From assembly GCF_025165815.1 (NCBI RefSeq), contig NZ_JAFFZE010000006.1:496001-560000 (forward strand): 64,000 nt of DNA. Direction: 5' to 3'. Shown in pieces: positions 1 through 64,000 of the stretch; position 1 is the first letter of the stretch, and the number at the start of each line of letters is the position of its first letter. The stretch is from Actinophytocola gossypii (GTDB lineage: Bacteria; Actinomycetota; Actinomycetes; Mycobacteriales; Pseudonocardiaceae). Made by a program: the position numbers and the translations under genes. The notes beneath the pieces were generated by a model that was not told where the DNA came from, searched no databases, and was given only the letters and a program-made list of their open reading frames with translations.

Positions 1-300
1 GACGTCCGGTTCGACCTCCCGCTCGACGACCACAACCGCGCGCCGGCCGGCGAGCCGGTACGGGGCGAGGTGACCGTCGCCCACCAGCCCGGCTCCCGGG
101 CGTCGCGGATCCGGGACGTGATCGTCGAGGTCTCCTACGACGAGGGCCGCACCTGGCGCCGCGCCACCGTGCACGGCGACCGGGTGGTCGTCCCGGCCGG
201 CGGCGAGCCGGGAGGCTACGCGTCGCTGCGCGCGACCGCCACCGACCGGCACGGCAACGCGGTCACCGAGACCGTGGTCCGGGCCTACGCGCTGCGCTGA
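1..300 (+). CDS. C-terminal end of secreted S8 (subtilisin-like) peptidase, 5' truncated
   Basis: The reading frame is open from base 1 to a TGA at 298-300 and gives 99 residues, so the gene starts left of the window. The residues form a beta-sandwich-like tail with the phrases VEVSYDEGRTW, ASLRATATDRHGNAV and a final VRAYALR. From memory this pattern ends many large secreted actinobacterial subtilases, where it follows the protease domain. The catalytic triad is outside the window, so the protease call rests only on this tail. The stop lies 16 bases inside the 3' end of the convergent methyltransferase gene, which marks the left border of the biosynthetic operon. It is probably not part of the pathway. 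Confidence 0.6.
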   Translation, partial: DVRFDLPLDDHNRAPAGEPVRGEVTVAHQPGSRASRIRDVIVEVSYDEGRTWRRATVHGDRVVVPAGGEPGGYASLRATATDRHGNAVTETVVRAYALR

Positions 301-1319
301 GCCAGGATCAGGTGCTGGCCGGGGGACTCGCGGAGGCGGGTGGTCGTCGGCGCGCGGAAGCCCGCGTCCGTCAGCCACCCGCCGATCCGGGCCGCCGGGT
401 AGACCTGGCCGCCCTGGCCGTGGAACAGGTTGAGGCTGAACGTGTGCAGGAACGCCACGCCCGCGCGGCCCTCCTCGGGCGGCACGTCGGTGCTGTTCTC
501 CAGGATCGCGACCGTGCCGCCCGGGCGGAGCGCCTCGGCGACCCGGGCGAGCAGCGCGCGGTTGTTGGCCTCGGTGTGCCCGTGCAGCACGTTGAACAGC
601 AGCACCAGGTCGTGGCCGGTACCGAGCGGTTCGCGGGTGTAGTCCCCGGCGCGCATGGTGACGCGGTCGGTCAGCCCGGCCGCCTCGACGGCCGCCGTGC
701 CGAGCGCGCCGGGGAAGTCCACGACGGTCGCGGTGAGCCCGGGATGACGCTGGCACAGCGCGATCGAGTACCGACCGTGCCCGCCGCCGAGGTCGAGCAC
801 CGAGCCGTCGGACACCGGGAGCAGGTCGCCGACCTCCGCCGCCAGGTGCGTGGCGTGAGCGTCCAGCATGGTCTGGAAGTGCCGGGAGGTCTCCGGGCGT
901 TCGGCGAGCCAGGCGTAGAAGTCCACCGCCGGCTTGCCGGTGCGCACCGACTCCTCCAGGCCGTCCCACAGCTCGAACAGCACCCGCTGCCAGAACAGCT
1001 CCACCACCGCGTACCCGGCCGAGCCCGCCAGCCACTTCGCGGCCACCGGCGTGCTGGCGTAGCCGTCGCCGGTGTGGTCCAGGTACCCGAACTCGACCAG
1101 CGCGTCGGCCAGCAGCCCGACCCCGCGCTGGTCGGCACCGATCGCCGCGGCCAGCGCCGGCGCGGTCAGCGGGCCGTCGGCGAGCGCGCCGAAGACCCCG
1201 AGCCGCTGGGCCGCGGCCGCGCACCGGTACGCGGCGGTACCGAGCATGTCCACGAAGGACCCGGGAGCCTCGCCGCTCGCGTAGGCCGCCGCCTCCTCGT
1301 CACCCAACCCGATCGGCAT
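285..1319 (-). CDS. SAM-dependent methyltransferase (O-methyltransferase fold)
   Basis: The 344-residue protein has an N-terminal winged-helix dimerisation domain (about residues 15-100) and a C-terminal Rossmann methyltransferase domain. The SAM-binding motif is [15 protein letters not shown] (about 170-184), followed by VVDFP and [12 protein letters not shown], where class I plant-type and actinobacterial OMTs usually have NVLHH. This fold also includes C-methyltransferases that act on 3-hydroxykynurenine in pyrrolobenzodiazepine and actinomycin pathways (SibL type). The kynurenine-hydroxylase-like gene in the same operon makes such a substrate attractive, but O-methylation of a phenol is equally possible. 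It is the last gene of the operon. Its ATG lies 20 bases inside the 3' end of the reductase-containing NRPS gene, so it is probably coupled to it. Confidence 0.85.
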
Positions 1320-4300
1320 CGTGCACCCCCTGCTGTACCGGCATGACGCCGCTGTCGATCAGGAACCTGACGTGGCGGAGCATCATCCGCCCGTCCGCCG
1401 GCGGGAACTCGACGCCGCACGCGCGGGCGGCGGCCCAGGTCGCCGAGCAGTCGAACACCGGGTGCGGCCGGCCGCCCGCCGGCAGCCCGAACGCCAGCGG
1501 CCCGAACGCGCTGGCCGGCGAGTCCAGCATCGCCGCCCGCCAGTCCTCGTACGGCTCCACCCGGGCCGGGTAGCCGGCCTCGGCCAGCACCCCGCCGAGC
1601 CGCGCGTAGGTCAGGCCGTCGGCGCGGTAGAAGTGGAAGTCTCGGCCCACCTCGGTCAGGGAGATGCCGGCGATCGCGGCGGCCACCCGGTCGACCGGGA
1701 CCATGTCGATCACGCCGTCGCTGTCCGGCACCGTGCCGTGCTGCGCGCAGGTCACCAGCTGCCGGCTCAGGTAGGTGTCGGTCTTCGCGGTGCCGGTGGC
1801 CACGTCGCCGACGATCGCGGCGATCCGGTAGATCGAGATCGGCAGGCCCCGGTCGCGGGCGTTGACCGCCATCGTGTCGGCCACCCACTTGGTGATGTTG
1901 TAGCCGGTGTCCAGCCCGGCCGGGTCGAGCGCCCGGTCGGCCTCGGTGACCACCCGCCCGTCGTAGGCGTGGCCGAGGAACACGCCGAGCGTCGAGGTCA
2001 GGTGCAGCGGCTTGGTGCGGCCGCGGACCGCCAGCCGCAGGATCTCGACCGTGCTGGCCACGTGCGGCGGCATCAGCCACTGGTACGGCAGCACGAAGTT
2101 CATCACCGCGCCGTTGTGGTAGACGGCGTCGGTGTGCTCGCACAGGAACGTGTAGTCCTCTTCGGACAGCCCGAGCCGGGGTTCGGCCATGTCGCCCGGC
2201 ACGGCCACGATCCGCGCCAGGTCGGCGTCCGGCACGGTCAGCTTCGCGCGCCGCAGGTTCGCCAGCAGCCGCGCCAGGCCGACCGGCCCGGACTCCGCGC
2301 GCACCAGGCAGTACACGTCCGCCTCGGTGCGGGCGAGCAGTTCGGCCAGCAGGTGCGCGCCGAGGAACCCGGTGCCGCCGGTCAGCAGCACCCGCCGCAC
2401 CGGCCCGTCCACCACCGGTTCGGTAACCACGATGTCGTCCGGCGGCTCCGCGTCCCGGCGCAGCTGCTCGACCGGCGGGATGCCGGCGTTCCACTCGTCG
2501 GTGGCGTCCCCGCGCCGGGTGCGTTCGACGAGGTCGGCCAGCTCGGCGAGGTCGGCGGTGGCGAACAGCGCGCGCAGCGGCAGCGTCACGCCGAGCACCG
2601 CTCGCATCCGCGCCAGCACGGTCGCCGCGATCAGCGAGTGCCCGCCGAGCGCGAAGAACCCGCTGCGCCGGCCCACCTCCGGGTTGCCGAGCACGTCGGC
2701 CCAGATCTCGGCGATCGTGCGTTCCACCGGGGTACGCGGCGCCTCGTACGGCGCGGCCGACACCGCCGGCTCCGGCAGCGCGGCCGTGTCGACCTTCCCG
2801 TTGCGGGTCAACGGCAGCGCGTCCAGGACGACGAACGCGGCCGGCATCATGTAGTCGGGCAGGCGTTCCGCGCAGAACGCCCGCAGCTCCGCCGGACCGG
2901 GCAGCGTCGCGCCCGCGCGCGGCACCAGGTAGCCGACCAGCACGTCGTCCCGCACGGCCGCGGCGACCTCGGCGGCCAGCGGGTGCGCGGCCAGCGCGGC
3001 ACGCACCTCGCCCAGCTCGATCCGGTTGCCGCGCAGCTTCACCTGCTCGTCGGCCCGACCGAGGAACTCCAGCGTGCCGTCCCGCCGCAGCCGCGCCAGG
3101 TCACCCGTCCGGTACATCCGCCCACCCCCGAACGGATCCGGCAGGAACGCCGCCGCGGTCGCGCCCGGCCGGCCCAGGTACCCCCGGGCCGGGGCGACGC
3201 CGCCGACGTACAGCTCACCGGGAACGCCGACCGGCACCGGCCGCAGCGCGGCGTCCAGCAGGTAGGTGCGCACGTTCGGCAGCGGCGTCCCGATCGGCAG
3301 CGTGCCGCCGTCCACCTCCGACCCGTCGGCGGTCTCGTACGCGGTCGCGCACACGGTGGCCTCGGTGGGGCCGTAGTGGTTGTGCAGCGCGACCCGGCCG
3401 CCGGTCAGCGCGGCCCACTCCCGGACCGCCGAGGTCGGCACCGCCTCCCCGCCCACCATCACCACACGCAACGGTTCAGGGGTCGCCAACCCGGCCAGTT
3501 CGTCGACCCAGCGGCGCCAGAGGGCGGCGGCGGTGTCGACGGCGGTGATGCCGTGCTCGGTGCACAGGCGGAGGAGTTCTGGGCCGGTCAGGGAAGCCGG
3601 GTCCGGGTGCGGCACCAGCGTCATGCCGGCGACCAGCGCGGGGAACACGTCGCCGACCGAGGCGTCGAACGACAGCGGTGGCACCATCAGCAGCGTCTGC
3701 CCCGGCCCGAACCCGTGCCGCTCGACGAACGCGCCGGTCAGGTTCGCCAGCGTGTCGTGCTGCACGCCGACACCCTTGGGTGTCCCGGTGGAGCCCGAGG
3801 TGTAGACGGCGTACGCGAGCCGAGTCGGCGGCCTGGGCACCTCGGGCGGCGCCGCGGCCGGCGAACCGAACTGGTCCGGGGTCAGCGTCACGCCACCGAA
3901 GTCGCTCGCCGCCAGCAGCACGCGCGCACCGCAGTCGTCCACGATGGACCGCAGGCGCAGCGTCGGCCAGCCGGGGTCGAGCGGCACGTAGTAGCCGCCG
4001 GCCTTCAGTACGCCGAGCAGGCCGACCAGCGCGTCCGGGCCGGCGGTCAGCAGCAGCCCGACCGGCGTCTCCGGCCCGACCCCGTGCCCGCGCAGCACGT
4101 GCGCCAGCCCGTTCGCCCGCTCGTCCAGCTCCCGGTAGGTGACCCGCTCGCCGTCGAGCCCGAGCACCGCCACCGCGTCCGGCGCGTTCCGCGCCCGCTC
4201 CTCCACCCGCGCCAGCACGTCCGGCGGGAACTCGCCCCGCGCCGAGTTCAACCGCGCCGACGCCTCCCGATCCTCCGAAGTGGACAGGTCCAGCGTCGAC

Positions 4301-5640
4301 ACGGCCGCCGCCGGCCGCGCGACCATCGCCGCCAGCAGCGCCAGCAGGTGCTCCCCGAGCCGCGCGACCGTGTCCGCGTCGAACAGGTCCGCGCTGTAGT
4401 CGACCGTCACCGGCCACGCGCCCGGCCGCTCCCGCACGTGCAGCGTCAGCTCGAACCGGCTGGTCGACCTCGGTATCCGCACGTTCGACGCGACCAGCCC
4501 CGGCCAGCGCGCCGGCTCCCCGGACCGGTTGAGCACCAGCATCACCTGGAACACCGGATGGTGCGACAGATCCCGCCGGGGCGCGACAGCCGCCGCCACC
4601 TGGTCGAACGACACGTCCGCGTGCGACAGCGCGGCCACCGACTCGGCCTTCGCCCTGGCCAGCAGCTCCGGCACGGTCGGGTCACCGGAGACGTCGAGCC
4701 GCAGCGCCGTCGGCGTCACGTACATCCCCACGGTTCCGTCCAGTTGGGACGGCCGCCGGGTGGTCGGCGTGCCGATCACCAGGTCGTCGGTGCCCGCGTA
4801 GCGCCCGAGCAGCACCCCGAACGCACCCAGCAGCCCGGCGAACGTGGTGGCGCCGTGCTCGCGGCACAGCTCGGTGACCCCCGAGGCCAGCTCGGCCGGG
4901 ATCGTGAACGTGTGCGTCGCCCCCGTCACTCCACGCGCGCCGGTCCTCGGCCGGTCGGTCGGCAACGGCAGCACCGGTGGCGCCCCGGCGAGGTGCTCGC
5001 GCCAGTGCGCCAGCTGCCGTTCCCGCTCGCCCTCGTCGAGCCGGGCTTCCCGCCAGCGCACGTAGTCCGGGAAGTGCACCGCGACCTCGCCCAGCGGCTC
5101 GCCCGCGTACGCCGCCACCAGGTCCCGGTGCAGCACCGCGATCGACTCGTCGTCACAAACGATGTGGTGCGCGGTCAGCAGCAACACGTGCTCGGTCGCC
5201 GACTCCCGCACCACCAGCAGCCGCACCAGCGGCGCCCGCCCCAGGTCGAACGGCCGATCCACCGCCTCGCCGAGCACCCGCTCCACCGGTCCATCAGCCA
5301 CGACCGTGAAGGACTCGGCATCGTCCACCCCGGCGACCCGCTGCTCCGGCACCCCGTCGACCTCGACGACGTACGTACGCAGCGCCTCGTGCCGGCCGAG
5401 CACCACCCGGAACGCCCGGCGCAGCGCGTCCAGGTCCAGTTCCCCGGTCAGCCGCCACGCCATCGGCAGCGCGTACGCCCCCTGGTCGAGCCCGAGCCGG
5501 TCGGTCACCCACAACCCGCGCTGCGCCCCCGACAGCGGCACCCGCGCCCCGACCGGCCGCCGCTCCACCCGCGGCTCACCCGCCAGCGCGATGCCCCGCT
5601 CGGCGAGCAACCGAGCCAACAGCTTCTCCCGATCGCTCAC
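1300..5640 (-). CDS. NRPS module C-A-T with terminal thioester reductase (R) domain
   Basis: The 1446-residue protein is the terminal module. A condensation domain (about 30-440) carries HHIVCDD at 158-164, a variant of HHxxxDG with Asp in the last place. An adenylation domain follows (about 460-950), with core motifs [31 protein letters not shown] and YRTGDLARL. My hand-read specificity line is D-A-G-D-M-G-H-V-C, which I cannot assign. The carrier domain has the phosphopantetheine site LGGHSL, and the C-terminal 380 residues are a Rossmann reductase with [16 protein letters not shown] and GYNITKW, supplying the YxxxK pair. Such domains release the thioester as an aldehyde or alcohol, and no thioesterase is present. 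The gene overlaps the MFS stop by 4 bases. Confidence 0.93.
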
Positions 5641-6947
5641 ACCGTCTCCTTCGAGTTCACGGGAGCCACCGCGTCGGGTAGTTCCTCGTCCAGGTTGCGG
5701 AGGCGGGGGCGGGAGTACGCGTGGCCGGCGAGCGCCAGCATCAGCACCCCGACCACCAGGAAGATCAACGCGATGCCCCGGCCGTCACCGGTTCCGATCA
5801 GCGCTCCGACGCTCCCGGCCAGCGCGCCGTCCTCGGCCATCAGCGGCTCGAACACCCCGTCGGACAGCGGCCCGATCGCCAGGTACGCCAACGGCATCGC
5901 CGCCTGGCTGACCATCCGCACCGCGCCGAGCACCCGCCCCAGCACGGCCGGGTCGACCTTCGTCTGGATCAGCGTGATGCACGCCGTGTTCATCAGCGGC
6001 AGCGTGAACAGGAACGCCGGCGCCACCACCGCGATCAGCCACGCCGACGGCCGCAGGCTGTGCAGCACCAGGAACACCCCGCCCAGCACCAACCCCAGGT
6101 ACACCCCGTCGATCCGGCGCTTCGGCCCACCCCACGCGGCCATCACCAGGCTCCCGACGAACAGCCCGCTGCCCCCGGCGGCCATCAGCACCCCGAGCGT
6201 CGCCGGCCCGGAGAACGACAGGATCAGCGGCTGCACCAACCCACCCGCGATCGCGAACAGGAAGTTCCACACCGCGAACACCACGACCAGGTTGAACAAC
6301 CCACGCCGCCCCCGCAGGTACCGCAACCCCGCGGTGAACCCGGCCGGCTCGTCCCCGTCGGCCGGCACCGGGCGGATCACCTCCGCCGGCAGCCGCGCGG
6401 CGAGCAGCGAGCACACCGCGAAAACCATGCCGACCAGGTCGATCAGCAGCACCCCGCGCAGCCCGACCAGCCCGAGCAGCGCCCCCGCCACCAGCGGCGC
6501 CGCGATCTGCACCCCCTGGGTGATCTGCATCAGCCCGTTCACCCGGCCCAGGTGCTTCTTCGGCACCAGCGCCGGCACCAGCGCGGTGAACGCCACCAGG
6601 TGGAACGCGTTGCAGGCCGCCGAGAACGCCGTCGTCAGGTAGATCGGCCACACCGAAAGCGACCCGGTGACGACCAGTGTGAACAGCACCGCGGTCGCCG
6701 CGCCGGCACCCAGGTCGGCGGTCACCATGATCCGCCTGCGGTTCCACCGGTCGGTGATCGTGCCGGCGACCGGCGCGGCCAGGATCCCCGGCAGCACCGC
6801 GCAGAACTGGATCAGCACGAACTGGGTGACCGACCCGGTCTCCAGGTACACCCACACGCCGATGACGAACGCGGACAGCGCGGAGCCGATGACCGACACC
6901 AGCTGCCCGGCCCACACGATCGCGAACTTGCGCATCCGCTCACTCAC
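5637..6947 (-). CDS. MFS transporter (drug-efflux type)
   Basis: This 436-residue integral membrane protein has about twelve hydrophobic segments. The MFS loop between helices 2 and 3 shows [15 protein letters not shown], with the usual G-x3-D-R-x-x-R/K-R-x core. It resembles DHA3-type exporters found beside antibiotic clusters. It sits between two NRPS genes, overlapping the upstream one by 8 bases and the downstream one by 4. It is therefore most simply read as the exporter or self-protection pump for the peptide. Its position in the middle of the assembly-line genes suggests it is made in step with them. Confidence 0.9.
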
Positions 6948-9900
6948 CCAACAACGCCCGGACCTCGTCGTCGGACAGGCCGGCGACGTCCATCCGCAGC
7001 TTCGCGATCGTGGCCACCTGGCCGGGTTCGGCCTGCAGCTCGGCCAGCGTGGCGGCGACGCCCTCGACCGTCGGCGCCGCGAACATCCGGTGGATCGGCA
7101 CGTCGATCGCGAACGCCTCCCGCGTCCTGGCCAGCACCTTCGCCGCGAGCAGCGAGTGCCCGCCGATCCGGAAGAAGTCGTCCCGCACCCCGATCCTGGG
7201 CAGCCCGAGCACCTCCCGCCAGATCCCGGCCAGTACCTCCTCCACCGGATCGCGCGGCGCGACCCACTCCACCTCCGAGGTGAAGTCCGGCGCCGGCAGC
7301 GAACGCCGGTCGACCTTCCCGTTCGCGGTCAGCGGCATCGCGTCGAGCCAGGTGAACGCGGTCGGCACCATGTACTCCGGCAGCCGGTGCCGCAGCCAGG
7401 CTCGCAGCTCCCCGGCGTCCGGAGTGTCCGGTGTGGACGGTACGAGGTGGGCGACCAGCCGGACGTCCTGGCCGGTGCCGTGCGTGCCGACCACGACCTC
7501 CCGGACCCGGGGGTCGGCCAGCAGCGCGGCCTCGATCTCGCCCAGCTCGATCCGGAACCCGCGTACCTTGACCTGCTGGTCGGCGCGCCCGAGGAACTCC
7601 AGCAGCCCGTCCGCGCGGTACCGGGCCAGGTCGCCGGTCGCGTAGAGCCGCGCACCGGGCACGCCGGCGAACGGGTCCGGCCGGAACCGGTCCGCGGTCA
7701 GCCCGGGCCGGCCGTGGTAGCCGCGGGTGACGCCGAGCCCGCCGACGTGCAGCTCACCGACCACGCCGACCGGCACCGGGTCCCCGCGCCCGTCGAGCAC
7801 GTACAGCTGGGTGTTCCCGATCGGCGGCCCGATGTGCACCCCACCCGCACCGACCGGCCCGGCCGCCGACCACACCGTCGTCTCCGTCGGCCCGTACGCG
7901 TTCCACACCACGGCGCCGTCCGCGCGCAGCTCGTCGGCCAGGTCCGGCGGGAACGCCTCACCGCCGCAGATCCGCACCGCCACCCCGTCCGGCACACCGC
8001 CCGCGGTGCCGAGCAGCCGCCAGGTCGCCGGCGTGGCCTGCATGACCGTGGCCCCCGACTCGACCAGCCGCCGGCGCAGCGCCGGCCCGTCCGCGGCCTC
8101 CTCGCTGGTCACGACCACCACCCGCGCGCCGGCGACCAGCGGCACCAGCAGCTCCAGCACCGAGATGTCGAACGACAGCGTGGTGACCGCGGCCAACCGG
8201 TCCGCCGGCTCGATCGCCAGCAGGTCCGCGAACGAGGTCAGCAGGTTCACCACGGCCCGGTGCGGCACCCCCACACCCTTGGGCCGCCCGGTCGAGCCGG
8301 ACGTGTAGATCAGATACGCGAGGTTCTCCCCGTGCACGGCGACCTCCGGTGGGGTCACCGGCTGCTCGGCCAGTCGGGGGTCGTCCGGGCGCAGCACCGG
8401 AACGGTGGTGAACGTGCCGTCGCCGACCACGAGCGACGTGCCGGAGTCGGCGACCATCAGCGCCAGCCGCTCGGCCGGCCACGCGGGGTCGAGCGGCAGG
8501 TACGCCCCGCCCGCCCGCCACACCGCGAGCATCGCCACGACCATCGCGGTGGTGCGGGCCAGGTGCAGGCCGACCGGCACGTCCGGGCCGACCCCGTGCG
8601 CGCGCAGCAGGTGCGCCAGCCGGTTCGCCCGCTCGTCCAGCTCCGCGTACGTCAGTGTTCCGTCCACCCCGGACACCGCGGTCCCGGTGCCGGTGAACGG
8701 GATCAGGTCCAGCGCGGTGGTGGCCGTGGACGGCTCGGTCGCGGTGTCGTTGAACCCGACCACGACCTGCCAGCGCTCCACCCCGGACACCGCGGTCAGC
8801 TCGGACAGCGGCCGGTGCGGGTCGGCGACCGCGGCGCGCAGCAGGTCGAGCAGGCTCGTCGCGAACCGGTCCACGGTCTCGACGTCGAACAGGTCGGTGT
8901 TGTACTCCAGCGACATCAGCAGGCCGCCGTCGTGCTGCTCCAGGATCAGCGACAGGTCCAGTTTGGACACACCGGGATCGGGCAGCAGACCGGTGCAGTC
9001 GACACCCGGCAGCTCGATCTCCAGCCGGGGCACGTTGTGCAGGATCAGCTGCACCTGCGACACCGGCGGGTGGCCGAGGCTGCGTTCCGGCCGCAGCGTC
9101 TCCACCAGCCGCTCGAACGGCACCTCCGCGTTCGACAGGCCGCCGACCGTCACCTCCTTGGCGCGGGCGACCAGCTCGGCGAACGTCGGGTCGCCGCCGG
9201 TGCGCAGCCGCAGCGGCAGCGTGTTGACGAAGAACCCGATCAGCGGCTCCAGGCTCGGGTCCGAGCGGCCGGCGACCGGAGTGCTGACCACCACGTCGTC
9301 CTGCCCGGCGAGCCGCCCGAGCTGCGCGCCGAACGCGGCCAGCAGCGCCATGAACAGGGTGCCGCCGCACTCCCGGGCCATCGCCTCCAGGTCCGCGGCC
9401 AGGCCGGCGCTCAGCGGCACCATGTGCAGCGCGCCCCGGTAGCCCTGCACGGGCGGGCGCGGCCGGTCGGTGGGCAGCGTGAGCAGCTCGGGCGCGCCGT
9501 CCAGGTGGTCGGTCCAGTAGTCCAGCTGACGCGCGACCTCGGGGCCGTGCTGCCGTTCCCGCTGCCAGGTCGTGTAGTCCGGGTACTGGACCGGCAGCTC
9601 CGGCAGCTCCGCTCCGGTCCCGCCCGCCCGGTACAGCGCGGTCAGCTCGTTCAGCAGCACCGACAGCGACCACGCGTCGGACACGATGTGGTGGATGTTG
9701 AACACCAGCACATGGTCGTCCGGCCCGAGCACGCCGAGTGTGGTGCGGAACAGCGGGCCGCGCGCGAGGTCGAACCCGCGCCGCGCCTGCTCCAGCAGGA
9801 ACCGGTCGGCCGCCTCGTCCGCCGGCCCGGACAGCTCGACGACCTCGAACGCGGCCCGCGCGGCCGGCGTCACGACCTGTACCGGCTCGCCGCCCTGGTC

Positions 9901-10161
9901 GGGGAACGTGGTCCGCAGCGACGCGTGCCTGCCCACGATCGTGTCCACACTGGACCGCAGCGCGCCGATGTCCAGCGCGCCGGTGAGCCGGAACGCCATC
10001 GGGATGCTGTAGACCGGTTCACCGGGCGCGAACTTGTCCAGGAACCACAGCCGCTGCTGCCCGAACGACAGCGGGTAGGCCCGGGGCGCGGCCGGTCGGC
10101 GGCGCAGCGCCTCGGCCAACAGCTGCCGCTTCCGGGCGAGTGGCACGTCGTCGAGAGTCAC
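6940..10161 (-). CDS. NRPS module C-A-T, glycine-like adenylation code
   Basis: This is a single C-A-T module of 1073 residues. I place the start at the GTG at 10161, whose GTGA overlaps the TGA of the upstream gene; upstream in-frame starts fall inside that gene. The condensation domain has HHIVSDA at 157-163 (the usual final Gly is Ala). The adenylation domain has IYTSGSTGRPKG, LSFDISVLELL, VMQATPATW, WNAYGPTETTVW and FLGRADQQVKVRGFRIELGE. The hand-read specificity line D-I-L-Q-I-G-A-V-W is close to the known glycine code D-I-L-Q-L-G-x-I-W, so glycine is a reasonable prediction. The carrier domain shows IGGHSL. There is no epimerase, thioesterase or extra tailoring domain. Confidence 0.92.
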   Translation of the reverse strand: MTLDDVPLARKRQLLAEALRRRPAAPRAYPLSFGQQRLWFLDKFAPGEPVYSIPMAFRLTGALDIGALRSSVDTIVGRHASLRTTFPDQGGEPVQVVTPAARAAFEVVELSGPADEAADRFLLEQARRGFDLARGPLFRTTLGVLGPDDHVLVFNIHHIVSDAWSLSVLLNELTALYRAGGTGAELPELPVQYPDYTTWQRERQHGPEVARQLDYWTDHLDGAPELLTLPTDRPRPPVQGYRGALHMVPLSAGLAADLEAMARECGGTLFMALLAAFGAQLGRLAGQDDVVVSTPVAGRSDPSLEPLIGFFVNTLPLRLRTGGDPTFAELVARAKEVTVGGLSNAEVPFERLVETLRPERSLGHPPVSQVQLILHNVPRLEIELPGVDCTGLLPDPGVSKLDLSLILEQHDGGLLMSLEYNTDLFDVETVDRFATSLLDLLRAAVADPHRPLSELTAVSGVERWQVVVGFNDTATEPSTATTALDLIPFTGTGTAVSGVDGTLTYAELDERANRLAHLLRAHGVGPDVPVGLHLARTTAMVVAMLAVWRAGGAYLPLDPAWPAERLALMVADSGTSLVVGDGTFTTVPVLRPDDPRLAEQPVTPPEVAVHGENLAYLIYTSGSTGRPKGVGVPHRAVVNLLTSFADLLAIEPADRLAAVTTLSFDISVLELLVPLVAGARVVVVTSEEAADGPALRRRLVESGATVMQATPATWRLLGTAGGVPDGVAVRICGGEAFPPDLADELRADGAVVWNAYGPTETTVWSAAGPVGAGGVHIGPPIGNTQLYVLDGRGDPVPVGVVGELHVGGLGVTRGYHGRPGLTADRFRPDPFAGVPGARLYATGDLARYRADGLLEFLGRADQQVKVRGFRIELGEIEAALLADPRVREVVVGTHGTGQDVRLVAHLVPSTPDTPDAGELRAWLRHRLPEYMVPTAFTWLDAMPLTANGKVDRRSLPAPDFTSEVEWVAPRDPVEEVLAGIWREVLGLPRIGVRDDFFRIGGHSLLAAKVLARTREAFAIDVPIHRMFAAPTVEGVAATLAELQAEPGQVATIAKLRMDVAGLSDDEVRALLGE

Positions 10162-10835
10162 GGAAGGGCCTTTCCGAGCCGGGAGGACGCCTGGCTCACC
10201 TGGCCGCGCAGGTGCGGCGGCACCCGGTCGCCGAACAGCTGGAGGTACGCGGCGACGTGGTCGTCGTCGAGGGACAGGAACGGGAAGTCGGTGGCCACCA
10301 TGTGCCGGATCGCCAGCAGCGGCACCGGGCTGCGCAGCGGCCGGAACTCGGCGTTCCACAGGCCCGCCTTGTCCGGCGGGCCGTCGTGGAACTCGCCGAT
10401 CATCAGCCCGCGCGCCACGTACGCGGCCTTCAGCAGCCGTTGCGCGGCGTCGATCACCGGCAGGTCGGGGCGGGTCAGCTCGGGGAACAGCACCAGGATC
10501 GTCTTGAACTGCGCGCCCGCCCCGGTGCGCGGCGGCAGGTCGAGGAACCAGTCGCGGTAGTGCGTGACGGTCTCCGCGATCTCCTCCGACCCGGCGGGCT
10601 TGCCGGCGCACACGGCCATGTAGAAGGTGTCGCGGGACAGCGCGCCGTCGGCGAACGGGCAGACGTTGCCCTTGCGGCCCAGCTCGGGGTGCGGCTCGCA
10701 GAGGTACTGGCGCGCCCAGGCGAGGGTGTCATGCAGCGGTTCGGCCCACGGTCGCAGGGCCTCGGGGATCGTGCCGCCGTCGAGGTCGCGCGGCTCGGCG
10801 AGCGGGGGTACGTCGAGGGTCGGATGGGTGATCAT
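10158..10835 (-). CDS. DUF6875-like protein, unknown function
   Basis: This 225-residue protein starts at the ATG at 10835, which overlaps the TGA of the flavoprotein gene (ATGA). It has no signal peptide or membrane segment. Visible conserved-looking stretches are GRKGNVCPFADG (single Cys at about 59), a central QFKTILVLFPEL, and near the end GLMIGEFH followed by NAEFRPLRSPVPLL and ATDFPFL. This pattern matches my memory of the DUF6875 family, which occurs beside or fused to NRPS-pathway enzymes; I could not check it. The Cys in a V-C-P-F setting might bind a metal or haem, but that is a guess. Overlaps on both sides (GTGA with the next NRPS) show it belongs to the pathway. Confidence 0.7.
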   Translation of the reverse strand: MITHPTLDVPPLAEPRDLDGGTIPEALRPWAEPLHDTLAWARQYLCEPHPELGRKGNVCPFADGALSRDTFYMAVCAGKPAGSEEIAETVTHYRDWFLDLPPRTGAGAQFKTILVLFPELTRPDLPVIDAAQRLLKAAYVARGLMIGEFHDGPPDKAGLWNAEFRPLRSPVPLLAIRHMVATDFPFLSLDDDHVAAYLQLFGDRVPPHLRGQVSQASSRLGKALP

Positions 10836-12136
10836 CGACCGGGCACCTGCCTTCTGGATCGGGCGAGCGCGGCGACCACGGTTCCCGCGACCGTCACGGC
10901 CGCCGCGGCGAGCGCGCGGTCCTGCCGGCGGGCCCTCGCCAGCGCGTCGGCGTAGGGCGTCGTGGTGTGCGCGATCATCGTGTAGAGCGGCCGCCAGGTG
11001 TTCGGGAACGCCTTGTGCAGCAGCAGGTCCGCCTTCTTGCGGGCGAGGAACAGCGGGGAGCGCATGCCGTCCCGCAGTTCCAGGAAGTTCTCCTTGGACA
11101 GCGCGGCGAGCACGTCGGTGTGCCGCCGGCGGCGCCGCTCGAACTCGCGCAGCGCGCCGGGGATGTCGTCGTGCTCGGCGAGGCAGGTGTCGAGCACCGA
11201 GCAGTCCTCGAACGCGGCGTTCATGCCCTGGCCGTAGAACGGGTACACCGCGTGCGCGGCGTCGCCGAGGAGCACCACCCGGCCCTCGTGCTGCCAGGGC
11301 GCGGTGCGGATGGTGACCAGGTTCCCGGTCGGGTGGGCCAGGAACTGCTCGACCAGGTCGGGCACCAGCGAGGCCAGGTCGGCGAACTGGGTGGCGAACA
11401 GCCGGCGGACCGCCGACGGCGTGGTCAGCTCGGCGAACGAGTCGTCCCCGTCGAACGGCAGGAACACCGTCGCGGTCAGCGTGCCGTCGTGGTTCGGGTG
11501 CGCGACCACCAGCCCGGCCCGGCCCGGCCACAGGTGCAGCGCCTCCAACCGGGTGTCGGGGTTCGCCGGGACGGTGATCTCCTTGTAGCCCCAGTCCATG
11601 AACTCCTGGTGCAGTTCGGCGCGGGTGCCCCGGTGCAGGAGCGTGCGCACGGTCGAGAACGCGCCGTCCGCGCCGAGCACCAGGTCGGCCTTCAGCTCGT
11701 GGGTAAACTGTCCGTCGTGGACGGTCAACACCGGCAGCGACCGGTCGAGTGCGACCACCTTGTGCTCGAAGTCGAACCGGACGCCGTCGGCCTCGGCGCG
11801 GCCGATCAGCGCGGCGTTCAGGTCGTCCCGCAGGATCGAGTGCAGGATCTCGTCGTCGGCGGTGCCGTACGGGTGGAACGAGGTGCCGGCGTCGGTGTGC
11901 ACCATCCGGCCGCGCATCGGCGTGGTCCTGCCCCACAGCTCGTCCAGCAGCCCGACCTCGCGCAGCGCCGTGATGCCGCGCTGGGACAGTCCGAGGTTGA
12001 TCGACCGCCCGTCCGGGGTGGACGTACGCGGGTCGGGCCGGCGCTCGACCACCCGGACCTCGTGCCCCCGCCCGGCGAGGTACACCGCCGCCAGCGACCC
12101 GGCGAGGCCGGCGCCGGCGATGACGATGTGGCTCAC
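10832..12136 (-). CDS. Kynurenine 3-monooxygenase-like FAD hydroxylase
   Basis: This 434-residue group A flavoprotein monooxygenase has the FAD-binding GAGLAG (about 7-12), the kynurenine-monooxygenase signature RSINLGLSQRG (about 46-56) and a second FAD motif LLGDAAHAVYPFYGQGMN (about 290). The RSINL stretch separates kynurenine 3-monooxygenases from the wider PHBH group. The last 30 residues include a weak hydrophobic stretch, reminiscent of the C-terminal anchor of mitochondrial KMO. The expected reaction is NADPH- and O2-dependent ortho-hydroxylation of kynurenine or a related aryl amine. In this operon it probably makes or decorates a 3-hydroxykynurenine-like residue. It starts with GTG, overlapping the NRPS stop by GTGA. 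No dedicated kynurenine supply genes are visible. Confidence 0.85.
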   Translation of the reverse strand: MSHIVIAGAGLAGSLAAVYLAGRGHEVRVVERRPDPRTSTPDGRSINLGLSQRGITALREVGLLDELWGRTTPMRGRMVHTDAGTSFHPYGTADDEILHSILRDDLNAALIGRAEADGVRFDFEHKVVALDRSLPVLTVHDGQFTHELKADLVLGADGAFSTVRTLLHRGTRAELHQEFMDWGYKEITVPANPDTRLEALHLWPGRAGLVVAHPNHDGTLTATVFLPFDGDDSFAELTTPSAVRRLFATQFADLASLVPDLVEQFLAHPTGNLVTIRTAPWQHEGRVVLLGDAAHAVYPFYGQGMNAAFEDCSVLDTCLAEHDDIPGALREFERRRRRHTDVLAALSKENFLELRDGMRSPLFLARKKADLLLHKAFPNTWRPLYTMIAHTTTPYADALARARRQDRALAAAAVTVAGTVVAALARSRRQVPGR

Positions 12137-15100
12137 AGCTCACCGTCCTCGATCAGGGTGGTGAGCAGGCGGTCCACCTCGGCGTCGGACAGCTCGTCGA
12201 GCTGGTCGAGCAGGGTGCGGGGGCCGTCGGCGCGGCCCGTGCGGCCGGCGGCGACCGACTCGGCGAGCCCGGCGATCGTCGGCGCGGTGAACAGCGCGGC
12301 CAGCGGCAGGTCGACCGCCATCCCGCCGCGGATGCGGGCGATCAGCTGGGTCGCGGTCAGCGAGTGCCCGCCGAGCGCGAAGAAGTCGTCGTGCACGCCG
12401 AGCGGGGTGTCCGGGCCAAGGCTGAGCACCTCGCGCCAGATCGTGGCCAGCCGGCGCTCGGTGTCGGTACGCGGCGCCACGGTGTGCGTGCGCTCCCTGG
12501 TCCACACCGGTTCCGGCAGCGCCGCCCGGTCGACCTTGCCGGTCGGCGTGGTCGGCAGTGCGTCGAGCATCACGTACCGGCTCGGGTGCATGTAGTCCGG
12601 CAGCCGCCGCGCCAGCCACGGCCGCAGCTCCGCGGTGCCGACCCGCCGGCGCGGCACCAGGTAGGCGACCAGCCGCACGTCCGCGTCCCCGGCCGACCAC
12701 GTGGTCACCACCGCGTCCCGCACCGAGTCGTGCGCCCGCAGCGCCGCCTCGACCTCGCCCAGCTCGATCCGGAACCCGCGTACCTTCACCTGGTGGTCGG
12801 CCCGGCCGAGGAACTCCAGCCCGCCACCGCGCCGGCGCACCAGGTCGCCGGTGGCGTAGAGCCGCGCGCCCGGGGTGGCGCTGAACGGGTCGGGCCGGAA
12901 CTTCTCGGCGGTCAGCGCCGGCAGGTTCCGGTAGCCGCGGGCAACGCCGGCGCCGCCGATGTGCAGCTCGCCGATCACCCCGTCCGGTACCTGCGCCAGG
13001 TTCGGGTCGAGCACGTGCAGCGTGCTGCCGCCCACCGCCGGGCCGAGCCGGATCGGGTACGGCGCCGGGGGAACGCGGCCGGCGGCGGAGTACACCGTGG
13101 TCTCGGTCGGCCCGTACCCGTCGATCAGCACCGCGTCGTCGGCGAGCAGCGCGTCGGCCAGGTCGCGGGTCAGCGCCTCGCCGCCGGTCACCCGCAGCCG
13201 CACCCCGGCCGGCACCCCACCGGCTGCGACGATCATCCGCCACGCGGACGGCGTGCCCTGCACGACGGTCGCGTCGGTGATCCGTTCCCGCAGCCGGTGC
13301 CCGTCGGCGACCTCGTCGGCCGCGACGAACGTCACCGACGCCCCGCGCAGCAGCGGCGCGAACATCTCCACCACCGACACGTCGAACGACGGCGTGGTGA
13401 TCGACGCCAGCCGGTCGGCGGGGGAGAGGTCCAGCAGCTCGTCCATCGCGCCCAGCAGGTTCGCCACCCCGCCCCTGGTCACCGCGACGCCCTTGGGCCG
13501 CCCGGTGGAGCCGGAGGTGTAGAGCAGGTACGCCAGCGCCGTCGGCGGCACCTCGACCTCCGGCGGCGTGTCCGGTTGTGCGGACAGGTCCACGGTGTCC
13601 AGGTCGATCACGGTCCAGTCACCGGGCAGCTCGACCGCCGCGGCGGCGTGCGTGACCAGCACCGGGGCGCCGGCGTCGCTGGCCATCGTGGTCAGCCGGT
13701 CCACCGGCCAGGACGGGTCGAGTGGCAGGTACCCGCCGCCCGCGCGCCAGGTGGCGAGCACGGCCAGCGGCACCCGCGTACCCCTGGCCAGGCACAGCGC
13801 GACCGGCACGTCCTGGCCGACCCCGTTGGCGCGCAGCAGGTGCGCGAGCCGGTTCGCCTCCGCGTCGAGCTCGGCGTAGGTGCGGGTGCCGTCCGGGCCG
13901 GCCACCGCGGGCGCGTCGCCGAACCGGCGCAGGTCCACCTGGATCGCGCCGCCCGGCCGCACCGCGGTGACCGGCGGGGTCGCGGTGGTCAGCGGCAGCT
14001 CGGCGACCGGCCGGTCCCGGCCGGTCCGCGCCGCGCGCAACGCCACCGCGTAGATCTCGGCGAAGCCGGCCACGGTGGCCTCGTCGAACAGGTCGGTGTC
14101 GTAGTTCCACCTGGCCCGCCACCGGTCGGCACCCGGCTCGACGGTCAGGAACAGGTCGAACTTCGAGCCGCCGTTGCCCAGCAGCTCCGGTGCGAACGTC
14201 ACCCCGTCCACCGTGGCGGGAGCGGGTTTCGGCTCGACCGAGAACATCGTCTGCACCAGCGGCGCGTGCGCCATGCTGCGCTGCGGCGCGAGCAGGTCGA
14301 CCAACTGCTCGAACGGCAGCTCCTGGTGCGCCAGCGCGTCCTCGACCGCACCCTGGGTGGCGTCGGCGAGCTGGGCGAACGTGGTCTCCGGCGTGATCCG
14401 GGCTGGCAGCGCGAGCGTGTTGGCCAGGAACCCGACCAGGTGCTCGGTCTCCGGCCGGGTGCGTGCGGACACCGGGGTGGCGACCAGGAACTCGGCCTGC
14501 CCGGACAGCCGGTGCAGCACCGCCTGGAACACCGCGAGCAGCTCCCCGAACGACGCGCCGGGCGCCGGTTCCAGGTCGGTCACCAGCTCCGCGCCTCGGC
14601 CGCGGGCGGCGGTGTGCGGGCGGTCGGTCGGCAGCGGCAGCACGGTCGGGATGCCGGCCAGCGCCTCGGTCCAGTACCGGGCGGCGCCGGCGAAGCTGTT
14701 GGCCTCGGCCTGCTCCCGTTGCCACACCGCGTAGTCCGGGTACTGCAGCGGCGGCTCGGGCAGCGGCGTGCGGCCGTAGCAGCGAGCCAGCTCGTCGAAC
14801 AGGATCGCGCACGACCAGCCGTCCACGACCGCGTGGTGCACCACCAGGATCAGCTCGTGCGCCTCGGCGGAGTGCCGTACCAGCCCGGCGCGCAGCAGCG
14901 GACCGCCGGCCAGGTCGAACGGCTCCCGCACCAGAGCGTCCACTTCGGACGGCTCGATGGCGACCAGCGGCACGTGCGTACGCGGCGTCACCACCTGCGT
15001 CGGCACCCCGTCGGTGGCGGCGAACGTGGTGCGCAACGCCTCGTGCCTGCCGACGACCGCGCGCAGTGCCTCGGTGAGCCGCCCGGGGTCCAGCGGCCCG

Positions 15101-15204
15101 GTCAGCGTCACCCGCCAGCCAAGGTTGTAGGCCGGACTGCCCGGGATGAGCTGGTCCAGCAGCCACAGCCGACGCTGCCCGGACGAGGTGGGGAAGACGA
15201 ACAC
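12133..15204 (-). CDS. NRPS module C-A-T
   Basis: This is a single 1023-residue C-A-T module. The GTG start at 15204 shares its last base with the TAG stop of the small peptide gene (TAGTG). It has a strong GGGGAGG ribosome site at 15212-15218, seven bases away. The condensation domain begins almost at residue 1 and has a canonical HHAVVDG at 123-129. The adenylation domain shows LYTSGSTGRPKG, PSFDVSVVEMF, VVQGTPSAW, DGYGPTETTVY and the usual ATGDL and KVRGFRIELGE motifs. The hand-read specificity line is D-V-V-Q-V-G-G-V-Y, with no confident substrate. The carrier domain has LGGHSL, and about 45 residues follow it. No epimerase is present. Confidence 0.92.
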   Translation of the reverse strand: MFVFPTSSGQRRLWLLDQLIPGSPAYNLGWRVTLTGPLDPGRLTEALRAVVGRHEALRTTFAATDGVPTQVVTPRTHVPLVAIEPSEVDALVREPFDLAGGPLLRAGLVRHSAEAHELILVVHHAVVDGWSCAILFDELARCYGRTPLPEPPLQYPDYAVWQREQAEANSFAGAARYWTEALAGIPTVLPLPTDRPHTAARGRGAELVTDLEPAPGASFGELLAVFQAVLHRLSGQAEFLVATPVSARTRPETEHLVGFLANTLALPARITPETTFAQLADATQGAVEDALAHQELPFEQLVDLLAPQRSMAHAPLVQTMFSVEPKPAPATVDGVTFAPELLGNGGSKFDLFLTVEPGADRWRARWNYDTDLFDEATVAGFAEIYAVALRAARTGRDRPVAELPLTTATPPVTAVRPGGAIQVDLRRFGDAPAVAGPDGTRTYAELDAEANRLAHLLRANGVGQDVPVALCLARGTRVPLAVLATWRAGGGYLPLDPSWPVDRLTTMASDAGAPVLVTHAAAAVELPGDWTVIDLDTVDLSAQPDTPPEVEVPPTALAYLLYTSGSTGRPKGVAVTRGGVANLLGAMDELLDLSPADRLASITTPSFDVSVVEMFAPLLRGASVTFVAADEVADGHRLRERITDATVVQGTPSAWRMIVAAGGVPAGVRLRVTGGEALTRDLADALLADDAVLIDGYGPTETTVYSAAGRVPPAPYPIRLGPAVGGSTLHVLDPNLAQVPDGVIGELHIGGAGVARGYRNLPALTAEKFRPDPFSATPGARLYATGDLVRRRGGGLEFLGRADHQVKVRGFRIELGEVEAALRAHDSVRDAVVTTWSAGDADVRLVAYLVPRRRVGTAELRPWLARRLPDYMHPSRYVMLDALPTTPTGKVDRAALPEPVWTRERTHTVAPRTDTERRLATIWREVLSLGPDTPLGVHDDFFALGGHSLTATQLIARIRGGMAVDLPLAALFTAPTIAGLAESVAAGRTGRADGPRTLLDQLDELSDAEVDRLLTTLIEDGEL

Positions 15205-15338
15205 TAGACCGCCTCCCCGAATTCTTCCCTGTTGGTCGCCTGGGGGAGCTTGGGTTCGGCCTGGTCACGTACTTGTGGCTGGGTCGCGTCACGTTCCCCT
15301 GAGGTGGCGGTTTCGGACGTTGACCGGAGGTGTCTCAC
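15204..15338 (-). CDS. 44-residue hidden peptide, candidate precursor or scaffold for the LanB-like domain
   Basis: A 44-codon gene fills the apparent gap between the NRPS-LanB and the second NRPS. Its GTG (15336-15338) overlaps the TGA of the fusion gene as GTGA, and a GGAAGG ribosome site lies six bases upstream at 15345-15350. Its TAG shares a base with the GTG of the next gene. The peptide is hydrophilic, has no Cys, and has Ser/Thr at positions 6, 7, 8, 10, 12, 13, 19 and 35. It is rich in Glu, Gln and Arg and ends Gly-Glu-Ala-Val. Thirteen of 44 codons end in A or T, unlike the flanking genes. I recognise no family. Placement beside a LanB-like domain suggests a RiPP precursor or a PEARL-type scaffold. 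It could instead be only a coupling or docking peptide. Confidence 0.65.
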   Translation of the reverse strand: MRHLRSTSETATSGERDATQPQVRDQAEPKLPQATNREEFGEAV

Positions 15339-18300
15339 GACTGTCCTTCCAAAGGGTTCACGCCACGCCGGTCGACCGCGACCAGGCGGAGCTCCGCGGT
15401 GTATCTGGCGCCGGCGGCGTCGGTCAGCCACAGCTCGTCCGGGCCGGGCAGCATCTCGCCGACGGTCAGCACGCCGCCCGGCTCCTCGCGGTCCATCGCG
15501 CGGACCGCGCGGCCGAGCAGCTCGACCGACGGCAGGCTCGCCAGGTCGACGAAGAACGGCTTGAGCTCCACCGGGCTCTTGACGAACAGGAACCGGGGCA
15601 TGCCGTGCGTCTCGCGCCACGCCTGCGCCAGCCGGAACCGGGCCGGCTCGTCGGCGGCGAACGCGAACGCCAGGCTCTCGACGGGAAGCCGCCAGGTCTC
15701 GCGGCTGACCACGAGCCGGTCGATCGACACCCTCGGCGTGTGCGGCGCGGTCGGCATGATCTTGAACTGCTGCACCAGCTGGCCCATCAGCTGCTCGTTC
15801 AGCAGCTCCACCAGGTCCATCCGGTGCCCGCCGTCCCGGTCGTGCACCACCAGCCGGCCGTCCACCTCGGACACCAGCAGGTCGGCGACGAGCAGCGCGC
15901 CGGCCAGGTCCGGGCCGCACGCGTCGTGCGCGGACACCACCCGCAGGTCGCGCGGCTGCACCAGCGCGTCGGACAGCCGCTGCGGGGTGCCGCCCTCTTC
16001 GCGGGTCGCGGCCAGCACGATCCTCGGTCCGCCGAGGTCGTGGACCATGCCGGCGTGCAGCTGCGCCGCGTCCGGGTGCTGGGAGACGAACAACGCCGAC
16101 CGCATGGTGTTCACCCCGGCGTGCAGCTCGCCGAGCACCCACGTGACGTCCCCGGCCCGCGCGGCGGCGGCGTCCTTCGCGGCGACCAGCACGTCCGGGC
16201 TGTGCTGCACGGCGCTGCGCCACCCGGGCCGGCGCGCGGCGAACGCGGCGCTCACCTGGTCCCGCACGGCGTCCGCGGTGAACGTGACCGCGCGCGCGTC
16301 CCGGTCGATGTCGAGGATGCCGGCCCACCGCTCCTGCAGCGCACCGGTCAGCCTGCCGACCACCCGCTGGTCGAGCCGGAAGATCACGTCGTTGGCCCAC
16401 AGCCAGAAGTCCGCGAACCGCAGCGTCGACGCACCCGTCGCGGTGGCGCGCTCCCGGTGGATGTCGCGCAGCGCCCGCCGGTACAGCGCCGCACCGGCGG
16501 AGGTGAACCAGCGCGCGCTCTCCAGCAGCAGGGTCAGCGGCGGCCACAGCGTGGCCAGCACGTCCGGCCCGATCGTCACCTCGGTGTCGCGGCGGCACTC
16601 CTCGTGCACCAGCGTGCGGCCGGCGTAGAACTGGCCGGGCCTGCGGACCGCGGCGGCACCGGTGTGCCGGGTGAACGCCTCCTGCAGCGCGGCGATCCCG
16701 GCGGTGAGCCGGTCCGGGTCGCCGGTCGCGGCGGCCACCGCGCGCCGGCCGGCCTCGACCTCGTCCAGCGCGGCCAGCGCCGGCTCGCGGGCGTCGTCGT
16801 CGGTGATCGCCGCCAGCTGCCGGCGCAGCGCGTCCTGCGGCACCAGCTCGGCCGGGGACACCTCGAACGCCCAGGCGATCCTCCGCTCGTCCCGCAGTTT
16901 CCGCAACGCCCCGTACACGTCCACGCCGGGCAGTTCGGCCGCGATCTCGTGCGCGGTGCGCCGCCCGTCGACCGCGCGGAGCACGGCGGCCTCGTCGGGG
17001 TCGAGCGCGAGCGGGCTGCGCAGCGGAACGTGCAGCAGGTCGCCCTCGATCCCGACGAACGGCATCCGGCGCGGCACCGCCCACGGCAGCCGGTCCTCTG
17101 TGGACAACGCGCCGGCGAGCGCGTGCACCGCCCAGTTCTCCAGGTACACCGTGCGGTTGGCGAGCAGCCCTGGCCCGGGCCGCTGGTCGATGCCGGTCGC
17201 GTCGTCGACCACCCGCGCCCAGCCGACCGGGCCGAAGAAGCCGATCGTGTCGTTCTTCGTGGCGTAGCGCTGCAGGTAGCTGGTGACCAGCGCCTCCCAC
17301 TGCCGGTACTGCGAGTTGCGCGCCGGGTCGCCCGCCGCGCGGCGCAGCGAGTCGACGGCGGTGTGCAGGGCGCGCGGGTTCTGCCAGCCGACCGCCTCCC
17401 GGAACCGCGGGTCGTCCGCAGCGTCCCGCAGGGCGGCGGCGAGCGGGCCGGTGGCGGCGGCGAACGCCTCGGCGTAGCGCGCCTGGGCGGCGGCGAGCCG
17501 GTCGGCGGCGGCACGGACGTCGTCGACGTCCGCGCGGTCCGACAGCTCGGCAGACAGCTCGTCCAGCCGGCCCTTGCAGATCATCTTCGAGTCGCGCCGC
17601 AGCCGCGGCTTGTCCTCGGCCGGCGCGACGGTCAGCGCCGCCTTGATCCAGTCGAGCACGACGCCGCGGATCGCGTAGAACTCCCGCTCCAGCCGGTTGA
17701 CCTCGGCCGCGGCGGCCGCGACGGCCGGGGAGGCGATGCGCAGCAGCGGGTCGACGCCGAACCCGGTGCCGCGCAGCTCCACCCACCGCCACAGCGCCCA
17801 GTTCCGGTCCAGCGCCACCTGGTGCGGCGGCACGCTCGGCGCCTCCCGGTACGCCGACCGGTCCCGCCGCACGATCGCCACCTTCGGCGGGGTCGGTGAA
17901 GCGGACAGGGTGCCGACCACCTCGGTCAGCTCCGCGAGCCGGCGTGTCCGGTAGACCTCGCGGATCGGCAGCTCCACGCCGAACGCCTCGCGCACCCGGA
18001 ACGTCAACCGCATGGCGGACAACGAGTTGCCGCCGAGGTCGAAGAAGTCGTCGGCCGAGCCGATGCCGTCCGCGCCGAGCAGCGCCCGCCACACGTCGGC
18101 CATCCGCCGCTGCGGCTCGGTGGTCAGCGGCGCGTGCTCCCGGTCCCCGGACGCGGCGGGCGGCGCGGGCAGCGCGCGCCGGTCGATCTTGCCGGACGCG
18201 TTGAGCGGCAGCTTCGCCAGCGGCACGTACCCGGCGGGCCGCAGGTAGTCGGGCAGCCGCTCGGCGACGGCGGCCCGCACCGCGTCGAGGTCCACGTCGG

Positions 18301-20944
18301 CCGGGGTGAGGTAGGCGACCAGGCGCCGGTTCTCCCCGCTGCCCTGGACGACCACCGCCGCGTCGCCGACGGCCGGGAGTTCGCGCAGCACCGACTCCGG
18401 CTCACCCGGCTCCACCAGGTAGCCGCGCAGCTTGACCTGGTTGTCGCCGCGCCCGAGGAACTCGAGCACCCCGTCGGTGCGCCAGCGGGCCCGGTCGCCG
18501 GTCCGGTAGAGCCGCGAACCGGGCGGCCCGAACGGGTCCGGCACGAACCGCTCGGCGGTCAGCGCCGGCCGGTTCAGGTAGCCGCGGGCCAGGCCGGCGC
18601 CGCCGGTGTACAGCTCGCCGGGCGCGCCGGTGGGCACCGGACGCAGGTCGGCGTCGAGCACGTGCACGGTGGTCTGCTGCACCGGCCGGCCGATCGGGGT
18701 GGTCGTGGTGGCCTCGGCGGGGTCGGTCATGGTGTGGCAGCTGGTGAACGTGGTGTTCTCGGTCGGCCCGTACCCGTTGGTCACCGGCCGCCCGCCCCGG
18801 GCTTCGAGCGCGGCCCGGACCGCCGCCGGGGCGAGCACGTCGCCGCCGGCGAGCAGCTGGTCCACCTCGGCCAGCGTCGCCGGGTCGTGCTCGACGAGCT
18901 GGTGGAACAGCCCGGCGGTCAGCCACAGCAGGCTCACCCGGTGCTCCCGGACCAGCCGGGCCAGCTCGGTGGCCTCCAGCGGTCCTGGCGGCGCGCACAC
19001 CACGCGGGCGCCGGTGAGCAGCGCACCCCACAGCTCCAGCGTGGTCAGGTCGAACGACGTCGCCGACGCGTGCAGGAACGTCTGGCCGGGGCCGACGGTG
19101 GCGAAGTTCGGCTCGTGCACCAGCCGCACCACACCCCGGTGCGGCACCGCGACGCCCTTCGGCTTGCCGGTGGAGCCGGAGGTGTAGTTGACGTACGCGA
19201 TCGTCTCGGCCGTCGCCGGACACGGCCCGGGCGGCGCGTCCGGCAGGCCCACCGGGTCGATCGTCTCGACCGGACCCTCGGTCCCCCGGTCGGCGAGGAC
19301 GAACCGCGCACCGCAGTCCGCGAGCATGGCCGCCGTGCGGGCCGGCGGGTTGGCCGGATCGAGCGGCAGGTACGCGCCGCCCGCCTTCAGCACACCGAGG
19401 AACGCCGCCACCAGCTCCGCGCCGCGGGGGAGCGCGACGCCGACCGGCTCCTCGACGCGCAGGCCGCGGTCCCGCAGCGCGTGTGCGACCCGGTCCGCGC
19501 GCCGGTCCAGCTCCGCGTAGCTCCACCACCCGTCGCCGGCCAGCACCGCCGGCGCGGTCGGGTCGCGGCGGACCTGGGCGGCGAACAGGCCGGGCACGGT
19601 GGCGGTGCGCGGGTAGGCGCCCGGCGCGCCGCTCCAGCCGGCCAGCCGCTCCCGCTCACCCGGGGCGAGCAGCTCCAGCTCCCGCACGGTCCGGTCCTGG
19701 CTCGTGGCCAGCGCGACGAGCGCGGCCCGCAGGTGTCCGGCGAGCGTGTCGGCCTCGGCGCGCGGGTAGCGGTCGTGGATGATCGACAGCGCCAGCCGGG
19801 GCTCGGCGAAGGCGTAGACGGTGAGCGGGTAGCAGAGCCTGCGGTGCATGGTGACCGTGCGCTCCTGCCACTGCGGGTTGTGCTGGCGCAGCACGGTGTG
19901 CAGGTCCTGGCGCTCGAACAGCACGAGGCTGTTCAGCAGCCGCACGTCCGACGGGGTGCCGGCGTGCCGCTGGATCCCGGCGAGCGGCGCCAGCTGGTGG
20001 TCCCGCACCCCGAGCGCGCGCCGGCGCAGCTCACCCAGCCAGTCCAGGACCGTCCGTCCACTGTCGACCCGCACCCGCAGCGGCACGGTGGCGAGCAGCA
20101 TCCCGACCATGTCGTTCGCGCCAGGCACCGACCCGTGCCGGACCGAGCGGGTGACGCCGAAGACCACGTCGTCGGTGCCCGCGTGCGCGGCGAGCACCAG
20201 TGCCCAGGCCGCGTGCACGATCGTGTTCAGCGTGACGCCCGCGTCGTCGGCGACCCGGCGCAGGGCCGCGGTCTCGGCGTCGTCGAGGGTGAAGGAGACC
20301 ACCGGGTCGGCCGGGCGCTCGTCGTCGACCCGGCCGAACGGCAGCGGGGTCGGCCCGGACAGGCCGTCGAGGTGGTCGCGCCAGAACGCGGTCTCCCGTT
20401 CCTCGGCGTCCCGCCCGCTGAGCCACTCGACGAAGTCCGCGTACCTCGGCCGTTCCGGCGGTTCGCCGAGCCCCCGGTAGTCGTCGTCGACCTCGGCCAG
20501 CAGCATCGCCAGCGACCGCCCGTCCAGCACGGCGTGGTGCAGCGTGACCACGATCGTCTCGCCGCCGAGCACGGTGACCCGCACCAGCGGCGGCCGGTCG
20601 AACGCGAACCCCCGCTCCCGGTCGGCCGCGAGAAAGCCGTCCAGGCGCTCGTCCCGGACGGTGAAGTCCAACTCGACGTCGGCGTGCACCACCTGGGCGA
20701 GGTCGCCATCCAGCCGGAAGCCGGTCCGCAGGATCGGATGCCGCTCCACCGCGCGCACCCAGGCGTTCCGGTAGGCGGCGACGTCCAGGCCAGGCCAGCG
20801 CACGACGCACTGCACGATGTCGATGCCCGCGCCGGGCGCGCGCAGCCCGTTGAAGAGCATGCCCTGTTGCAACGGCAACGCCGGATACACCTCCGGCGCC
20901 GCCGCCGGCGCTGTTTTCGGGCGCACATGACCTCCAACGCGCAT
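15335..20944 (-). CDS. NRPS C-A-T fused to a LanB-like (lantibiotic dehydratase N-domain / PEARL-like) protein
   Basis: This 1869-residue hybrid has a condensation domain (about 18-440, HHAVLDG at 136-142), an adenylation domain (about 450-935; YTSGSTGKPKG near 590, TSFDLTTLEL near 630, NGYGPTENTTF near 725, hand-read line D-L-L-W-L-G-G-T-F) and a carrier domain (LGGNSL near 970). From about 1030 to the end, some 840 residues match the lantibiotic dehydratase glutamylation domain, including KNDTIGFFGPVGWARV (1230-1245) and an alpha-helical CKGRLDEL region. No elimination (SpaB C-type) domain follows, so it resembles stand-alone tRNA-dependent LanB relatives such as PEARLs rather than a full dehydratase. 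The reported ATG lacks a good ribosome site. The GTG at 20926 has GGAGG four bases upstream and may be the true start. Confidence 0.9.
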   Translation of the reverse strand: MRVGGHVRPKTAPAAAPEVYPALPLQQGMLFNGLRAPGAGIDIVQCVVRWPGLDVAAYRNAWVRAVERHPILRTGFRLDGDLAQVVHADVELDFTVRDERLDGFLAADRERGFAFDRPPLVRVTVLGGETIVVTLHHAVLDGRSLAMLLAEVDDDYRGLGEPPERPRYADFVEWLSGRDAEERETAFWRDHLDGLSGPTPLPFGRVDDERPADPVVSFTLDDAETAALRRVADDAGVTLNTIVHAAWALVLAAHAGTDDVVFGVTRSVRHGSVPGANDMVGMLLATVPLRVRVDSGRTVLDWLGELRRRALGVRDHQLAPLAGIQRHAGTPSDVRLLNSLVLFERQDLHTVLRQHNPQWQERTVTMHRRLCYPLTVYAFAEPRLALSIIHDRYPRAEADTLAGHLRAALVALATSQDRTVRELELLAPGERERLAGWSGAPGAYPRTATVPGLFAAQVRRDPTAPAVLAGDGWWSYAELDRRADRVAHALRDRGLRVEEPVGVALPRGAELVAAFLGVLKAGGAYLPLDPANPPARTAAMLADCGARFVLADRGTEGPVETIDPVGLPDAPPGPCPATAETIAYVNYTSGSTGKPKGVAVPHRGVVRLVHEPNFATVGPGQTFLHASATSFDLTTLELWGALLTGARVVCAPPGPLEATELARLVREHRVSLLWLTAGLFHQLVEHDPATLAEVDQLLAGGDVLAPAAVRAALEARGGRPVTNGYGPTENTTFTSCHTMTDPAEATTTTPIGRPVQQTTVHVLDADLRPVPTGAPGELYTGGAGLARGYLNRPALTAERFVPDPFGPPGSRLYRTGDRARWRTDGVLEFLGRGDNQVKLRGYLVEPGEPESVLRELPAVGDAAVVVQGSGENRRLVAYLTPADVDLDAVRAAVAERLPDYLRPAGYVPLAKLPLNASGKIDRRALPAPPAASGDREHAPLTTEPQRRMADVWRALLGADGIGSADDFFDLGGNSLSAMRLTFRVREAFGVELPIREVYRTRRLAELTEVVGTLSASPTPPKVAIVRRDRSAYREAPSVPPHQVALDRNWALWRWVELRGTGFGVDPLLRIASPAVAAAAAEVNRLEREFYAIRGVVLDWIKAALTVAPAEDKPRLRRDSKMICKGRLDELSAELSDRADVDDVRAAADRLAAAQARYAEAFAAATGPLAAALRDAADDPRFREAVGWQNPRALHTAVDSLRRAAGDPARNSQYRQWEALVTSYLQRYATKNDTIGFFGPVGWARVVDDATGIDQRPGPGLLANRTVYLENWAVHALAGALSTEDRLPWAVPRRMPFVGIEGDLLHVPLRSPLALDPDEAAVLRAVDGRRTAHEIAAELPGVDVYGALRKLRDERRIAWAFEVSPAELVPQDALRRQLAAITDDDAREPALAALDEVEAGRRAVAAATGDPDRLTAGIAALQEAFTRHTGAAAVRRPGQFYAGRTLVHEECRRDTEVTIGPDVLATLWPPLTLLLESARWFTSAGAALYRRALRDIHRERATATGASTLRFADFWLWANDVIFRLDQRVVGRLTGALQERWAGILDIDRDARAVTFTADAVRDQVSAAFAARRPGWRSAVQHSPDVLVAAKDAAAARAGDVTWVLGELHAGVNTMRSALFVSQHPDAAQLHAGMVHDLGGPRIVLAATREEGGTPQRLSDALVQPRDLRVVSAHDACGPDLAGALLVADLLVSEVDGRLVVHDRDGGHRMDLVELLNEQLMGQLVQQFKIMPTAPHTPRVSIDRLVVSRETWRLPVESLAFAFAADEPARFRLAQAWRETHGMPRFLFVKSPVELKPFFVDLASLPSVELLGRAVRAMDREEPGGVLTVGEMLPGPDELWLTDAAGARYTAELRLVAVDRRGVNPLEGQS

Positions 20945-21001
20945 GCGAATGCGGAGTGAAAAAACCAGTGAAAGAAGAATGCCGGCGAACGTCAGCGAAT
21001 A

Positions 21002-21202
21002 TCAGCCGGCGAGATGTTCCCGGACGCTGCGCGGCCGCATGTCGGTCCACACCTCGTCGATGTGCGCCAGGCAGACCGAGCGTTCACCCTCGGTGCCCTC
21101 GAGACGCCAACCAGCGGGAAGTTGCTGGCCCGCCAACCAGATCGAGTACTGCTCCTCGTCGTTGACCACGACCTGGTACCGCCGGTCGTCACCCGTGCTC
21201 AT
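21002..21202 (-). CDS. mbtH: MbtH-like NRPS accessory protein
   Basis: This protein of 66 residues is the first gene of the operon. It carries the MbtH signature almost intact: N-x-E-x-Q-x-S-x-W, then LPAGWRLEG, RSVCLAHID and VWTDMRPRS. The usual Trp-Pro is Trp-Leu here. MbtH proteins bind the A-core of adenylation domains and are often needed for their folding or activity, so at least one of the four A domains here probably depends on it. I start at the ATG at 21202; an earlier in-frame start at 21226 adds eight residues outside the family. The gap of 57 bases to the NRPS-LanB gene is the only intergenic space in the operon. Confidence 0.93.
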   Translation of the reverse strand: MSTGDDRRYQVVVNDEEQYSIWLAGQQLPAGWRLEGTEGERSVCLAHIDEVWTDMRPRSVREHLAG

Positions 21203-21548
21203 GAACCCACGCCTTTCCCTGCGCACTGTACGGCGTGGACGCTACAGAAACGGTGAGTGCGGCGAATCGCCCGAACGGACTCATGCGAAACGCGATTTCG
21301 GAAGTGGTGTCACAATACGAGAGCAGCCGAGTACGAAACGCAAATGTCAGTGTGCATACCCGTCGGAATGTTTCCCGTTTGCATTCGCGTCGAATACCCT
21401 GAACGGCACTCGCGCCGTTGGTCCGATCGATGAAATGTGCCGTGCGGGGTTAGTCCATCCAGTCGAACGTGAGAAGACTTCGCGTCTTCTTCCTAGGCCG
21501 ACCGCCCCAACGCCGACGGCCTGAACCGATCCAGTTCGGACCGGCTCC
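21203..21548. other. Intergenic region upstream of the biosynthetic operon (probable promoter)
   Basis: These 346 bases separate the DUF3140 gene from mbtH, both on the minus strand. They are clearly less GC-rich than the genes and hold no coding sequence I can support. The operon promoter must lie here, toward 21210-21350 on the minus strand. A TACAGT near 21223-21228 could be a -10 box, but I see no convincing -35 partner. A stem-loop at 21472-21490, listed separately, probably ends the DUF3140 transcript. Confidence 0.5.
21472..21490 (-). terminator. Short stem-loop downstream of DUF3140 gene
   Basis: Arms AGAAGAC (21472-21478) and GTCTTCT (21484-21490) are perfect complements with a five-base TTCGC loop. 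It lies about 60 bases past the DUF3140 stop and before the mbtH promoter region. There is no clear U-tract, so it may only be a weak terminator or mRNA 3' stabiliser. Confidence 0.45.
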
Positions 21549-21872
21549 TCAGACCGGCTTCAACGGATCGTGCCCGATCGACATGAGCCGGTGCCGCCAC
21601 GCGGTCTGCCCCGCGACGGGTTCGAGGTCCTCCCGCCGCTGCGCCCGGACCCGGTCCACGACCTTGCGCATGACCCGCTCGTCGTCGTCGGTGAGATCGC
21701 CGCGCCGCTTCCCGAGCACGTGCAGCACCTGCTGCCCGGTGGGGGTGCCGGCCTGGTCGGGCACGGCCTCGGTGTCCTCGTCGGCGTCCCGGGTGCGCAG
21801 CCAGTCGGACAGCTCCCGGGAGGTCATGTTGACGACCTCGTGGAACTCCTGCCACAGCGCTTCGTCGATCAT
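21549..21872 (-). CDS. DUF3140 domain protein
   Basis: A protein of 107 residues with the pattern LWQEFHEVVNMTSRELSDWL, then GKRRGDLTDDDERVMRKVV, and a C-terminal WRHRLMSIGHDP. This matches the DUF3140 family, small actinobacterial proteins of unknown function sometimes linked to DNA binding because of their SAP-like charged helices. No membrane segment or signal peptide is visible. It is transcribed away from a DUF4235 gene and toward the NRPS operon, from which it is separated by a stem-loop and 346 bases. I see no evidence that it belongs to the pathway. Confidence 0.8.
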   Translation of the reverse strand: MIDEALWQEFHEVVNMTSRELSDWLRTRDADEDTEAVPDQAGTPTGQQVLHVLGKRRGDLTDDDERVMRKVVDRVRAQRREDLEPVAGQTAWRHRLMSIGHDPLKPV

Positions 21873-21971
21873 TGGAGTCGCCTACCCCTGCGACGGGGGT
21901 CCGAAACCCACGAGGATGCGTAGCGGCACCCGTGCCGGGGTACGTGAGACGCGAGATTACGGGAGGACGAG

Positions 21972-22271
21972 TTGAGCAAGCACAAGCTGATCTACAAGCC
22001 GTTGGGGCTCCTGTTCGGCGTGCTCGGCGGCGTCGCCGCCAGTGCCGTGTTCGGCAAGGTCTGGGAGGCCATCACCGGCGACCGCGAGGCCCCCGAGCCA
22101 ACCGACAAGAACCGCACGTGGAGCCAGATCCTGCTGGCCGCGGTCATCCAGGGCGCGATCTTCGGCGGCGTCCGGGCGGCCATCGACCGCAGCGGCGCCA
22201 TCGGCTACCGCAAGGTCACCGGCACCTGGCCCGACGACGACTCCGGCAAGAAGAAGACGAAGAAGAAGTGA
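21972..22271 (+). CDS. DUF4235 small membrane protein
   Basis: A 99-residue protein starting at TTG, with GGGAGG ribosome site just upstream. Two hydrophobic segments are visible (GLLFGVLGGVAASAVFGKVW, and ILLAAVIQGAIFGGVRAAI), separated by an acidic linker, and the tail is very lysine-rich (KKKTKKK). This is the usual layout of DUF4235 proteins, widespread in actinobacteria and without known function. It ends directly against the convergent MerR gene, whose stop begins at the next base. Confidence 0.8.
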   Translation: MSKHKLIYKPLGLLFGVLGGVAASAVFGKVWEAITGDREAPEPTDKNRTWSQILLAAVIQGAIFGGVRAAIDRSGAIGYRKVTGTWPDDDSGKKKTKKK

Positions 22272-22634
22272 TCACGTGGCGTACTGACCGCACCGTTCGC
22301 ACCTGGTGAGCAGGTCGTGTTCGCAGTCGACCACGTGAACGAGGAACCGTTCCGCGGCCTCGAGTCGTGCTCGTTGCGTTCGGATCAGGTGCAGTCGCCG
22401 CTCGATCACACCGACCCGCTCGGGCTCGTCCCGGTGCAGAACCTGCCGGATCTCCGGCAGGCTCATCCCGACGCCCTGGCACGCCCGCAGCACACGCAGG
22501 CGGTGGAAGTGCTCCTCGGTGTACTCGCGATGCCCCGACGGCGTGCGGTCGGGCACCACGACACCCTCGTCGTCCCAGTGCCTGAGCACGTGCACCGCGA
22601 CGCCGAGCCTGCTGGCGGCCTCTCCGATCTTCAT
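22272..22634 (-). CDS. MerR-family transcriptional regulator
   Basis: This 120-residue protein has an N-terminal winged helix-turn-helix (KIGEAASRLGVAVHVLRHWDDEGVVVPDRTPSGHREYTEEH) typical of MerR, followed by a dimerisation coiled coil and a short tail with three Cys near the C-terminus (CEHDLLTRCERC). The tail could bind a metal or a thiol-reactive compound. I start at the ATG at 22634; a longer in-frame reading to the right runs through the hydrolase gene and is not supported. It faces the alpha/beta hydrolase gene across a perfect dyad in a 19-base-spacer promoter, so it very probably controls that gene and itself. Confidence 0.88.
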   Translation of the reverse strand: MKIGEAASRLGVAVHVLRHWDDEGVVVPDRTPSGHREYTEEHFHRLRVLRACQGVGMSLPEIRQVLHRDEPERVGVIERRLHLIRTQRARLEAAERFLVHVVDCEHDLLTRCERCGQYAT

Positions 22635-22651
22635 GCGCTCATTGTCGCCGC

Positions 22652-22682
22652 TTGACCTCAGGTCGACCTGAGGTCCTACCGT
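22652..22682 (+). promoter_or_regulatory. MerR-type promoter with 19-bp spacer and 22-bp dyad
   Basis: The -35 box TTGACC (22652-22657) and -10 box TACCGT (22677-22682) are separated by 19 bases, the over-long spacing MerR proteins correct. Inside lies a perfect 22-base palindrome (22654-22675) made of GACCTCAGGTC and its complement. The hydrolase ATG is at 22689, seven bases past the -10 box, so the message is probably leaderless. Confidence 0.8.
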
Positions 22683-22688
22683 CCGGGC

Positions 22689-23537
22689 ATGAACCCGACC
22701 GAGACGCCAGTTCCCGTCATGATCGACGGGGCGAGCATCGCGACCTACGTCCTGGAACCGGAACGACCACCGGTGGGAGACGTCGTGCTGTGCCACGGCA
22801 CGCCGTGGTCGGCCCAGGTGTGGGCCGAGGTGGCCCGGCACCTGAGCGCCGGCCACCGGGTGTTCCTGTGGGACATGCCCGGCTACGGCCGGTCGACCAA
22901 GGACCCGGCGGTCCCGGTCGACCTTCCCGCCCAGGTGGCCCGGTTCGCCGCGCTGCTCTCGCACTGGGGGCTCGACACGCCACACGTCGTCGCACACGAC
23001 ATCGGCGGAGCCGTGGCGCTCGGGGCGCACCTGCTCCACGGCGCCGAGTACGCGGGCCTGTTCCTCTGGGACGTCGTGACCCTCGATCCGTGGGGGTCAC
23101 CCTTCTTCCGCCTGGTCGCGGACCACCCCGACGTCTTCTCCGCGCTCCCGGCCGCACTCCACGGCGCCCTGGTGAAGGAGTACGTCGCGGGCGCGGCACG
23201 TCACCAGCTGAGCACCGCCCGGGTCGACGCCCTGGCCCGACCCTGGCTGGGGGAGACCGGCCAACCGGCCTTCTACCGCCAGATCGCCGCGCTCAGCCCC
23301 GAGCACACTCGACCGGTCGTCGAGCGCCTCGGGCACGTGCGCTGCCCGGTCGGCATCGGGTGGGGGACGCGAGATCCCTGGCTCCCGGTGGACCAGGCGT
23401 TCGAGCTGCGCGCCCTGCTCCCCGGAACCCCACCCGTGACCGAACTGGCCGACGTCGGGCACCTCGCCCCGGTCGAGGCTCCGTCGGCGGTGTCCTCGGC
23501 TCTCGACGAGTGGTTCAGGGCCGTAGCAGGATCTTGA
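22689..23537 (+). CDS. Alpha/beta hydrolase with Asp nucleophile (epoxide hydrolase / haloalkane dehalogenase type)
   Basis: A 282-residue cytoplasmic alpha/beta hydrolase. The oxyanion motif is CHGTPWS (about 35-41). The nucleophile elbow is VVAHDIGGAV, so the nucleophile is Asp instead of Ser, as in epoxide hydrolases and haloalkane dehalogenases. A second acid lies in GTRDPWLP and the catalytic His in DVGHLAPVEAP. The substrate is unknown. It is divergent from a MerR gene and probably induced by the small molecule MerR senses, which suggests detoxification. Its last 23 bases overlap the 3' end of the convergent dehydrogenase gene. Confidence 0.85.
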   Translation: MNPTETPVPVMIDGASIATYVLEPERPPVGDVVLCHGTPWSAQVWAEVARHLSAGHRVFLWDMPGYGRSTKDPAVPVDLPAQVARFAALLSHWGLDTPHVVAHDIGGAVALGAHLLHGAEYAGLFLWDVVTLDPWGSPFFRLVADHPDVFSALPAALHGALVKEYVAGAARHQLSTARVDALARPWLGETGQPAFYRQIAALSPEHTRPVVERLGHVRCPVGIGWGTRDPWLPVDQAFELRALLPGTPPVTELADVGHLAPVEAPSAVSSALDEWFRAVAGS

Positions 23538-24699
23538 TCGCGCCGTCCTGCTTCTTCTGGAAGATCTCGTACGCGTGCGGCGCGTCGGCCAGGGGGAGCT
23601 TGTGCGTCGCCAGGTCCTCGACGCCGAGCGGGTCGTCGTCGCGGGTCACCAGGGGGAGGATGTCGTCCATCCAGCGGCGGACGTTGGCCTGGCCCATCCG
23701 CAGCTGGATCTGCTTGTCGAACAGCTGCATCATCGGGATCGGGTCCACCATGCCGCCGTACACACCCGACAGCGACACCGTTCCGCCCCGCCGCACCGCG
23801 TCGACGGAGGACAGCAGCGCGCCCAGCCGGTCCACGCCCGCCTTCTCGGTCATCTTCGCCGCCACCGGCTTCGGCAGCAGCGTCGTCAGCTGTTGGGCGA
23901 TCTTCCCGGCCGGCGAGCCGTGCGCCTCCATCCCGACCGCGTCGATCACCGAGTCGGCGCCCCGGCCCGCGGTCAGCTCGCGGATCTTGTCGCCGACGTC
24001 GCCCGGCTCGGTCAGGTCCACCGGGGTCACGCCGTACTTCGCCGCCAGGGCAAGGCGTTCGGGAACCAGGTCGACACCGATGACCTTCTCCACGCCCTGG
24101 TGCCGCGCGATCCGGCAGCACATCTGGCCGATCGGACCGAGCCCGAACACCGCCAGGCTCCCGCCGTCCGGCACGTCGGCGTACGCCACCGCCTGCCACG
24201 CGGTCGGCACCACGTCCGACAGGTACACGAACCGCTCGTCCGGCGGCCCGTCCGGCACCGTCACCGGGCCGTAGTGCGCCTGCGGCACCCGCAGGTACTC
24301 CGCCTGCCCACCGGGCACCCCGCCGTACAGCTTCGTGTAGCCGAACAGCGACGCGCCCTTGTCCTGGGCGCGCACCTGCGTCGTCTCGCACTGGCTCTGC
24401 AGGCCCTGCTCGCACATGTAGCAGTGGCCGCACGAGATGTTGAACGGCACCACCACGCGGTCGCCCGGCTTCAGGTTCGGCACCGAGGAGCCGACCTCCT
24501 CGACGATCCCCATCGGCTCGTGGCCGAGGATGTCGCCCTCCCGCATGAACGAGCCCAGCACCTCGTACAGGTGCAGGTCCGACCCGCACACCCCGGTACT
24601 GGTGATCCGCACGATCGCGTCGGTCGGCTCCTGGAGTTTCGGGTCGGGCACGGTGTCCACCCGCACGTCGCGCTTCCCGTGCCAGGTAACGGCTTTCAC
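23515..24699 (-). CDS. Zinc-dependent alcohol / formaldehyde dehydrogenase family (MDR)
   Basis: This 394-residue medium-chain dehydrogenase has the catalytic zinc Cys in GVCGSDLHLYE, the structural zinc loop CGHCYMCEQGLQSQC and the nucleotide site FGLGPIGQMCC followed by GVDLV. Length and layout fit the glutathione-independent formaldehyde dehydrogenase-like subgroup, common in actinobacteria, but substrates vary. The GTG at 24699 has AAGGAG nine bases upstream, so I use it instead of an earlier start. It follows an SDR gene by only 10 bases, so the two form an operon. Its 3' end overlaps the convergent hydrolase by 23 bases. Confidence 0.88.
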   Translation of the reverse strand: MKAVTWHGKRDVRVDTVPDPKLQEPTDAIVRITSTGVCGSDLHLYEVLGSFMREGDILGHEPMGIVEEVGSSVPNLKPGDRVVVPFNISCGHCYMCEQGLQSQCETTQVRAQDKGASLFGYTKLYGGVPGGQAEYLRVPQAHYGPVTVPDGPPDERFVYLSDVVPTAWQAVAYADVPDGGSLAVFGLGPIGQMCCRIARHQGVEKVIGVDLVPERLALAAKYGVTPVDLTEPGDVGDKIRELTAGRGADSVIDAVGMEAHGSPAGKIAQQLTTLLPKPVAAKMTEKAGVDRLGALLSSVDAVRRGGTVSLSGVYGGMVDPIPMMQLFDKQIQLRMGQANVRRWMDDILPLVTRDDDPLGVEDLATHKLPLADAPHAYEIFQKKQDGAIKILLRP

Positions 24700-24709
24700 G
24701 CTGGTCTCC

Positions 24710-25564
24710 TTATCCGGGGTGGGTCTCGCCGCCGAGTGCGGCCAGCACCTCACCGCTGTAGTAGGACGAGAGCTGGTTCGACGCGAAGAACACGTACGAC
24801 GGCGCCAGCTCGTCGGGCTGGGCGACCCGGCCGTACGGGGTGTTGCCGCCGAAGCTCTCCACGTGCTCGGTCGGCAGCGTGGACGGGATCAGCGGTGTCC
24901 ACACCGGACCGGGCGCCACACAGTTGACCCGGATTCCCCGGTCCACCAACGCCTGCGCCATCGCGTACGTCCACGCGTGCACCGCGCCCTTGGTCGCCGA
25001 GTAGTCGATCAGCGTCTTGTTGCCGCGCAACCCGTTCACCGAACCGGTGTTGATGATCGCGCTGCCCTCCTCCAGGTGCGGCAACGCGGCCGCCGTGACC
25101 CGGAAGTAGCTGTGGATGTTCACCTCGAACGTCCGCAGCCAACGCTCGTCGGTGATCTCGGCCGGCGTGTCGGCCGGCTCCTGCGTGGCCACGTTGTTCA
25201 CCAGGACGTCCAGGCCGCCCAGTGCCGACACGGTCCGCTCGACCGTGTCCCGGCAGTGTTTCCGGTCGCCGAGGTCGCCGGGGATCAGCTCGCACATCCG
25301 GCCTTCCGCGCGCACCAGCTCCGCGGTCTGCTTGGCGTCGTCGTGCTCGGAGAGATACGCGATCGCGACGTCCGCGCCCTCCTTGGCGAACGCGATCGCG
25401 ACCGCCCGGCCGATGCCGGAGTCGCCGCCGGTGATCAGGGCCCGGCGGTGCCGGAGCAGGTCACGGCCCTGGTAGTCGGACATCGAGTCCCTCGGCTCCG
25501 GAGTCATCTCGTCGGTCGAGCCGGGGTGGGCCTGCTGCTGTGGGGGTTGTTTCCGCTCCGCCAT
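24710..25564 (-). CDS. SDR-family oxidoreductase (general-stress type)
   Basis: This 284-residue short-chain dehydrogenase has a Pro/Gln-rich N-terminal extension, the cofactor motif TGGDSGIGRAVA, NNVATQ (the NNAG position) and the active-site STK-like set S...Y-S-A-T-K in INTGSVNG and DYSATKGAVHA. The extension and the ending VLAALGGE fit the YhdF/YdaD-like stress SDR subgroup, whose substrates are poorly known. It is the first gene of a two-gene operon with the zinc dehydrogenase. Confidence 0.87.
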   Translation of the reverse strand: MAERKQPPQQQAHPGSTDEMTPEPRDSMSDYQGRDLLRHRRALITGGDSGIGRAVAIAFAKEGADVAIAYLSEHDDAKQTAELVRAEGRMCELIPGDLGDRKHCRDTVERTVSALGGLDVLVNNVATQEPADTPAEITDERWLRTFEVNIHSYFRVTAAALPHLEEGSAIINTGSVNGLRGNKTLIDYSATKGAVHAWTYAMAQALVDRGIRVNCVAPGPVWTPLIPSTLPTEHVESFGGNTPYGRVAQPDELAPSYVFFASNQLSSYYSGEVLAALGGETHPG

Positions 25565-25617
25565 GTCGGCGGGTTACCCGCGCGGTGGCGGGTCACACGG
25601 GAGATTTCAGGCGGCGT

Positions 25618-26046
25618 TCATGCGCCGGAGATGGGCCAGGACATGGAGACGGTGGTGCCGTGCTCGGACGGGGTGATGTTGGCGTCGGGGGTGAGGCCGC
25701 GGATCAACGGCAGGCCGCGGCCGCGTGAGCCGGGGTCGATCGGGGGTGGTTTCCACTGGCCGTAGTCGGTCACGGTCACCACCACCCGACCCTGCTCCTC
25801 GTCACGCACCGCGCGCAGGTCGAGCACTCCCTGCAACTGCCCCACATACGCGTGCTCCACGCTGTTGGCCATGGCCTCGTAGCTGGCGAGGGTCAGCGCG
25901 TCCCGGTCCTCCTCGGACAACCCGCACTGCTCGGCCCACTCGGACAGCGCATGGCGCAACCCGGTCAGCCGCGCGGCGGCTGCGGGTACTCGGAAATGGA
26001 GGTCGCCCTCCGGGACGTCGTCGAGCTGTTGTTGCCCTGCGTTCAC
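25618..26046 (-). CDS. Anti-sigma factor / serine kinase-like ATPase (RsbW type)
   Basis: This 142-residue protein has a GHKL ATPase fold: N-box ASYEAMANSVEHAY, then VTDYGQW (G1-like) and GRGLPLIRGL (G2), ending with GTTVSMSW. It lies immediately downstream of a STAS anti-anti-sigma gene, the classic partner pair in which the kinase phosphorylates the STAS Ser and holds a sigma factor. No sigma factor gene is nearby. I prefer the GTG at 26046, preceded by GGGGA, over a TTG at 26118 that overlaps the STAS stop but adds a tail with no family match. Confidence 0.82.
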   Translation of the reverse strand: MNAGQQQLDDVPEGDLHFRVPAAAARLTGLRHALSEWAEQCGLSEEDRDALTLASYEAMANSVEHAYVGQLQGVLDLRAVRDEEQGRVVVTVTDYGQWKPPPIDPGSRGRGLPLIRGLTPDANITPSEHGTTVSMSWPISGA

Positions 26047-26114
26047 TCCGGAGTCCCCTTTCCGCCTCCGGTGTCCTAATGTCGCATAGGAATCGGAACT
26101 AGGCACGGCAAATC

Positions 26115-26486
26115 TCAATCCTCTGTCAGCGCCTGATCGCGAGTGGGGAAGATCGAGATGGCGTCGGCCAACCCGGTCAGTTCCAGCGGACGGAACGTGG
26201 ACGCTCCGGTGGCGACGAGCCGGAAGCGCGTGGTGCCCGCCTGCTCGTTGCAGCCGACCAGCACGCTCATCCCGACCGAGGCCAGGAACCCCACCTTGCT
26301 CAGGTCGACGACCACCATATCCGGCCGACGGGCGAGCACGGTGGCGATCGATTCCTCCAGTACCGGGGCCGTGGTCAGATCCACCTCACCGACCACGTTC
26401 AGCACCACCGTCTCACCGTGGTTCTCGACCTCGACCGAGAACCCGCGGCCACCCGCACTGTCGTCCTGGAACGCCTCGGAGCTCAT
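26115..26486 (-). CDS. STAS-domain anti-sigma factor antagonist
   Basis: This 123-residue single STAS domain has VVLNVVGEVDLTTAPVLEE at the N-terminal strand-helix, and VVVDLSKVGFLASVGMSVL, where the Ser after LA is the expected phosphorylation site. The downstream RsbW-like kinase gene is the likely partner. I use the ATG at 26486, after an AGGTGA ribosome site; a longer reading to 26540 adds 18 residues without family support. Confidence 0.87.
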   Translation of the reverse strand: MSSEAFQDDSAGGRGFSVEVENHGETVVLNVVGEVDLTTAPVLEESIATVLARRPDMVVVDLSKVGFLASVGMSVLVGCNEQAGTTRFRLVATGASTFRPLELTGLADAISIFPTRDQALTED

Positions 26487-26573
26487 GCCGTCACCTGCCC
26501 ACACGTGTACAGCCACATGCGCGGGGAGGTACCCGGGCACGTCCCGGTTGAAACCCCGTGTCGTTCGGACCTG

Positions 26574-27119
26574 TCACCGCTGTGGATAACCGCCCTCCGA
26601 CGGGGTCAAACCCTGAGCACGAATCGTTCTCACCATCGTCACCCTGGGCCATCGGTCGAGCCCGTGGGCGGCCTCACGGGCGCGGACGGCGCGCAGGTCG
26701 GCGGGCAGATCGCGGTCGGGGAGCACGGTGAACCCGAGCCGCGCGTAGTACGGCGCGTTCCACGGCACGTCGGTGAAAGTGGTGAGCGACACAGTGGTGA
26801 TGCCGCGCGCCACCGCCCAGCGCTCCGCCGCGCCGAGCAGCCGGGCGCCGATCCCGCGCCGCGCGTGGGAGGGGTGGACGGAGACCTGCTCGACGTGCGC
26901 GTGCCCGTCGACCGGCGCCACCAGCAGGTACGCCACCGGGTGCGCGCCGTCGACGTACACCCACGCCCGCCCGTCCGCCTGGTACCCGGCCAGCTCGTCG
27001 AGCGTCAGCGGTTCGTCGTCGGCGATCTCGGCCATCCCGATGTCCCGGAACGGCTCGCCGGCCGCGCGTTCGATCTCGCGCAGCACAGCGAGGTCGGCGC
27101 GCCCCGCGAGCCGGATCAT
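26574..27119 (-). CDS. GNAT-family N-acetyltransferase
   Basis: This 181-residue protein has a single acetyltransferase domain. The acetyl-CoA loop is HPSHARRGIGARLLG (R/Q-x-x-G-x-G/A), followed by AERWAVARGITTVSLTTFTDVPWNAPYYARLGF, the usual beta5 and C-terminal part. The substrate is unknown. It is the last gene of a six-gene overlapping operon; its ATG overlaps the stop of the VOC gene (ATGA). Confidence 0.87.
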   Translation of the reverse strand: MIRLAGRADLAVLREIERAAGEPFRDIGMAEIADDEPLTLDELAGYQADGRAWVYVDGAHPVAYLLVAPVDGHAHVEQVSVHPSHARRGIGARLLGAAERWAVARGITTVSLTTFTDVPWNAPYYARLGFTVLPDRDLPADLRAVRAREAAHGLDRWPRVTMVRTIRAQGLTPSEGGYPQR

Positions 27120-27475
27120 CGGGGCAGGTGGGCCAGGACGTTGACGATCGTGCCGTTGGGATCCTCGACGAAGAAGCGGCGGATCCCCCACGGCTCGTCG
27201 GTGATCGGATAGACGACACGCAGGCCGCGCCGGGTCACCTCGGCGTGCGCGGCGTCGACCGATGCCGGGTCGCCGACGTCGATGCCGAAGTGCGGCTGCG
27301 GGTTCTCCATGCCCCGCGGCGTGACGACGATCTGGGCGGCGGGAGTGGTCGGGGACACCAGGCCGAGGACCGGGTCCCGCATCCCGACCTCGAGGCCGAA
27401 GACGCCCGCGTAGAAGTCCTCGGCAGCGGAGAGGTCGCCGCCGTCGGCGTAGGGGACGATTCGCGTGATGTTCAT
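27116..27475 (-). CDS. VOC-family (glyoxalase/bleomycin-resistance fold) protein
   Basis: This 119-residue protein has one VOC domain: the N-terminal metal-side strand VPYADGGDLSAAEDFYAGVFGLEVG, then PHFGIDVGDP and the C-terminal RRFFVEDPNGTIVNVL. It may be a dioxygenase-like or ligand-binding protein; metal ligands are not obvious at the first position. It is translationally coupled on both sides (ATGA with AraC upstream and GNAT downstream). Confidence 0.84.
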   Translation of the reverse strand: MNITRIVPYADGGDLSAAEDFYAGVFGLEVGMRDPVLGLVSPTTPAAQIVVTPRGMENPQPHFGIDVGDPASVDAAHAEVTRRGLRVVYPITDEPWGIRRFFVEDPNGTIVNVLAHLPR

Positions 27476-28323
27476 GGTGCCGAGTCTGCGCCTGGTCGGT
27501 GCCCGCCCGCTTGGACATTTCGGAGCTCCTCGGCGAGGAAGCCGGTCGGGCTGGTGCCGGTGAACCGGCGGAAGTCGCGGACCAGGTGGGACTGGTCGGA
27601 GAACCCGCACCCGTGGGCGATCTCCGCCAGCCGGGGACGCCGGCCGGCCCGGACCTCGGTGCCGATCGCCGCGACCACCCGGTCGAACCGCATGAGGCGG
27701 GCCAGGGCCTTGGGCCCGATGCCGAGTTCCCGGTTGACCAGGGCGGACAGCTGCCGGGTGCTCAGCGCGGTGTTCCTGGCCAACTCGGTGATCGTCACGG
27801 TGCCGTGGCTGAGCTGGTGCCAGGCGGCGGTCACCTCCGGGCGGGGGCTCGCGTGCCGTCCGGCCGCGCGGGACCAGAGGTACTCGTCGAGCGCGGCGAA
27901 CCGCCGCGGCCAGGTCGGCAGCTCGTGCAGGCGTTCCCGCAGTGCCCGGACCCCGTCGCCGAGCACGTCGACGCCCTCGCAGGTCAGGGCGGCCAGCGAC
28001 GCGGCTGGCAGCCCGAACAGCGATCGCGCCGCCAGCGGGTGCACGGCCAGCTGGATCCCCACCTGGCGGCGTGTCTGCCGCACGTAGGTGGGGTCGGTGC
28101 GCAGCCCGCCGAGCACGACATCGTGGCGGGCCAGGCGGTTCCGTTCCCAGTCGTCCCGGGTCCGGGCGGTCCCGACCGGCTCGTCCAGGCTGACGAGGAA
28201 CGTCAGGTACCGGGACGGGAGGCCGCGGTGCAGGCCCGGTGCCACCCCGTCCATGAAGTAGCCGTAGGCCGCCGGCACACCGGGCACGGTCAGCGCCCCG
28301 CGGGCGACCTCCCAGGTACTCAT
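27472..28323 (-). CDS. AraC-family transcriptional regulator
   Basis: This 283-residue protein has an N-terminal ligand-binding half and two helix-turn-helix motifs at the C-terminus: ITELARNTALSTRQLSALVNRELGIGPKALARLMRF and LAEIAHGCGFSDQSHLVRDFRRFTGTSPTGF. The ATG at 28323 overlaps the phosphotransferase stop by 4 bases, and longer readings to the right are shadows of that gene. Its place within an operon with VOC and GNAT genes suggests it regulates them or senses a shared ligand. Confidence 0.88.
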   Translation of the reverse strand: MSTWEVARGALTVPGVPAAYGYFMDGVAPGLHRGLPSRYLTFLVSLDEPVGTARTRDDWERNRLARHDVVLGGLRTDPTYVRQTRRQVGIQLAVHPLAARSLFGLPAASLAALTCEGVDVLGDGVRALRERLHELPTWPRRFAALDEYLWSRAAGRHASPRPEVTAAWHQLSHGTVTITELARNTALSTRQLSALVNRELGIGPKALARLMRFDRVVAAIGTEVRAGRRPRLAEIAHGCGFSDQSHLVRDFRRFTGTSPTGFLAEELRNVQAGGHRPGADSAP

Positions 28324-29234
28324 CGCAGGGCCAGCCAGTCGGGTTCGCGCAGTGCGAGCAGGGTGTCGAGCGGGGCGCGGCGGAACCCGCCGTCGCCGGC
28401 GGCCAGGGCGCGGTCCCAGACCAGTGTCCTGGCCGGCTTGGCGACCCGGCACGCCAGCTCGACCTCGGCCACCAGCTCCGCGCGCGGGGCCAGGTCGGTG
28501 AACGGCTCCAGGTAGGCGTCGCGCAGCCGGTGCACGGCCGCGTCGTCCAGGTCGTGGACCAGGCGCGGGACGCCGAGCGCGACCAGCATGCTCGCGAACG
28601 GGTGCGCCACCACCGCGTCGCCCCAGTCGTAGAAGCGGGTGCCGTCCGCGAACACGTTGGCCGGGTGCAGGTCGTTGTGGTCCAGGCTCGACGGCACCGG
28701 CGAGGCCGCGAGCCGGTCGCACCACGAGACGAACTCCGGGCGCGACGCCACCACCTCGTCGATCGCGGCGTGGTCGTCCGGGCTCTCGGCACGGCTCCTG
28801 GCCACCTCGACCGCCTCGTCGAACCGGGCCGGCATCGCGGCCGGGCGCATGTCCGTGACCCCGACCGCCAGCATCGAGTCCACATGGGACGCCAGATCCC
28901 GTTGCAGCGCCCCGTACCTCGGCAGCACCTCGGCGAGCACGGTCAGGTCACCGTCGAGTGTCGGCCCGCCGTCCGGTAGCAGGAGCCAGCCCCGCTCGGG
29001 GTCCGTCGCGATCGGGGTCAGCACCCGGTCCGGCACCACCGCGGCGAGCACCTCGTACAACCGCACCTCGAACACCGTGCGCGGGCCCGGCGCCTTGAAC
29101 CACACCGGCCCCCGGTCGGTCGGCGCGGTGAGCACCGTGCCCCAGGCCCGCACCCGGTGCTCGACCACCGGCCCGGTGCGCGCGATGCCCGCCGCGGTCA
29201 ACCGGCCGTCCATCCAGGACAGCACGTCGGTCAT
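28320..29234 (-). CDS. APH-like phosphotransferase family protein
   Basis: A 304-residue kinase-like protein. The catalytic Brenner motif is SLDHNDLHPANVF, and the metal-binding Asp is in FYDWGDAVVAHPF. The N-lobe is reduced but shows VWFKAPGP and EVRLYEVLA. These features fit the aminoglycoside/choline phosphotransferase fold; the substrate is unknown. The ATG at 29234 overlaps the upstream SRPBCC stop. It is the third gene of the winged-helix-led operon. Confidence 0.85.
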   Translation of the reverse strand: MTDVLSWMDGRLTAAGIARTGPVVEHRVRAWGTVLTAPTDRGPVWFKAPGPRTVFEVRLYEVLAAVVPDRVLTPIATDPERGWLLLPDGGPTLDGDLTVLAEVLPRYGALQRDLASHVDSMLAVGVTDMRPAAMPARFDEAVEVARSRAESPDDHAAIDEVVASRPEFVSWCDRLAASPVPSSLDHNDLHPANVFADGTRFYDWGDAVVAHPFASMLVALGVPRLVHDLDDAAVHRLRDAYLEPFTDLAPRAELVAEVELACRVAKPARTLVWDRALAAGDGGFRRAPLDTLLALREPDWLALR

Positions 29235-30115
29235 CCGGTGCCGACCACGGTCATGTCGTCCGGCACGCCGGGCAGGTCGTGGAAGATCCACAGTGGACGC
29301 CAGCCGGGCACCTCGTGGTACCGGCGCAGCTCCACCATCCCGGCCAGCCACCCGGTCCAGCCCGTGTGCGGCGGCGCGTCGAACCCGCTCTGCACGAACG
29401 TGAGCCGCGTCCGCCCCTCGGACCCCGCCAGCTCCCACGTCGACACCATCCCGTCCGGCCACTCCATCGACACCCGCCGCGCCGGCTCCAGCTCCAGGAT
29501 CCGCGCCGCGTGGTCGGGGAAGTCGAAGCCGCCCATCGCCCAGCGGCCGCCGACCCTCGGCTCGACCCCGAGGTTCGCGCCGAACCAGCGGCGGAACACC
29601 TCGGGGTTCATCAGCGAGTCGTACACCGCGGCCGGGTCGGCGCCGATGGTGACCTCCGCGCGCTGCTCGGCGGAGGTGTAGTCCGGGCGCGGCGTCGGCT
29701 CGCGGCCCTCCAGGTACTCCACCAGGTTCGCGATCGCGAGGCCCCAGAACGTGGTCAGGATCGCCAGGTCGCTCGACTCGTCGGCGACCGCGTCGGCCCA
29801 GTTCGGCACGCCGCCGTGGGTCACCGAGACGACCGTCCCGTCGGCACCCGGCGAGACCGCCAGCTCGACCGTGGTCTCCACGCCGCCGACGGTCCAGGCG
29901 AAGCGCAACGACCGGTCGTCGGCGGACAGGAAGCGTTGGCGCGGCTCGATTCCCGGCGTGCCGGGGCCCCAGAACGCGAACCGGTCGGGCAGGTCGACTT
30001 CGACGTTGTCGGCGAGCCAGACCCGCAGCGCGGCCGGGTCGGTCAGCGCGGAGCGGGCGGCGTCGAGGGACGCGTCGGCCCTGGCGCGCAGGCGCATGGT
30101 CTCAGTCACGGCCAC
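29231..30115 (-). CDS. Tandem SRPBCC (AHSA1-like) protein
   Basis: A 294-residue protein with two SRPBCC/AHSA1 domains in series. The second is clear: ADPAAVYDSLMNPEVFRRWFG, GGRWAMGGFDFPDH, RVSMEWPDG and RLTFVQSGF. The first (about 1-140) is more diverged. Such genes usually lie beside ArsR-like regulators, as here: the upstream winged-helix gene overlaps it by 14 bases. The function is unknown; the fold has a hydrophobic ligand pocket. Confidence 0.83.
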   Translation of the reverse strand: MAVTETMRLRARADASLDAARSALTDPAALRVWLADNVEVDLPDRFAFWGPGTPGIEPRQRFLSADDRSLRFAWTVGGVETTVELAVSPGADGTVVSVTHGGVPNWADAVADESSDLAILTTFWGLAIANLVEYLEGREPTPRPDYTSAEQRAEVTIGADPAAVYDSLMNPEVFRRWFGANLGVEPRVGGRWAMGGFDFPDHAARILELEPARRVSMEWPDGMVSTWELAGSEGRTRLTFVQSGFDAPPHTGWTGWLAGMVELRRYHEVPGWRPLWIFHDLPGVPDDMTVVGTG

Positions 30116-30653
30116 TCCTCGGGTAGCAGGCGAGCGCGAGCTTGAACGCGTCGCCCTCGGCGCCGCCGTAGCGGCTGAACAGGGACTGCAGGGTGTCGCG
30201 CAGGTCGTCGAGGAACTCCTGGCGGCGTTCCGGCGCGACCCGGATCTCGCCGGAGACGCCGAGCGACGGCAGCTCGGGTGCGGGGTCGAGCGCGGCCACG
30301 TCGTGCTGGACCTCCTCCATGAGGTCGAGCAGGTGGCCGAGGCTCAGCGCGTCCCGGACCCGCCGGTCGCCGATGCGGCCGACGAGCCCGGGGGAGAGCC
30401 AGTAGGAGTGCGCGGTGGCCTGGTAGAGCCCCTCGTTGATGCCGCGTACCCGGCGTTCGGCGACCTGGCGCACCAGGCCGGCGTCCACCAGGCGTTTCAC
30501 GTGGTAGTAGACCCGTTGCGGGGTCTGGTCGAGCACGCCGGCGACCTCGGTGCAGGAGTGCGGTTCGGCGAGCTGGCGCAGCACTTCGACCCGTTGGGGC
30601 TTGAGCAGTGCCTCGGCCTGCTCGAGGTCGTCGAGGTAGAGCACGTCCTTCAC
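30102..30653 (-). CDS. ArsR-like winged-helix regulator
   Basis: This 183-residue protein has an N-terminal winged helix: KPQRVEVLRQLAEPHSCTEVAGVLDQTPQRVYYHVKRLVDAGLVRQV. This is the ArsR/HTH_20 pattern with a longer C-terminal domain, and it lacks the ArsR metal-binding Cys box. It starts with GTG and has no ribosome site. An AT-rich palindrome sits 13 bases upstream, so the message may be nearly leaderless and self-controlled. It leads a six-gene operon (SRPBCC, APH, AraC, VOC, GNAT). Confidence 0.86.
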   Translation of the reverse strand: MKDVLYLDDLEQAEALLKPQRVEVLRQLAEPHSCTEVAGVLDQTPQRVYYHVKRLVDAGLVRQVAERRVRGINEGLYQATAHSYWLSPGLVGRIGDRRVRDALSLGHLLDLMEEVQHDVAALDPAPELPSLGVSGEIRVAPERRQEFLDDLRDTLQSLFSRYGGAEGDAFKLALACYPRSGRD

Positions 30654-30665
30654 GAGGAACAGTCT

Positions 30666-30680
30666 TTATATACAATATAA
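30666..30680. promoter_or_regulatory. AT-rich inverted repeat in promoter of the winged-helix operon
   Basis: TTATAT and ATATAA flank ACA in a perfect inverted repeat (30666-30680), striking in such GC-rich DNA. On the minus strand a TTGACA lies at 30684-30689, and TATAAA overlaps the repeat, close to the GTG at 30653. It is a likely operator for the winged-helix regulator. Confidence 0.6.
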
Positions 30681-30771
30681 TTTTGTCAATGGGTACCCAG
30701 GGCCGCCTCCGTCGGGTTGGCGTCGCGTCGTACCCGCGCCGCCGTGTCCTACGCGCGGGCGATGCGGTCGT

Positions 30772-31392
30772 TCACAGCGCCGCCGCCACCTGGTCGACGC
30801 CCGAGCCGGAGAGCGCGGCCAGGCCAGCTGGGCGCCCGGCGGCGACCATCAGCAGGTCGCCGACCGGCCCGCGGAGTTCCCGATGGCCCTCGCCGGCTGA
30901 CCAGGCGCAGTCGGTGGCGGTCAGGCGGAGGCCCGCGAACCGCTTGCGGGCGCCGTAGAACCGGCTGGTCCGCACGTGGTCCAGCGCGGCGATCGTCTGC
31001 TCGACCGGCATCGGGCGGTCACGGCCGAGGGGACGGGCCACGTCCTGGCCGTGCACCAGCGCGTCGGCCAGCGGGTCCAGCAGCGCGGCACCCGGTGTGC
31101 GGCGCGGCGAACCGGCCGTCTCCCGCAGCCGTGCGATCAGCTCCGCCCTGGTGAAGCGGGCCACCTGGGCGCGGGCGGAGTCGTCCACCATGCGGTTCCA
31201 GTTGCCCCGGGCGCGGATCATGCCCGTGAACATCGTCCACCCGGTCGTGCGGGTCGACGTCGTCAGGTGGGCGGCCACGTGCAGCACGGTCCAGCCATCG
31301 CACAGCGAGGGCACCCGCCACTCGTGGTCGCCGAGGCTTTCGAAGAAGTCGGCGAGGCTGACTCGTTCGTCGCGGGTCCAGTCGAGGATCAT
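30772..31392 (-). CDS. Maleylpyruvate isomerase-family (DinB-like, mycothiol-linked) protein
   Basis: This 206-residue protein has a DinB-like helical bundle. The N-terminal PSLCDGWTVLHVAAHL (W-x-V-x-x-x-x-A-H-L pattern) supplies metal-binding His, and LVHGQDVARPLGRDRP supplies the second set. These are hallmarks of the actinobacterial maleylpyruvate isomerase/MDMPI family, several of which use mycothiol. The substrate here is unknown. I start at the ATG at 31392; a 12-residue longer form is possible. Confidence 0.82.
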   Translation of the reverse strand: MILDWTRDERVSLADFFESLGDHEWRVPSLCDGWTVLHVAAHLTTSTRTTGWTMFTGMIRARGNWNRMVDDSARAQVARFTRAELIARLRETAGSPRRTPGAALLDPLADALVHGQDVARPLGRDRPMPVEQTIAALDHVRTSRFYGARKRFAGLRLTATDCAWSAGEGHRELRGPVGDLLMVAAGRPAGLAALSGSGVDQVAAAL

Positions 31393-31452
31393 GACCTCTC
31401 TACGAACGGGCAGCGGCCAAATGGACAAGGTCTGCCAGGCGGGAGTTCGGTG

Positions 31453-32208
31453 TCACCGACGGTGAACGCCGCGCGCGACCAGCTCCACGGTGACCAGCAC
31501 CGCGACCGCCTCGATGGCGAGCAGCGCGACCAGCACGAGGACCTGGGTGGCACCCGCCTGCACCGGATCACCCCCGCCCAGCAGCACTCCCACGAACGCC
31601 CCCGGCAGCGTGACCAACCCGACCGTGCGCGTCTGGTCCAGTGCCGGCACCAGCGCCTGATGCGCGGTCGGCCGGGTGACCAGCAACGCCGCGTCCCGCT
31701 CGAGAAACCCGAGCGCGAGCCCCGCCTCGTACTCCCCGCGCCGCCCCCGCAGCTCGTCCAAAGCCCGCCGCCCCGCGAGCGTCGTGGCGGTCATCGCCCC
31801 GCCGGTGAGGATTCCCGCGATCGGGATCACCGCGACCGGCACCAGCGGCACCAGCCGGGTGCCGAGCAGCAGCGCCAACACCGGCGCCACCCCCGCCACG
31901 ATCGACACCAACGGGATCGCGTTGCGTCGCCCGAAGATCCGCCGCGCCGAGGTCAACGCGGCGACGGTGACCATGAGCAGGACGAACCCCGCCGTCAGCC
32001 ACCCCGACGCGAGCACCGCCGTGATCAACAGCGACACCGCGCCCAACTGCACCACGGCCCGCGCGGCGGCGGTGGCGACCGGCCGCCACCCCCCGATCCC
32101 ACCCAGCCACACGGTCACCGCCGCGCCCGCCGTGAGCAGCACGAGCACCCCGGCCAGCGGCCAACCGACCGCGATCGTCCCGTCCACCCGCCCAGTCTGC
32201 CCACCCAC
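31453..32208 (-). CDS. UPF0014 / FetB-like ABC transporter permease
   Basis: This 251-residue membrane protein has about seven hydrophobic helices and the family markers ARAVVQLGAVSLLI, RRIFGRRNAIPL, IAGILTGGAMTATTLAGRRA, and the cytosolic RTVGLVTLPGAFVGVLLGG. These match the FetB/YbbM iron-export permease family (UPF0014). The partner ATPase (FetA type) is not adjacent, so it may be encoded elsewhere. The start could be the in-frame GTG seven codons further in. Confidence 0.85.
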   Translation of the reverse strand: MGGQTGRVDGTIAVGWPLAGVLVLLTAGAAVTVWLGGIGGWRPVATAAARAVVQLGAVSLLITAVLASGWLTAGFVLLMVTVAALTSARRIFGRRNAIPLVSIVAGVAPVLALLLGTRLVPLVPVAVIPIAGILTGGAMTATTLAGRRALDELRGRRGEYEAGLALGFLERDAALLVTRPTAHQALVPALDQTRTVGLVTLPGAFVGVLLGGGDPVQAGATQVLVLVALLAIEAVAVLVTVELVARGVHRR

Positions 32209-32213
32209 ACACC

Positions 32214-32251
32214 CGCGAGTCGTACGTTCCCGTCGCGCGAGTCGTACGTTC
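32214..32251. repeat. Two 16-bp direct repeats
   Basis: CGCGAGTCGTACGTTC occurs at 32214-32229 and again at 32236-32251, a 22-base period. The second copy runs into the stop codon of the reductase-like gene. The core GTACG is partly palindromic. It may be an intergenic repeat family. Confidence 0.65.
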
Positions 32252-32873
32252 AGAGGTCCGTGACCCCCGCGTAGTCGGCGACCGGCGCGGTACCGGTGAC
32301 CGCGTACTCCAGGAGCAGCAGCCCGCGCGCCGTGGCCTCGTGCCGCACGAGCCGCAGCCCGGTCGGCGCGGCGGGATGGGTGAGCAGCCGACGCCCGGAC
32401 CCGAGCACCGTGGGCGCCACGACGAGCCGCAGCGTCTCGACGAGCCCCGCCGACAGCAGCGCCGAGGCGAGGCGCGCGCTGCCGTGGATCTGCAACTCCC
32501 CGCCCGGCCGCGTGGTCAACTCACGCACCGCCGCCACCGGATCGCCGCGCAGCACGGTCGTCGGCGCCCAGTCGGCCGTCCCGATCGTGTTCGACACCAC
32601 GTACTTCGGCAGGCTGTTCATCCGCTCGGTGAACGGATCGTCGGGATCGGTGATCGCCGGCCAGTCCCGGGCGAACGCCGTGTACGTGCGCCGTCCGAGC
32701 AGCAGGCCGTCGGCCCGGTCGAGCCAGTCCGACGCGCACCGGACGAACGTCTCGTCCAAATACGGCACTAGCCAGCCGCCCGCGCTGAACCCGTCACTGG
32801 TGTCCTCGGTGGACGATCCGGGCCCCTGGCTGACCCCGTCGAGCGTGACGAACTCGGTGACCGCGATCCTCAC
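32250..32873 (-). CDS. Dihydrofolate reductase-family (RibD C-terminal-like) protein
   Basis: A 207-residue protein with the fold of the RibD C-terminal reductase: MSNSLPKYVVSNT-like core (here MNSLPKYVVSNT), DGLLLGRRTYTAF, LQIHGSARLASALLSAGLVETLRLVVAPTVLG. It probably binds NADPH. The GTG at 32873 overlaps the stop of the upstream SRPBCC gene (GTGA), which sets the start; the longer reading frame to the right is antisense shadow. It is the third gene of an ArsR-SRPBCC-reductase operon, a common actinobacterial arrangement. Confidence 0.86.
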   Translation of the reverse strand: MRIAVTEFVTLDGVSQGPGSSTEDTSDGFSAGGWLVPYLDETFVRCASDWLDRADGLLLGRRTYTAFARDWPAITDPDDPFTERMNSLPKYVVSNTIGTADWAPTTVLRGDPVAAVRELTTRPGGELQIHGSARLASALLSAGLVETLRLVVAPTVLGSGRRLLTHPAAPTGLRLVRHEATARGLLLLEYAVTGTAPVADYAGVTDL

Positions 32874-33346
32874 CGCCCGGCCCCGCTCTCCACCAACGCG
32901 GCGAGCTGCCCGGTGGTGGTGCCCCAGCCGTCCGCGAAGCCCAGGTCCGCGTGCCGCGCGCGGGCGGTGGGATCGCCGTGCCGCACGGTGATCCGGTAGT
33001 CGGTGCCCTCCGGGTGGTCGCGCAGGGTGACCTCCGCGGTCATCGACACCGGCACGGGACTCGCCGGACGCCACCCGCTGTCGATCGCATTGGTGAACAC
33101 GATCCGCTCGTGGTCCTCCACCAGGAGGAAGCACGCGTCCAGGTGCGGGACGAACGCGTCGCCGTCCTCGCTCATCGACGTGACGAACGCCCCGCCGGGC
33201 CGGACGTCGAGCCGCTCGACACGGCAGCGGGTCGGGGCCGGGATCCACCACCGCGCCAGGTTCGCCGGATCGGTCCACGCGTCCCAGACGCGCTGCCGCG
33301 GTGCCCGGATGATCCGGTCGACAGCAAGGTCGAGATCAGGATTCAC
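32870..33346 (-). CDS. SRPBCC (AHSA1-like) protein
   Basis: A 158-residue single-domain AHSA1/START-like protein: VDRIIRAPRQRVWDAWTDPANLARWW at the N-terminus, RPGGAFVTSM in the middle and DGWGTTTGQLAALVE at the end. Its GTG shares one base with the TAG stop of the ArsR gene (TAGTG) and its own TGA overlaps the reductase start. Function beyond ligand binding is unknown. Confidence 0.86.
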   Translation of the reverse strand: MNPDLDLAVDRIIRAPRQRVWDAWTDPANLARWWIPAPTRCRVERLDVRPGGAFVTSMSEDGDAFVPHLDACFLLVEDHERIVFTNAIDSGWRPASPVPVSMTAEVTLRDHPEGTDYRITVRHGDPTARARHADLGFADGWGTTTGQLAALVESGAGR

Positions 33347-33678
33347 TACTGCTCCTCGGGGTCGGTGACGAATCGCTCCAGCCGGTCGGTGCGGTCGGCC
33401 CAGACCCGCCGCTGCTCCGCCAGCCAGCCCTCCACCAGCGCGAAGCGCTCCCGGTTGAGCTCGCAGGTGCGCACCCGGCCGGACTTCCTCGTGCGGATGA
33501 GGCCGTTCGACTCGAGCACGCGCACGTGCTTCATGAACGACGGCAGCGTCATCGGGGCCGCACCGGCGAGGTCGCCCACGCTGGCCGGACCTCGGCCGAG
33601 CCGGTGGACCACGGCACGTCTGGTCGGGTCGGCGAGCGCGAGGAAGACGCCGTCGAGCACGGCGGAATGCTGAGCCAT
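33346..33678 (-). CDS. ArsR-family regulator
   Basis: A 110-residue winged-helix protein with FLALADPTRRAVVHRLGRGPASVGDLAGAAPMTLPSFMKHVRVLESNGLIRTRKSGRVRTCELN, the ArsR pattern without metal-binding Cys. It heads an operon with SRPBCC and reductase genes and probably represses it. A TTAGCC/GGCTAA pair surrounds its upstream region (about 33683-33722), which could be an operator. Confidence 0.87.
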   Translation of the reverse strand: MAQHSAVLDGVFLALADPTRRAVVHRLGRGPASVGDLAGAAPMTLPSFMKHVRVLESNGLIRTRKSGRVRTCELNRERFALVEGWLAEQRRVWADRTDRLERFVTDPEEQ

Positions 33679-33718
33679 GAGGCTAAGTATTAGCCGCCGA
33701 CAACACTTAACGCAAGGG

Positions 33719-34315
33719 CTAAGTGTCCGAACGGGAGCGCAGGCCGCGGAGGAGAAGCTCGATGACCGCCTCGGCGTCCGCCTCGATCTCGGTCGAACGC
33801 CAGTCCTCGGCGTGCTTCGGGTCGTGGAAACGGCTGGTGGCGCCGAGAACGGCGCGGGCGATCACGTCCGGCTCACCGGCGGCGAACTCGCCGCTCGCGA
33901 TCCCGTCCGCGACGACCGCGCGGACCTGGGCGAGCAGGAAGTCGACGTGGGCGGAGGACTCGGCGCTGTGCTCGATCGCCAGCACCCGGAAGGTGGCGAA
34001 CAGTTCCGGATCCACCCGCGCCTTCGCCCATTTCGCCGCGAACATGGTGGTGAGCAGCCGCCGCAGTCGCTCGGGCTGGGTCAGTCCCGGCTCCGCGATC
34101 GCCTCGGTCAGTTCGTCCCGCACCCGGTCGAGCCACCGCCGGATCACCGCCTCGCGCAGCGCCACTTTGGACGGGAAGTGCCGGTACACGCTGCCGTGGC
34201 TGACGCCGAGCAGCCGCGCGACGTCGACCACCGTGGCCTTCTCCGGCCCGTGCCGGCGCAGCACCTCCTCGGTGGCCGACACGATCGTCTCCGCGTCGAG
34301 TGGCTCCCCGCGCAT
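33719..34315 (-). CDS. TetR-family regulator
   Basis: A 198-residue protein with an N-terminal TetR helix-turn-helix: VLRRHGPEKATVVDVARLLGVSHGSVYRHFPSKVALREAVI, then an all-helical ligand domain. I start at the ATG at 34315, which has an AAGGAGG ribosome site upstream. A dyad operator lies in the gap to the divergent aldo/keto reductase gene, so both are probably under its control. Confidence 0.88.
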   Translation of the reverse strand: MRGEPLDAETIVSATEEVLRRHGPEKATVVDVARLLGVSHGSVYRHFPSKVALREAVIRRWLDRVRDELTEAIAEPGLTQPERLRRLLTTMFAAKWAKARVDPELFATFRVLAIEHSAESSAHVDFLLAQVRAVVADGIASGEFAAGEPDVIARAVLGATSRFHDPKHAEDWRSTEIEADAEAVIELLLRGLRSRSDT

Positions 34316-34377
34316 CGTGCCTCCTTGTCGAGCGAACACCGCGAACGGTAAGGCGACGGGCTGACGGTCGTCAAACT

Positions 34378-34397
34378 GACAGATATTGACATCTGTC
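34378..34397. promoter_or_regulatory. TetR-type dyad operator and promoter of the aldo/keto reductase
   Basis: GACAGAT (34378-34384) and ATCTGTC (34391-34397) form a perfect 7-base inverted repeat with a 6-base spacer. A plus-strand TTGACA (34386-34391) lies within it and a TACGTT (34410-34415) follows at 18 bases. The ATG at 34423 is 8 bases past this -10 box, so the transcript is probably leaderless. Confidence 0.7.
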
Positions 34398-34422
34398 ATT
34401 CCAACCCAATACGTTCGTCCGC

Positions 34423-35304
34423 ATGGAAACGATCGAAGGCCGTCCCGTAGCCCGGATCGGCTACGGCGCGCTCCAGCTCGAACGCCTCACCGACCGCCGC
34501 GACGAGGCCGTCGCCCTGGTACGTCGGGCGATCGAGCTGGGCGTGAACCACGTGGACACCGCCGAGTTCTACGGCTTCGGCTTCGCCAACGCCGTGATCC
34601 GCGAAGCCCTGCGCCCCGAGGACGACGTCCTGGTCGTCACCAAGGTCGGCGCCGAGCCCGACCCGGACGGCCCCCTGCCACTGCGGACCGCGCAGCGACC
34701 AGAGCAGCTGCGCGCCGCCGTCGAGGCCAACCTGCGCAGCCTCGGCGTCGACCGGCTCGACGTGGTCAACCTCCGCCGCCTCGACTCCGGCCCGGGCCTG
34801 CGCCCGGAGGGCGACCAGCTCGTCGACCTCGACGACCAGCTCGCGGTGCTGACCGCCCTGCGCGACGAGGGCAAGATCGGCGCGATCGGCCTGAGCAGCG
34901 TCACCGCCGACGGCCTGCGCCGCGCCCTGCCGGCCGGCATCGTCTGCGTGCAGAACGTCTACAGCCTCGTCTCCCGCGAGGACGAGGACCTGCTGCGGCT
35001 CTGCACGGCCGAGGACATCGCGTGGGTGCCGTTCTTCCCGCTCGGCGGGGCCTACCCGGGGCTGCCCAAGGTCACCGAGGACCCGGCCGTCCGCGCCGTC
35101 GCCGAGTCGCTGGGCGTCACGCCGGCCCAGGTCGGCCTCGCCTGGCTGCTGCACCACGCCGCGAACATCCTGCTCATCCCCGGCACCGCCGACCGCGCCC
35201 ACCTCGAGGCCAACCTGGCCGTCGGCGGGATCGCCTTCGACGACGCCGCCCGCGCCACCCTCGCCGCGGTGGAGTCCCGCTCCAGCGACGTCGCGTTCGG
35301 CTGA
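34423..35304 (+). CDS. Aldo/keto reductase (AKR13-like)
   Basis: A 293-residue TIM-barrel oxidoreductase. The tetrad Asp and Tyr are in NHVDTAEFYGFG and the Lys in VVTKVGAEP, but the fourth position, usually His in LHRVD, is Arg in VVNLRRLD. This change is typical of the AKR13-like group. NADPH-binding elements VCVQNVYSLV and IPGTADRAHLEANL are present. It is divergent from a TetR gene and likely induced on ligand binding. Substrate unknown. Confidence 0.86.
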   Translation: METIEGRPVARIGYGALQLERLTDRRDEAVALVRRAIELGVNHVDTAEFYGFGFANAVIREALRPEDDVLVVTKVGAEPDPDGPLPLRTAQRPEQLRAAVEANLRSLGVDRLDVVNLRRLDSGPGLRPEGDQLVDLDDQLAVLTALRDEGKIGAIGLSSVTADGLRRALPAGIVCVQNVYSLVSREDEDLLRLCTAEDIAWVPFFPLGGAYPGLPKVTEDPAVRAVAESLGVTPAQVGLAWLLHHAANILLIPGTADRAHLEANLAVGGIAFDDAARATLAAVESRSSDVAFG

Positions 35305-35389
35305 CCGGGAAGGCCATCGTCGGCGAAGCCCCTGGCAGCTTCCGTCCACCGGCCGGCCGGCCGGCGACGGACGCCGCCAGGGTGGTGCC

Positions 35390-36502
35390 GTGCGCAACCG
35401 CTGGTCGGTGTTCAAGGACCCCGTCCACTACTGGACGGCCGTGGTGGACCAGGGCGCGCCGGCGATGCTGGCGCAGTTCCTGGACACCGTGCGCCGCGCC
35501 GGCCTGACCACCGGCGTGTACCGGCGCGAGCTGGTGGACGGCGACGCCTGGGACCGGGACCGCCGGCACCACGTGGTGGAGGCGTCCCGGATCGCGGTGT
35601 TCGAGTGGGACGGCGGCGTCGTGGAGCGGGAGACGTCCTGCCTGCGCGCGACCACGAGCGAGGGCGTCCAGCTGAAGCACTTCCCGCCGCTCGAGGTGAT
35701 GTGGTTCCCGAGCCGGACCTGGTTCAGCGTGTCCATCACGCCCACGACCGACCTGTGGTGGCCGTGGTTCTTCGCCGACGGTTTCCCACGGGGGAAGGTC
35801 GTCGACAACCGCGCCCTGGCCCACCGGCACACCCCGCGGCTCAACCGGTTCCTCGCCATCGTCCGCGCCACGACGCTGCGGATGGGCGGCAGCTGGGAGA
35901 GCGATCCGGCCACGACGTTCCCCGGCCTGTACGAGCAGCTCGACGACCACCTGCTGATCCGCCTCGACGATGACGCCGACGCCGCCGCCGTCCCGGATCC
36001 GCCGCCGCGCCGGATCGTGCCCGTGGACCGGCGCAACCGCTGGCAGGTCGACGGACCCGTACTGCGGTGGGCGGCGGAGATCCCGGACACCACGACCGAG
36101 AGGTGGCGCGAGTTCGTCGAGTTCGTGGACATCGCCGCGGCCGATACCGGAATGGAACGCCTCGCCGTGTTCGACGAGTACGGCGAGGTCATCGAACGGG
36201 AGCTGGACTGTCTCGCCGACGTCGCGGGCAAGCGCCACGAGCGACATGACCAAGGGGTGATCGGGTGGGGCGGCCGGGCCGGACGCCTGACCGTCACCCT
36301 CTGGAGCGACGTCTGGCTGCCGTGGGGCGCCGAGGTGGACAACCGCGTGCTCGCCGCCCGGAACGCACCGCGCCTCAACGAGTTCCTCACCTGGGTCCGG
36401 GACGCGGCCGTCGAGCAGGGCGGCACCTGGCGGCTGGCCGAGGACGGTTCCGCCGCGTGGGCCGTCCGACAGCTCGACGAGCACCTGCTGGTCCGGATCT
36501 AG
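35390..36502 (+). CDS. Hypothetical protein with internal duplication
   Basis: A 370-residue protein I do not recognise. It contains two similar halves. The pattern DLWWPWFF...KVVDNRALAHRHTPRLNRFL with its tail LYEQLDDHLLIRL in the first half matches DVWLPWGA...EVDNRVLAARNAPRLNEFL and VRQLDEHLLVRI in the second. It is rich in Trp and has no signal peptide or transmembrane segment, so it is probably cytoplasmic. It starts with GTG and follows the reductase gene by 85 bases. Its last 4 bases overlap the convergent MarR gene. Confidence 0.7.
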   Translation: MRNRWSVFKDPVHYWTAVVDQGAPAMLAQFLDTVRRAGLTTGVYRRELVDGDAWDRDRRHHVVEASRIAVFEWDGGVVERETSCLRATTSEGVQLKHFPPLEVMWFPSRTWFSVSITPTTDLWWPWFFADGFPRGKVVDNRALAHRHTPRLNRFLAIVRATTLRMGGSWESDPATTFPGLYEQLDDHLLIRLDDDADAAAVPDPPPRRIVPVDRRNRWQVDGPVLRWAAEIPDTTTERWREFVEFVDIAAADTGMERLAVFDEYGEVIERELDCLADVAGKRHERHDQGVIGWGGRAGRLTVTLWSDVWLPWGAEVDNRVLAARNAPRLNEFLTWVRDAAVEQGGTWRLAEDGSAAWAVRQLDEHLLVRI

Positions 36503-37014
36503 GACCCCACGTGGCCGACCGGCACGTCGCCGGCCAGGTCAAGGCACAGCTCCCGCAGCAGGCCGGCGAGGTTCGCCCGGTTCTCGTCGGACAAGGTGGC
36601 GAGCAGACCGTCCTCGTGGTCGAAGATCGCACCCGCCGTCCGGTCGACGACCTCGCGCCCGGCGTCGGTCAACCGCACAACGACGCGCCGTCCACCGCCT
36701 GGCTCCCGGCTCACCCACCCCTTCCGTTCGGCCCGCGTGAGCCGCTGGGAGATGGCGGCCGCCGTCACCGCCTCACGCTCGGCGAGTTCCCGGGTCGTCA
36801 TCGCGTACGGCTCGCCACCGCGCCGCAGGGCTCCGAGCAGGTCCATCAGCGACGGCTCGATCCCGGCGCTCGCCAGGAGCCGGCGCCGTTCGTCCCCGAA
36901 GACCTTGGCCAGATGCCAGATCCGGGTGACCACGCCGATGGAGGAGGGGTCGAGGTCCGGCCGCTCCCGCCGCCAGGCCGCCATGATCTCCGCCGCGCGG
37001 TCGTCGTCGCTCAT
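36499..37014 (-). CDS. MarR-family regulator
   Basis: A 171-residue protein with a MarR winged helix: YAMTTRELAEREAVTAAAISQRLTRAERKGWVSREPGGGRRVVVRLTDAGREVVDR. It faces an SDR gene across 35 bases that contain a partial palindrome, so it probably regulates that gene. Confidence 0.87.
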   Translation of the reverse strand: MSDDDRAAEIMAAWRRERPDLDPSSIGVVTRIWHLAKVFGDERRRLLASAGIEPSLMDLLGALRRGGEPYAMTTRELAEREAVTAAAISQRLTRAERKGWVSREPGGGRRVVVRLTDAGREVVDRTAGAIFDHEDGLLATLSDENRANLAGLLRELCLDLAGDVPVGHVGS

Positions 37015-37049
37015 GTGCGTATATTAAGGCCTAAACGTATGGAGGTGGG
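37015..37049. promoter_or_regulatory. Divergent MarR/SDR control region
   Basis: Only 35 bases separate the two divergent starts. They are AT-rich for this genome and centre on AGGCCT (37027-37032) with partly matching CGTATATT and AACGTATG arms. This is the likely MarR operator. A GGAGG at 37041-37045 is the SDR ribosome site. Confidence 0.55.
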
Positions 37050-37754
37050 ATGTACATCGTCACCGGAGGCGGCACCGGCATCGGCCGCGCCATCGCCCTG
37101 GCCCTGCGCGACCAGGGCCGTCAGGTCCTCATCACCGGTCGCCGACCGGAGCCGTTGGCGAACGCCGGCCCCGGCATCACGGCCGTGGCCTGCGACAACG
37201 CGACCCCGGACGGCGTCAGGAGGATGCTCGACCACGTGCCGGGCAGCGTCGACGGCCTGATCCACTGCGCCGGCGGCAACCCCGCGATCGGCCGTCCCGA
37301 CCCCGACTCGCCGGAGGCCGAGGCGGCCCTACTGGCCGAGACGGTCGACGGCAACCTGACGTCGGCCGCCCTCACCGTCACCGCGCTCGCGCCCCGCATG
37401 ACGGCCGGAGCCTCGGTAGTGCTGTTCGGCTCCATCGCCGCCGAGCACGGCGTCGGCTACTACGGACCGGCCAAGGCGGCGGTCGCCTCGTACGCGGTCG
37501 GACTCGCCGCACGCCTCGGCCCGCGGGGGATCCGCGTCAACTGCGTCTCGCCCGGCTACATCGCGGACACGGAGTTCTTCGGTGGCCCACTGAGCCGGGA
37601 ACGCGAACAACAACTCCGCGCGCAGACCGCCCTCGACCGCACCGGCCTACCGGAGGACGCCGTCGCCCTCACCCTGTTCCTGCTCTCGCCCGAGGCCCGC
37701 CACCTCACCGGCCAGAACCTCCACCTCAACGGCGGCGCCTTCACCACCCGCTGA
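37050..37754 (+). CDS. SDR-family oxidoreductase
   Basis: A 234-residue short-chain dehydrogenase: TGGGTGIGRAIA cofactor motif, HCAGGNP (the NNAG equivalent), FGSIAAEHGVGYYGPAKAAV with the catalytic Ser, Tyr and Lys, and INCVSPGYI-like RVNCVSPGYI. It ends in LHLNGGAFTTR. Substrate unknown. The last 108 bases lie antisense to the end of the MFS gene, an unusually long convergent overlap. Confidence 0.87.
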   Translation: MYIVTGGGTGIGRAIALALRDQGRQVLITGRRPEPLANAGPGITAVACDNATPDGVRRMLDHVPGSVDGLIHCAGGNPAIGRPDPDSPEAEAALLAETVDGNLTSAALTVTALAPRMTAGASVVLFGSIAAEHGVGYYGPAKAAVASYAVGLAARLGPRGIRVNCVSPGYIADTEFFGGPLSREREQQLRAQTALDRTGLPEDAVALTLFLLSPEARHLTGQNLHLNGGAFTTR

Positions 37755-38948
37755 CCGGATCAGCAGGAACGGCGTGCCGAGCAGCAGCACCCCGGCCAGG
37801 GCGATCGCTTCTCGCGGCCCGGTCAGGTGGACGACGAGCCCCCACGCGAGGGTGAGCACGGCGATGCTGATCGTGCTGCTGACCGACCACGCGGTGAGCA
37901 CCCTGGTCTGCCGTCCGGCGTCGGTGTACTTCAGGCGACAGGCCGCGAGCACCGGGTTGAAGAGAGCGCAGCAGGTGATCAGCCCGACTTCCGTGACCAT
38001 CACGATCACCAACCCGACAGCTCCCGGTTGGACGAACGCGAGCCCAAGCGGCCAGCACGCCCGCAGCACACCGAAGACCCGAAGCACCCGGTGCTCACCG
38101 AACCGGGCGACGACCCGAGGAGCGAGCCGCGCCCCGACCAGTCCACCGACACACGGAACGGCGAATGCCAGCCCGTACTCCCAGGCCGAGAACCCCAGCG
38201 GACCGAGCATCAGCACCGCAAGCGGCGGTTCGGCGGCCATGATCAGCCCGTTGACCAGCAGCGCGTTCAGGAACAGCCGCCGCAACGCGCCGTGCGCGAA
38301 GATGTACCGCCACCCCGCCACGAGATCCCGCCGGCGAGTCCGCCGCGTCGCGGCCGCGGCCCGCTCCGGCGTGCGGATCGCGGCGACACCGAGCGCCGAG
38401 AGCAGGTGCCCGACCGCGTCCACGGCGAACGTGACCACCGGCCCGAACAGCCCGATCAGCACCCCGCCGGCCGGCGGCCCGACGATCGTCGCCGACCAGG
38501 TCACGGACTCGAAACGGCTGCTGGCCACCACGAGCCGGTCAGGTGCCACGATGCTGCGCAGGTAGGCGCCGCCGGCGGCACCGAACGCGATCTTCGCCGC
38601 CGCCGTGACGACCGACACCACCAGCAGTTGGGCGAACGACAACACCCCCAGCAGGTAGCCCACCGGAACGGATCCCAGCGCCGCGAACCTGACCAGGTTC
38701 AGCCCGACCATGACGGGTCGCCGCGCACGGGTCTCCATCCACGGCCCCAACGGGATCGCCAGCACCGCCCCGAACGCGAGCCCGCCCGCGGACAGCACCG
38801 CCACCTGTGCCGCACTCGCGTCGAGCACCTCGATCGCCACGATCGAGAACGCCCCGAACGCCAGTCCCGTGCCACACGCGCTGACCGCGTAGGCCGCCCA
38901 CAGCCATCCGAACTCCCGGCCCAGCCGCACCCCGCGCGTCGTCCTCAC
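37647..38948 (-). CDS. MFS transporter with an antisense-derived C-terminal tail
   Basis: A 433-residue membrane protein with about twelve hydrophobic segments. It shows the loop PLGPWMETRARRPVM in place of the usual MFS GRLADRxGRR. The recognisable transporter ends near LLLGTPFLLIRSAG. The last 35 or so residues, Glu- and Gly-rich, are read from the strand opposite the SDR 3' end, so the original stop codon seems to have been lost. I start at the GTG at 38948. It is divergent from a LysR gene, which probably regulates it. Confidence 0.82.
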   Translation of the reverse strand: MRTTRGVRLGREFGWLWAAYAVSACGTGLAFGAFSIVAIEVLDASAAQVAVLSAGGLAFGAVLAIPLGPWMETRARRPVMVGLNLVRFAALGSVPVGYLLGVLSFAQLLVVSVVTAAAKIAFGAAGGAYLRSIVAPDRLVVASSRFESVTWSATIVGPPAGGVLIGLFGPVVTFAVDAVGHLLSALGVAAIRTPERAAAATRRTRRRDLVAGWRYIFAHGALRRLFLNALLVNGLIMAAEPPLAVLMLGPLGFSAWEYGLAFAVPCVGGLVGARLAPRVVARFGEHRVLRVFGVLRACWPLGLAFVQPGAVGLVIVMVTEVGLITCCALFNPVLAACRLKYTDAGRQTRVLTAWSVSSTISIAVLTLAWGLVVHLTGPREAIALAGVLLLGTPFLLIRSAGGEGAAVEVEVLAGEVAGLGREQEQGEGDGVLR

Positions 38949-39040
38949 CCGGTGATCGAACCCAAAAGCGTGTCCGCGGCACCAACAACTCGTCGCCCGG
39001 CGAGCCACAACCGGTGGTTGTTCGGTTAGGTTCCGGACTC

Positions 39041-39973
39041 GTGGACCTCGGCGCCGTACGCACCTTCACCGCGGTCGCGGAGCACGGACAGTTCCTGGCC
39101 GCCGCCGACGACCTGGGCATCACCCAGCAGGCCGCCTCGAAACGGATCGCGGCGCTGGAGCGGGAACTCGGCGTCCGCCTGTTCACCCGTACCGCGCGCG
39201 GCGTCACCCTGACCGTCGACGGCCAGGCGTTCCTCCCACCCGCACGCGAGCTCCTCCACGCCGCCGCCCGAGCGACGGCCGCCGTGACACCGGGCCGCCG
39301 GCCGCTGCGCGTCGACGTGGTCAGCCGCAGGGTCGCCCCCGGCAGCGTTCTCCAGGAGTTCCACCACCAGCACCCCGGCATCGACCTCGACGTCGTCACC
39401 CTGGTCAACGCGAACGCCGAGGCCGCCCTGGCGGAGGTCGCCGCCGGCACGGTCGACGCCACGTTCCGATCGCTCCGCGAAACCGTGGTCCCCGCCGAAC
39501 TCCGGTCCGCCCGCGTGATCGACGACCGCCACGAACTGCTGGTCGGGCCGCGACACCCGCTGAGCGGGGCCGGCACCGTGACCATGACCGATCTCGCCGC
39601 GTACCGCGTCTGGATGCCCGGCATGACCGACCCCGAGCCGGTCGGCTACTACCAGGACCTCGCCCAGACCTTCGGACTCACGATCGACACCGCCGGCCCG
39701 AGCTTCGGGTACGAGGCGCTCCTGGCCGAGATCGCCGAGTCCGACCGACTGGCCACGTTCATCGGTGAAGGAACCCGATACCTCTGGCCGGAAAGCTATG
39801 CCCTGCGCCGAATCCCGATCGTCGACCCGACGCCGGTCTACCCGCTCTCGGTGATCTGGCGCGCCGACAACTCCCACCCCGGCCTCGCCGACCTCCTCGA
39901 CCACCTCCGGACCCGACACCACCCGCGCACCGAGGACGATGTGTGGGCACCGGTCAGGGCGGTGGCAGGGTGA
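39041..39973 (+). CDS. LysR-family regulator
   Basis: A 310-residue protein with an N-terminal LysR helix-turn-helix (VRTFTAVAEHGQFLAAADDLGITQQAASKRIAALERELGVRLFTRTARG) and a C-terminal periplasmic-binding-like effector domain. The GTG at 39041 has no ribosome site. A TAGGTT at 39027-39032 could be the -10 box of a leaderless message. It is divergent from the MFS gene. Its last 20 bases overlap the histidine kinase remnant on the other strand. Confidence 0.86.
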   Translation: MDLGAVRTFTAVAEHGQFLAAADDLGITQQAASKRIAALERELGVRLFTRTARGVTLTVDGQAFLPPARELLHAAARATAAVTPGRRPLRVDVVSRRVAPGSVLQEFHHQHPGIDLDVVTLVNANAEAALAEVAAGTVDATFRSLRETVVPAELRSARVIDDRHELLVGPRHPLSGAGTVTMTDLAAYRVWMPGMTDPEPVGYYQDLAQTFGLTIDTAGPSFGYEALLAEIAESDRLATFIGEGTRYLWPESYALRRIPIVDPTPVYPLSVIWRADNSHPGLADLLDHLRTRHHPRTEDDVWAPVRAVAG

Positions 39974-40185
39974 CGCGGAACGTCGCGCCCTCGCCCGGGC
40001 GTGCTGTGGACGGTCGCGTGCCACCGTGCGCGGCGACCAGCGAGGCCACGATCGCCAGGCCCAGACCGGAGCCTCCGGTCCGCCGGGTCCTCGACGCGTC
40101 CGTGCGGTAGAACCGTTCGAAGACGCGCTCCGCCTGCTCCGGTTCGAGGCCCGGGCCGTCCGCGCCTCCCGCCTCGCTCCGACCG
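39954..40185 (-). pseudogene. Histidine kinase remnant (C-terminal ATPase domain only)
   Basis: On the minus strand an open frame ending in TGA at 39954-39956 gives about 75 residues of a sensor kinase: ADGPGLEPEQAERVFERFYR, then TGGSGLGLAIVASLVAAHGG and FRVTLPPP. These are the G1, F and G2 boxes of a HATPase domain. Sensor, membrane, dimerisation-His and N-box parts are missing. The frame stops being recognisable just before the stem-loop at 40199, where the rest was presumably deleted. No response regulator gene is adjacent. Confidence 0.75.
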
Positions 40186-40198
40186 AGGCCCTGGCAAC

Positions 40199-40251
40199 GC
40201 GGTGAAGGCTCCCTTCATCGCGCTCAACGCAACGAAGGGAGCCTTCACCGC
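40199..40251. repeat. Intergenic palindromic repeat with 18-bp perfect arms
   Basis: The arms lie at 40199-40216 and 40234-40251 and are perfect complements, containing GTGAAGGCTCCCTTC and GAAGGGAGCCTTCAC, with a 17-base loop. From memory, near-identical stem-loops are dispersed in Amycolatopsis-like genomes. It marks the edge of the kinase remnant and lies just past the stop of the glycosidase gene, so it could also act as a terminator. Confidence 0.8.
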
Positions 40252-40253
40252 AC

Positions 40254-43200
40254 TCAGGCGGCGCCGCGGCCCTCGGCGGTCAGCCGGACCGTGACCTGTT
40301 CGCGCTCACCGTTGACGCGGACCGCGAGGACGATCCGGCCGGGGCGCAGGGCGGTCAGCTCACCCGTGGCCGGGTCGAACCTGGCCACGTGCCAGCGTTT
40401 CGCCTTCCCCGGCCCGACGTGCACCGACGGGGACGCGGACCAGTCGGCCGACACCGGGTACGCCACCGGGACCTCGCGGTCGTCCTGGGTCAGGGTTGCC
40501 GTGACCACCGTGGACTGGCCGACCGGGAGCGTTCCCGGCGCGTCGACCGACAGCGAATCCACGTGCGGGCGGACCTCGGCGGCGAGCCAGCGGTCCCGGT
40601 CCCACGGGTTGACGCCCCACAGGGACCAACCCGTGAACCCGCCGTCGTCCGGCGCGGTGGACGGGTTCTTGCCGGAGTTGCCGTTGATGAAGTACGGCAC
40701 CCCGTCCACGTGCGACGCGTGGAACGTCCCCACGTGCGCACCGATGAACGCCGCCCCCTTCCCGGACCGCACCTGGAAGTCCGACAGCCACCGCTCGATC
40801 GTCGCCGCCTCCTTGCGGTCCGACAGCTCGCTCGCCCGCGCCGGCGTCGGGTCCCTCGGCGGCACGTGCTGCAGCACCACCACCGACCGCACCCGCCGGT
40901 CCCGCGCGGCCCGTTCCAGCTCGGTACGCAACCGGCCCAGCTGGGTCCAGTCACCACCCCGGTACGACAGCGCGGACGTGTCGAACGTGATGAACCTCGT
41001 CCCCCGGTGATCGAACGTGCGCTGCGTCTCGCCGAACGCGGCGGAGAAGTTGGCCAGACCGCCGTCGGCGCGTTCGTGGTTGCCGGGCACGTAGTGGTAC
41101 GGCAACCGGCCGTCCAGCTCCTCGTCCAGGATCTTCTTCGCCAGGGCGAAGTCCGCCGCCGAGGCCTCGTCCACCAGGTCGCCGTTGATCACCAGGAAGT
41201 CCGGCCTGGCGGCCCGGATCTCGCGCAGCGTCCGGCGCGCGTTCGCGACGATGTCGCTGTCCGGATCCCGCGCGACGAACTGCGCGTCCGACATCACCGC
41301 GAACCGCCACGGCGCCCGCGACACGTCGCCGTCCCGCACGATCAGCGAATCACGAACCGTCGGCTCCGGCGGCACGTCCAGCGGCGGCGGCACCATCGCG
41401 GTGAGCTGGTCGAGCACCAGGTCACCGTGGTAGCTCGCCGACGGGTCCGTCTCGGCGGCGTAGAAACGGCGCAGTGTCAACGGGTACGTCGTCCCGGCCG
41501 GCACCTCGAACCGCAGCTGTTGCCAGCCCTCCCCGTCCAGGTACCCGGCTCGCATCGCGGGCAGCAGCTGCCCGTTCCCGTCCCACGCCTGCAACGACGC
41601 CCACTCACCGTGCCCGGACGAACGCACCCACAGCCGCAGTTCCTTGGGCTGCCCGGGAACCGTCAGTCCCTCGGGTGCGAGCGCCCCGCCGGTGCGGGTC
41701 CCGGTGCTCTGCGTGAAGTCGTACGTCAGCCGCAACCCGGGACCGTCGTGGCCCTCGGCCGGCTCCACCGCACCGGTGGCGCGCTCGCCGAAGAACCGCC
41801 AGCCCGCCGGGTCGGAGAAGTCCGCGACGACGGCCTCCTCCAGGCCGACGGTCACCGGCAGCACCGAGGTGACCCCGTCGACCTCGATCGTGACCAGCGT
41901 GGAACCCGTGGGGCGCAACGCTTCCACCGTGAACCGGCCGTCCGCCCCCGGCGTGATCGACAGCAGGTCCCGGTCGTAGGACAGCCGCACGTCCACCGGC
42001 TCGATCGGCGCGCGCCAGCCGTCGGCGTCCGCCCCGACGACCCCGAACGTCGTGGACTCGCCCTGCCCGGCCAGCGAAACCCGGTCCAGCGTCGCCTCCA
42101 CAGTGGACACCGGGGGCAGCACGGTCAGCTCCACCTCGCCGCGCACCCGGCGCTGCGACACCGTGACGTCGGTGCGGCCCGGCCGCCGCGCGTGGAACAC
42201 GCCGTCCTGGGAGACGCTGCCGTGCCGCGGCTCGGTCCACCAGCGCGGGTCCGACTTCGCCGGCCCGTAGGTCTCGTCGTACCCGGCGGCCCGCAGCGTC
42301 CGGGTGAGACCGGAGAACACCCGGTCCGGGTGGCTCAGCGCGACCGACGACGAGCCGGACGCGCGCTCCGGGTCGAGCACCGGCTCCACCCAGAACCCGT
42401 GCAGCCGCCCGCTGCCCTTCGCCGTGAACAGGCCGAGCCCGTTGGGCACCAGCCGCTGCGCGCCGTCCGACGGGCGGTTCTCCACCTGGACGTTCGACGC
42501 GCCGGGCTCGCGGGCCACGATCGTGGACGAGCCGCCGCCGTCGAGGTTCACCGCGTGGTAGGCGCCCAGCTCGACCATCATGTCGGCCAGCTCGTCCAGC
42601 CCGAGGCCCTGGGCGAACGCCGACTGCCGGCCGTCCGCGCTGAGCAGGAACATCTTCTTCCCGTCCCGGGAGAAGCCGACCGCGGTGCGCGGCGCCTGCG
42701 GCACGTTGTTGTTCTGGCTGGCGTCCTGCGCCTCGCCGTTGACCACGAGCAGCTGCCGGCCGTTGACCGCGGCGTGGATCCGCTGGCCCTCCTCGGTCCG
42801 GGCCTGGTAGTCGATGCTCACCGGGTCGCCGACCGCCAGCTCGGCCAGTGTCGCGGCGCCCTCGCCCCGGCCGACCAGGTACATCGTGTCCGCCGGGATC
42901 GGGCCCTCGCCCGCCTCGTCGCGGACCGCGGTGACGGTGTTGTCGACCACCTCGACCTCGGTGACCGCGCTCGCGCCCTGGGTGGCGCGGCAGCGGCAGT
43001 AGGTGCCCCACAACGGGGTGAACGCCTCGATCGCGCCGTCGGCGAGGGTCGGCTTGTTCAGGCCGGCCAGCGGCGGGTCGTCCTCGCCCGGCAGGTCGAC
43101 GGTGCCCTCGAAGAACACCTCGCCGATCGTCCCCAGCCCGTCCGGGGTGATGATCGCGGCGGAGTCGTGCCAGGTCGGCGAGCTGTCCGGGGACTGGATG

Positions 43201-43694
43201 ACCTCGCCGGACTGGATCCCGACACCGAGCGGCGCGGTGGAGTTGTTGATGTCGAAGAAGTCGCCGTTGACCGCGGCGACCGCGCCGGACCGGTCGGCCT
43301 GTACCGACAGCGGCTCGCCCTTGGCGACCTGGCCGGGGAACAGGTAGTCGACGGTCGTGCCCTTGGTCAGGTCGACGGCGAGGCTGTCGGCCTGCAGCCA
43401 GGTCGGGTCGCCGGTGTAGCCGTCCGGACCGTAGCGGTCGAACGAGCGGAGCGTGACGCCCGGCGCGACCGGGCGCTTCCGCTCGGCGGTCTCGATCCTC
43501 GGCGCCGGGTCCTCGGCGGCGGCGACCCGGGCGGCCGGCTGATCGAGCTGGTCGGAGGTGCTGGCACCTCGGTCGGGTTCGTCGGCGAGCGCGGTGGGGA
43601 GCGGGCTCAGCACGACCAGGGAAGCGGTCAGGGTGGTGATCGCGAGCAGCTTTCTTGGCACGGACCGAGTCTGACCTCTACGTCGGTTCTTCAC
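40254..43694 (-). CDS. Secreted phosphodiester glycosidase (NAGPA) plus metallophosphoesterase
   Basis: A 1146-residue exported protein. A basic N-terminus and hydrophobic stretch (LAITTLTASLVVLSPLPTALA) form a signal peptide ending near residue 37. The first half has a NAGPA-type phosphodiester glycosidase domain with VAAVNGDFFDINNS and YHAVNLDGGGSSTIV. Then come Ig-like and carbohydrate-binding-like beta domains, and near residue 810 a calcineurin-type metallophosphoesterase with RFAVMSDAQ, VINGDLVDE and YVPGNHE. Both activities fit breakdown of a phosphodiester-linked sugar polymer outside the cell, such as a teichoic acid or phosphoglycan, which is an inference. The start could be the GTG at 43661, closer to the hydrophobic core. 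Confidence 0.83.
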   Translation of the reverse strand: MKNRRRGQTRSVPRKLLAITTLTASLVVLSPLPTALADEPDRGASTSDQLDQPAARVAAAEDPAPRIETAERKRPVAPGVTLRSFDRYGPDGYTGDPTWLQADSLAVDLTKGTTVDYLFPGQVAKGEPLSVQADRSGAVAAVNGDFFDINNSTAPLGVGIQSGEVIQSPDSSPTWHDSAAIITPDGLGTIGEVFFEGTVDLPGEDDPPLAGLNKPTLADGAIEAFTPLWGTYCRCRATQGASAVTEVEVVDNTVTAVRDEAGEGPIPADTMYLVGRGEGAATLAELAVGDPVSIDYQARTEEGQRIHAAVNGRQLLVVNGEAQDASQNNNVPQAPRTAVGFSRDGKKMFLLSADGRQSAFAQGLGLDELADMMVELGAYHAVNLDGGGSSTIVAREPGASNVQVENRPSDGAQRLVPNGLGLFTAKGSGRLHGFWVEPVLDPERASGSSSVALSHPDRVFSGLTRTLRAAGYDETYGPAKSDPRWWTEPRHGSVSQDGVFHARRPGRTDVTVSQRRVRGEVELTVLPPVSTVEATLDRVSLAGQGESTTFGVVGADADGWRAPIEPVDVRLSYDRDLLSITPGADGRFTVEALRPTGSTLVTIEVDGVTSVLPVTVGLEEAVVADFSDPAGWRFFGERATGAVEPAEGHDGPGLRLTYDFTQSTGTRTGGALAPEGLTVPGQPKELRLWVRSSGHGEWASLQAWDGNGQLLPAMRAGYLDGEGWQQLRFEVPAGTTYPLTLRRFYAAETDPSASYHGDLVLDQLTAMVPPPLDVPPEPTVRDSLIVRDGDVSRAPWRFAVMSDAQFVARDPDSDIVANARRTLREIRAARPDFLVINGDLVDEASAADFALAKKILDEELDGRLPYHYVPGNHERADGGLANFSAAFGETQRTFDHRGTRFITFDTSALSYRGGDWTQLGRLRTELERAARDRRVRSVVVLQHVPPRDPTPARASELSDRKEAATIERWLSDFQVRSGKGAAFIGAHVGTFHASHVDGVPYFINGNSGKNPSTAPDDGGFTGWSLWGVNPWDRDRWLAAEVRPHVDSLSVDAPGTLPVGQSTVVTATLTQDDREVPVAYPVSADWSASPSVHVGPGKAKRWHVARFDPATGELTALRPGRIVLAVRVNGEREQVTVRLTAEGRGAA

Positions 43695-43733
43695 CAGACC
43701 TAGAGATGTCCGGAAAGGAAATTCCCGGTGGCC

Positions 43734-44282
43734 TCAGCCCGCCGCGGTCCGCGCCAGCGCCACCCCGACCGAGGCGAACAGCGCCACCCCGGACAGCACG
43801 CCCGAGACCAGCCCGATCGTGGCCGCCGACGTCCCGGCCGCGCCGAGCACGAACCCGGCCACGCCCAGCACCGTCATCACCGCGCCGAGCACCAGGTACA
43901 GGTCCATGTGCCAGAGCTTCGCCAGCCCGACGAAGTGCACCCCGACCACGACCGCGATCCATGCGACGGCCACCTGGGGCCAGTCCAGTACGCCGTTGAG
44001 CAGCACGAGCCCGACGAACAGCGCGATCCCCTCGAACCCGACGATCCGCCAGTACCGCTGGTCGACGAACCCCCGGTGGTCGGTGTCCGGCGCGGCCGCC
44101 GCCCGCCGGGCCGCGAACGCGAGCGCCACGAGCAGCGCGACGGCCACCACCGCCCCGCCGACCCGGATGCCCAGCGGCCACCCGCCCGGCAGCCCGCCGC
44201 TGTTGACCTCGACGAACACCAGTCCGAAGGCGATCGCCACCACCGACCCGACCACCAGACCGACCGGTCTGTCGCCCGCCAT
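43734..44282 (-). CDS. Hypothetical integral membrane protein
   Basis: A 182-residue protein with about five or six hydrophobic helices (for example VGLVVGSVVAIAFGLVFVEV, VGGAVVAVALLVALAFAA and LGAVMTVLGVAGFVLGAAG). I recognise no family beyond a general small membrane protein. The ATG at 44282 has GGAGG five bases upstream, which decides the start. It is divergent from the SodC-like gene. Confidence 0.72.
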   Translation of the reverse strand: MAGDRPVGLVVGSVVAIAFGLVFVEVNSGGLPGGWPLGIRVGGAVVAVALLVALAFAARRAAAAPDTDHRGFVDQRYWRIVGFEGIALFVGLVLLNGVLDWPQVAVAWIAVVVGVHFVGLAKLWHMDLYLVLGAVMTVLGVAGFVLGAAGTSAATIGLVSGVLSGVALFASVGVALARTAAG

Positions 44283-44407
44283 CCGTTCCTCCACCCGTAG
44301 TGTCTGGGGAGGCAGCCTAGATCCGGCCCGCCCTCGACCGGGTGAATACCGGGCCGACGGCCCGATCAGATCGGACAATCGTCTCTTCCGAACGGAAGGA
44401 CCAGGTC

Positions 44408-45013
44408 ATGTCGCTTCGGCCGGTGGGCACGACCCTCGTCGCCGCTCTGGTGTTGGCGGGTTGTGGTGCGGAGGACTCGGGGGAGGAGGACGCCCCGATC
44501 ACAAGCGCCGACCGTCCGTCGGCGACCAGCGCGAGCGGCACGCTCGCCCCGCCGGAGTCCGCGAACGGCGCGTTCACCTACGACCCCGCCCAGGCTCCCG
44601 CCGACGCCACGCTCGCCGTGGAGATCGTCGAGTCGGACGAGTCCACGACGGTGGAGCTCACCGTGGACGGTATGCAGCCCGACCGCGGGTACGCGGCGCA
44701 CGCGCACACCGACCCGTGCGGTGCCGACGGCGCGGCCGCCGGCCCGCACTTCCAGCACGAGGTCGACCCGGCCGCGACGGCGGACGAGCCGTCGACCGAC
44801 CCGGCCTACGCCAACCCCGACAACGAGATCTGGCTCGACCTGCGCACCGACGACACCGGCTCGGGCACCGCCAGCACCGAAGTGCCGTTCCGGTTCGGCG
44901 ACCGGGAGCCCGCCTCGGTCGTCGTCCACGCGAACCCGACCACGGCGACCGGGCCGGGTGAAGCCGGCAAGGCAGGCGATCGGCTCGCCTGCCTCACCAT
45001 CGACCAACGCTGA
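44408..45013 (+). CDS. sodC: Cu/Zn superoxide dismutase-like lipoprotein
   Basis: A 201-residue lipoprotein. The lipobox is LVLAGC, with lipidated Cys at about 19, after a basic start. The mature part has SodC traits: RGYAAHAHTDPCGADG with the metal-ligand His-x-His and a Cys, AGPHFQHEV with another His, and ASVVVHANPTT with the last His. It would sit on the outer face of the membrane and remove superoxide. The copper and zinc ligand set looks complete by eye except that the usual zinc-loop His are not certain. The start at 44408 is set by the ribosome site AAGGA upstream. Confidence 0.8.
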   Translation: MSLRPVGTTLVAALVLAGCGAEDSGEEDAPITSADRPSATSASGTLAPPESANGAFTYDPAQAPADATLAVEIVESDESTTVELTVDGMQPDRGYAAHAHTDPCGADGAAAGPHFQHEVDPAATADEPSTDPAYANPDNEIWLDLRTDDTGSGTASTEVPFRFGDREPASVVVHANPTTATGPGEAGKAGDRLACLTIDQR

Positions 45014-45022
45014 TCGCGGCCC

Positions 45023-45886
45023 CTACGCGTGCGGGCAGGTGTCGCGGTAGTCCTCGATCGCCAGCCCGCTCGGCGCCGGGCAGAGGAACTGCTCGTAGCG
45101 GGTGTCGTTGTCCACGAACCGCTTGAGCCAGGAGATCATGTACTTCGCCATCGTCGTGTTCGGCGTCTGCGGGAAGAAGTGGCTCGCCCCGTTCAGCTCC
45201 ATGTACGCCTTCTCCGACGAGGACGGGATCGAGTTGTAGAACGGGATCGCGTGCGTGTTCACCGACGCGACCGAGTCGTTCTCCCCGCCGATGACGAACG
45301 TCGGCACCCGGATCTCCGACCACGACTTGTCCAGGTTCCACGGCGCCAGCGGCACCGCGGCCTGCAGCGACGGCCGGCTCGACGACGCCTCGAGCGAGCC
45401 GCCGCCGCCCATCGAGTGCCCGGACACCGCCAGCCGCGACGCGTCGATCCGGTCGCGCACCGACGAGCGCTCGGTCAGGTAGTCCAGCGCCGCCAGCAGC
45501 TGGTCACCCCGGCTGTCCGGCTGGTCGAACCGGGACAGGGTGTCGATGGTGATCACCACGAACCCCTGGGACGCCAGCCGGGGTCCGATCCAGGCGATGC
45601 TCGACTGGTCGGCGGTGAACCCGGGGGAGATCGCCACCGCGCCGTAGCTGCCCTCGGCGGTGCTGATCGGGTAGTAGATCGTGCCGCCGCCGAAGCCGCT
45701 CACGACCAGCCGGGACACCGACGTGTCGGCCACCGCGAACGGGCCGCGGGAGTCCTCGATGCTGTCCTCGGTCGGGTCCGGCCCGCGCTCGTAGGGGTTC
45801 TCCTGGGCCTGGGCGGTGGTGGCGGTGCCCACCAGCACCGAGCCGGCCATGACCAGACCACAGAGGATTCGCAGGGTTCGTCTCAT
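45023..45886 (-). CDS. Secreted cutinase / polyester (PET) hydrolase-like enzyme
   Basis: A 287-residue exported alpha/beta hydrolase. The signal peptide ends AQA at about 27. The mature start NPYERGPDPT and FGGGTIYYP are hallmarks of Thermobifida cutinases. Ser158 lies in SGHSMGGGG, Asp204 in GGENDSVAS and His236 in NGASHF. The oxyanion pair is Phe90 (in ISPGFT) and Met159, and Trp183 (in APWNL) matches the substrate-stacking Trp. Cys269 and Cys284 form the expected terminal disulfide (FLCP...DTCP). In known type I PET hydrolases the residue at Phe90 is usually Tyr. It should hydrolyse cutin-like esters; activity on PET is possible but unproven. The gene is divergent from a TetR regulator. 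Confidence 0.9.
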   Translation of the reverse strand: MRRTLRILCGLVMAGSVLVGTATTAQAQENPYERGPDPTEDSIEDSRGPFAVADTSVSRLVVSGFGGGTIYYPISTAEGSYGAVAISPGFTADQSSIAWIGPRLASQGFVVITIDTLSRFDQPDSRGDQLLAALDYLTERSSVRDRIDASRLAVSGHSMGGGGSLEASSSRPSLQAAVPLAPWNLDKSWSEIRVPTFVIGGENDSVASVNTHAIPFYNSIPSSSEKAYMELNGASHFFPQTPNTTMAKYMISWLKRFVDNDTRYEQFLCPAPSGLAIEDYRDTCPHA

Positions 45887-46022
45887 GTTCGTGCCTTCCT
45901 ACCCACCGGAAGCGGATGATCACATACTGTGGCAAGCCGGTGCCGGTTCCCGCATCGGTGGAATCGCCAGTCCCGCTCGCGGCGGGCCCACCGAGCCGCC
46001 GGGCGCCGTACGCTCGGGTTTC

Positions 46023-46604
46023 GTGAGCCCCACCGCCGAGGAGATCGTCCGCGCCGCCGCGCGCTGGATCGGTCAGGGCACCCGCCTGGACACCCGCACG
46101 TTCGCGGCCGACCTCGGCATCTCGCGCAGCACGCTGTTCCGCCGGGTCGGCAACCGCGAGGACCTGATGGGCGAGGCGCTCTGGTACATGGCCGACCGCA
46201 CGATGGCGGCCGCGACCCGGGCCTGGCGGGAGGCCAACGGCGACGTGGTGCGCGACGCGGCAGGAGAACTCCGCTGCCTGGCGGCGATGCGCCGGTACCG
46301 GGCCGCGATCGCCGGCAACCAGGGGTTCCGGCGGCTGATCGACGAGGAGCCGACGGTCGCGATCCGGGTGCTCACCGACCCGCACGGCCGGGTGCAGCCG
46401 AGGGTGATGGCCGCGCACGTCGACCTGCTGCGCCGGGACGTCGACGCGGGCGGGTTCACACCCGCGGTCAGCCTGGAGAGCCTGTCCTACGCGATCGTGC
46501 GGCTCGGCGAGGCGTTCCTGTACTCCGACGTGCAGGCCGGCCGGGCGCCGGACCTGGACGCCGCGTCCACGCTGCTGGCCGCGCTGGTGGAGGCGAAGTC
46601 CTGA
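46023..46604 (+). CDS. TetR-family (QsdR-like) regulator
   Basis: A 193-residue protein with helix-turn-helix LDTRTFAADLGISRSTLFRRVGNREDLMGEALWYM and a QsdR-type C-terminal domain. The start is the GTG at 46023. It lies between a divergent cutinase-like gene and a downstream acyl-CoA ligase, and either may be its target. Confidence 0.84.
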   Translation: MSPTAEEIVRAAARWIGQGTRLDTRTFAADLGISRSTLFRRVGNREDLMGEALWYMADRTMAAATRAWREANGDVVRDAAGELRCLAAMRRYRAAIAGNQGFRRLIDEEPTVAIRVLTDPHGRVQPRVMAAHVDLLRRDVDAGGFTPAVSLESLSYAIVRLGEAFLYSDVQAGRAPDLDAASTLLAALVEAKS

Positions 46605-46675
46605 CGAGGGTTGTGGAACACATCGCCCTGGTGTTTCATCGACAGTGCCGTCACCGTCGACGCGAGGGAGTGCCG

Positions 46676-48250
46676 ATGCCCGTCCGGATCGACGAGACTT
46701 GGCCGCCGGGGTTCCCCGGATCCCTTGTGTACCCGGAGGTTCCGGTCGGCGCGATCCTCGCCGGCTCGGTCCGCCGCTACGGCGACCGGGTGGCCTTCGC
46801 CCGCGGCGGCGAGGAGCTGACCTACACCGACCTGGGCGCCCGCGCGGCCGCGTTCGCGCACGGCCTGATCGCGCGCGGGGTGGCACCGGGCGACCGGGTC
46901 GCGCTCCGGATGCCGAACTGCCTCGAGTACCCGGTCGCCTACTACGGCACCGTGCTCGCCGGCGCCACGTTCGTGCCGGTCAACCCGCTGCTCCCGGAAC
47001 CGGCCGCCGCCCGCCAGACCACCGACGCCGGCGCGGTGCTCACCGTGACCGCCGCCGACGTGCCAGGGATCGTCGAGGGCAACCCGCCCGCGCCGCCCGA
47101 CGTGCCGTTCGACGTGCACGAGACCCTCGCGCACCTGGCCTACACCGGCGGCACCACCGGCGAGTCCAAGGGTGTGCGGCTGCCGCACCGCAACGTCGTG
47201 GTGAACACGCTCCAGTACGCCTGCTGGGTCTCCGGCTCCCGGCCCACCCTCGACGACGACGGCGGCCTGGTGCTCGACCAGGTCGGCGCCGAGACCGAGT
47301 GGCCGACCCGCCTTGGCACCGGCGTGACGATCAACCTGACCCCGTGGTTCCACGCCATGGGCACGATCGCCGGCCTGAACGCGATGGTCCTGATGGGCTT
47401 CACCGTCGTCCTGCACGACCGCCTCGACCCGAACACGTACCTGGCCGACGCCCAGCGCCTACGGGTGACCGCGATCGGCGGCGCCCCCGCCCTGTTCGCC
47501 GCGCTGCTCGCCTGCCCGGACATCGCGACCACCGACCTGTCGTCGGTCCGGGTGATCTCCTCCGGCGCGGCGCCCATGCCGGTGGAGATGATCCGCCGCC
47601 TGCACGAACTGGCCCCCGACGCCGTGATCAGCGAGGGCTACGGCCTGACCGAGGTGACGATGTGCGCGACGTCCGGCCCCGTGCACCGCTCCGGCACCCG
47701 TAGGCCGGGCACGGTAGGCGTTCCGATCTTCGACACCGAGGTGCGGATCATGTCGCCCGAGGGTGAGCCCGTGCCGCCGGGCGAGCGCGGCGAGGTCTGC
47801 GTCCGCGGCCCGCAGGTGATGCGCGGCTACCACAACCGCCCCGACGCCACGTCGGATGTTCTGGCCGACGGCTGGCTCCGCACCGGCGACATCGGCGTGC
47901 TGTCCGAGGACGGTTACCTGTCCATTGTGGATCGAATGAAGGACATGCTCCTGTACAAGGGTTACAACGTCTACCCGAGGGAGCTGGAGGAGATCCTCGC
48001 CGCGCACCCCGCGGTCCGCGCGGCCGCGGTGGTGGGCCGCCCCGACGATGCGGTGGGGGAGTTGCCCGTGGCGTTCGTCGTGCCGGCCGACCCGTCGGTG
48101 ACCGAAGCGGACCTGATGGCGGCCGTGAACGAGCAGGTGGTGGCGTACAAGCGGCTGCGCGAGGTGCACTTCACCGACCAGATCCCGGTGTCGGCCGCCG
48201 GCAAGATCCTCAAGCGCGAACTGCGCGGCCGGCTGGCCGCCGCACCGTGA
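46676..48250 (+). CDS. AMP-binding acyl-CoA ligase / acyl-adenylate-forming enzyme
   Basis: A 524-residue ANL-family ligase with the P-loop AYTGGTTGESKGVRLPHRN, YGLTEVT, WLRTGDIG and a C-terminal PVSAAGKILKRELRG lysine motif. It resembles long- or medium-chain acyl-CoA synthetases. A GAGGGAG ribosome site precedes both the ATG at 46676 and a GTG two codons upstream. It is coupled to the LuxR regulator by an overlapping stop and start, and it could activate fatty acids released from polyesters by the nearby cutinase; that is inference. Confidence 0.88.
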   Translation: MPVRIDETWPPGFPGSLVYPEVPVGAILAGSVRRYGDRVAFARGGEELTYTDLGARAAAFAHGLIARGVAPGDRVALRMPNCLEYPVAYYGTVLAGATFVPVNPLLPEPAAARQTTDAGAVLTVTAADVPGIVEGNPPAPPDVPFDVHETLAHLAYTGGTTGESKGVRLPHRNVVVNTLQYACWVSGSRPTLDDDGGLVLDQVGAETEWPTRLGTGVTINLTPWFHAMGTIAGLNAMVLMGFTVVLHDRLDPNTYLADAQRLRVTAIGGAPALFAALLACPDIATTDLSSVRVISSGAAPMPVEMIRRLHELAPDAVISEGYGLTEVTMCATSGPVHRSGTRRPGTVGVPIFDTEVRIMSPEGEPVPPGERGEVCVRGPQVMRGYHNRPDATSDVLADGWLRTGDIGVLSEDGYLSIVDRMKDMLLYKGYNVYPRELEEILAAHPAVRAAAVVGRPDDAVGELPVAFVVPADPSVTEADLMAAVNEQVVAYKRLREVHFTDQIPVSAAGKILKRELRGRLAAAP

Positions 48251-50874
48251 CCCCGCCCGACCGGCTCGCCGCCGGTGGCGCACTGCTGGTGCTGGGCGAG
48301 TCGGGGATGGGCAAGACCCACCTACTGTCCACTGTGGAGCCCACCTTCGACGTACCGGGGGTGGCCGCCGAACGCGACCTGCCGTACGGCGCACTACACC
48401 GCCTACTGACCCCTCTGGCCGACCGTTTCGCCACGCTACCGTCCGCACTGTGCGACGCACTCGGCCGCGTACTCGGATCGGGCACGGAACCCGACCCGTT
48501 CCTCCTCCGCTGCGCGGTCCACCGACTCCTGACCGACTGCCCGGACGCGCGCCTACACGTCGACGACGCACAGTGGATCGACCCGAAGTCCCTGGCGGTG
48601 CTGGCGTTCACCGCCCGGCGCCTGGCCGGCCACCGCCTGACGGTGGTGTTCGCCGCCCGCCCGGAGCTGGCCCGCCCCGGCCACGACCCGCTGGCCGGCA
48701 TCCCGCGCCGCTGGCTACCCCCGCTGTCGCCCGAAGCGGCCGAACGGCTCCTGCGAGAGCGGCAGGTCCCGGCCGGCCTACGCGCGATCCTGACCGAGGC
48801 AGCCGGCGGAAACCCAGGCGACCTGGTGGCATCGGCGGCCGCCCTGACGCCCGAGCAACTGGCCGGCCGGTCCCCGGTACCCACGGTGTTGCCACCAACG
48901 CGCTGCGCCGACTACCGATCCCGCCTGGCCGCCTTGTCCCCATCGGCCCGCCACCTCCTCACCTGCGTAGCGGCCAACCCAGCGCCGATGGACCTGGACA
49001 CCCTGCCGCCCACAACCGAGACGGCCGAGCCGCCGACCACCGGCACGGCCGAGCGGCCGGTCACCGGTTCGGCCGAGCGGCCGACCACGACTGCGGTCGA
49101 CGAGCTGCTGGCCGCCGGCCTGGTGCGGATCGCGGGCACCAGCCTGCGCCTGCCGAGCCCACTGGTCCGCGACACGCTCTACGCCCTGGCCACCCCCGCC
49201 GAGCGCCACGCGGCCCACGCCCACCTGGCGGCCACCCTCACCGGCCCCCGAGCCACCTGGCACCGCGCCATGGCCACCACCGACCCCGCCCTCGTCGACG
49301 AGCTGGTCGCCGCGGCCGCGCTCGCCGACCACGCCACCGCGGCGAGCCTGCTCGAGCGAGCCGCCGACCTCACCCGCCTCCCCGAATCCCGCGCCGCCCA
49401 CCTGCTGGCCGCCGCCGAGCGTGCCTGGCAGGCCGGTCGCCCCGGCCGCGCCCGTACCCTCCTCACCCGCGCCCGCCCGGAAGGTCACCTTCAAGGAATA
49501 GCGCTCCTGCACGGGGAGATCGAGCTGCGCGACGGGGAGCCCGCCGTCGCCACGCACGAGCTGGCCGCGGCGCGCGACCCCGAGCGACCCGACGAGGCGC
49601 TCCTGCTGGCCGGCGAGGCCCGCCGGATCAGCGGCGACCTCGCCGGCTACCGGGCACTCGCCGGCCGCGTCACCGGTACCGGGCTCGCGGCCGCCCACTT
49701 CGCCGGGCTCACCGCCACCTTCGCCGGCCGGCACGACGAGGCCGCCGAACCGCTCCGGCACGCCATCGCGCTGGGGCTGGCGGCCCCGGACGTCGCCGCC
49801 GCCGTCTGGGCCACCGAGGCGGCGTTCGCACTCGGTGACGTCGAGCGGGCCCACGAGTGCGCGTCCGCCGCCGTCGGCCGGGCGCGGCTCGGCGGGCGCG
49901 CGTCGGCACTGCCGTGGGCACTGGTCCACCTGGCCCTGGCCGCGATCGCGCTCGACCGGCACCGGGGCGCGCAGGCCGCCATCGCCGAGGGGCTCGCCGC
50001 CGCGGACGCCGCCGGGCAGCGCAACACCTGGGTGGAGCACCTGTCCCTGCGCGCCCTGTCCGCCGCCCTCCTCGGCGACCGCGCCACCGCCGCGTCCACA
50101 CTGGACGCCGCCGCTCCCGGCATCGCGGAACGCGCCCTCGGCCGCCCGTGCGCGATCACCGCCTGGGCCACCGCCTGCCTCGACCTCGCCGACGACCGCC
50201 CCGACGACGCCCTCGGCCGCCTGGAGACCATGGCCGCCGGGGTGAGCGGCGCGCAGCCCGCGATCCAGGTACTCGCCGCGCCGCAGTGGGTGGAGGCCGC
50301 CGTCCGCGCCGAACAGCCCGACCGCGCCGCCCGCGTGCTCGCGACCTTCGACGCCTGGGTCACCGCCGGCGCCAGCCCCGCCTGGCACGCCCTGTCCAGC
50401 CGCTGCCACGCCCTGCTCGCCACCACCCTGCCCGACGCCGAACACCACTACAGCACCGCGATCGACCGCCACCGCCGCGCCGGCGCCGCGATGGAACTGG
50501 CCCGCACCCAGCTGGCCTACGCCACCTGCCTGCGCCGCCACCGCCGCACCCGCCCCGCCCGCCCCCTGCTCCGCGACGCCCTACGCGGCTTCCGCGCGGC
50601 CGGCGCCGACCACTGGGCGACCAAGGCACAGGCGGCCCTGCGCGCCACCGGCGAACCCGTCGACCCGGCCCCCGCCACCCTCGCCGGCCTCACCCCACAA
50701 CAGGCCGAGATCTCCCGCCTGGTCGCCGTCGGCGAGACGAACAAGGAGATCGCCCGCCGCCTGGTCATCAGCCACCGCACGGTCGACCACCACCTGCGCA
50801 ACATCTTCACCGCACTCGGCGTCCGCTCCCGCGTCGAACTGGCCCACCGGATCACCAGCGCGCAACATGGGTGA
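48247..50874 (+). CDS. Large ATP-binding LuxR-family regulator (LAL type)
   Basis: An 875-residue LAL regulator. It begins almost at the Walker A motif (LVLGESGMGKTHLL, about 14-27), lacking the usual 20 or so leading residues. DARLHVDDAQWID supplies Walker B. Long helical repeats follow, and the C-terminal LuxR helix-turn-helix is LTPQQAEISRLVAVGETNKEIARRLVISHRTVDHHLRNIFTALGVRSR. The GTG start overlaps the acyl-CoA ligase stop by 4 bases, so the two are co-translated. A 24-bp tandem repeat encodes a Thr/Pro-rich linker near residue 260. Confidence 0.86.
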   Translation: MTPPDRLAAGGALLVLGESGMGKTHLLSTVEPTFDVPGVAAERDLPYGALHRLLTPLADRFATLPSALCDALGRVLGSGTEPDPFLLRCAVHRLLTDCPDARLHVDDAQWIDPKSLAVLAFTARRLAGHRLTVVFAARPELARPGHDPLAGIPRRWLPPLSPEAAERLLRERQVPAGLRAILTEAAGGNPGDLVASAAALTPEQLAGRSPVPTVLPPTRCADYRSRLAALSPSARHLLTCVAANPAPMDLDTLPPTTETAEPPTTGTAERPVTGSAERPTTTAVDELLAAGLVRIAGTSLRLPSPLVRDTLYALATPAERHAAHAHLAATLTGPRATWHRAMATTDPALVDELVAAAALADHATAASLLERAADLTRLPESRAAHLLAAAERAWQAGRPGRARTLLTRARPEGHLQGIALLHGEIELRDGEPAVATHELAAARDPERPDEALLLAGEARRISGDLAGYRALAGRVTGTGLAAAHFAGLTATFAGRHDEAAEPLRHAIALGLAAPDVAAAVWATEAAFALGDVERAHECASAAVGRARLGGRASALPWALVHLALAAIALDRHRGAQAAIAEGLAAADAAGQRNTWVEHLSLRALSAALLGDRATAASTLDAAAPGIAERALGRPCAITAWATACLDLADDRPDDALGRLETMAAGVSGAQPAIQVLAAPQWVEAAVRAEQPDRAARVLATFDAWVTAGASPAWHALSSRCHALLATTLPDAEHHYSTAIDRHRRAGAAMELARTQLAYATCLRRHRRTRPARPLLRDALRGFRAAGADHWATKAQAALRATGEPVDPAPATLAGLTPQQAEISRLVAVGETNKEIARRLVISHRTVDHHLRNIFTALGVRSRVELAHRITSAQHG
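49021..49092 (+). repeat. Three tandem 24-bp repeats within the LuxR gene
   Basis: Units at 49021-49044, 49045-49068 and 49069-49092 are near-identical and keep the reading frame. They encode eight-residue units such as TAERPVTG, making a flexible, Thr/Pro/Glu-rich linker. Confidence 0.75.
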
Positions 50875-51082
50875 CATGGCTGACCGATTCGAGTACAAGG
50901 TCCTGGAACTGCGCGAGAAGCTGATCGGCGGCAAGATGTCCGGCGCCAGGTTGGAGAAGCTGCTCAACGAGCACGCGGCCGAGGGCTGGCGGCTCAAGGC
51001 CATCACGGCCGCCGAGATCAAGGGCCGTATCGGTCCCGGCGGCGTGGAAGGCGTCCTGATCACCTTCGAACGCCGCGTCTAG
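50867..51082 (+). CDS. DUF4177 domain small protein
   Basis: A 71-residue protein: RFEYKVLELREKLIGGKMSGARLEKLLNEHAAEGWRLKAIT followed by VEGVLITFERRV, the DUF4177 pattern of unknown function. It overlaps the end of the LuxR gene by 8 bases. A second in-frame ATG three codons in may be the real start. Confidence 0.8.
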   Translation: MGDMADRFEYKVLELREKLIGGKMSGARLEKLLNEHAAEGWRLKAITAAEIKGRIGPGGVEGVLITFERRV

Positions 51083-51199
51083 GCCCCCCTGCCCGCCACG
51101 TGTGCGACTCCCTATTTGTCATAGCCGTGGAACAGCCGATTGAACATATCAACTGGCTGCGCCGGGCGCACGCCAACGTCGCGGTGTCGGCCCGGTCGG

Positions 51200-51530
51200 T
51201 CAGCCCCGCTCGGACACCGTGAACTGGACCGAGTGCCAGCCGGTGGCGCCGTCGGGGATCGGGGGGACGCGGCGGCGGGTCTGGGTGTCGCCGGTGCGGT
51301 CGGTGGCGCGGACCTCGGCCTGGTCGCCGCCCGGCCCGAGGTCCACGTCAACGAGTACCTCCGCTCGGTGTCGACCATCGGCACCGACACCAGCGCGGTG
51401 TCCACCCGGTAGAAGTCCCGGTTCGCGGTGATGAACCGGGGCGTTCCGGCGCCGGCCGGGCGGCGGTCAGCGCGCCGACGGCCAGTACGCCGACCAGGAC
51501 GGCGATCCGTCGCGACAGTGCGGTGTCCAT
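51200..51530 (-). pseudogene. Molybdopterin-dependent oxidoreductase remnant with large internal deletion
   Basis: On the minus strand an ATG at 51530 opens a signal-peptide-like stretch (MDTALSRRIAVLVGVLAVGA). The next block, RFITANRDFYRVDTALVSVP, lies in a second frame and matches the N-terminal part of sulfite-oxidase-type molybdopterin proteins. It then jumps, in a third frame, to VRATDRTGDTQTRRRVPP and GATGWHSVQFTV, their C-terminal dimerisation domain, with a stop at 51200-51202. The whole catalytic centre is missing, and the parts are in different frames, so the gene is dead. Confidence 0.72.
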
Positions 51531-51568
51531 GCCCGGTATTCGCTGCGGCGGCCGGGCGGCTTGCCGGG

Positions 51569-52249
51569 TCAGCGACCGAACATGCCGACCAGGGTGCCGG
51601 TGGTGAGCACGTGCCCGCCGAGCGCCCGGCGCACGTCGTCGGCCGTCGGCTCGTCGCCGAGGCCGAGCGGCTGGTCGGCGGCGTGCAGCCGGAAGAAGTA
51701 CCGGTGCGCGTCGTCGCCGACCGGCGGGCGCGGGCCGCCCCAGCCGGACTCGCCGAAGCCGTTCCGCCCGGGAGTCGCCCGCGGCGGCAGGGCGTTCTCG
51801 TCGACCCCGCTCGCCTCCGGCGGGATACCGGTGACCACCCAGTGGGTGAACGTGCCGCCGGGAGCGTCCGGGTCCTCGCAGAGCAGCACCAGCTCGGCCG
51901 TGCCGTCCGGCGGCGTCCCCCACTCCAGCGGCGGCGACACGTTGCCGCCCTCGTAGGAGTACCGGTCCGGGATCAGCGTGTGGTCGGTGAACGCCGCACT
52001 GCGCAGCACCAGCCCGCCGTCGGCCGGCGTCGCGGACTCCTCGATCGACGGGTCGCCTCGGCTCGTGCCCCGGGTGCCGGTCGGGCCGGCGGCGCGGTCC
52101 GGGTCACCCTTCGGCCGGGGCGGATGCGCGCGTTGCAGTTCCTCGTTCGCCGCGCGGTCGGCGTGCTGGTCGGGCACGCCGCGCTCGTCGTACTCGGCGC
52201 GCAGCCGGGTGCGTTTGACGTCGTAACCGTGACTACCAGGATCAGGCAT
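51569..52249 (-). CDS. YbhB/YbcL-family (PEBP / Raf-kinase-inhibitor-like) protein
   Basis: This 226-residue protein has the PEBP fold after a 70-residue charged N-terminal extension: IPDRYSYEGGNVSPPLEWGTPPDG, LVLLCEDPDAPGGTFTHWVVTGIP, and RYFFRLHAAD. The DPDAP and HWV parts form the phosphate/ligand pocket. The extension (RLRAEYDERGVPDQHADRAANEELQR) looks like a separate helical motif. The function is unknown. Confidence 0.85.
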   Translation of the reverse strand: MPDPGSHGYDVKRTRLRAEYDERGVPDQHADRAANEELQRAHPPRPKGDPDRAAGPTGTRGTSRGDPSIEESATPADGGLVLRSAAFTDHTLIPDRYSYEGGNVSPPLEWGTPPDGTAELVLLCEDPDAPGGTFTHWVVTGIPPEASGVDENALPPRATPGRNGFGESGWGGPRPPVGDDAHRYFFRLHAADQPLGLGDEPTADDVRRALGGHVLTTGTLVGMFGR

Positions 52250-52333
52250 ACAGCACGCCTACCCGGTCCGGACCGGGCCGAATCGCCCCTCGGGGGGTGG
52301 TTTGTGCGGGCCGCCGGTGGAAAGCCCTGGGGG

Positions 52334-54847
<2,514 letters not shown>

Positions 54848-54848
54848 G

Positions 54849-55258
54849 TCAGCCTCCCCGCCCCACCCGGTTGGTGACCGCGAGCAGCCACAGCAGGTAC
54901 GGCCCGCCGACCACCGCGGTCACCACGCCGACCGGCAGCGTGGTGCCGCCGAGCACGTGCTGGGCCGCCAGGTCCGACGCGGCCAGCACCAGCGCCCCGA
55001 CCAGCGCGGACGGCACCAGCGCGACGCCCCCGACGAGCCGCCGCGTGACGGACAGCGGCGTCGGCGTGTTCAGCCCGACGATCGTCGCGTAGTAGAGCAC
55101 CGCGACCGTGCCGGCAGCTGGTCGAAGCCGGGATGTCGGCCAGGTCGCTCTCGTCGCCACCGTTGACCAGGAACACCAGCCGGTCGGCGCGCAGCAGGTC
55201 CGCCCGTTCGGTGCTGAGGTTGACCCGGGCGTCGCCGGTGACGGGAAGCGGAACGCGC
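54849..55258 (-). pseudogene. Decayed siderophore-uptake genes (binding protein joined to permease fragment)
   Basis: Two remnants are merged on the minus strand. From about 55258 the frame gives RVNLSTERADLLRADRLVFLVNG and ESDLADIP, the C-terminal part of an iron-siderophore binding protein. One base is missing after DIP. In the shifted frame GTVAVLYYATIVGLNTPTPLSV continues the same domain. This runs in frame straight into RRLVGGVALVPSALVGAL and TLPVGVVTAVVGGPYLLWLL, the last two helices of a FecCD permease. The middle of the permease and the start of the binding protein are gone. The 5' side abuts the stop of the serine hydrolase gene. Confidence 0.78.
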
Positions 55259-56412
55259 TAGCCGCACAGCGCGGTGTCGAGGGCCCGCTCGACGCGCTCG
55301 GCGGCCGGCAGCGACGTGGGGGAGCCGGTGACCACGACCGTGGCCGCGCGCCCGTCGTCGGTGACGCCGGTGCGGCTGACGTACCCCGGCGCGTCGCCGC
55401 CGTGGGTCCAGGCCGACGCCCCGCAGCTGAGGGGGAACGTGCCGAGCCCCAGCCCGTAGGTTCCGCCGGCGGTGAGGTGGAAGTCCGGGGCGGGAACGGT
55501 GGTGCGCATCTCCTTCAGCTCCGCCGGCCGCAACAGTTCGCCGTCCAGCAGGGCGGTGAGGAACGTGTTCAGGTCGCGCGGGGTGCCGATCAGCGCCCCC
55601 GCGGCCCACGCCAGCGACGTGTCCTGCACGGTCACGTCCACCGGCCCGGCGCCCTCACCCGCGGCCAGGCCGCCGTCGCCGGTCGGCAGGTAGCCGTGCG
55701 GGTGCGGGCCGTGGATCGTCTGGTCGCCCAGCTCCGGCCAGTACGTGTCGCGCAGGCCGAGCGGCTCGATGATCCGCTCGGTGATCTCCTCGCCGACCGG
55801 CCGCCCGGTGACCCGCTGCACGATCAGCCCGGCGAGCACGTAGTTGGCGTTGCTGTAGGAGAACCGGGCGCCCGGCGGGAACAGCGCGGGCTCGGCCAGC
55901 ACCACGTCCAGCAGCTCGCGCGGCTCGTAGTGCCGGTGCCGGATCTCCAGGTAGTCCACGACGAGCTTGTCGTCGTAGTCGACCAGGCCGCTGGTGTGCG
56001 ACAGGAGCTGCCGGACGGTGATCCGGCGGCCGTCGACGCCCTGCCCGCGCACCACGCCCGGCAGGTACGTCTCGACCGGCGCGTCCAGGTCGACCCGCCC
56101 CTCGCCGACCAACTGGAGCACGACGGTGGCGGTGAACGTCTTGGTGTTGCTGGCGAGCCGGACCCGGCCGTTGACCGGCATCTCGGCGCCGGTCCGCAGG
56201 TCGCCGACCCCGGCGGTGTAGTCGCGGGTCTCGCCGTCGGCGCCCCGCACGGCGGCCAGCGCGCCGGGGTAGCCGTCCTCGGCGACCAGCCGGTCCAGGG
56301 CGTGCTGCACGGCGTCGGCCGGTGGGTCGGCTGGTTCGGCCGGTGGGGCGGGCGTGCACGCGGCGGCGAGACCGGCCAGCGCGGCGACGGAGATGACGAT
56401 GGAACGGAACAC
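55258..56412 (-). CDS. Serine hydrolase / beta-lactamase-fold lipoprotein
   Basis: A 384-residue lipoprotein with the lipobox LAGLAAAC (lipidated Cys near 20). The class C-type motifs are SNTK (the SxxK nucleophile), YSN (YSNANY) and HGG (AWTHGGDAPG, the KTG position). This is the esterase/D-Ala-D-Ala-carboxypeptidase-like family, which is often not a true antibiotic lactamase. It would act at the outer membrane face on cell-wall peptide or an ester. I use the GTG at 56412. Its stop at 55258 adjoins a pseudogene. Confidence 0.85.
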   Translation of the reverse strand: MFRSIVISVAALAGLAAACTPAPPAEPADPPADAVQHALDRLVAEDGYPGALAAVRGADGETRDYTAGVGDLRTGAEMPVNGRVRLASNTKTFTATVVLQLVGEGRVDLDAPVETYLPGVVRGQGVDGRRITVRQLLSHTSGLVDYDDKLVVDYLEIRHRHYEPRELLDVVLAEPALFPPGARFSYSNANYVLAGLIVQRVTGRPVGEEITERIIEPLGLRDTYWPELGDQTIHGPHPHGYLPTGDGGLAAGEGAGPVDVTVQDTSLAWAAGALIGTPRDLNTFLTALLDGELLRPAELKEMRTTVPAPDFHLTAGGTYGLGLGTFPLSCGASAWTHGGDAPGYVSRTGVTDDGRAATVVVTGSPTSLPAAERVERALDTALCG

Positions 56413-56514
56413 GGGACCCTCGCTCGGTGTGGTCGATGGTGACCCCACCGAGCCTGCTCCGCGTGGCGCCGGAGCACGATCCCGTGCGCTGCACGAAAAG
56501 CGGTAGTGCCAGCA

Positions 56515-57171
56515 CTACCGGCGCTGCGCGTCCTCCAGGTAGCGCAGTACCGCGGTGACCCGCCGGTCGGCGCGGTCGGTCGGCGCGAGGTCCAGCTTGG
56601 CGAAGATGCTCCGGATGTGCTTGTGCACCGCGCCGTCGCTGACCACCAGCCGCTCGGCGATCGCGGTGTTGCCGAGCCCCTCGGCCATCAGCGCGAGCAC
56701 CTCACGCTCGCGCGGGCTGAGCCGGTCCATCCGGGTGTCGGTGCGCGTTCTGGTCAGCAGCTGGGCGACCACGTCCGGGTCGATCGCGGTGCCGCCGGCC
56801 ACCACCCGGTGCAGGGCGTCGAGGAACTCCTGCACCCGCCCGACGCGCTCCTTGAGCAGGTACCCCAGCCGGGCCCCGCCGCCGGCCAGCAACTCGGTCG
56901 CGAACGCCTGCTCGACGTAGGCCGACAGCACCAGCACCGCCAGCTCCGGCCTGCGCCGCCGCGCCTCCACCGCGGCCACGATCCCCTCGTCGGTGTGCGT
57001 CGGCGGCATCCGAACGTCCACAATGGCCACATCGGGCTCGTGTTCGCCGACGGCGGCGAGGAAGTCGTCCGGGTTGCCGGTCGTGGCGACCACGTCGAGG
57101 GACTCGGCGCGCAGCAGCAGCGCGAGCCCCTCGCGCAGCAGGGAGTCGTCCTCGGCGATCACGATCCGCAT
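56515..57171 (-). CDS. NarL/LuxR-type response regulator (orphan)
   Basis: A 218-residue response regulator. The receiver domain has EDDSLLREGL, phospho-acceptor Asp in VAIVDVRMPPTHT, and LSAY and LLKER (conserved Lys). The C-terminal LuxR helix-turn-helix is LSPREREVLALMAEGLGNTAIAERLVVSDGAVHKHIRSIFAKL. No histidine kinase is next to it. Start at the ATG at 57171. Confidence 0.9.
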   Translation of the reverse strand: MRIVIAEDDSLLREGLALLLRAESLDVVATTGNPDDFLAAVGEHEPDVAIVDVRMPPTHTDEGIVAAVEARRRRPELAVLVLSAYVEQAFATELLAGGGARLGYLLKERVGRVQEFLDALHRVVAGGTAIDPDVVAQLLTRTRTDTRMDRLSPREREVLALMAEGLGNTAIAERLVVSDGAVHKHIRSIFAKLDLAPTDRADRRVTAVLRYLEDAQRR

Positions 57172-57245
57172 GGCGCGCACGATATTCTGACCGCTTGCTG
57201 CCACCGCCCGCGGGTGGCGGCGGTCACCTGTCAGTCTTGTCGGTC

Positions 57246-58796
57246 ATGCCGATCCCCGAGCCGACCAGCGCCCACGGGCTCTGGCCGAGGGTCAGGGCGG
57301 TCACCGGGTGGATCACCTCCGACGAGGTGCAGGTGGCGGCCCTCGGCGCCGAGTGGCGCGCCGCCGGCGAGCACTTCGCCGCCGCGGCCGAGGCCCACCG
57401 TGTCGCCGATCTCGCCGCGATCTGGGGCGACGACGTCGGTATGGCGTTCGACACGAAGCTCGGCGGTAACCGCGAGCTGGCCGGCGGCAGCGTCGCCAGG
57501 ATGGCCGCGCTCGCCGCGAAGGCCGACCTGTTCGCCGGCGAGATCGTCCGGGTGAAGACCGGGATCAACGACATCGTCGACGCGAACCTCGCCACCTACG
57601 CGATCCTGGGGACGATCCCGGGTGGACTCGGGGCCGCCGCACAGGACGTGTTCGCCACCCAGGTCGCCGGCCTGGTCGACCAGCTGGTCACCGAGTCGGC
57701 CGGCCGGATCAGCGGCCAGCAGGGCCTACCGCCGTCCCCGCCAGAGGGCGCCACCCCGGAGGAGAACGCCGCGTACTGGCGCTCGCTCACCCCCGAACAG
57801 CGGGACCGCCTCGCGCGGGAACGGCCGGAGCTCGTCGGCTCCCGCGACGGCTTCCCCACCACGCACCGGGACATCGCGAACCGCATCCTGCTCGACCGGG
57901 AGAAGGCCGCGCTGCTCGCCGAGCGGGACCGGCTCCTCGACCACATGGCCGGCAAACCCGGCCCGCACTCCGCCGAGCTGATGATGCTCGCGGAGATCGA
58001 CGAGGAACTCGGCGGCATCGGGGTCATCGAGAGCAGACTGGACCGGGGGTACTACCTGCTCGGCTTCGACACCCGAGGCCGAGGCGAGGACGCCACCGCG
58101 ATCATCGCGCACGGCAACCCCGACACCGCCGCGCACGTCGCCACCTACGTCCCGGGCGCGGAGAGCGGCTTCGGCGAGCTGGACCGCCTGATGCGCGAGT
58201 CCGACGCGATGTACGCCTCCGCGAACAGCGCCGATCCGGCGAACCCGACCAGCGCCGTGATCACCTGGCTCGGCTACGACGCCCCGGACACCGTCCTGCA
58301 CGCCGTCTCGCCCGCCTACGCCGAGGCCGCGAAGGGCGCCCTCGACGACTTCCAGCACGGCCTGCGCGCCACCGACGAGGGCGAGCCGGCGCACCACACC
58401 GTCGTCGGGCACAGCTACGGCACCGTCGTCACCGGCTACGCGGCCCGCGACGAGCACCTGCCGGTCGACGACGTGCTCGTGCTCGGCAGTCCCGGCATGG
58501 GCGTGCGCACCGCCGCCGAGCTGAACATCCCGGACGACCGGGTCTGGGTGCTGGAGAACAACGACGACCTGATCGCCGACACCGAGTCGCACGGCGCCGA
58601 CCCCGGCGACGACGCGTTCGGCGCCCGGCAGCTCAGCGCCGACCCCGAAGGCCGCCAACCCACCCGGTTGTGGGAGATCGACCCGCGCGAGATTCGCGAA
58701 CAGCACGAGGACTACTTCTACCCCAAGGACGGCCGGGACCCCGCGTACCACAACATCGGCGACGTCATCGCCGGCCGGCCGCCGAGTCACCCGTGA
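57246..58796 (+). CDS. DUF1023 alpha/beta hydrolase
   Basis: A 516-residue protein. A helical N-terminal half (WXG-like, AALGAEWRAAGEHFAAAAEAH) is followed by a DUF1023 hydrolase: TWLGYDAPDTVLHA, nucleophile in VVGHSYGTVVTGYA, and VLGSPGMGV. Such proteins are often exported or secreted by type VII-like routes and may be lipases or esterases. The start is the ATG at 57246, and its stop overlaps the GTG of the next gene. Confidence 0.83.
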   Translation: MPIPEPTSAHGLWPRVRAVTGWITSDEVQVAALGAEWRAAGEHFAAAAEAHRVADLAAIWGDDVGMAFDTKLGGNRELAGGSVARMAALAAKADLFAGEIVRVKTGINDIVDANLATYAILGTIPGGLGAAAQDVFATQVAGLVDQLVTESAGRISGQQGLPPSPPEGATPEENAAYWRSLTPEQRDRLARERPELVGSRDGFPTTHRDIANRILLDREKAALLAERDRLLDHMAGKPGPHSAELMMLAEIDEELGGIGVIESRLDRGYYLLGFDTRGRGEDATAIIAHGNPDTAAHVATYVPGAESGFGELDRLMRESDAMYASANSADPANPTSAVITWLGYDAPDTVLHAVSPAYAEAAKGALDDFQHGLRATDEGEPAHHTVVGHSYGTVVTGYAARDEHLPVDDVLVLGSPGMGVRTAAELNIPDDRVWVLENNDDLIADTESHGADPGDDAFGARQLSADPEGRQPTRLWEIDPREIREQHEDYFYPKDGRDPAYHNIGDVIAGRPPSHP

Positions 58797-59152
58797 ACTT
58801 CATGAACATGCGACCCGACGAGGTCGCCCAGGCAGCGCAACGGTTGGCGCACAACGGAACCGCGCTCGGCGAGGCGTGGTCGGCCAGCAAGTCGGCGATC
58901 GCCGGGAACGAGAGCGGCATCGGCGCCGACCGGCTCGCCGACGCCTTCCGCTCGGTGTACACATCGGACAGCGAGGCCGCGCGGCGCGGCGCCGACCCCG
59001 TGCCGGACCTGCTGATCGCCGACGGCGAGAGCGCCCGGACCTGCGCGGACGAGTACCGCGCGGCCGACGACCGGTCAGCCGAGGAACTGCGGGCGGTCAC
59101 CGGGTCGGAACTGGATCTGCGTGTATCTCCAAGTCATACCGACACGCTATGA
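58793..59152 (+). CDS. Small WXG100-like protein
   Basis: A 119-residue helical protein: MRPDEVAQAAQRLAHNGTALGEAWSASKSAIAGNESGIG. The layout of two helices around a Trp-x-x-(Ser) recalls WXG100/ESX-secreted proteins, but the exact W-x-G is absent. It begins at a GTG overlapping the DUF1023 hydrolase stop by 4 bases, or at an ATG three codons on. The pair is probably co-translated, perhaps as a chaperone or secretion partner. Confidence 0.65.
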   Translation: MNFMNMRPDEVAQAAQRLAHNGTALGEAWSASKSAIAGNESGIGADRLADAFRSVYTSDSEAARRGADPVPDLLIADGESARTCADEYRAADDRSAEELRAVTGSELDLRVSPSHTDTL

Positions 59153-59195
59153 GCGCTGGCCCCCGACCGGTGTCCGGCGAACACCCGACACCTCC

Positions 59196-59996
59196 CTACG
59201 CCGGGCCGGCGACCGCCCGTCCCCACAGCGGGTCGTGGTCGGAGTAGCTCGACCGGGTGGCGTCGCCCCACAGCTCGGAGAAGTGTGCCGAGTAGAAGAT
59301 GTAGTCGATCTTGCGGTCGCCGTGGGTCGACTCGCCGCCCCGTCCGCCGCACGTCGCCCGGTCGGTCTCGTGGAACCGCCCGTCGCCCCCGGAACACGTG
59401 GCGTACATCGGGTCCAGGGCCGAGGCACCCGGCGTGACGTTGAAGTCACCGCCCACCACGATCCGGTACCCGTCGTCCTGGAAGCCGTTCAACCGGTCGG
59501 CCACGGCGGCGATCTGCGCGTCCTGGTCCTCCGCCTTGTGCGAGATGTGCGTGACACAGCCCAGGAACATGTCACGCTCGTTCGACCGCACGCACAGCAG
59601 CCTGCGTTGCTCGTTGCCGTGCTCGTTCGGCAGGTCGAAGTTCCCCACGGTGGTCCGGCCCGAGCGCATGAACAGCGCGTTGCCGTACGGCTCGCCGCTG
59701 TCGCACCTCGGCCCGGTCGGTCCCCAGGTGCCCACGTAGCCGTGGTCGTCGAGCTGGCTCTCCATGTGCCGGTACTGGTTCGCGCACACCTCGTTCAGCG
59801 TCACCACGAACGGCATGACGTCGGCGTCCTCCACCGAGGACACCACCGCCCTTGCCACCCCGAGCGCGCCGTCGTTGACCGAGCTGCCGGCCATGTTGAA
59901 CTGGAGGTAGTAGTCCCGCGCCTGGACCGCGCCGGCCGGTGTGGCCAGCGAGAACGCGGCGGCGACGGCGGCCGCGGCGACCAGAAGCCTCTTCAT
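59196..59996 (-). CDS. Secreted endonuclease/exonuclease/phosphatase-family protein
   Basis: A 266-residue exported protein. The signal peptide (MKRLLVAAAAVAAAFSLATPAGA) ends near 23. The fold motifs are LQFNMAG, LNEVC (metal-binding Glu), THISHK (catalytic His), VGGDFNV (Asp/Asn pair), IDYIFY, and SDHDPL (terminal Asp-His). It is probably a secreted DNase or phosphodiesterase. Start at the ATG at 59996. Confidence 0.87.
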   Translation of the reverse strand: MKRLLVAAAAVAAAFSLATPAGAVQARDYYLQFNMAGSSVNDGALGVARAVVSSVEDADVMPFVVTLNEVCANQYRHMESQLDDHGYVGTWGPTGPRCDSGEPYGNALFMRSGRTTVGNFDLPNEHGNEQRRLLCVRSNERDMFLGCVTHISHKAEDQDAQIAAVADRLNGFQDDGYRIVVGGDFNVTPGASALDPMYATCSGGDGRFHETDRATCGGRGGESTHGDRKIDYIFYSAHFSELWGDATRSSYSDHDPLWGRAVAGPA

Positions 59997-60090
59997 CGAC
60001 GTTCCTCTCGTCATAGGAGCCCCGACGAGCATCGCGCGCCGACTTTCACCGCGCTTTCATCCCGGGCAAAGCACGCGGGAGACTGTCGCC

Positions 60091-62826
60091 ATGGAGTTCC
60101 GGGTGCTTGGTCCGGTGGAGATCGTCGGCGACGGGAAGCGCGGCGCGCTGCCGGGCCGGCTGCAACGGATCCTGGTCGGGGTCCTGCTCGCCCGCGCCAA
60201 CCGCCCGGTCCCGGCCGACACCCTGACCGACGCGCTCTGGGGCGACCGCCCGGACCCGCGCGCCGCCCAGAAGCTCCAGCTGCACGTCCACCGCCTGCGC
60301 ACCGCGCTCGGCGAGCCCGACCGCCTCACCCACGGCCCCGACGGCTACCGCCTGCGGGTCCAGCCCGGCGAGGTCGACGCCGACCGCTTCGAGTCGATGG
60401 CCGCCGAGGCGCGGGAGGCCACCGACGCCCAGCACGCCGTGCGCACCCTCCGCCGCGCACTGGAGCTGTGGCGAGGCGACCCGTTCGACGACCTCGACGT
60501 GCCGGTACTGGCCGACTGGGCACGCCGGCTCGCCGAGCACAGACTCCTCGCGCTGGAGGCCCTGTACGAGGCAGAACTGGCCTGCGGCATGGACGCCGCC
60601 GTCGTGGCGGAGCTGAGCGACCTGGTGCGCCGGTACCCGCTGCGCGAGCGCCTGCACGCCCAGCTGATGACCGCCCTGTACCGCTCCGGGAGACGAGCCG
60701 ACGCCCTGGCGGCGTACCAGGCCGCCCGCGAGGCACTGGTCGCCGAGCTGGGCCTGGAACCCGGCCCCGAACTGCGCGACCTGCAACGCCGGATCCTCGA
60801 CTCCGACGCCCCCTCGCCGGCGGCGGCCGCCCCCGCACAGCTCCCCGCGGACACCCGGGGCTTCGTCGGCCGCGAGCCGGAACTACGCGAACTGGACACC
60901 CTGATGGCCGGCGACGGCCCCGCACTCGCGGTGGTGGCCGGCACCGGCGGCGTGGGCAAGACGTCGCTCGCGATCCGCTGGGCACACTCGGCACGCGCCA
61001 GATTCCCCGGCGGCCAGCTCTACGTCGACCTGCGCGGCTACGGCCCCGACCAGCCGAGAACCCCCGAGGACGTACTGGCCGGCTTCCTCCGCGCGCTGGG
61101 CGTCGAAGGCTCCGCCATCCCCTCCGACCCCGCCGAACGATCCGCCCGCTTCCGCACCCTCGCCGACGGCAGACGGATGCTCGTCGTCCTCGACAACGCC
61201 CGCGACGTCGCGCAGGTCCGCCCCCTCCTGCCCGGCAGCGCGACCTGCGCCGTCCTGGTCACCAGCCGCGACGCCCTGGCCGGGCTCGTGGCACGAGAGG
61301 GCGCGCACCGAGTGGACCTGGCCCGGCTTCCCGAAGCCGACGCCAGGGCGCTGCTCCGCGTACTGCTGGGTGACCGCGTGGACGCCGAACCCGACGCCCT
61401 CGAGGCACTGGTGGCCCGATGCGCGAGGCTCCCGCTCGCCCTGCGAGTGGCCGCCGAACTCGTCCGCTCCCGCCCCGAACTGGGCGTGACGGAACTGGCC
61501 GCCGAACTGGCCGACCAACAGGACGCCCTGGACCTGCTGGACCTCGACGGCGACCGCCACACCGCCGTCCGGTCCGTGTTCTCCTGGTCCTACCAGCGCC
61601 TCGACCCGTGGACCGCGCTGGTGTTCCGCCTCCTCGGCCGCCACCCCGGCTGGGACACCGACGCCCACGCCGTCGCCGCCATGGCCGCCGCCCCGGTCCG
61701 AAGAACAAGACGCGCCCTGGACGCCCTGTGCCGCGCACACCTGGTCGACCAACTCCCCGGCGCCCGGTACCGCGCCCACGACCTGCTCCGCGCCTACGCC
61801 GCCGAACTGACCGACCCGTCCGATGATCCACTCGCCGCCGACCGCCTCCGCGACCACTACCTGGGCGCCGCGGCCGCCGCCATGGACGTCCTGGCACCGC
61901 ACGAAACCGAACGCCGACCCAAGGTCTCCACCCCCGACAGCGAGCTCCCCCCGTTCACCGACGCGTTCCGCTGGCTGGACACCGAGCTGCCCAACCTCCT
62001 GGCCGTAGTCCGCCAGGATCCGTCGGTAGCCCCCAGAATGTCCGGCACCCTCTGGCGCTTCCTGGACATCGCCGGCTACCACGACGACGCGCTGACCCTG
62101 CACACCAGCGCCCTGGAAGCCGCCCGCGCCGTGGAGGACCCCCAAGCCGAAGCCGACGCACTCCGCGTCCTCGGCGCGGTGACGTTCCGCCTGGGTGACC
62201 ACCCCACGGCCCTGGATCATCTGGAAGGCGCCCTGACCGCCTACGAACGCATCGGCAACCACTCCCTCCGCGCCGCCACCCTGAACAACCTGGGCGCCGT
62301 CCACGGCAGCCGAGGGGACCGCGCGGAGTCGAAACGCTGCTACCAGGAAGCCCTGGCCCTGTACGAGCGAACCGGCCAGGACGCCCTACGCCCGCCGGTA
62401 CTGAACAACCTGGCGCGCACCCTGCTCGCACTGGGCAGCCCCGAGGAAGCGACCGCCCACTTCGAACAGGCCCTGGCCGCCGTAGCGGACGGCGGCGACC
62501 CCACCAGCGAGGCCAGCGCCCTCTGCGGCCTCGCCGAGGTGTGCCTGGCCACCGACCGAGCCGCCGACGCCCCCGACTACGCCCGCCGCGCCCTCGACGT
62601 AGCCCGCCAGTCCGGCCACCGCACGTTGGAGGGCACAGCCCTACGCGCCCTGGGAGTGGCCCACCTGCGCCTGGGTGACCCCGACCAGGCCACCCACCAC
62701 CTGGAGTCGGCCCGAGCCGCCGCCCGAGAAGCCGGTGACAGCGAACTCCTGGCGAGTGTCCACACCGCACTGGCCGAGGTGACCGAAACAGGTCACCCCA
62801 CCCCCCACCCGCCAGTCTCCCCATAA
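60091..62826 (+). CDS. AfsR/SARP-family regulator with NB-ARC and TPR domains
   Basis: A 911-residue regulator. The N-terminal winged helix (EFRVLGPVEIVGDGKR, then TLTDALWGDRPDPRAAQKLQLHVHRLRTALG) and BTAD domain (to about 245) are SARP-like. An NB-ARC ATPase follows with Walker A GTGGVGKTSLAIRW (about 284) and MLVVLDNARD. The C-terminal third is TPR repeats (for example LNNLGAVHGSRGDRAESKRCYQEALALYERTG). Such proteins activate secondary metabolism or development, and may act in trans on the NRPS operon; no link is shown. Start at the ATG at 60091. Confidence 0.9.
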   Translation: MEFRVLGPVEIVGDGKRGALPGRLQRILVGVLLARANRPVPADTLTDALWGDRPDPRAAQKLQLHVHRLRTALGEPDRLTHGPDGYRLRVQPGEVDADRFESMAAEAREATDAQHAVRTLRRALELWRGDPFDDLDVPVLADWARRLAEHRLLALEALYEAELACGMDAAVVAELSDLVRRYPLRERLHAQLMTALYRSGRRADALAAYQAAREALVAELGLEPGPELRDLQRRILDSDAPSPAAAAPAQLPADTRGFVGREPELRELDTLMAGDGPALAVVAGTGGVGKTSLAIRWAHSARARFPGGQLYVDLRGYGPDQPRTPEDVLAGFLRALGVEGSAIPSDPAERSARFRTLADGRRMLVVLDNARDVAQVRPLLPGSATCAVLVTSRDALAGLVAREGAHRVDLARLPEADARALLRVLLGDRVDAEPDALEALVARCARLPLALRVAAELVRSRPELGVTELAAELADQQDALDLLDLDGDRHTAVRSVFSWSYQRLDPWTALVFRLLGRHPGWDTDAHAVAAMAAAPVRRTRRALDALCRAHLVDQLPGARYRAHDLLRAYAAELTDPSDDPLAADRLRDHYLGAAAAAMDVLAPHETERRPKVSTPDSELPPFTDAFRWLDTELPNLLAVVRQDPSVAPRMSGTLWRFLDIAGYHDDALTLHTSALEAARAVEDPQAEADALRVLGAVTFRLGDHPTALDHLEGALTAYERIGNHSLRAATLNNLGAVHGSRGDRAESKRCYQEALALYERTGQDALRPPVLNNLARTLLALGSPEEATAHFEQALAAVADGGDPTSEASALCGLAEVCLATDRAADAPDYARRALDVARQSGHRTLEGTALRALGVAHLRLGDPDQATHHLESARAAAREAGDSELLASVHTALAEVTETGHPTPHPPVSP

Positions 62827-62835
62827 CCTAGGTAC

Positions 62836-63201
62836 ATGGCCCTGTTCAAAAAACGCCGCCGAACCCCGAAGGCAGGCGAACGGCCACTCATCCAGATCAT
62901 GGAAAAGCACGAGCCGACGACGACGGGCTCTGGCCCCGGAGTCCGTTCCTGCACCGAGTGCGGCCGCACCTGGCTCTCCATGCTCGGCCAACTGGCCGAC
63001 ACCGGCAAACTGGCTGACTACCGATCGCGCGGCGAGGTCCGCATCTACGCCAGCTGGGAGGAGACCATCGGCCTCACCTGCACCAGCTGCCGCCGCAGCC
63101 GCTGCCTGGACCACACCCCACCACCGACGACGTCGTCCGGCGTCCCCCAGGCCACCGACCACCCCTGCCCCACCTGCAACGCCCCCCTAGACCACGGCTG
63201 A
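62836..63201 (+). CDS. Small zinc-ribbon-like protein
   Basis: A 121-residue protein with three CxxC pairs (CTECGRTW, CTSCRRSRC and PCPTCNAPL), suggesting one or two zinc ribbons, and a basic N-terminus MALFKKRRR. I recognise no family. It lies 9 bases after the AfsR-like gene and could be co-transcribed. Its stop overlaps the convergent nuclease-like gene by 15 bases. Confidence 0.72.
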   Translation: MALFKKRRRTPKAGERPLIQIMEKHEPTTTGSGPGVRSCTECGRTWLSMLGQLADTGKLADYRSRGEVRIYASWEETIGLTCTSCRRSRCLDHTPPPTTSSGVPQATDHPCPTCNAPLDHG

Positions 63202-63999
63202 CCTCACCCGCTCGAAGCTGCCGCGGGTGGTTTCGTAAATGCACGAGACGCCATGGCTGAGCAGCAGTTCGACAAGTTCGTCGCCCGGATGCGCTGGCAC
63301 CAGGACAGCAAGGTGCTTGGGCTGTACGTAGCGCGCGTAGTCCAGCACCTGACCGAGCGCGAGCCGAACATCGTCGCGGTCAATGGTCCCCTTCGCCTCG
63401 ATGAGTTCTTCGGTACGAAGGTTGAAGAGATCAACCCGAAGCGGATGCCCCTGGCCGGTCAGGAAGATGAACTTACTGCTGAAGTCCCCTTCCGCTGGTT
63501 GCGCCCAGGACTGGTAGCGCGCCACCAGTTCGGCTTCGCGCCGGACAGCCGTCGCCTCGCTGGCCCTGGCCCGAGTTCGGAACTTCGCCACGCGATGCAT
63601 CTCGACAGGCACATCCCGCACGAGGACGTCGCCCGTACCGACAGGCGGTTGCGCAGGGATGGTGTCCTGCCCCCGCAGCCGCGCACGCAGGCGCTCGGCC
63701 TCGGCCCGCATCTCGGCAGGACGAGCGACGAACTCGGCTGCCACGACGGCGTCCAGCTGATTGCCGTTGGTGCGCTTGCCGTGGTGGGTGGAATGCCTGG
63801 TGGCGATGTCCGCCATCTTGCGGGAAACGCTTGCCGGGCTCCTGAACTCTGGCCCGCGCCCTTCGAGGGGATGGAACTCCGGAGCCTGCAACAGCGCCGA
63901 GAGTTCGATGATGCGCCAGTCATTCTGCTTGGCGGTCGGCTGTTTCCAGTCGTTGTCCGCGACGACGGCACACGCCAGGATGATCTCGTCCCGTGTCCA
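63187..63999 (-). CDS. McrA-like / PD-(D/E)XK nuclease, 5' truncated at the window edge
   Basis: The frame is open to the right edge; 270 residues are visible. The first part (TRDEIILACAVVADNDW, RIIELSALLQAPEFH, GPEFRSPASVSRKMADIA) matches the N-terminal head domain seen in ScoMcrA-type methyl-dependent nucleases. The C-terminal part has RVDLFNLRTEELIEAKG, a PD-(D/E)XK-like core with Asp and Glu-x-Lys, then LGQVLDYARYVQPKHLAVLVP. A DNA-restriction role is likely but unproven. The start lies beyond the window. Confidence 0.7.
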   Translation of the reverse strand, partial: WTRDEIILACAVVADNDWKQPTAKQNDWRIIELSALLQAPEFHPLEGRGPEFRSPASVSRKMADIATRHSTHHGKRTNGNQLDAVVAAEFVARPAEMRAEAERLRARLRGQDTIPAQPPVGTGDVLVRDVPVEMHRVAKFRTRARASEATAVRREAELVARYQSWAQPAEGDFSSKFIFLTGQGHPLRVDLFNLRTEELIEAKGTIDRDDVRLALGQVLDYARYVQPKHLAVLVPAHPGDELVELLLSHGVSCIYETTRGSFERVRSAVV

Positions 64000-64000
64000 C

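Follow-up and report, generated by a model that had tools for sequence, protein, structure and literature searches.

The window, a 64,000-nucleotide stretch of the Actinophytocola gossypii genome, encodes an NRPS protein (NRPS1) in which a C-A-T module continues in the same chain into a LanB-like domain. We propose that NRPS1 initiates the chain and carries a PEARL-type amide ligase of its own, and assign a probability of about 0.5 to this mechanism as a whole. The fusion is no chance product, with the same architecture recurring in relatives. Stand-alone NRPS PEARLs (SnaE, from the threopeptin pathway) and LanBs fused to thiolation domains have already been published; what is new is the full C-A-T-PEARL architecture, together with its clade and cluster and the C-domain exchange described below. 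NRPS1 starts with ATG, has no internal stop codons, and comprises the following features:

15335..20944, minus strand: NRPS1, a C-A-T-LanB/PEARL fusion of 1869 aa (ORF, Pfam, recurring architecture)
19643..20893, minus strand: Condensation domain, residues 18-434, motif LHHAVLDGRS (Pfam, motif, tree, PDB relatives)
18188..19585, minus strand: adenylation domain, residues 454-919, code DLLWLGGTFK (Pfam, code extraction)
17918..18103, minus strand: carrier (T) domain, PP-binding, residues 948-1009 (Pfam)
15338..17821, minus strand: LanB glutamylation-type/PEARL-like domain, approximately residues 1042-1869 (Pfam, AF2, residue alignments)

In Pfam, the A domain consists of an AMP-binding region (454-790) and a C-terminal part (850-919). 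Its code, extracted like the others with a GrsA segment as reference, reads DALWLGGTFK in several relatives, and we tentatively take the NRPS1 code to be Val-like. The pantetheine serine, Ser974, sits in the T-domain sequence LGGNSLS. Lant_dehydr_N (PF04738) matches two stretches, the better at 1178-1474 (73.7 bits, cut-off 28), and residue 1230 begins KNDTIGFFGPVGW, where the sequence-only reading had placed this motif. That reading had also described a C-A-T module followed by a LanB N-domain in one chain, which the ORF, Pfam, and the AF2 matches confirm. Among 12 loci, C, A, T and LanB share one frame in 10 (L015-L020, L022, L023, L025, L026); the C domain of L024 is interrupted by the contig end, and in L021 the architecture is divided between two overlapping frames. 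Five further loci (L066, L067, L068, L071, L074) have the one-frame arrangement, and the fusion architecture occurs in other actinobacteria, including Saccharothrix and Salinispora.

An AF2 model of residues 1002-1869 (pLDDT 86.2, pTM 0.86) gave 11 Foldseek matches in the PDB at E<=1e-3, all 11 of them LanB-type, among them TbtB (5.5e-25), GodF, MibB, MadB, and NisB, so that the proposed relation of the C-terminal half to LanB is upheld. By sequence, phmmer found no PDB match at E<=1, a profile search reached TbtB at 7e-12, and NCBIfam and PHROGs searches returned no family for this half. The elimination domain PF14028 had been thought absent, and indeed Pfam finds it neither in NRPS1 nor on the window contig (C28); in this genome it occurs on contigs C16 and C8 only.

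The residues of the LanB-like domain set it apart from canonical LanBs. We inspected 21 columns in an alignment of 61 rows (60 rows from the loci plus the window), restricted to LanB frames that start before position 40 of the A1 profile and extend beyond position 770. Each identical 100-residue stretch is represented by a single row, at least two genes still occur twice (L013/L014, L044/L068), and an NRPS neighbor was checked for a subset of the rows. Fifteen columns are invariant, and twelve of these are named functional-type positions identical in 61/61 rows, which include the ATP-type set D1584, E1606, E1851, and R1853. The CCA-type residues Y1223, R1226, and R1443 are likewise identical in all 61 rows, and R1058 and R1738 are further functional-type positions in NRPS1. 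Because the rows were collected by similarity to the window domain some invariance is expected, and canonical LanBs therefore served as the control: the longest frame from each of 30 LanB loci, one of them gapped at some columns, aligned by profile (hhalign probability 98.3%). In these 30 sequences, the column of D1584 holds A, C, R, G, I, or S, that of E1606 holds G, S, P, or A, that of E1851 holds V, L, A, I, or T, and that of R1853 holds P in 30/30. Y1223 and R1226 are kept in 29/30 (one gap) and R1443 in 17/30; being largely kept in canonical LanBs, the CCA contacts Y-xx-R and distal R are not PEARL-specific. The NRPS1 residues fit D558, E575, E813, R815, R208, Y205, R429, and R34 of BhaBCTrp (PMC11962472) in order and spacing, with exact spacing for E813-x-R815 and Y205-xx-R208, a mapping made from published residue numbers rather than from an alignment with BhaB, TglB, or SnaE sequences. 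Neither Q201 nor R197 of BhaBCTrp is matched by an identical residue in the NRPS1 domain. Because the ATP-binding residues are kept in 61/61 rows and replaced in the 30 canonical LanBs, the domain is better read as PEARL-like, with a predicted activity in which ATP activates a carboxylate and aminoacyl-tRNA provides the amine. The earlier suggestions of PEARL kinship on the tRNA side and of tRNA-fed chemistry on an NRPS line thus hold up, the main CCA-side residues being kept and the second suggestion being the best reading of the predicted activity; the label "glutamylation protein" does not, given PEARL ATP residues that the 30 canonical LanBs examined replace.

Classical glutamylation, in which a Ser/Thr hydroxyl in the chain would receive Glu from Glu-tRNA in preparation for dehydration, would agree with membership in PF04738 and with Y1223 and R1226, which canonical LanBs share. 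The four ATP-type residues are PEARL-like rather than LanB-like, however, the elimination domain is absent from both NRPS1 and its contig, and the A codes are presumably not Ser/Thr-like. We consider this reading very improbable, and dropped glutamylation and dehydration on the basis of the residue control, the absence of PF14028, and the A codes. It is hardly credible, too, that the domain is catalytically dead and acts as a docking or structural platform: the twelve catalytic-type residues persist in 61/61 rows despite only 25-61% identity to the window domain in the 14 rows aligned with it. The domain could nevertheless be an interface, because no recognizable docking elements occur where NRPS1 ends or where NRPS2 begins.

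The sequence-only reading had also offered NRPS-fed modification of a 44-residue peptide, whose frame is real:

15204..15338, minus strand: 44-aa frame with a GTG start, overlapping the NRPS1 stop and the NRPS2 start (ORF)

In 14/14 relatives examined, where 8-35 nt separate NRPS1 from NRPS2, there is neither room for this frame nor a match at that place. With conservation in 0/14 relatives, we rejected it as a carrier peptide. Judged on this frame, the locus has no conserved ribosomal scaffold peptide of the kind that RiPP PEARLs extend, and it has no elimination domain with precursor peptide as a class I LanB dehydratase would.

NRPS1 belongs to a largely conserved cluster of MbtH, NRPS1, C-A-T, a KMO/VioC-like flavoenzyme, DUF6875, C-A-T, MFS, C-A-T-reductase, and O-methyltransferase, which in the window is represented by:

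21002..21226, minus strand: MbtH-like protein (Pfam)
12133..15204, minus strand: NRPS2, C-A-T, code DVVQVGGVYK (Pfam, code)
10832..12136, minus strand: FAD monooxygenase, VioC-like (profile searches), which we take to be kynurenine-3-monooxygenase-like
10158..10835, minus strand: DUF6875 protein, PF21780, 230.6 bits, start approximate (Pfam)
6940..10158, minus strand: NRPS3, C-A-T, code DILQIGAVWK, presumably Gly-like (Pfam, code)
5637..6947, minus strand: MFS transporter (profile searches)
1300..5640, minus strand: NRPS4, C-A-T-thioester reductase, code DAGDMGHVCK (Pfam, TIGR01746)
285..1319, minus strand: O-methyltransferase (Pfam)

The start of NRPS3 is placed at ~10158, a longer upstream frame overlapping DUF6875. 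The NRPS4 reductase scores 252.5 bits against TIGR01746 (cut-off 213.35); a predicted tRNA-Pro at 1436-1524 falls within the reading frame of NRPS4 and was dismissed as false. The next gene downstream of the O-methyltransferase, outside the cluster set, encodes a subtilase-like protein. NRPS2 and NRPS3 have LSDxEVxxLL-like C-terminal tails and NRPS3 and NRPS4 have KRQLLA/REKLLA-like N-terminal helices, patterns that we take to be docking elements, and the starts of NRPS1 and NRPS2 show neither. Judged by these protein ends, NRPS1 would come first in the module order; NRPS3 of L066 lacks the N-terminal helix on which this argument relies. Members of the DUF6875 family are reported to be heme proteins that oxidize Trp (PMC13307353).

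The C domain of NRPS1 falls in a clade of HHxxLDG C domains (support 100/100), which also includes a separate C-A-T protein at the sister locus L072, where it adjoins a stand-alone LanB on the opposite strand. In genome G654, an HHxxLDG C domain occurs without a LanB nearby. The best PDB C-domain scores for NRPS1 are to McyB (199 bits) and PvdL (184 bits); the corresponding scores are 57 and 117 bits with NRPS2, and 79 and 80 bits with NRPS4. We do not claim a starter-type C domain from these PDB neighbors: the closest C domains beyond the clade lie downstream of putative epimerase-like regions, assigned by an E motif, in 6/6 long NRPSs, and this context favors a putative D-donor type over a starter type. 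The ureido signature EHHxxHDG is absent from the NRPS1 C domain, which reads LHHAVLDG, and we therefore rejected ureido formation by it. Among the loci fetched up to the motif check, only L069 and L028 carry EHHxxHDG, and urea-based chain reversal is therefore no general feature of these loci. One frame of L069 reads A-T-C(EHHFVHDG)-A-T-LanB, which corresponds to SnaA plus SnaE joined in one chain. This swap, with A-T and a ureido-type C at the C position, suggests that the first module may leave a free carboxylate that the PEARL domain would extend backwards.

Synthesis would then begin with the A domain loading a small aliphatic amino acid, possibly Val-like, on Ser974. The special C domain would cap the amine of this residue, using a unit whose carboxylate stays free at the front end; A-T and a predicted ureido-forming C would take this place in L069, and the window probably uses another carboxylate-bearing starter. 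None of the cluster genes is a visible candidate for making or activating a dicarboxylic starter. The LanB-like domain, whose residue set is observed and whose reaction is modeled on PEARLs and SnaE, would phosphorylate this carboxylate with ATP, and attack by aminoacyl-tRNA would add one residue opposite to the direction of NRPS growth, probably while the neighboring T domain carries the chain; hydrolysis would finally remove the tRNA. From the families present, the thioester end would proceed via NRPS2, NRPS3, and NRPS4 to reductive release as an aldehyde or alcohol, with DUF6875, the flavoenzyme, and the O-methyltransferase decorating an aromatic, probably Trp-derived residue. More tentatively, and at somewhat short of even odds, NRPS1 would be a bidirectional module that sends the T-held chain forward by its thioester end and extends the carboxylate end from aminoacyl-tRNA, with the HHxxLDG C domain (interchangeable with A-T-Curea) dedicated to this second carboxylate end.

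The same PEARL chemistry could occur off line, with the fused domain amidating the product after its release, or some other free acid, and the fusion serving only to fix stoichiometry. According to PMC11212132, SnaE may act on free compounds, and those LanB-like genes of the larger regions examined that do not belong to the fused clade stand apart from C, A, and T. However, in NRPS1 and in five fused relatives examined (L015, L023, L024, L066, L069) the domain comes directly after a T domain whose Ser is intact, and the 22 rows labeled fused form a single clade (support 100) that keeps the fusion across three family codes; we regard off-line action as unlikely. Less probable still is that aminoacyl-tRNA is the acyl donor, its amino acid acylating the T-bound residue at the free amine. 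The model for this would be PacB, which adds Ala to a growing NRPS chain in pacidamycin biosynthesis (PMC12945691). An amine is available on the T-bound amino acid, but PacB has a GNAT-type rather than a LanB fold, the ATP-type residues would be needless, and a C domain is already present for the amine. PacB reportedly transfers to a T-bound chain.

The proposed amide ligation by a chain-initiating module has its closest parallel in SnaE of Stackebrandtia nassauensis, a PEARL-type enzyme that appends an amino acid in the sense opposite to NRPS growth, as we suggest for NRPS1 (Yu and van der Donk 2024, PMC11212132). In both cases, a LanB-like PEARL-type protein occurs in an NRPS cluster with MbtH and without a precursor peptide, but SnaE is a separate gene whereas NRPS1 is C-A-T-PEARL in one chain. 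The SnaA order A-T-Curea-A-T is shared by L069, there with the PEARL domain attached; NRPS1 lacks both the loading A-T and EHHxxHDG, and the window cluster has reductase release and Trp-type tailoring in contrast to the threopeptin PKS. SnaA-type ureido-forming modules resemble the proposed working of NRPS1 in that their first module leaves a free carboxylate, as presumably does the C-A-T ureido-forming module SylC, and the Val-like A code of the window is a weak further likeness; these modules carry EHHxxHDG, unlike NRPS1 with LHHAVLDG. RiPP PEARLs (BhaBCTrp, BhaBCAla, TglB, AmmB) share the fold family, the ATP-type and main CCA-side residues, and the absence of an elimination domain, but extend a ribosomal scaffold peptide, none of which is conserved at the NRPS1 locus. 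The N-domains of NisB, MibB, TbtB, and GodF share the fold, PF04738, and CCA-side residues with NRPS1; class I LanBs have an elimination domain within or beside them and glutamylate Ser/Thr, and the four ATP-type residues are missing from the 30 canonical rows.

In the open-licence literature we found no paper linking Saccharothrix, NRPS, and lantibiotic dehydratase, and the compound family therefore looks unexplored. Whether SnaE acts on or off line was left open (PMC11212132); with its T and PEARL domains joined, NRPS1 brings this question within reach of experiments on a single protein. The HHxxLDG C-domain clade may predict reverse-extended products. If our reading is true, NRPS1 would be a natural fusion for bidirectional peptide building, and ribosomal (tRNA) and non-ribosomal amino-acid supply would meet in one enzyme.

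The minus-strand frame at 15335-20944 encodes a stop-free chain of 1869 residues (NRPS1), in which Pfam places a condensation (C) domain, an AMP-binding (A) domain with its C-terminal part, a PP-binding carrier (T) domain, and Lant_dehydr_N, in that order. The sequence-only reading of a C-A-T module followed by a LanB-like half in one chain was therefore right.

Carrier serine of NRPS1: Ser974, motif LGGNSLS
LanB half of NRPS1: from about residue 1042 to the protein end, starting ~30 residues past the carrier domain

Pfam found no elimination domain (PF14028) in NRPS1, in agreement with that reading, and the PF14028 matches of the genome lie on contigs other than the window's. Residues 1002-1869, modelled with AlphaFold2 from an input alignment of 15 sequences (A1), gave a mean pLDDT of 86.2 and a pTM of 0.86. 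The structure prediction that had been proposed as a check returned LanB-type entries only, with 11 Foldseek matches in the PDB at E<=1e-3 and TbtB at the top (5.5e-25). Residues about 1300-1356 (window about 16877-17047) form a winged-helix stretch within the LanB half, for which the A1 profile gave weak HTH and PqqD-type structure matches (9w4v, E 0.0011; 5sxy, E 0.0039). This is a leader-binding-type element, yet the protein has no conserved leader peptide.

For the RiPP PEARL BhaBCTrp, excerpts of its description place D558, E575, E813, and R815 on the ATP side, R197, Q201, Y205, R208, and R429 on the CCA side, and R34 near the substrate carboxylate (PMC11962472). Mapping by these published residue numbers, not by alignment with BhaB, TglB, or SnaE sequences, gives NRPS1 counterparts in the same order as in BhaBCTrp, with gaps within 12 residues and exact E-x-R and Y-xx-R spacing: D1584 (SPD), E1606 (GEL), and E1851 and R1853 (AELR) on the ATP side, and Y1223 and R1226 (YLQR), R1443, and R1058 elsewhere. 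No identical counterpart of Gln201 or Arg197 was found in NRPS1 by this mapping of excerpted numbers. The main tRNA-side and active residues on which the earlier proposal hinged are present, with 12 positions (R1058, Y1223, R1226, R1434, R1443, D1584, E1606, H1608, R1738, E1830, E1851, and R1853) identical in 61/61 rows. Because these rows were collected by similarity to the window's LanB-like domain, the telling comparison is with control LanBs, 30 loci from a family-wide PF04738 search that were profile-aligned (hhalign probability 98.3%). In the controls, D1584 is replaced by A, C, R, G, I, or S, E1606 by G, S, P, or A, E1851 by V, L, A, I, or T, and R1853 by P in 30/30, while Y1223 and R1226 are kept in 29/30 (one gap), R1443 in 17, R1738 in 27, and E1830 in 29. 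From this pattern, the ATP-type residues split the two groups and the CCA-type residues do not. The idea of a LanB-type glutamylation half thus stands for the LanB fold and the CCA-side residues, but not for the ATP-type residues, which are PEARL-like and replaced in control LanBs.

Scanning GTDB contigs at the protein level yielded 12 loci (10 from Saccharothrix, and those of Salinispora pacifica CNR114 and Micromonospora echinofusca), with C, A, T, and LanB all within one frame in 10 of them; the contig of L024 ends within the C domain, and in L021 the domains are divided between two overlapping frames. Five further one-frame fusions were found (L066, L067, L068, L071, and L074), and L075, with the architecture of L015, was left out of the fusion count. 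The LanB half has relatives in 10/296 class, 60/397 order, and 5/6 genus genomes, the window's own genome being counted in each. A tree of 61 rows unites the 22 that are labelled as fused, which include an A-T-LanB ending at a contig end (L041) and one gene entered twice (L044 and L068), in a single clade (support 100) whose neighbour is the stand-alone LanB L045/L072 (support 96). Among LanB-like genes outside the fused clade examined in larger regions, none had a C, A, or T match in its frame and nearly all had NRPS genes nearby; L035, a different, split LanB type from the window's own genome, gave no match in the same check. On contig C16 of that genome, a second NRPS-linked LanB-like gene (L036, about 9234-11660; 38% identity) stands alone in another NRPS cluster, and a PF04738 match adjoining a separate PF14028 frame (153714-155547) looks like the split LanB of a RiPP cluster. 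Loci L077, L078, and L082 (genomes of the same order or family) carry a tandem LanB-like pair flanked by an A-T gene on one side and an A-T-C-T gene on the other. LanBs fused to thiolation domains have already been described in print; among titles and abstract starts of open-licence PMC literature, no other paper on such fusions was found besides the preprint of that account (PMC10769383), and the terms NRPS, fused, and SnaE are absent from the excerpted text of the review PMC12945691.

The cluster around NRPS1 lies entirely on the minus strand, in the order MbtH, NRPS1, NRPS2, flavin monooxygenase, DUF6875, NRPS3, MFS, NRPS4, and O-methyltransferase, with a subtilase-like protein as the next gene.

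15204-15338, minus strand: 44-residue frame; GTG start overlaps the NRPS1 stop, TAG overlaps the NRPS2 start
NRPS2, minus strand: C-A-T
NRPS3, minus strand: C-A-T
NRPS4, minus strand: C-A-T-thioester reductase
Flavin monooxygenase, minus strand: VioC as top NCBIfam match
DUF6875 protein, minus strand: 230.6 bits

The 44-residue peptide had been proposed as a target. Its frame is real but has no counterpart in 14/14 relatives, whose NRPS1 and NRPS2 genes lie 8-35 nt apart, and among the loci searched the peptide matched nothing but the copy from the window itself (L001). We regard it as most probably a leftover particular to the window. Saccharothrix-type loci (L015, L017, L020, L026, G657, and G578) keep the window gene order as far as their DNA extends. 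In the Micromonosporaceae branch (L023, L024, and G631) the NRPS3-NRPS4 interval has no MFS gene, and G631 has an MFS gene after NRPS4 and MbtH on the opposite strand. DUF6875 was confirmed in the window and L015 by Pfam and in G631, G578, and G657 by BLAST. The flavoenzyme, DUF6875, and the reductase are absent from the fetched DNA of the f47 relatives (L066, L116, and L121 of G345; L067 of G351), and are therefore confined to a single branch within the fused clade. DUF6875 adjoins the flavoenzyme (10158-12136), which we take to read like kynurenine 3-monooxygenase (KMO), and the pair is kept in Saccharothrix and Micromonosporaceae relatives where checked; DUF6875 and this VioC/KMO-like enzyme are likely a Trp oxidation unit. 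Comparison of the tails and heads of the four window NRPS proteins suggests the module order NRPS1-2-3-4, assuming docking patterns; the absence of the head helix from the L066 NRPS3 is at odds with this pattern. An ARAGORN tRNA-Pro call at 1436-1524 (minus strand), inside the NRPS4 coding frame, is probably false.

PEARLs need a carboxylate, and a growing NRPS chain carries a thioester at that end. In the threopeptin pathway, a ureido-forming C domain (Curea; EHHxxHDG) is reported to reverse chain direction, and the stand-alone PEARL-type enzyme SnaE is needed to add Thr to the carboxylate thus exposed (PMC11212132). Locus L069 (8244-15659, genome G496 contig C4) encodes A-T-C(EHHFVHDG)-A-T-LanB in a single 2472-residue frame, the order of SnaA and SnaE joined as one chain. 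In contrast, NRPS1 of the window lacks the loading A-T, as do the remaining fused relatives whose front end is complete, and their C domains are of the HHxxLDG type. These form a clade of their own (11 rows, 100/100; the L066 row reads LDA), and a separate C-A-T at the sister locus L072, on the strand opposite to the stand-alone LanB there, has its C domain in this clade too. The A-domain codes behind the two C-unit types are similar (DAWWLGGTFK and D[A/L/T]LWLGGTFK). Because unlike C units occupy the same place before similar A and PEARL domains, the sequences suggest that the HHxxLDG C domain and the A-T-Curea unit of L069 each leave a free carboxylate for the PEARL domain.

The window C domain has 15 matches at E<=1e-60 in 397 genomes, 7 in LanB loci and 6 in long NRPSs after epimerase-like regions; the others are on G496 contig C23, ending at the contig end, and in G654, where a 613-residue frame with no LanB nearby is an exception to the HHxxLDG-LanB pairing. 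At this G654 locus (L140, 8839-10677), an HHxxLDG C domain and a cut-short A domain follow MbtH, possibly as a decayed version. Besides L069, G496 carries an HHxxLDG-type C-A where contig C23 ends and an A-T-LanB where contig C118 ends.

The bolder form of the reading, in which the PEARL domain would act on the T-bound chain (on-line) and growth would proceed in two directions, is tentative, at even odds or somewhat less. The better supported of the two forms has PEARL-like chemistry acting on a chain made by the NRPS, whether on-line or on a released product or free acid (off-line), and we assign it a summed probability of about 0.72.
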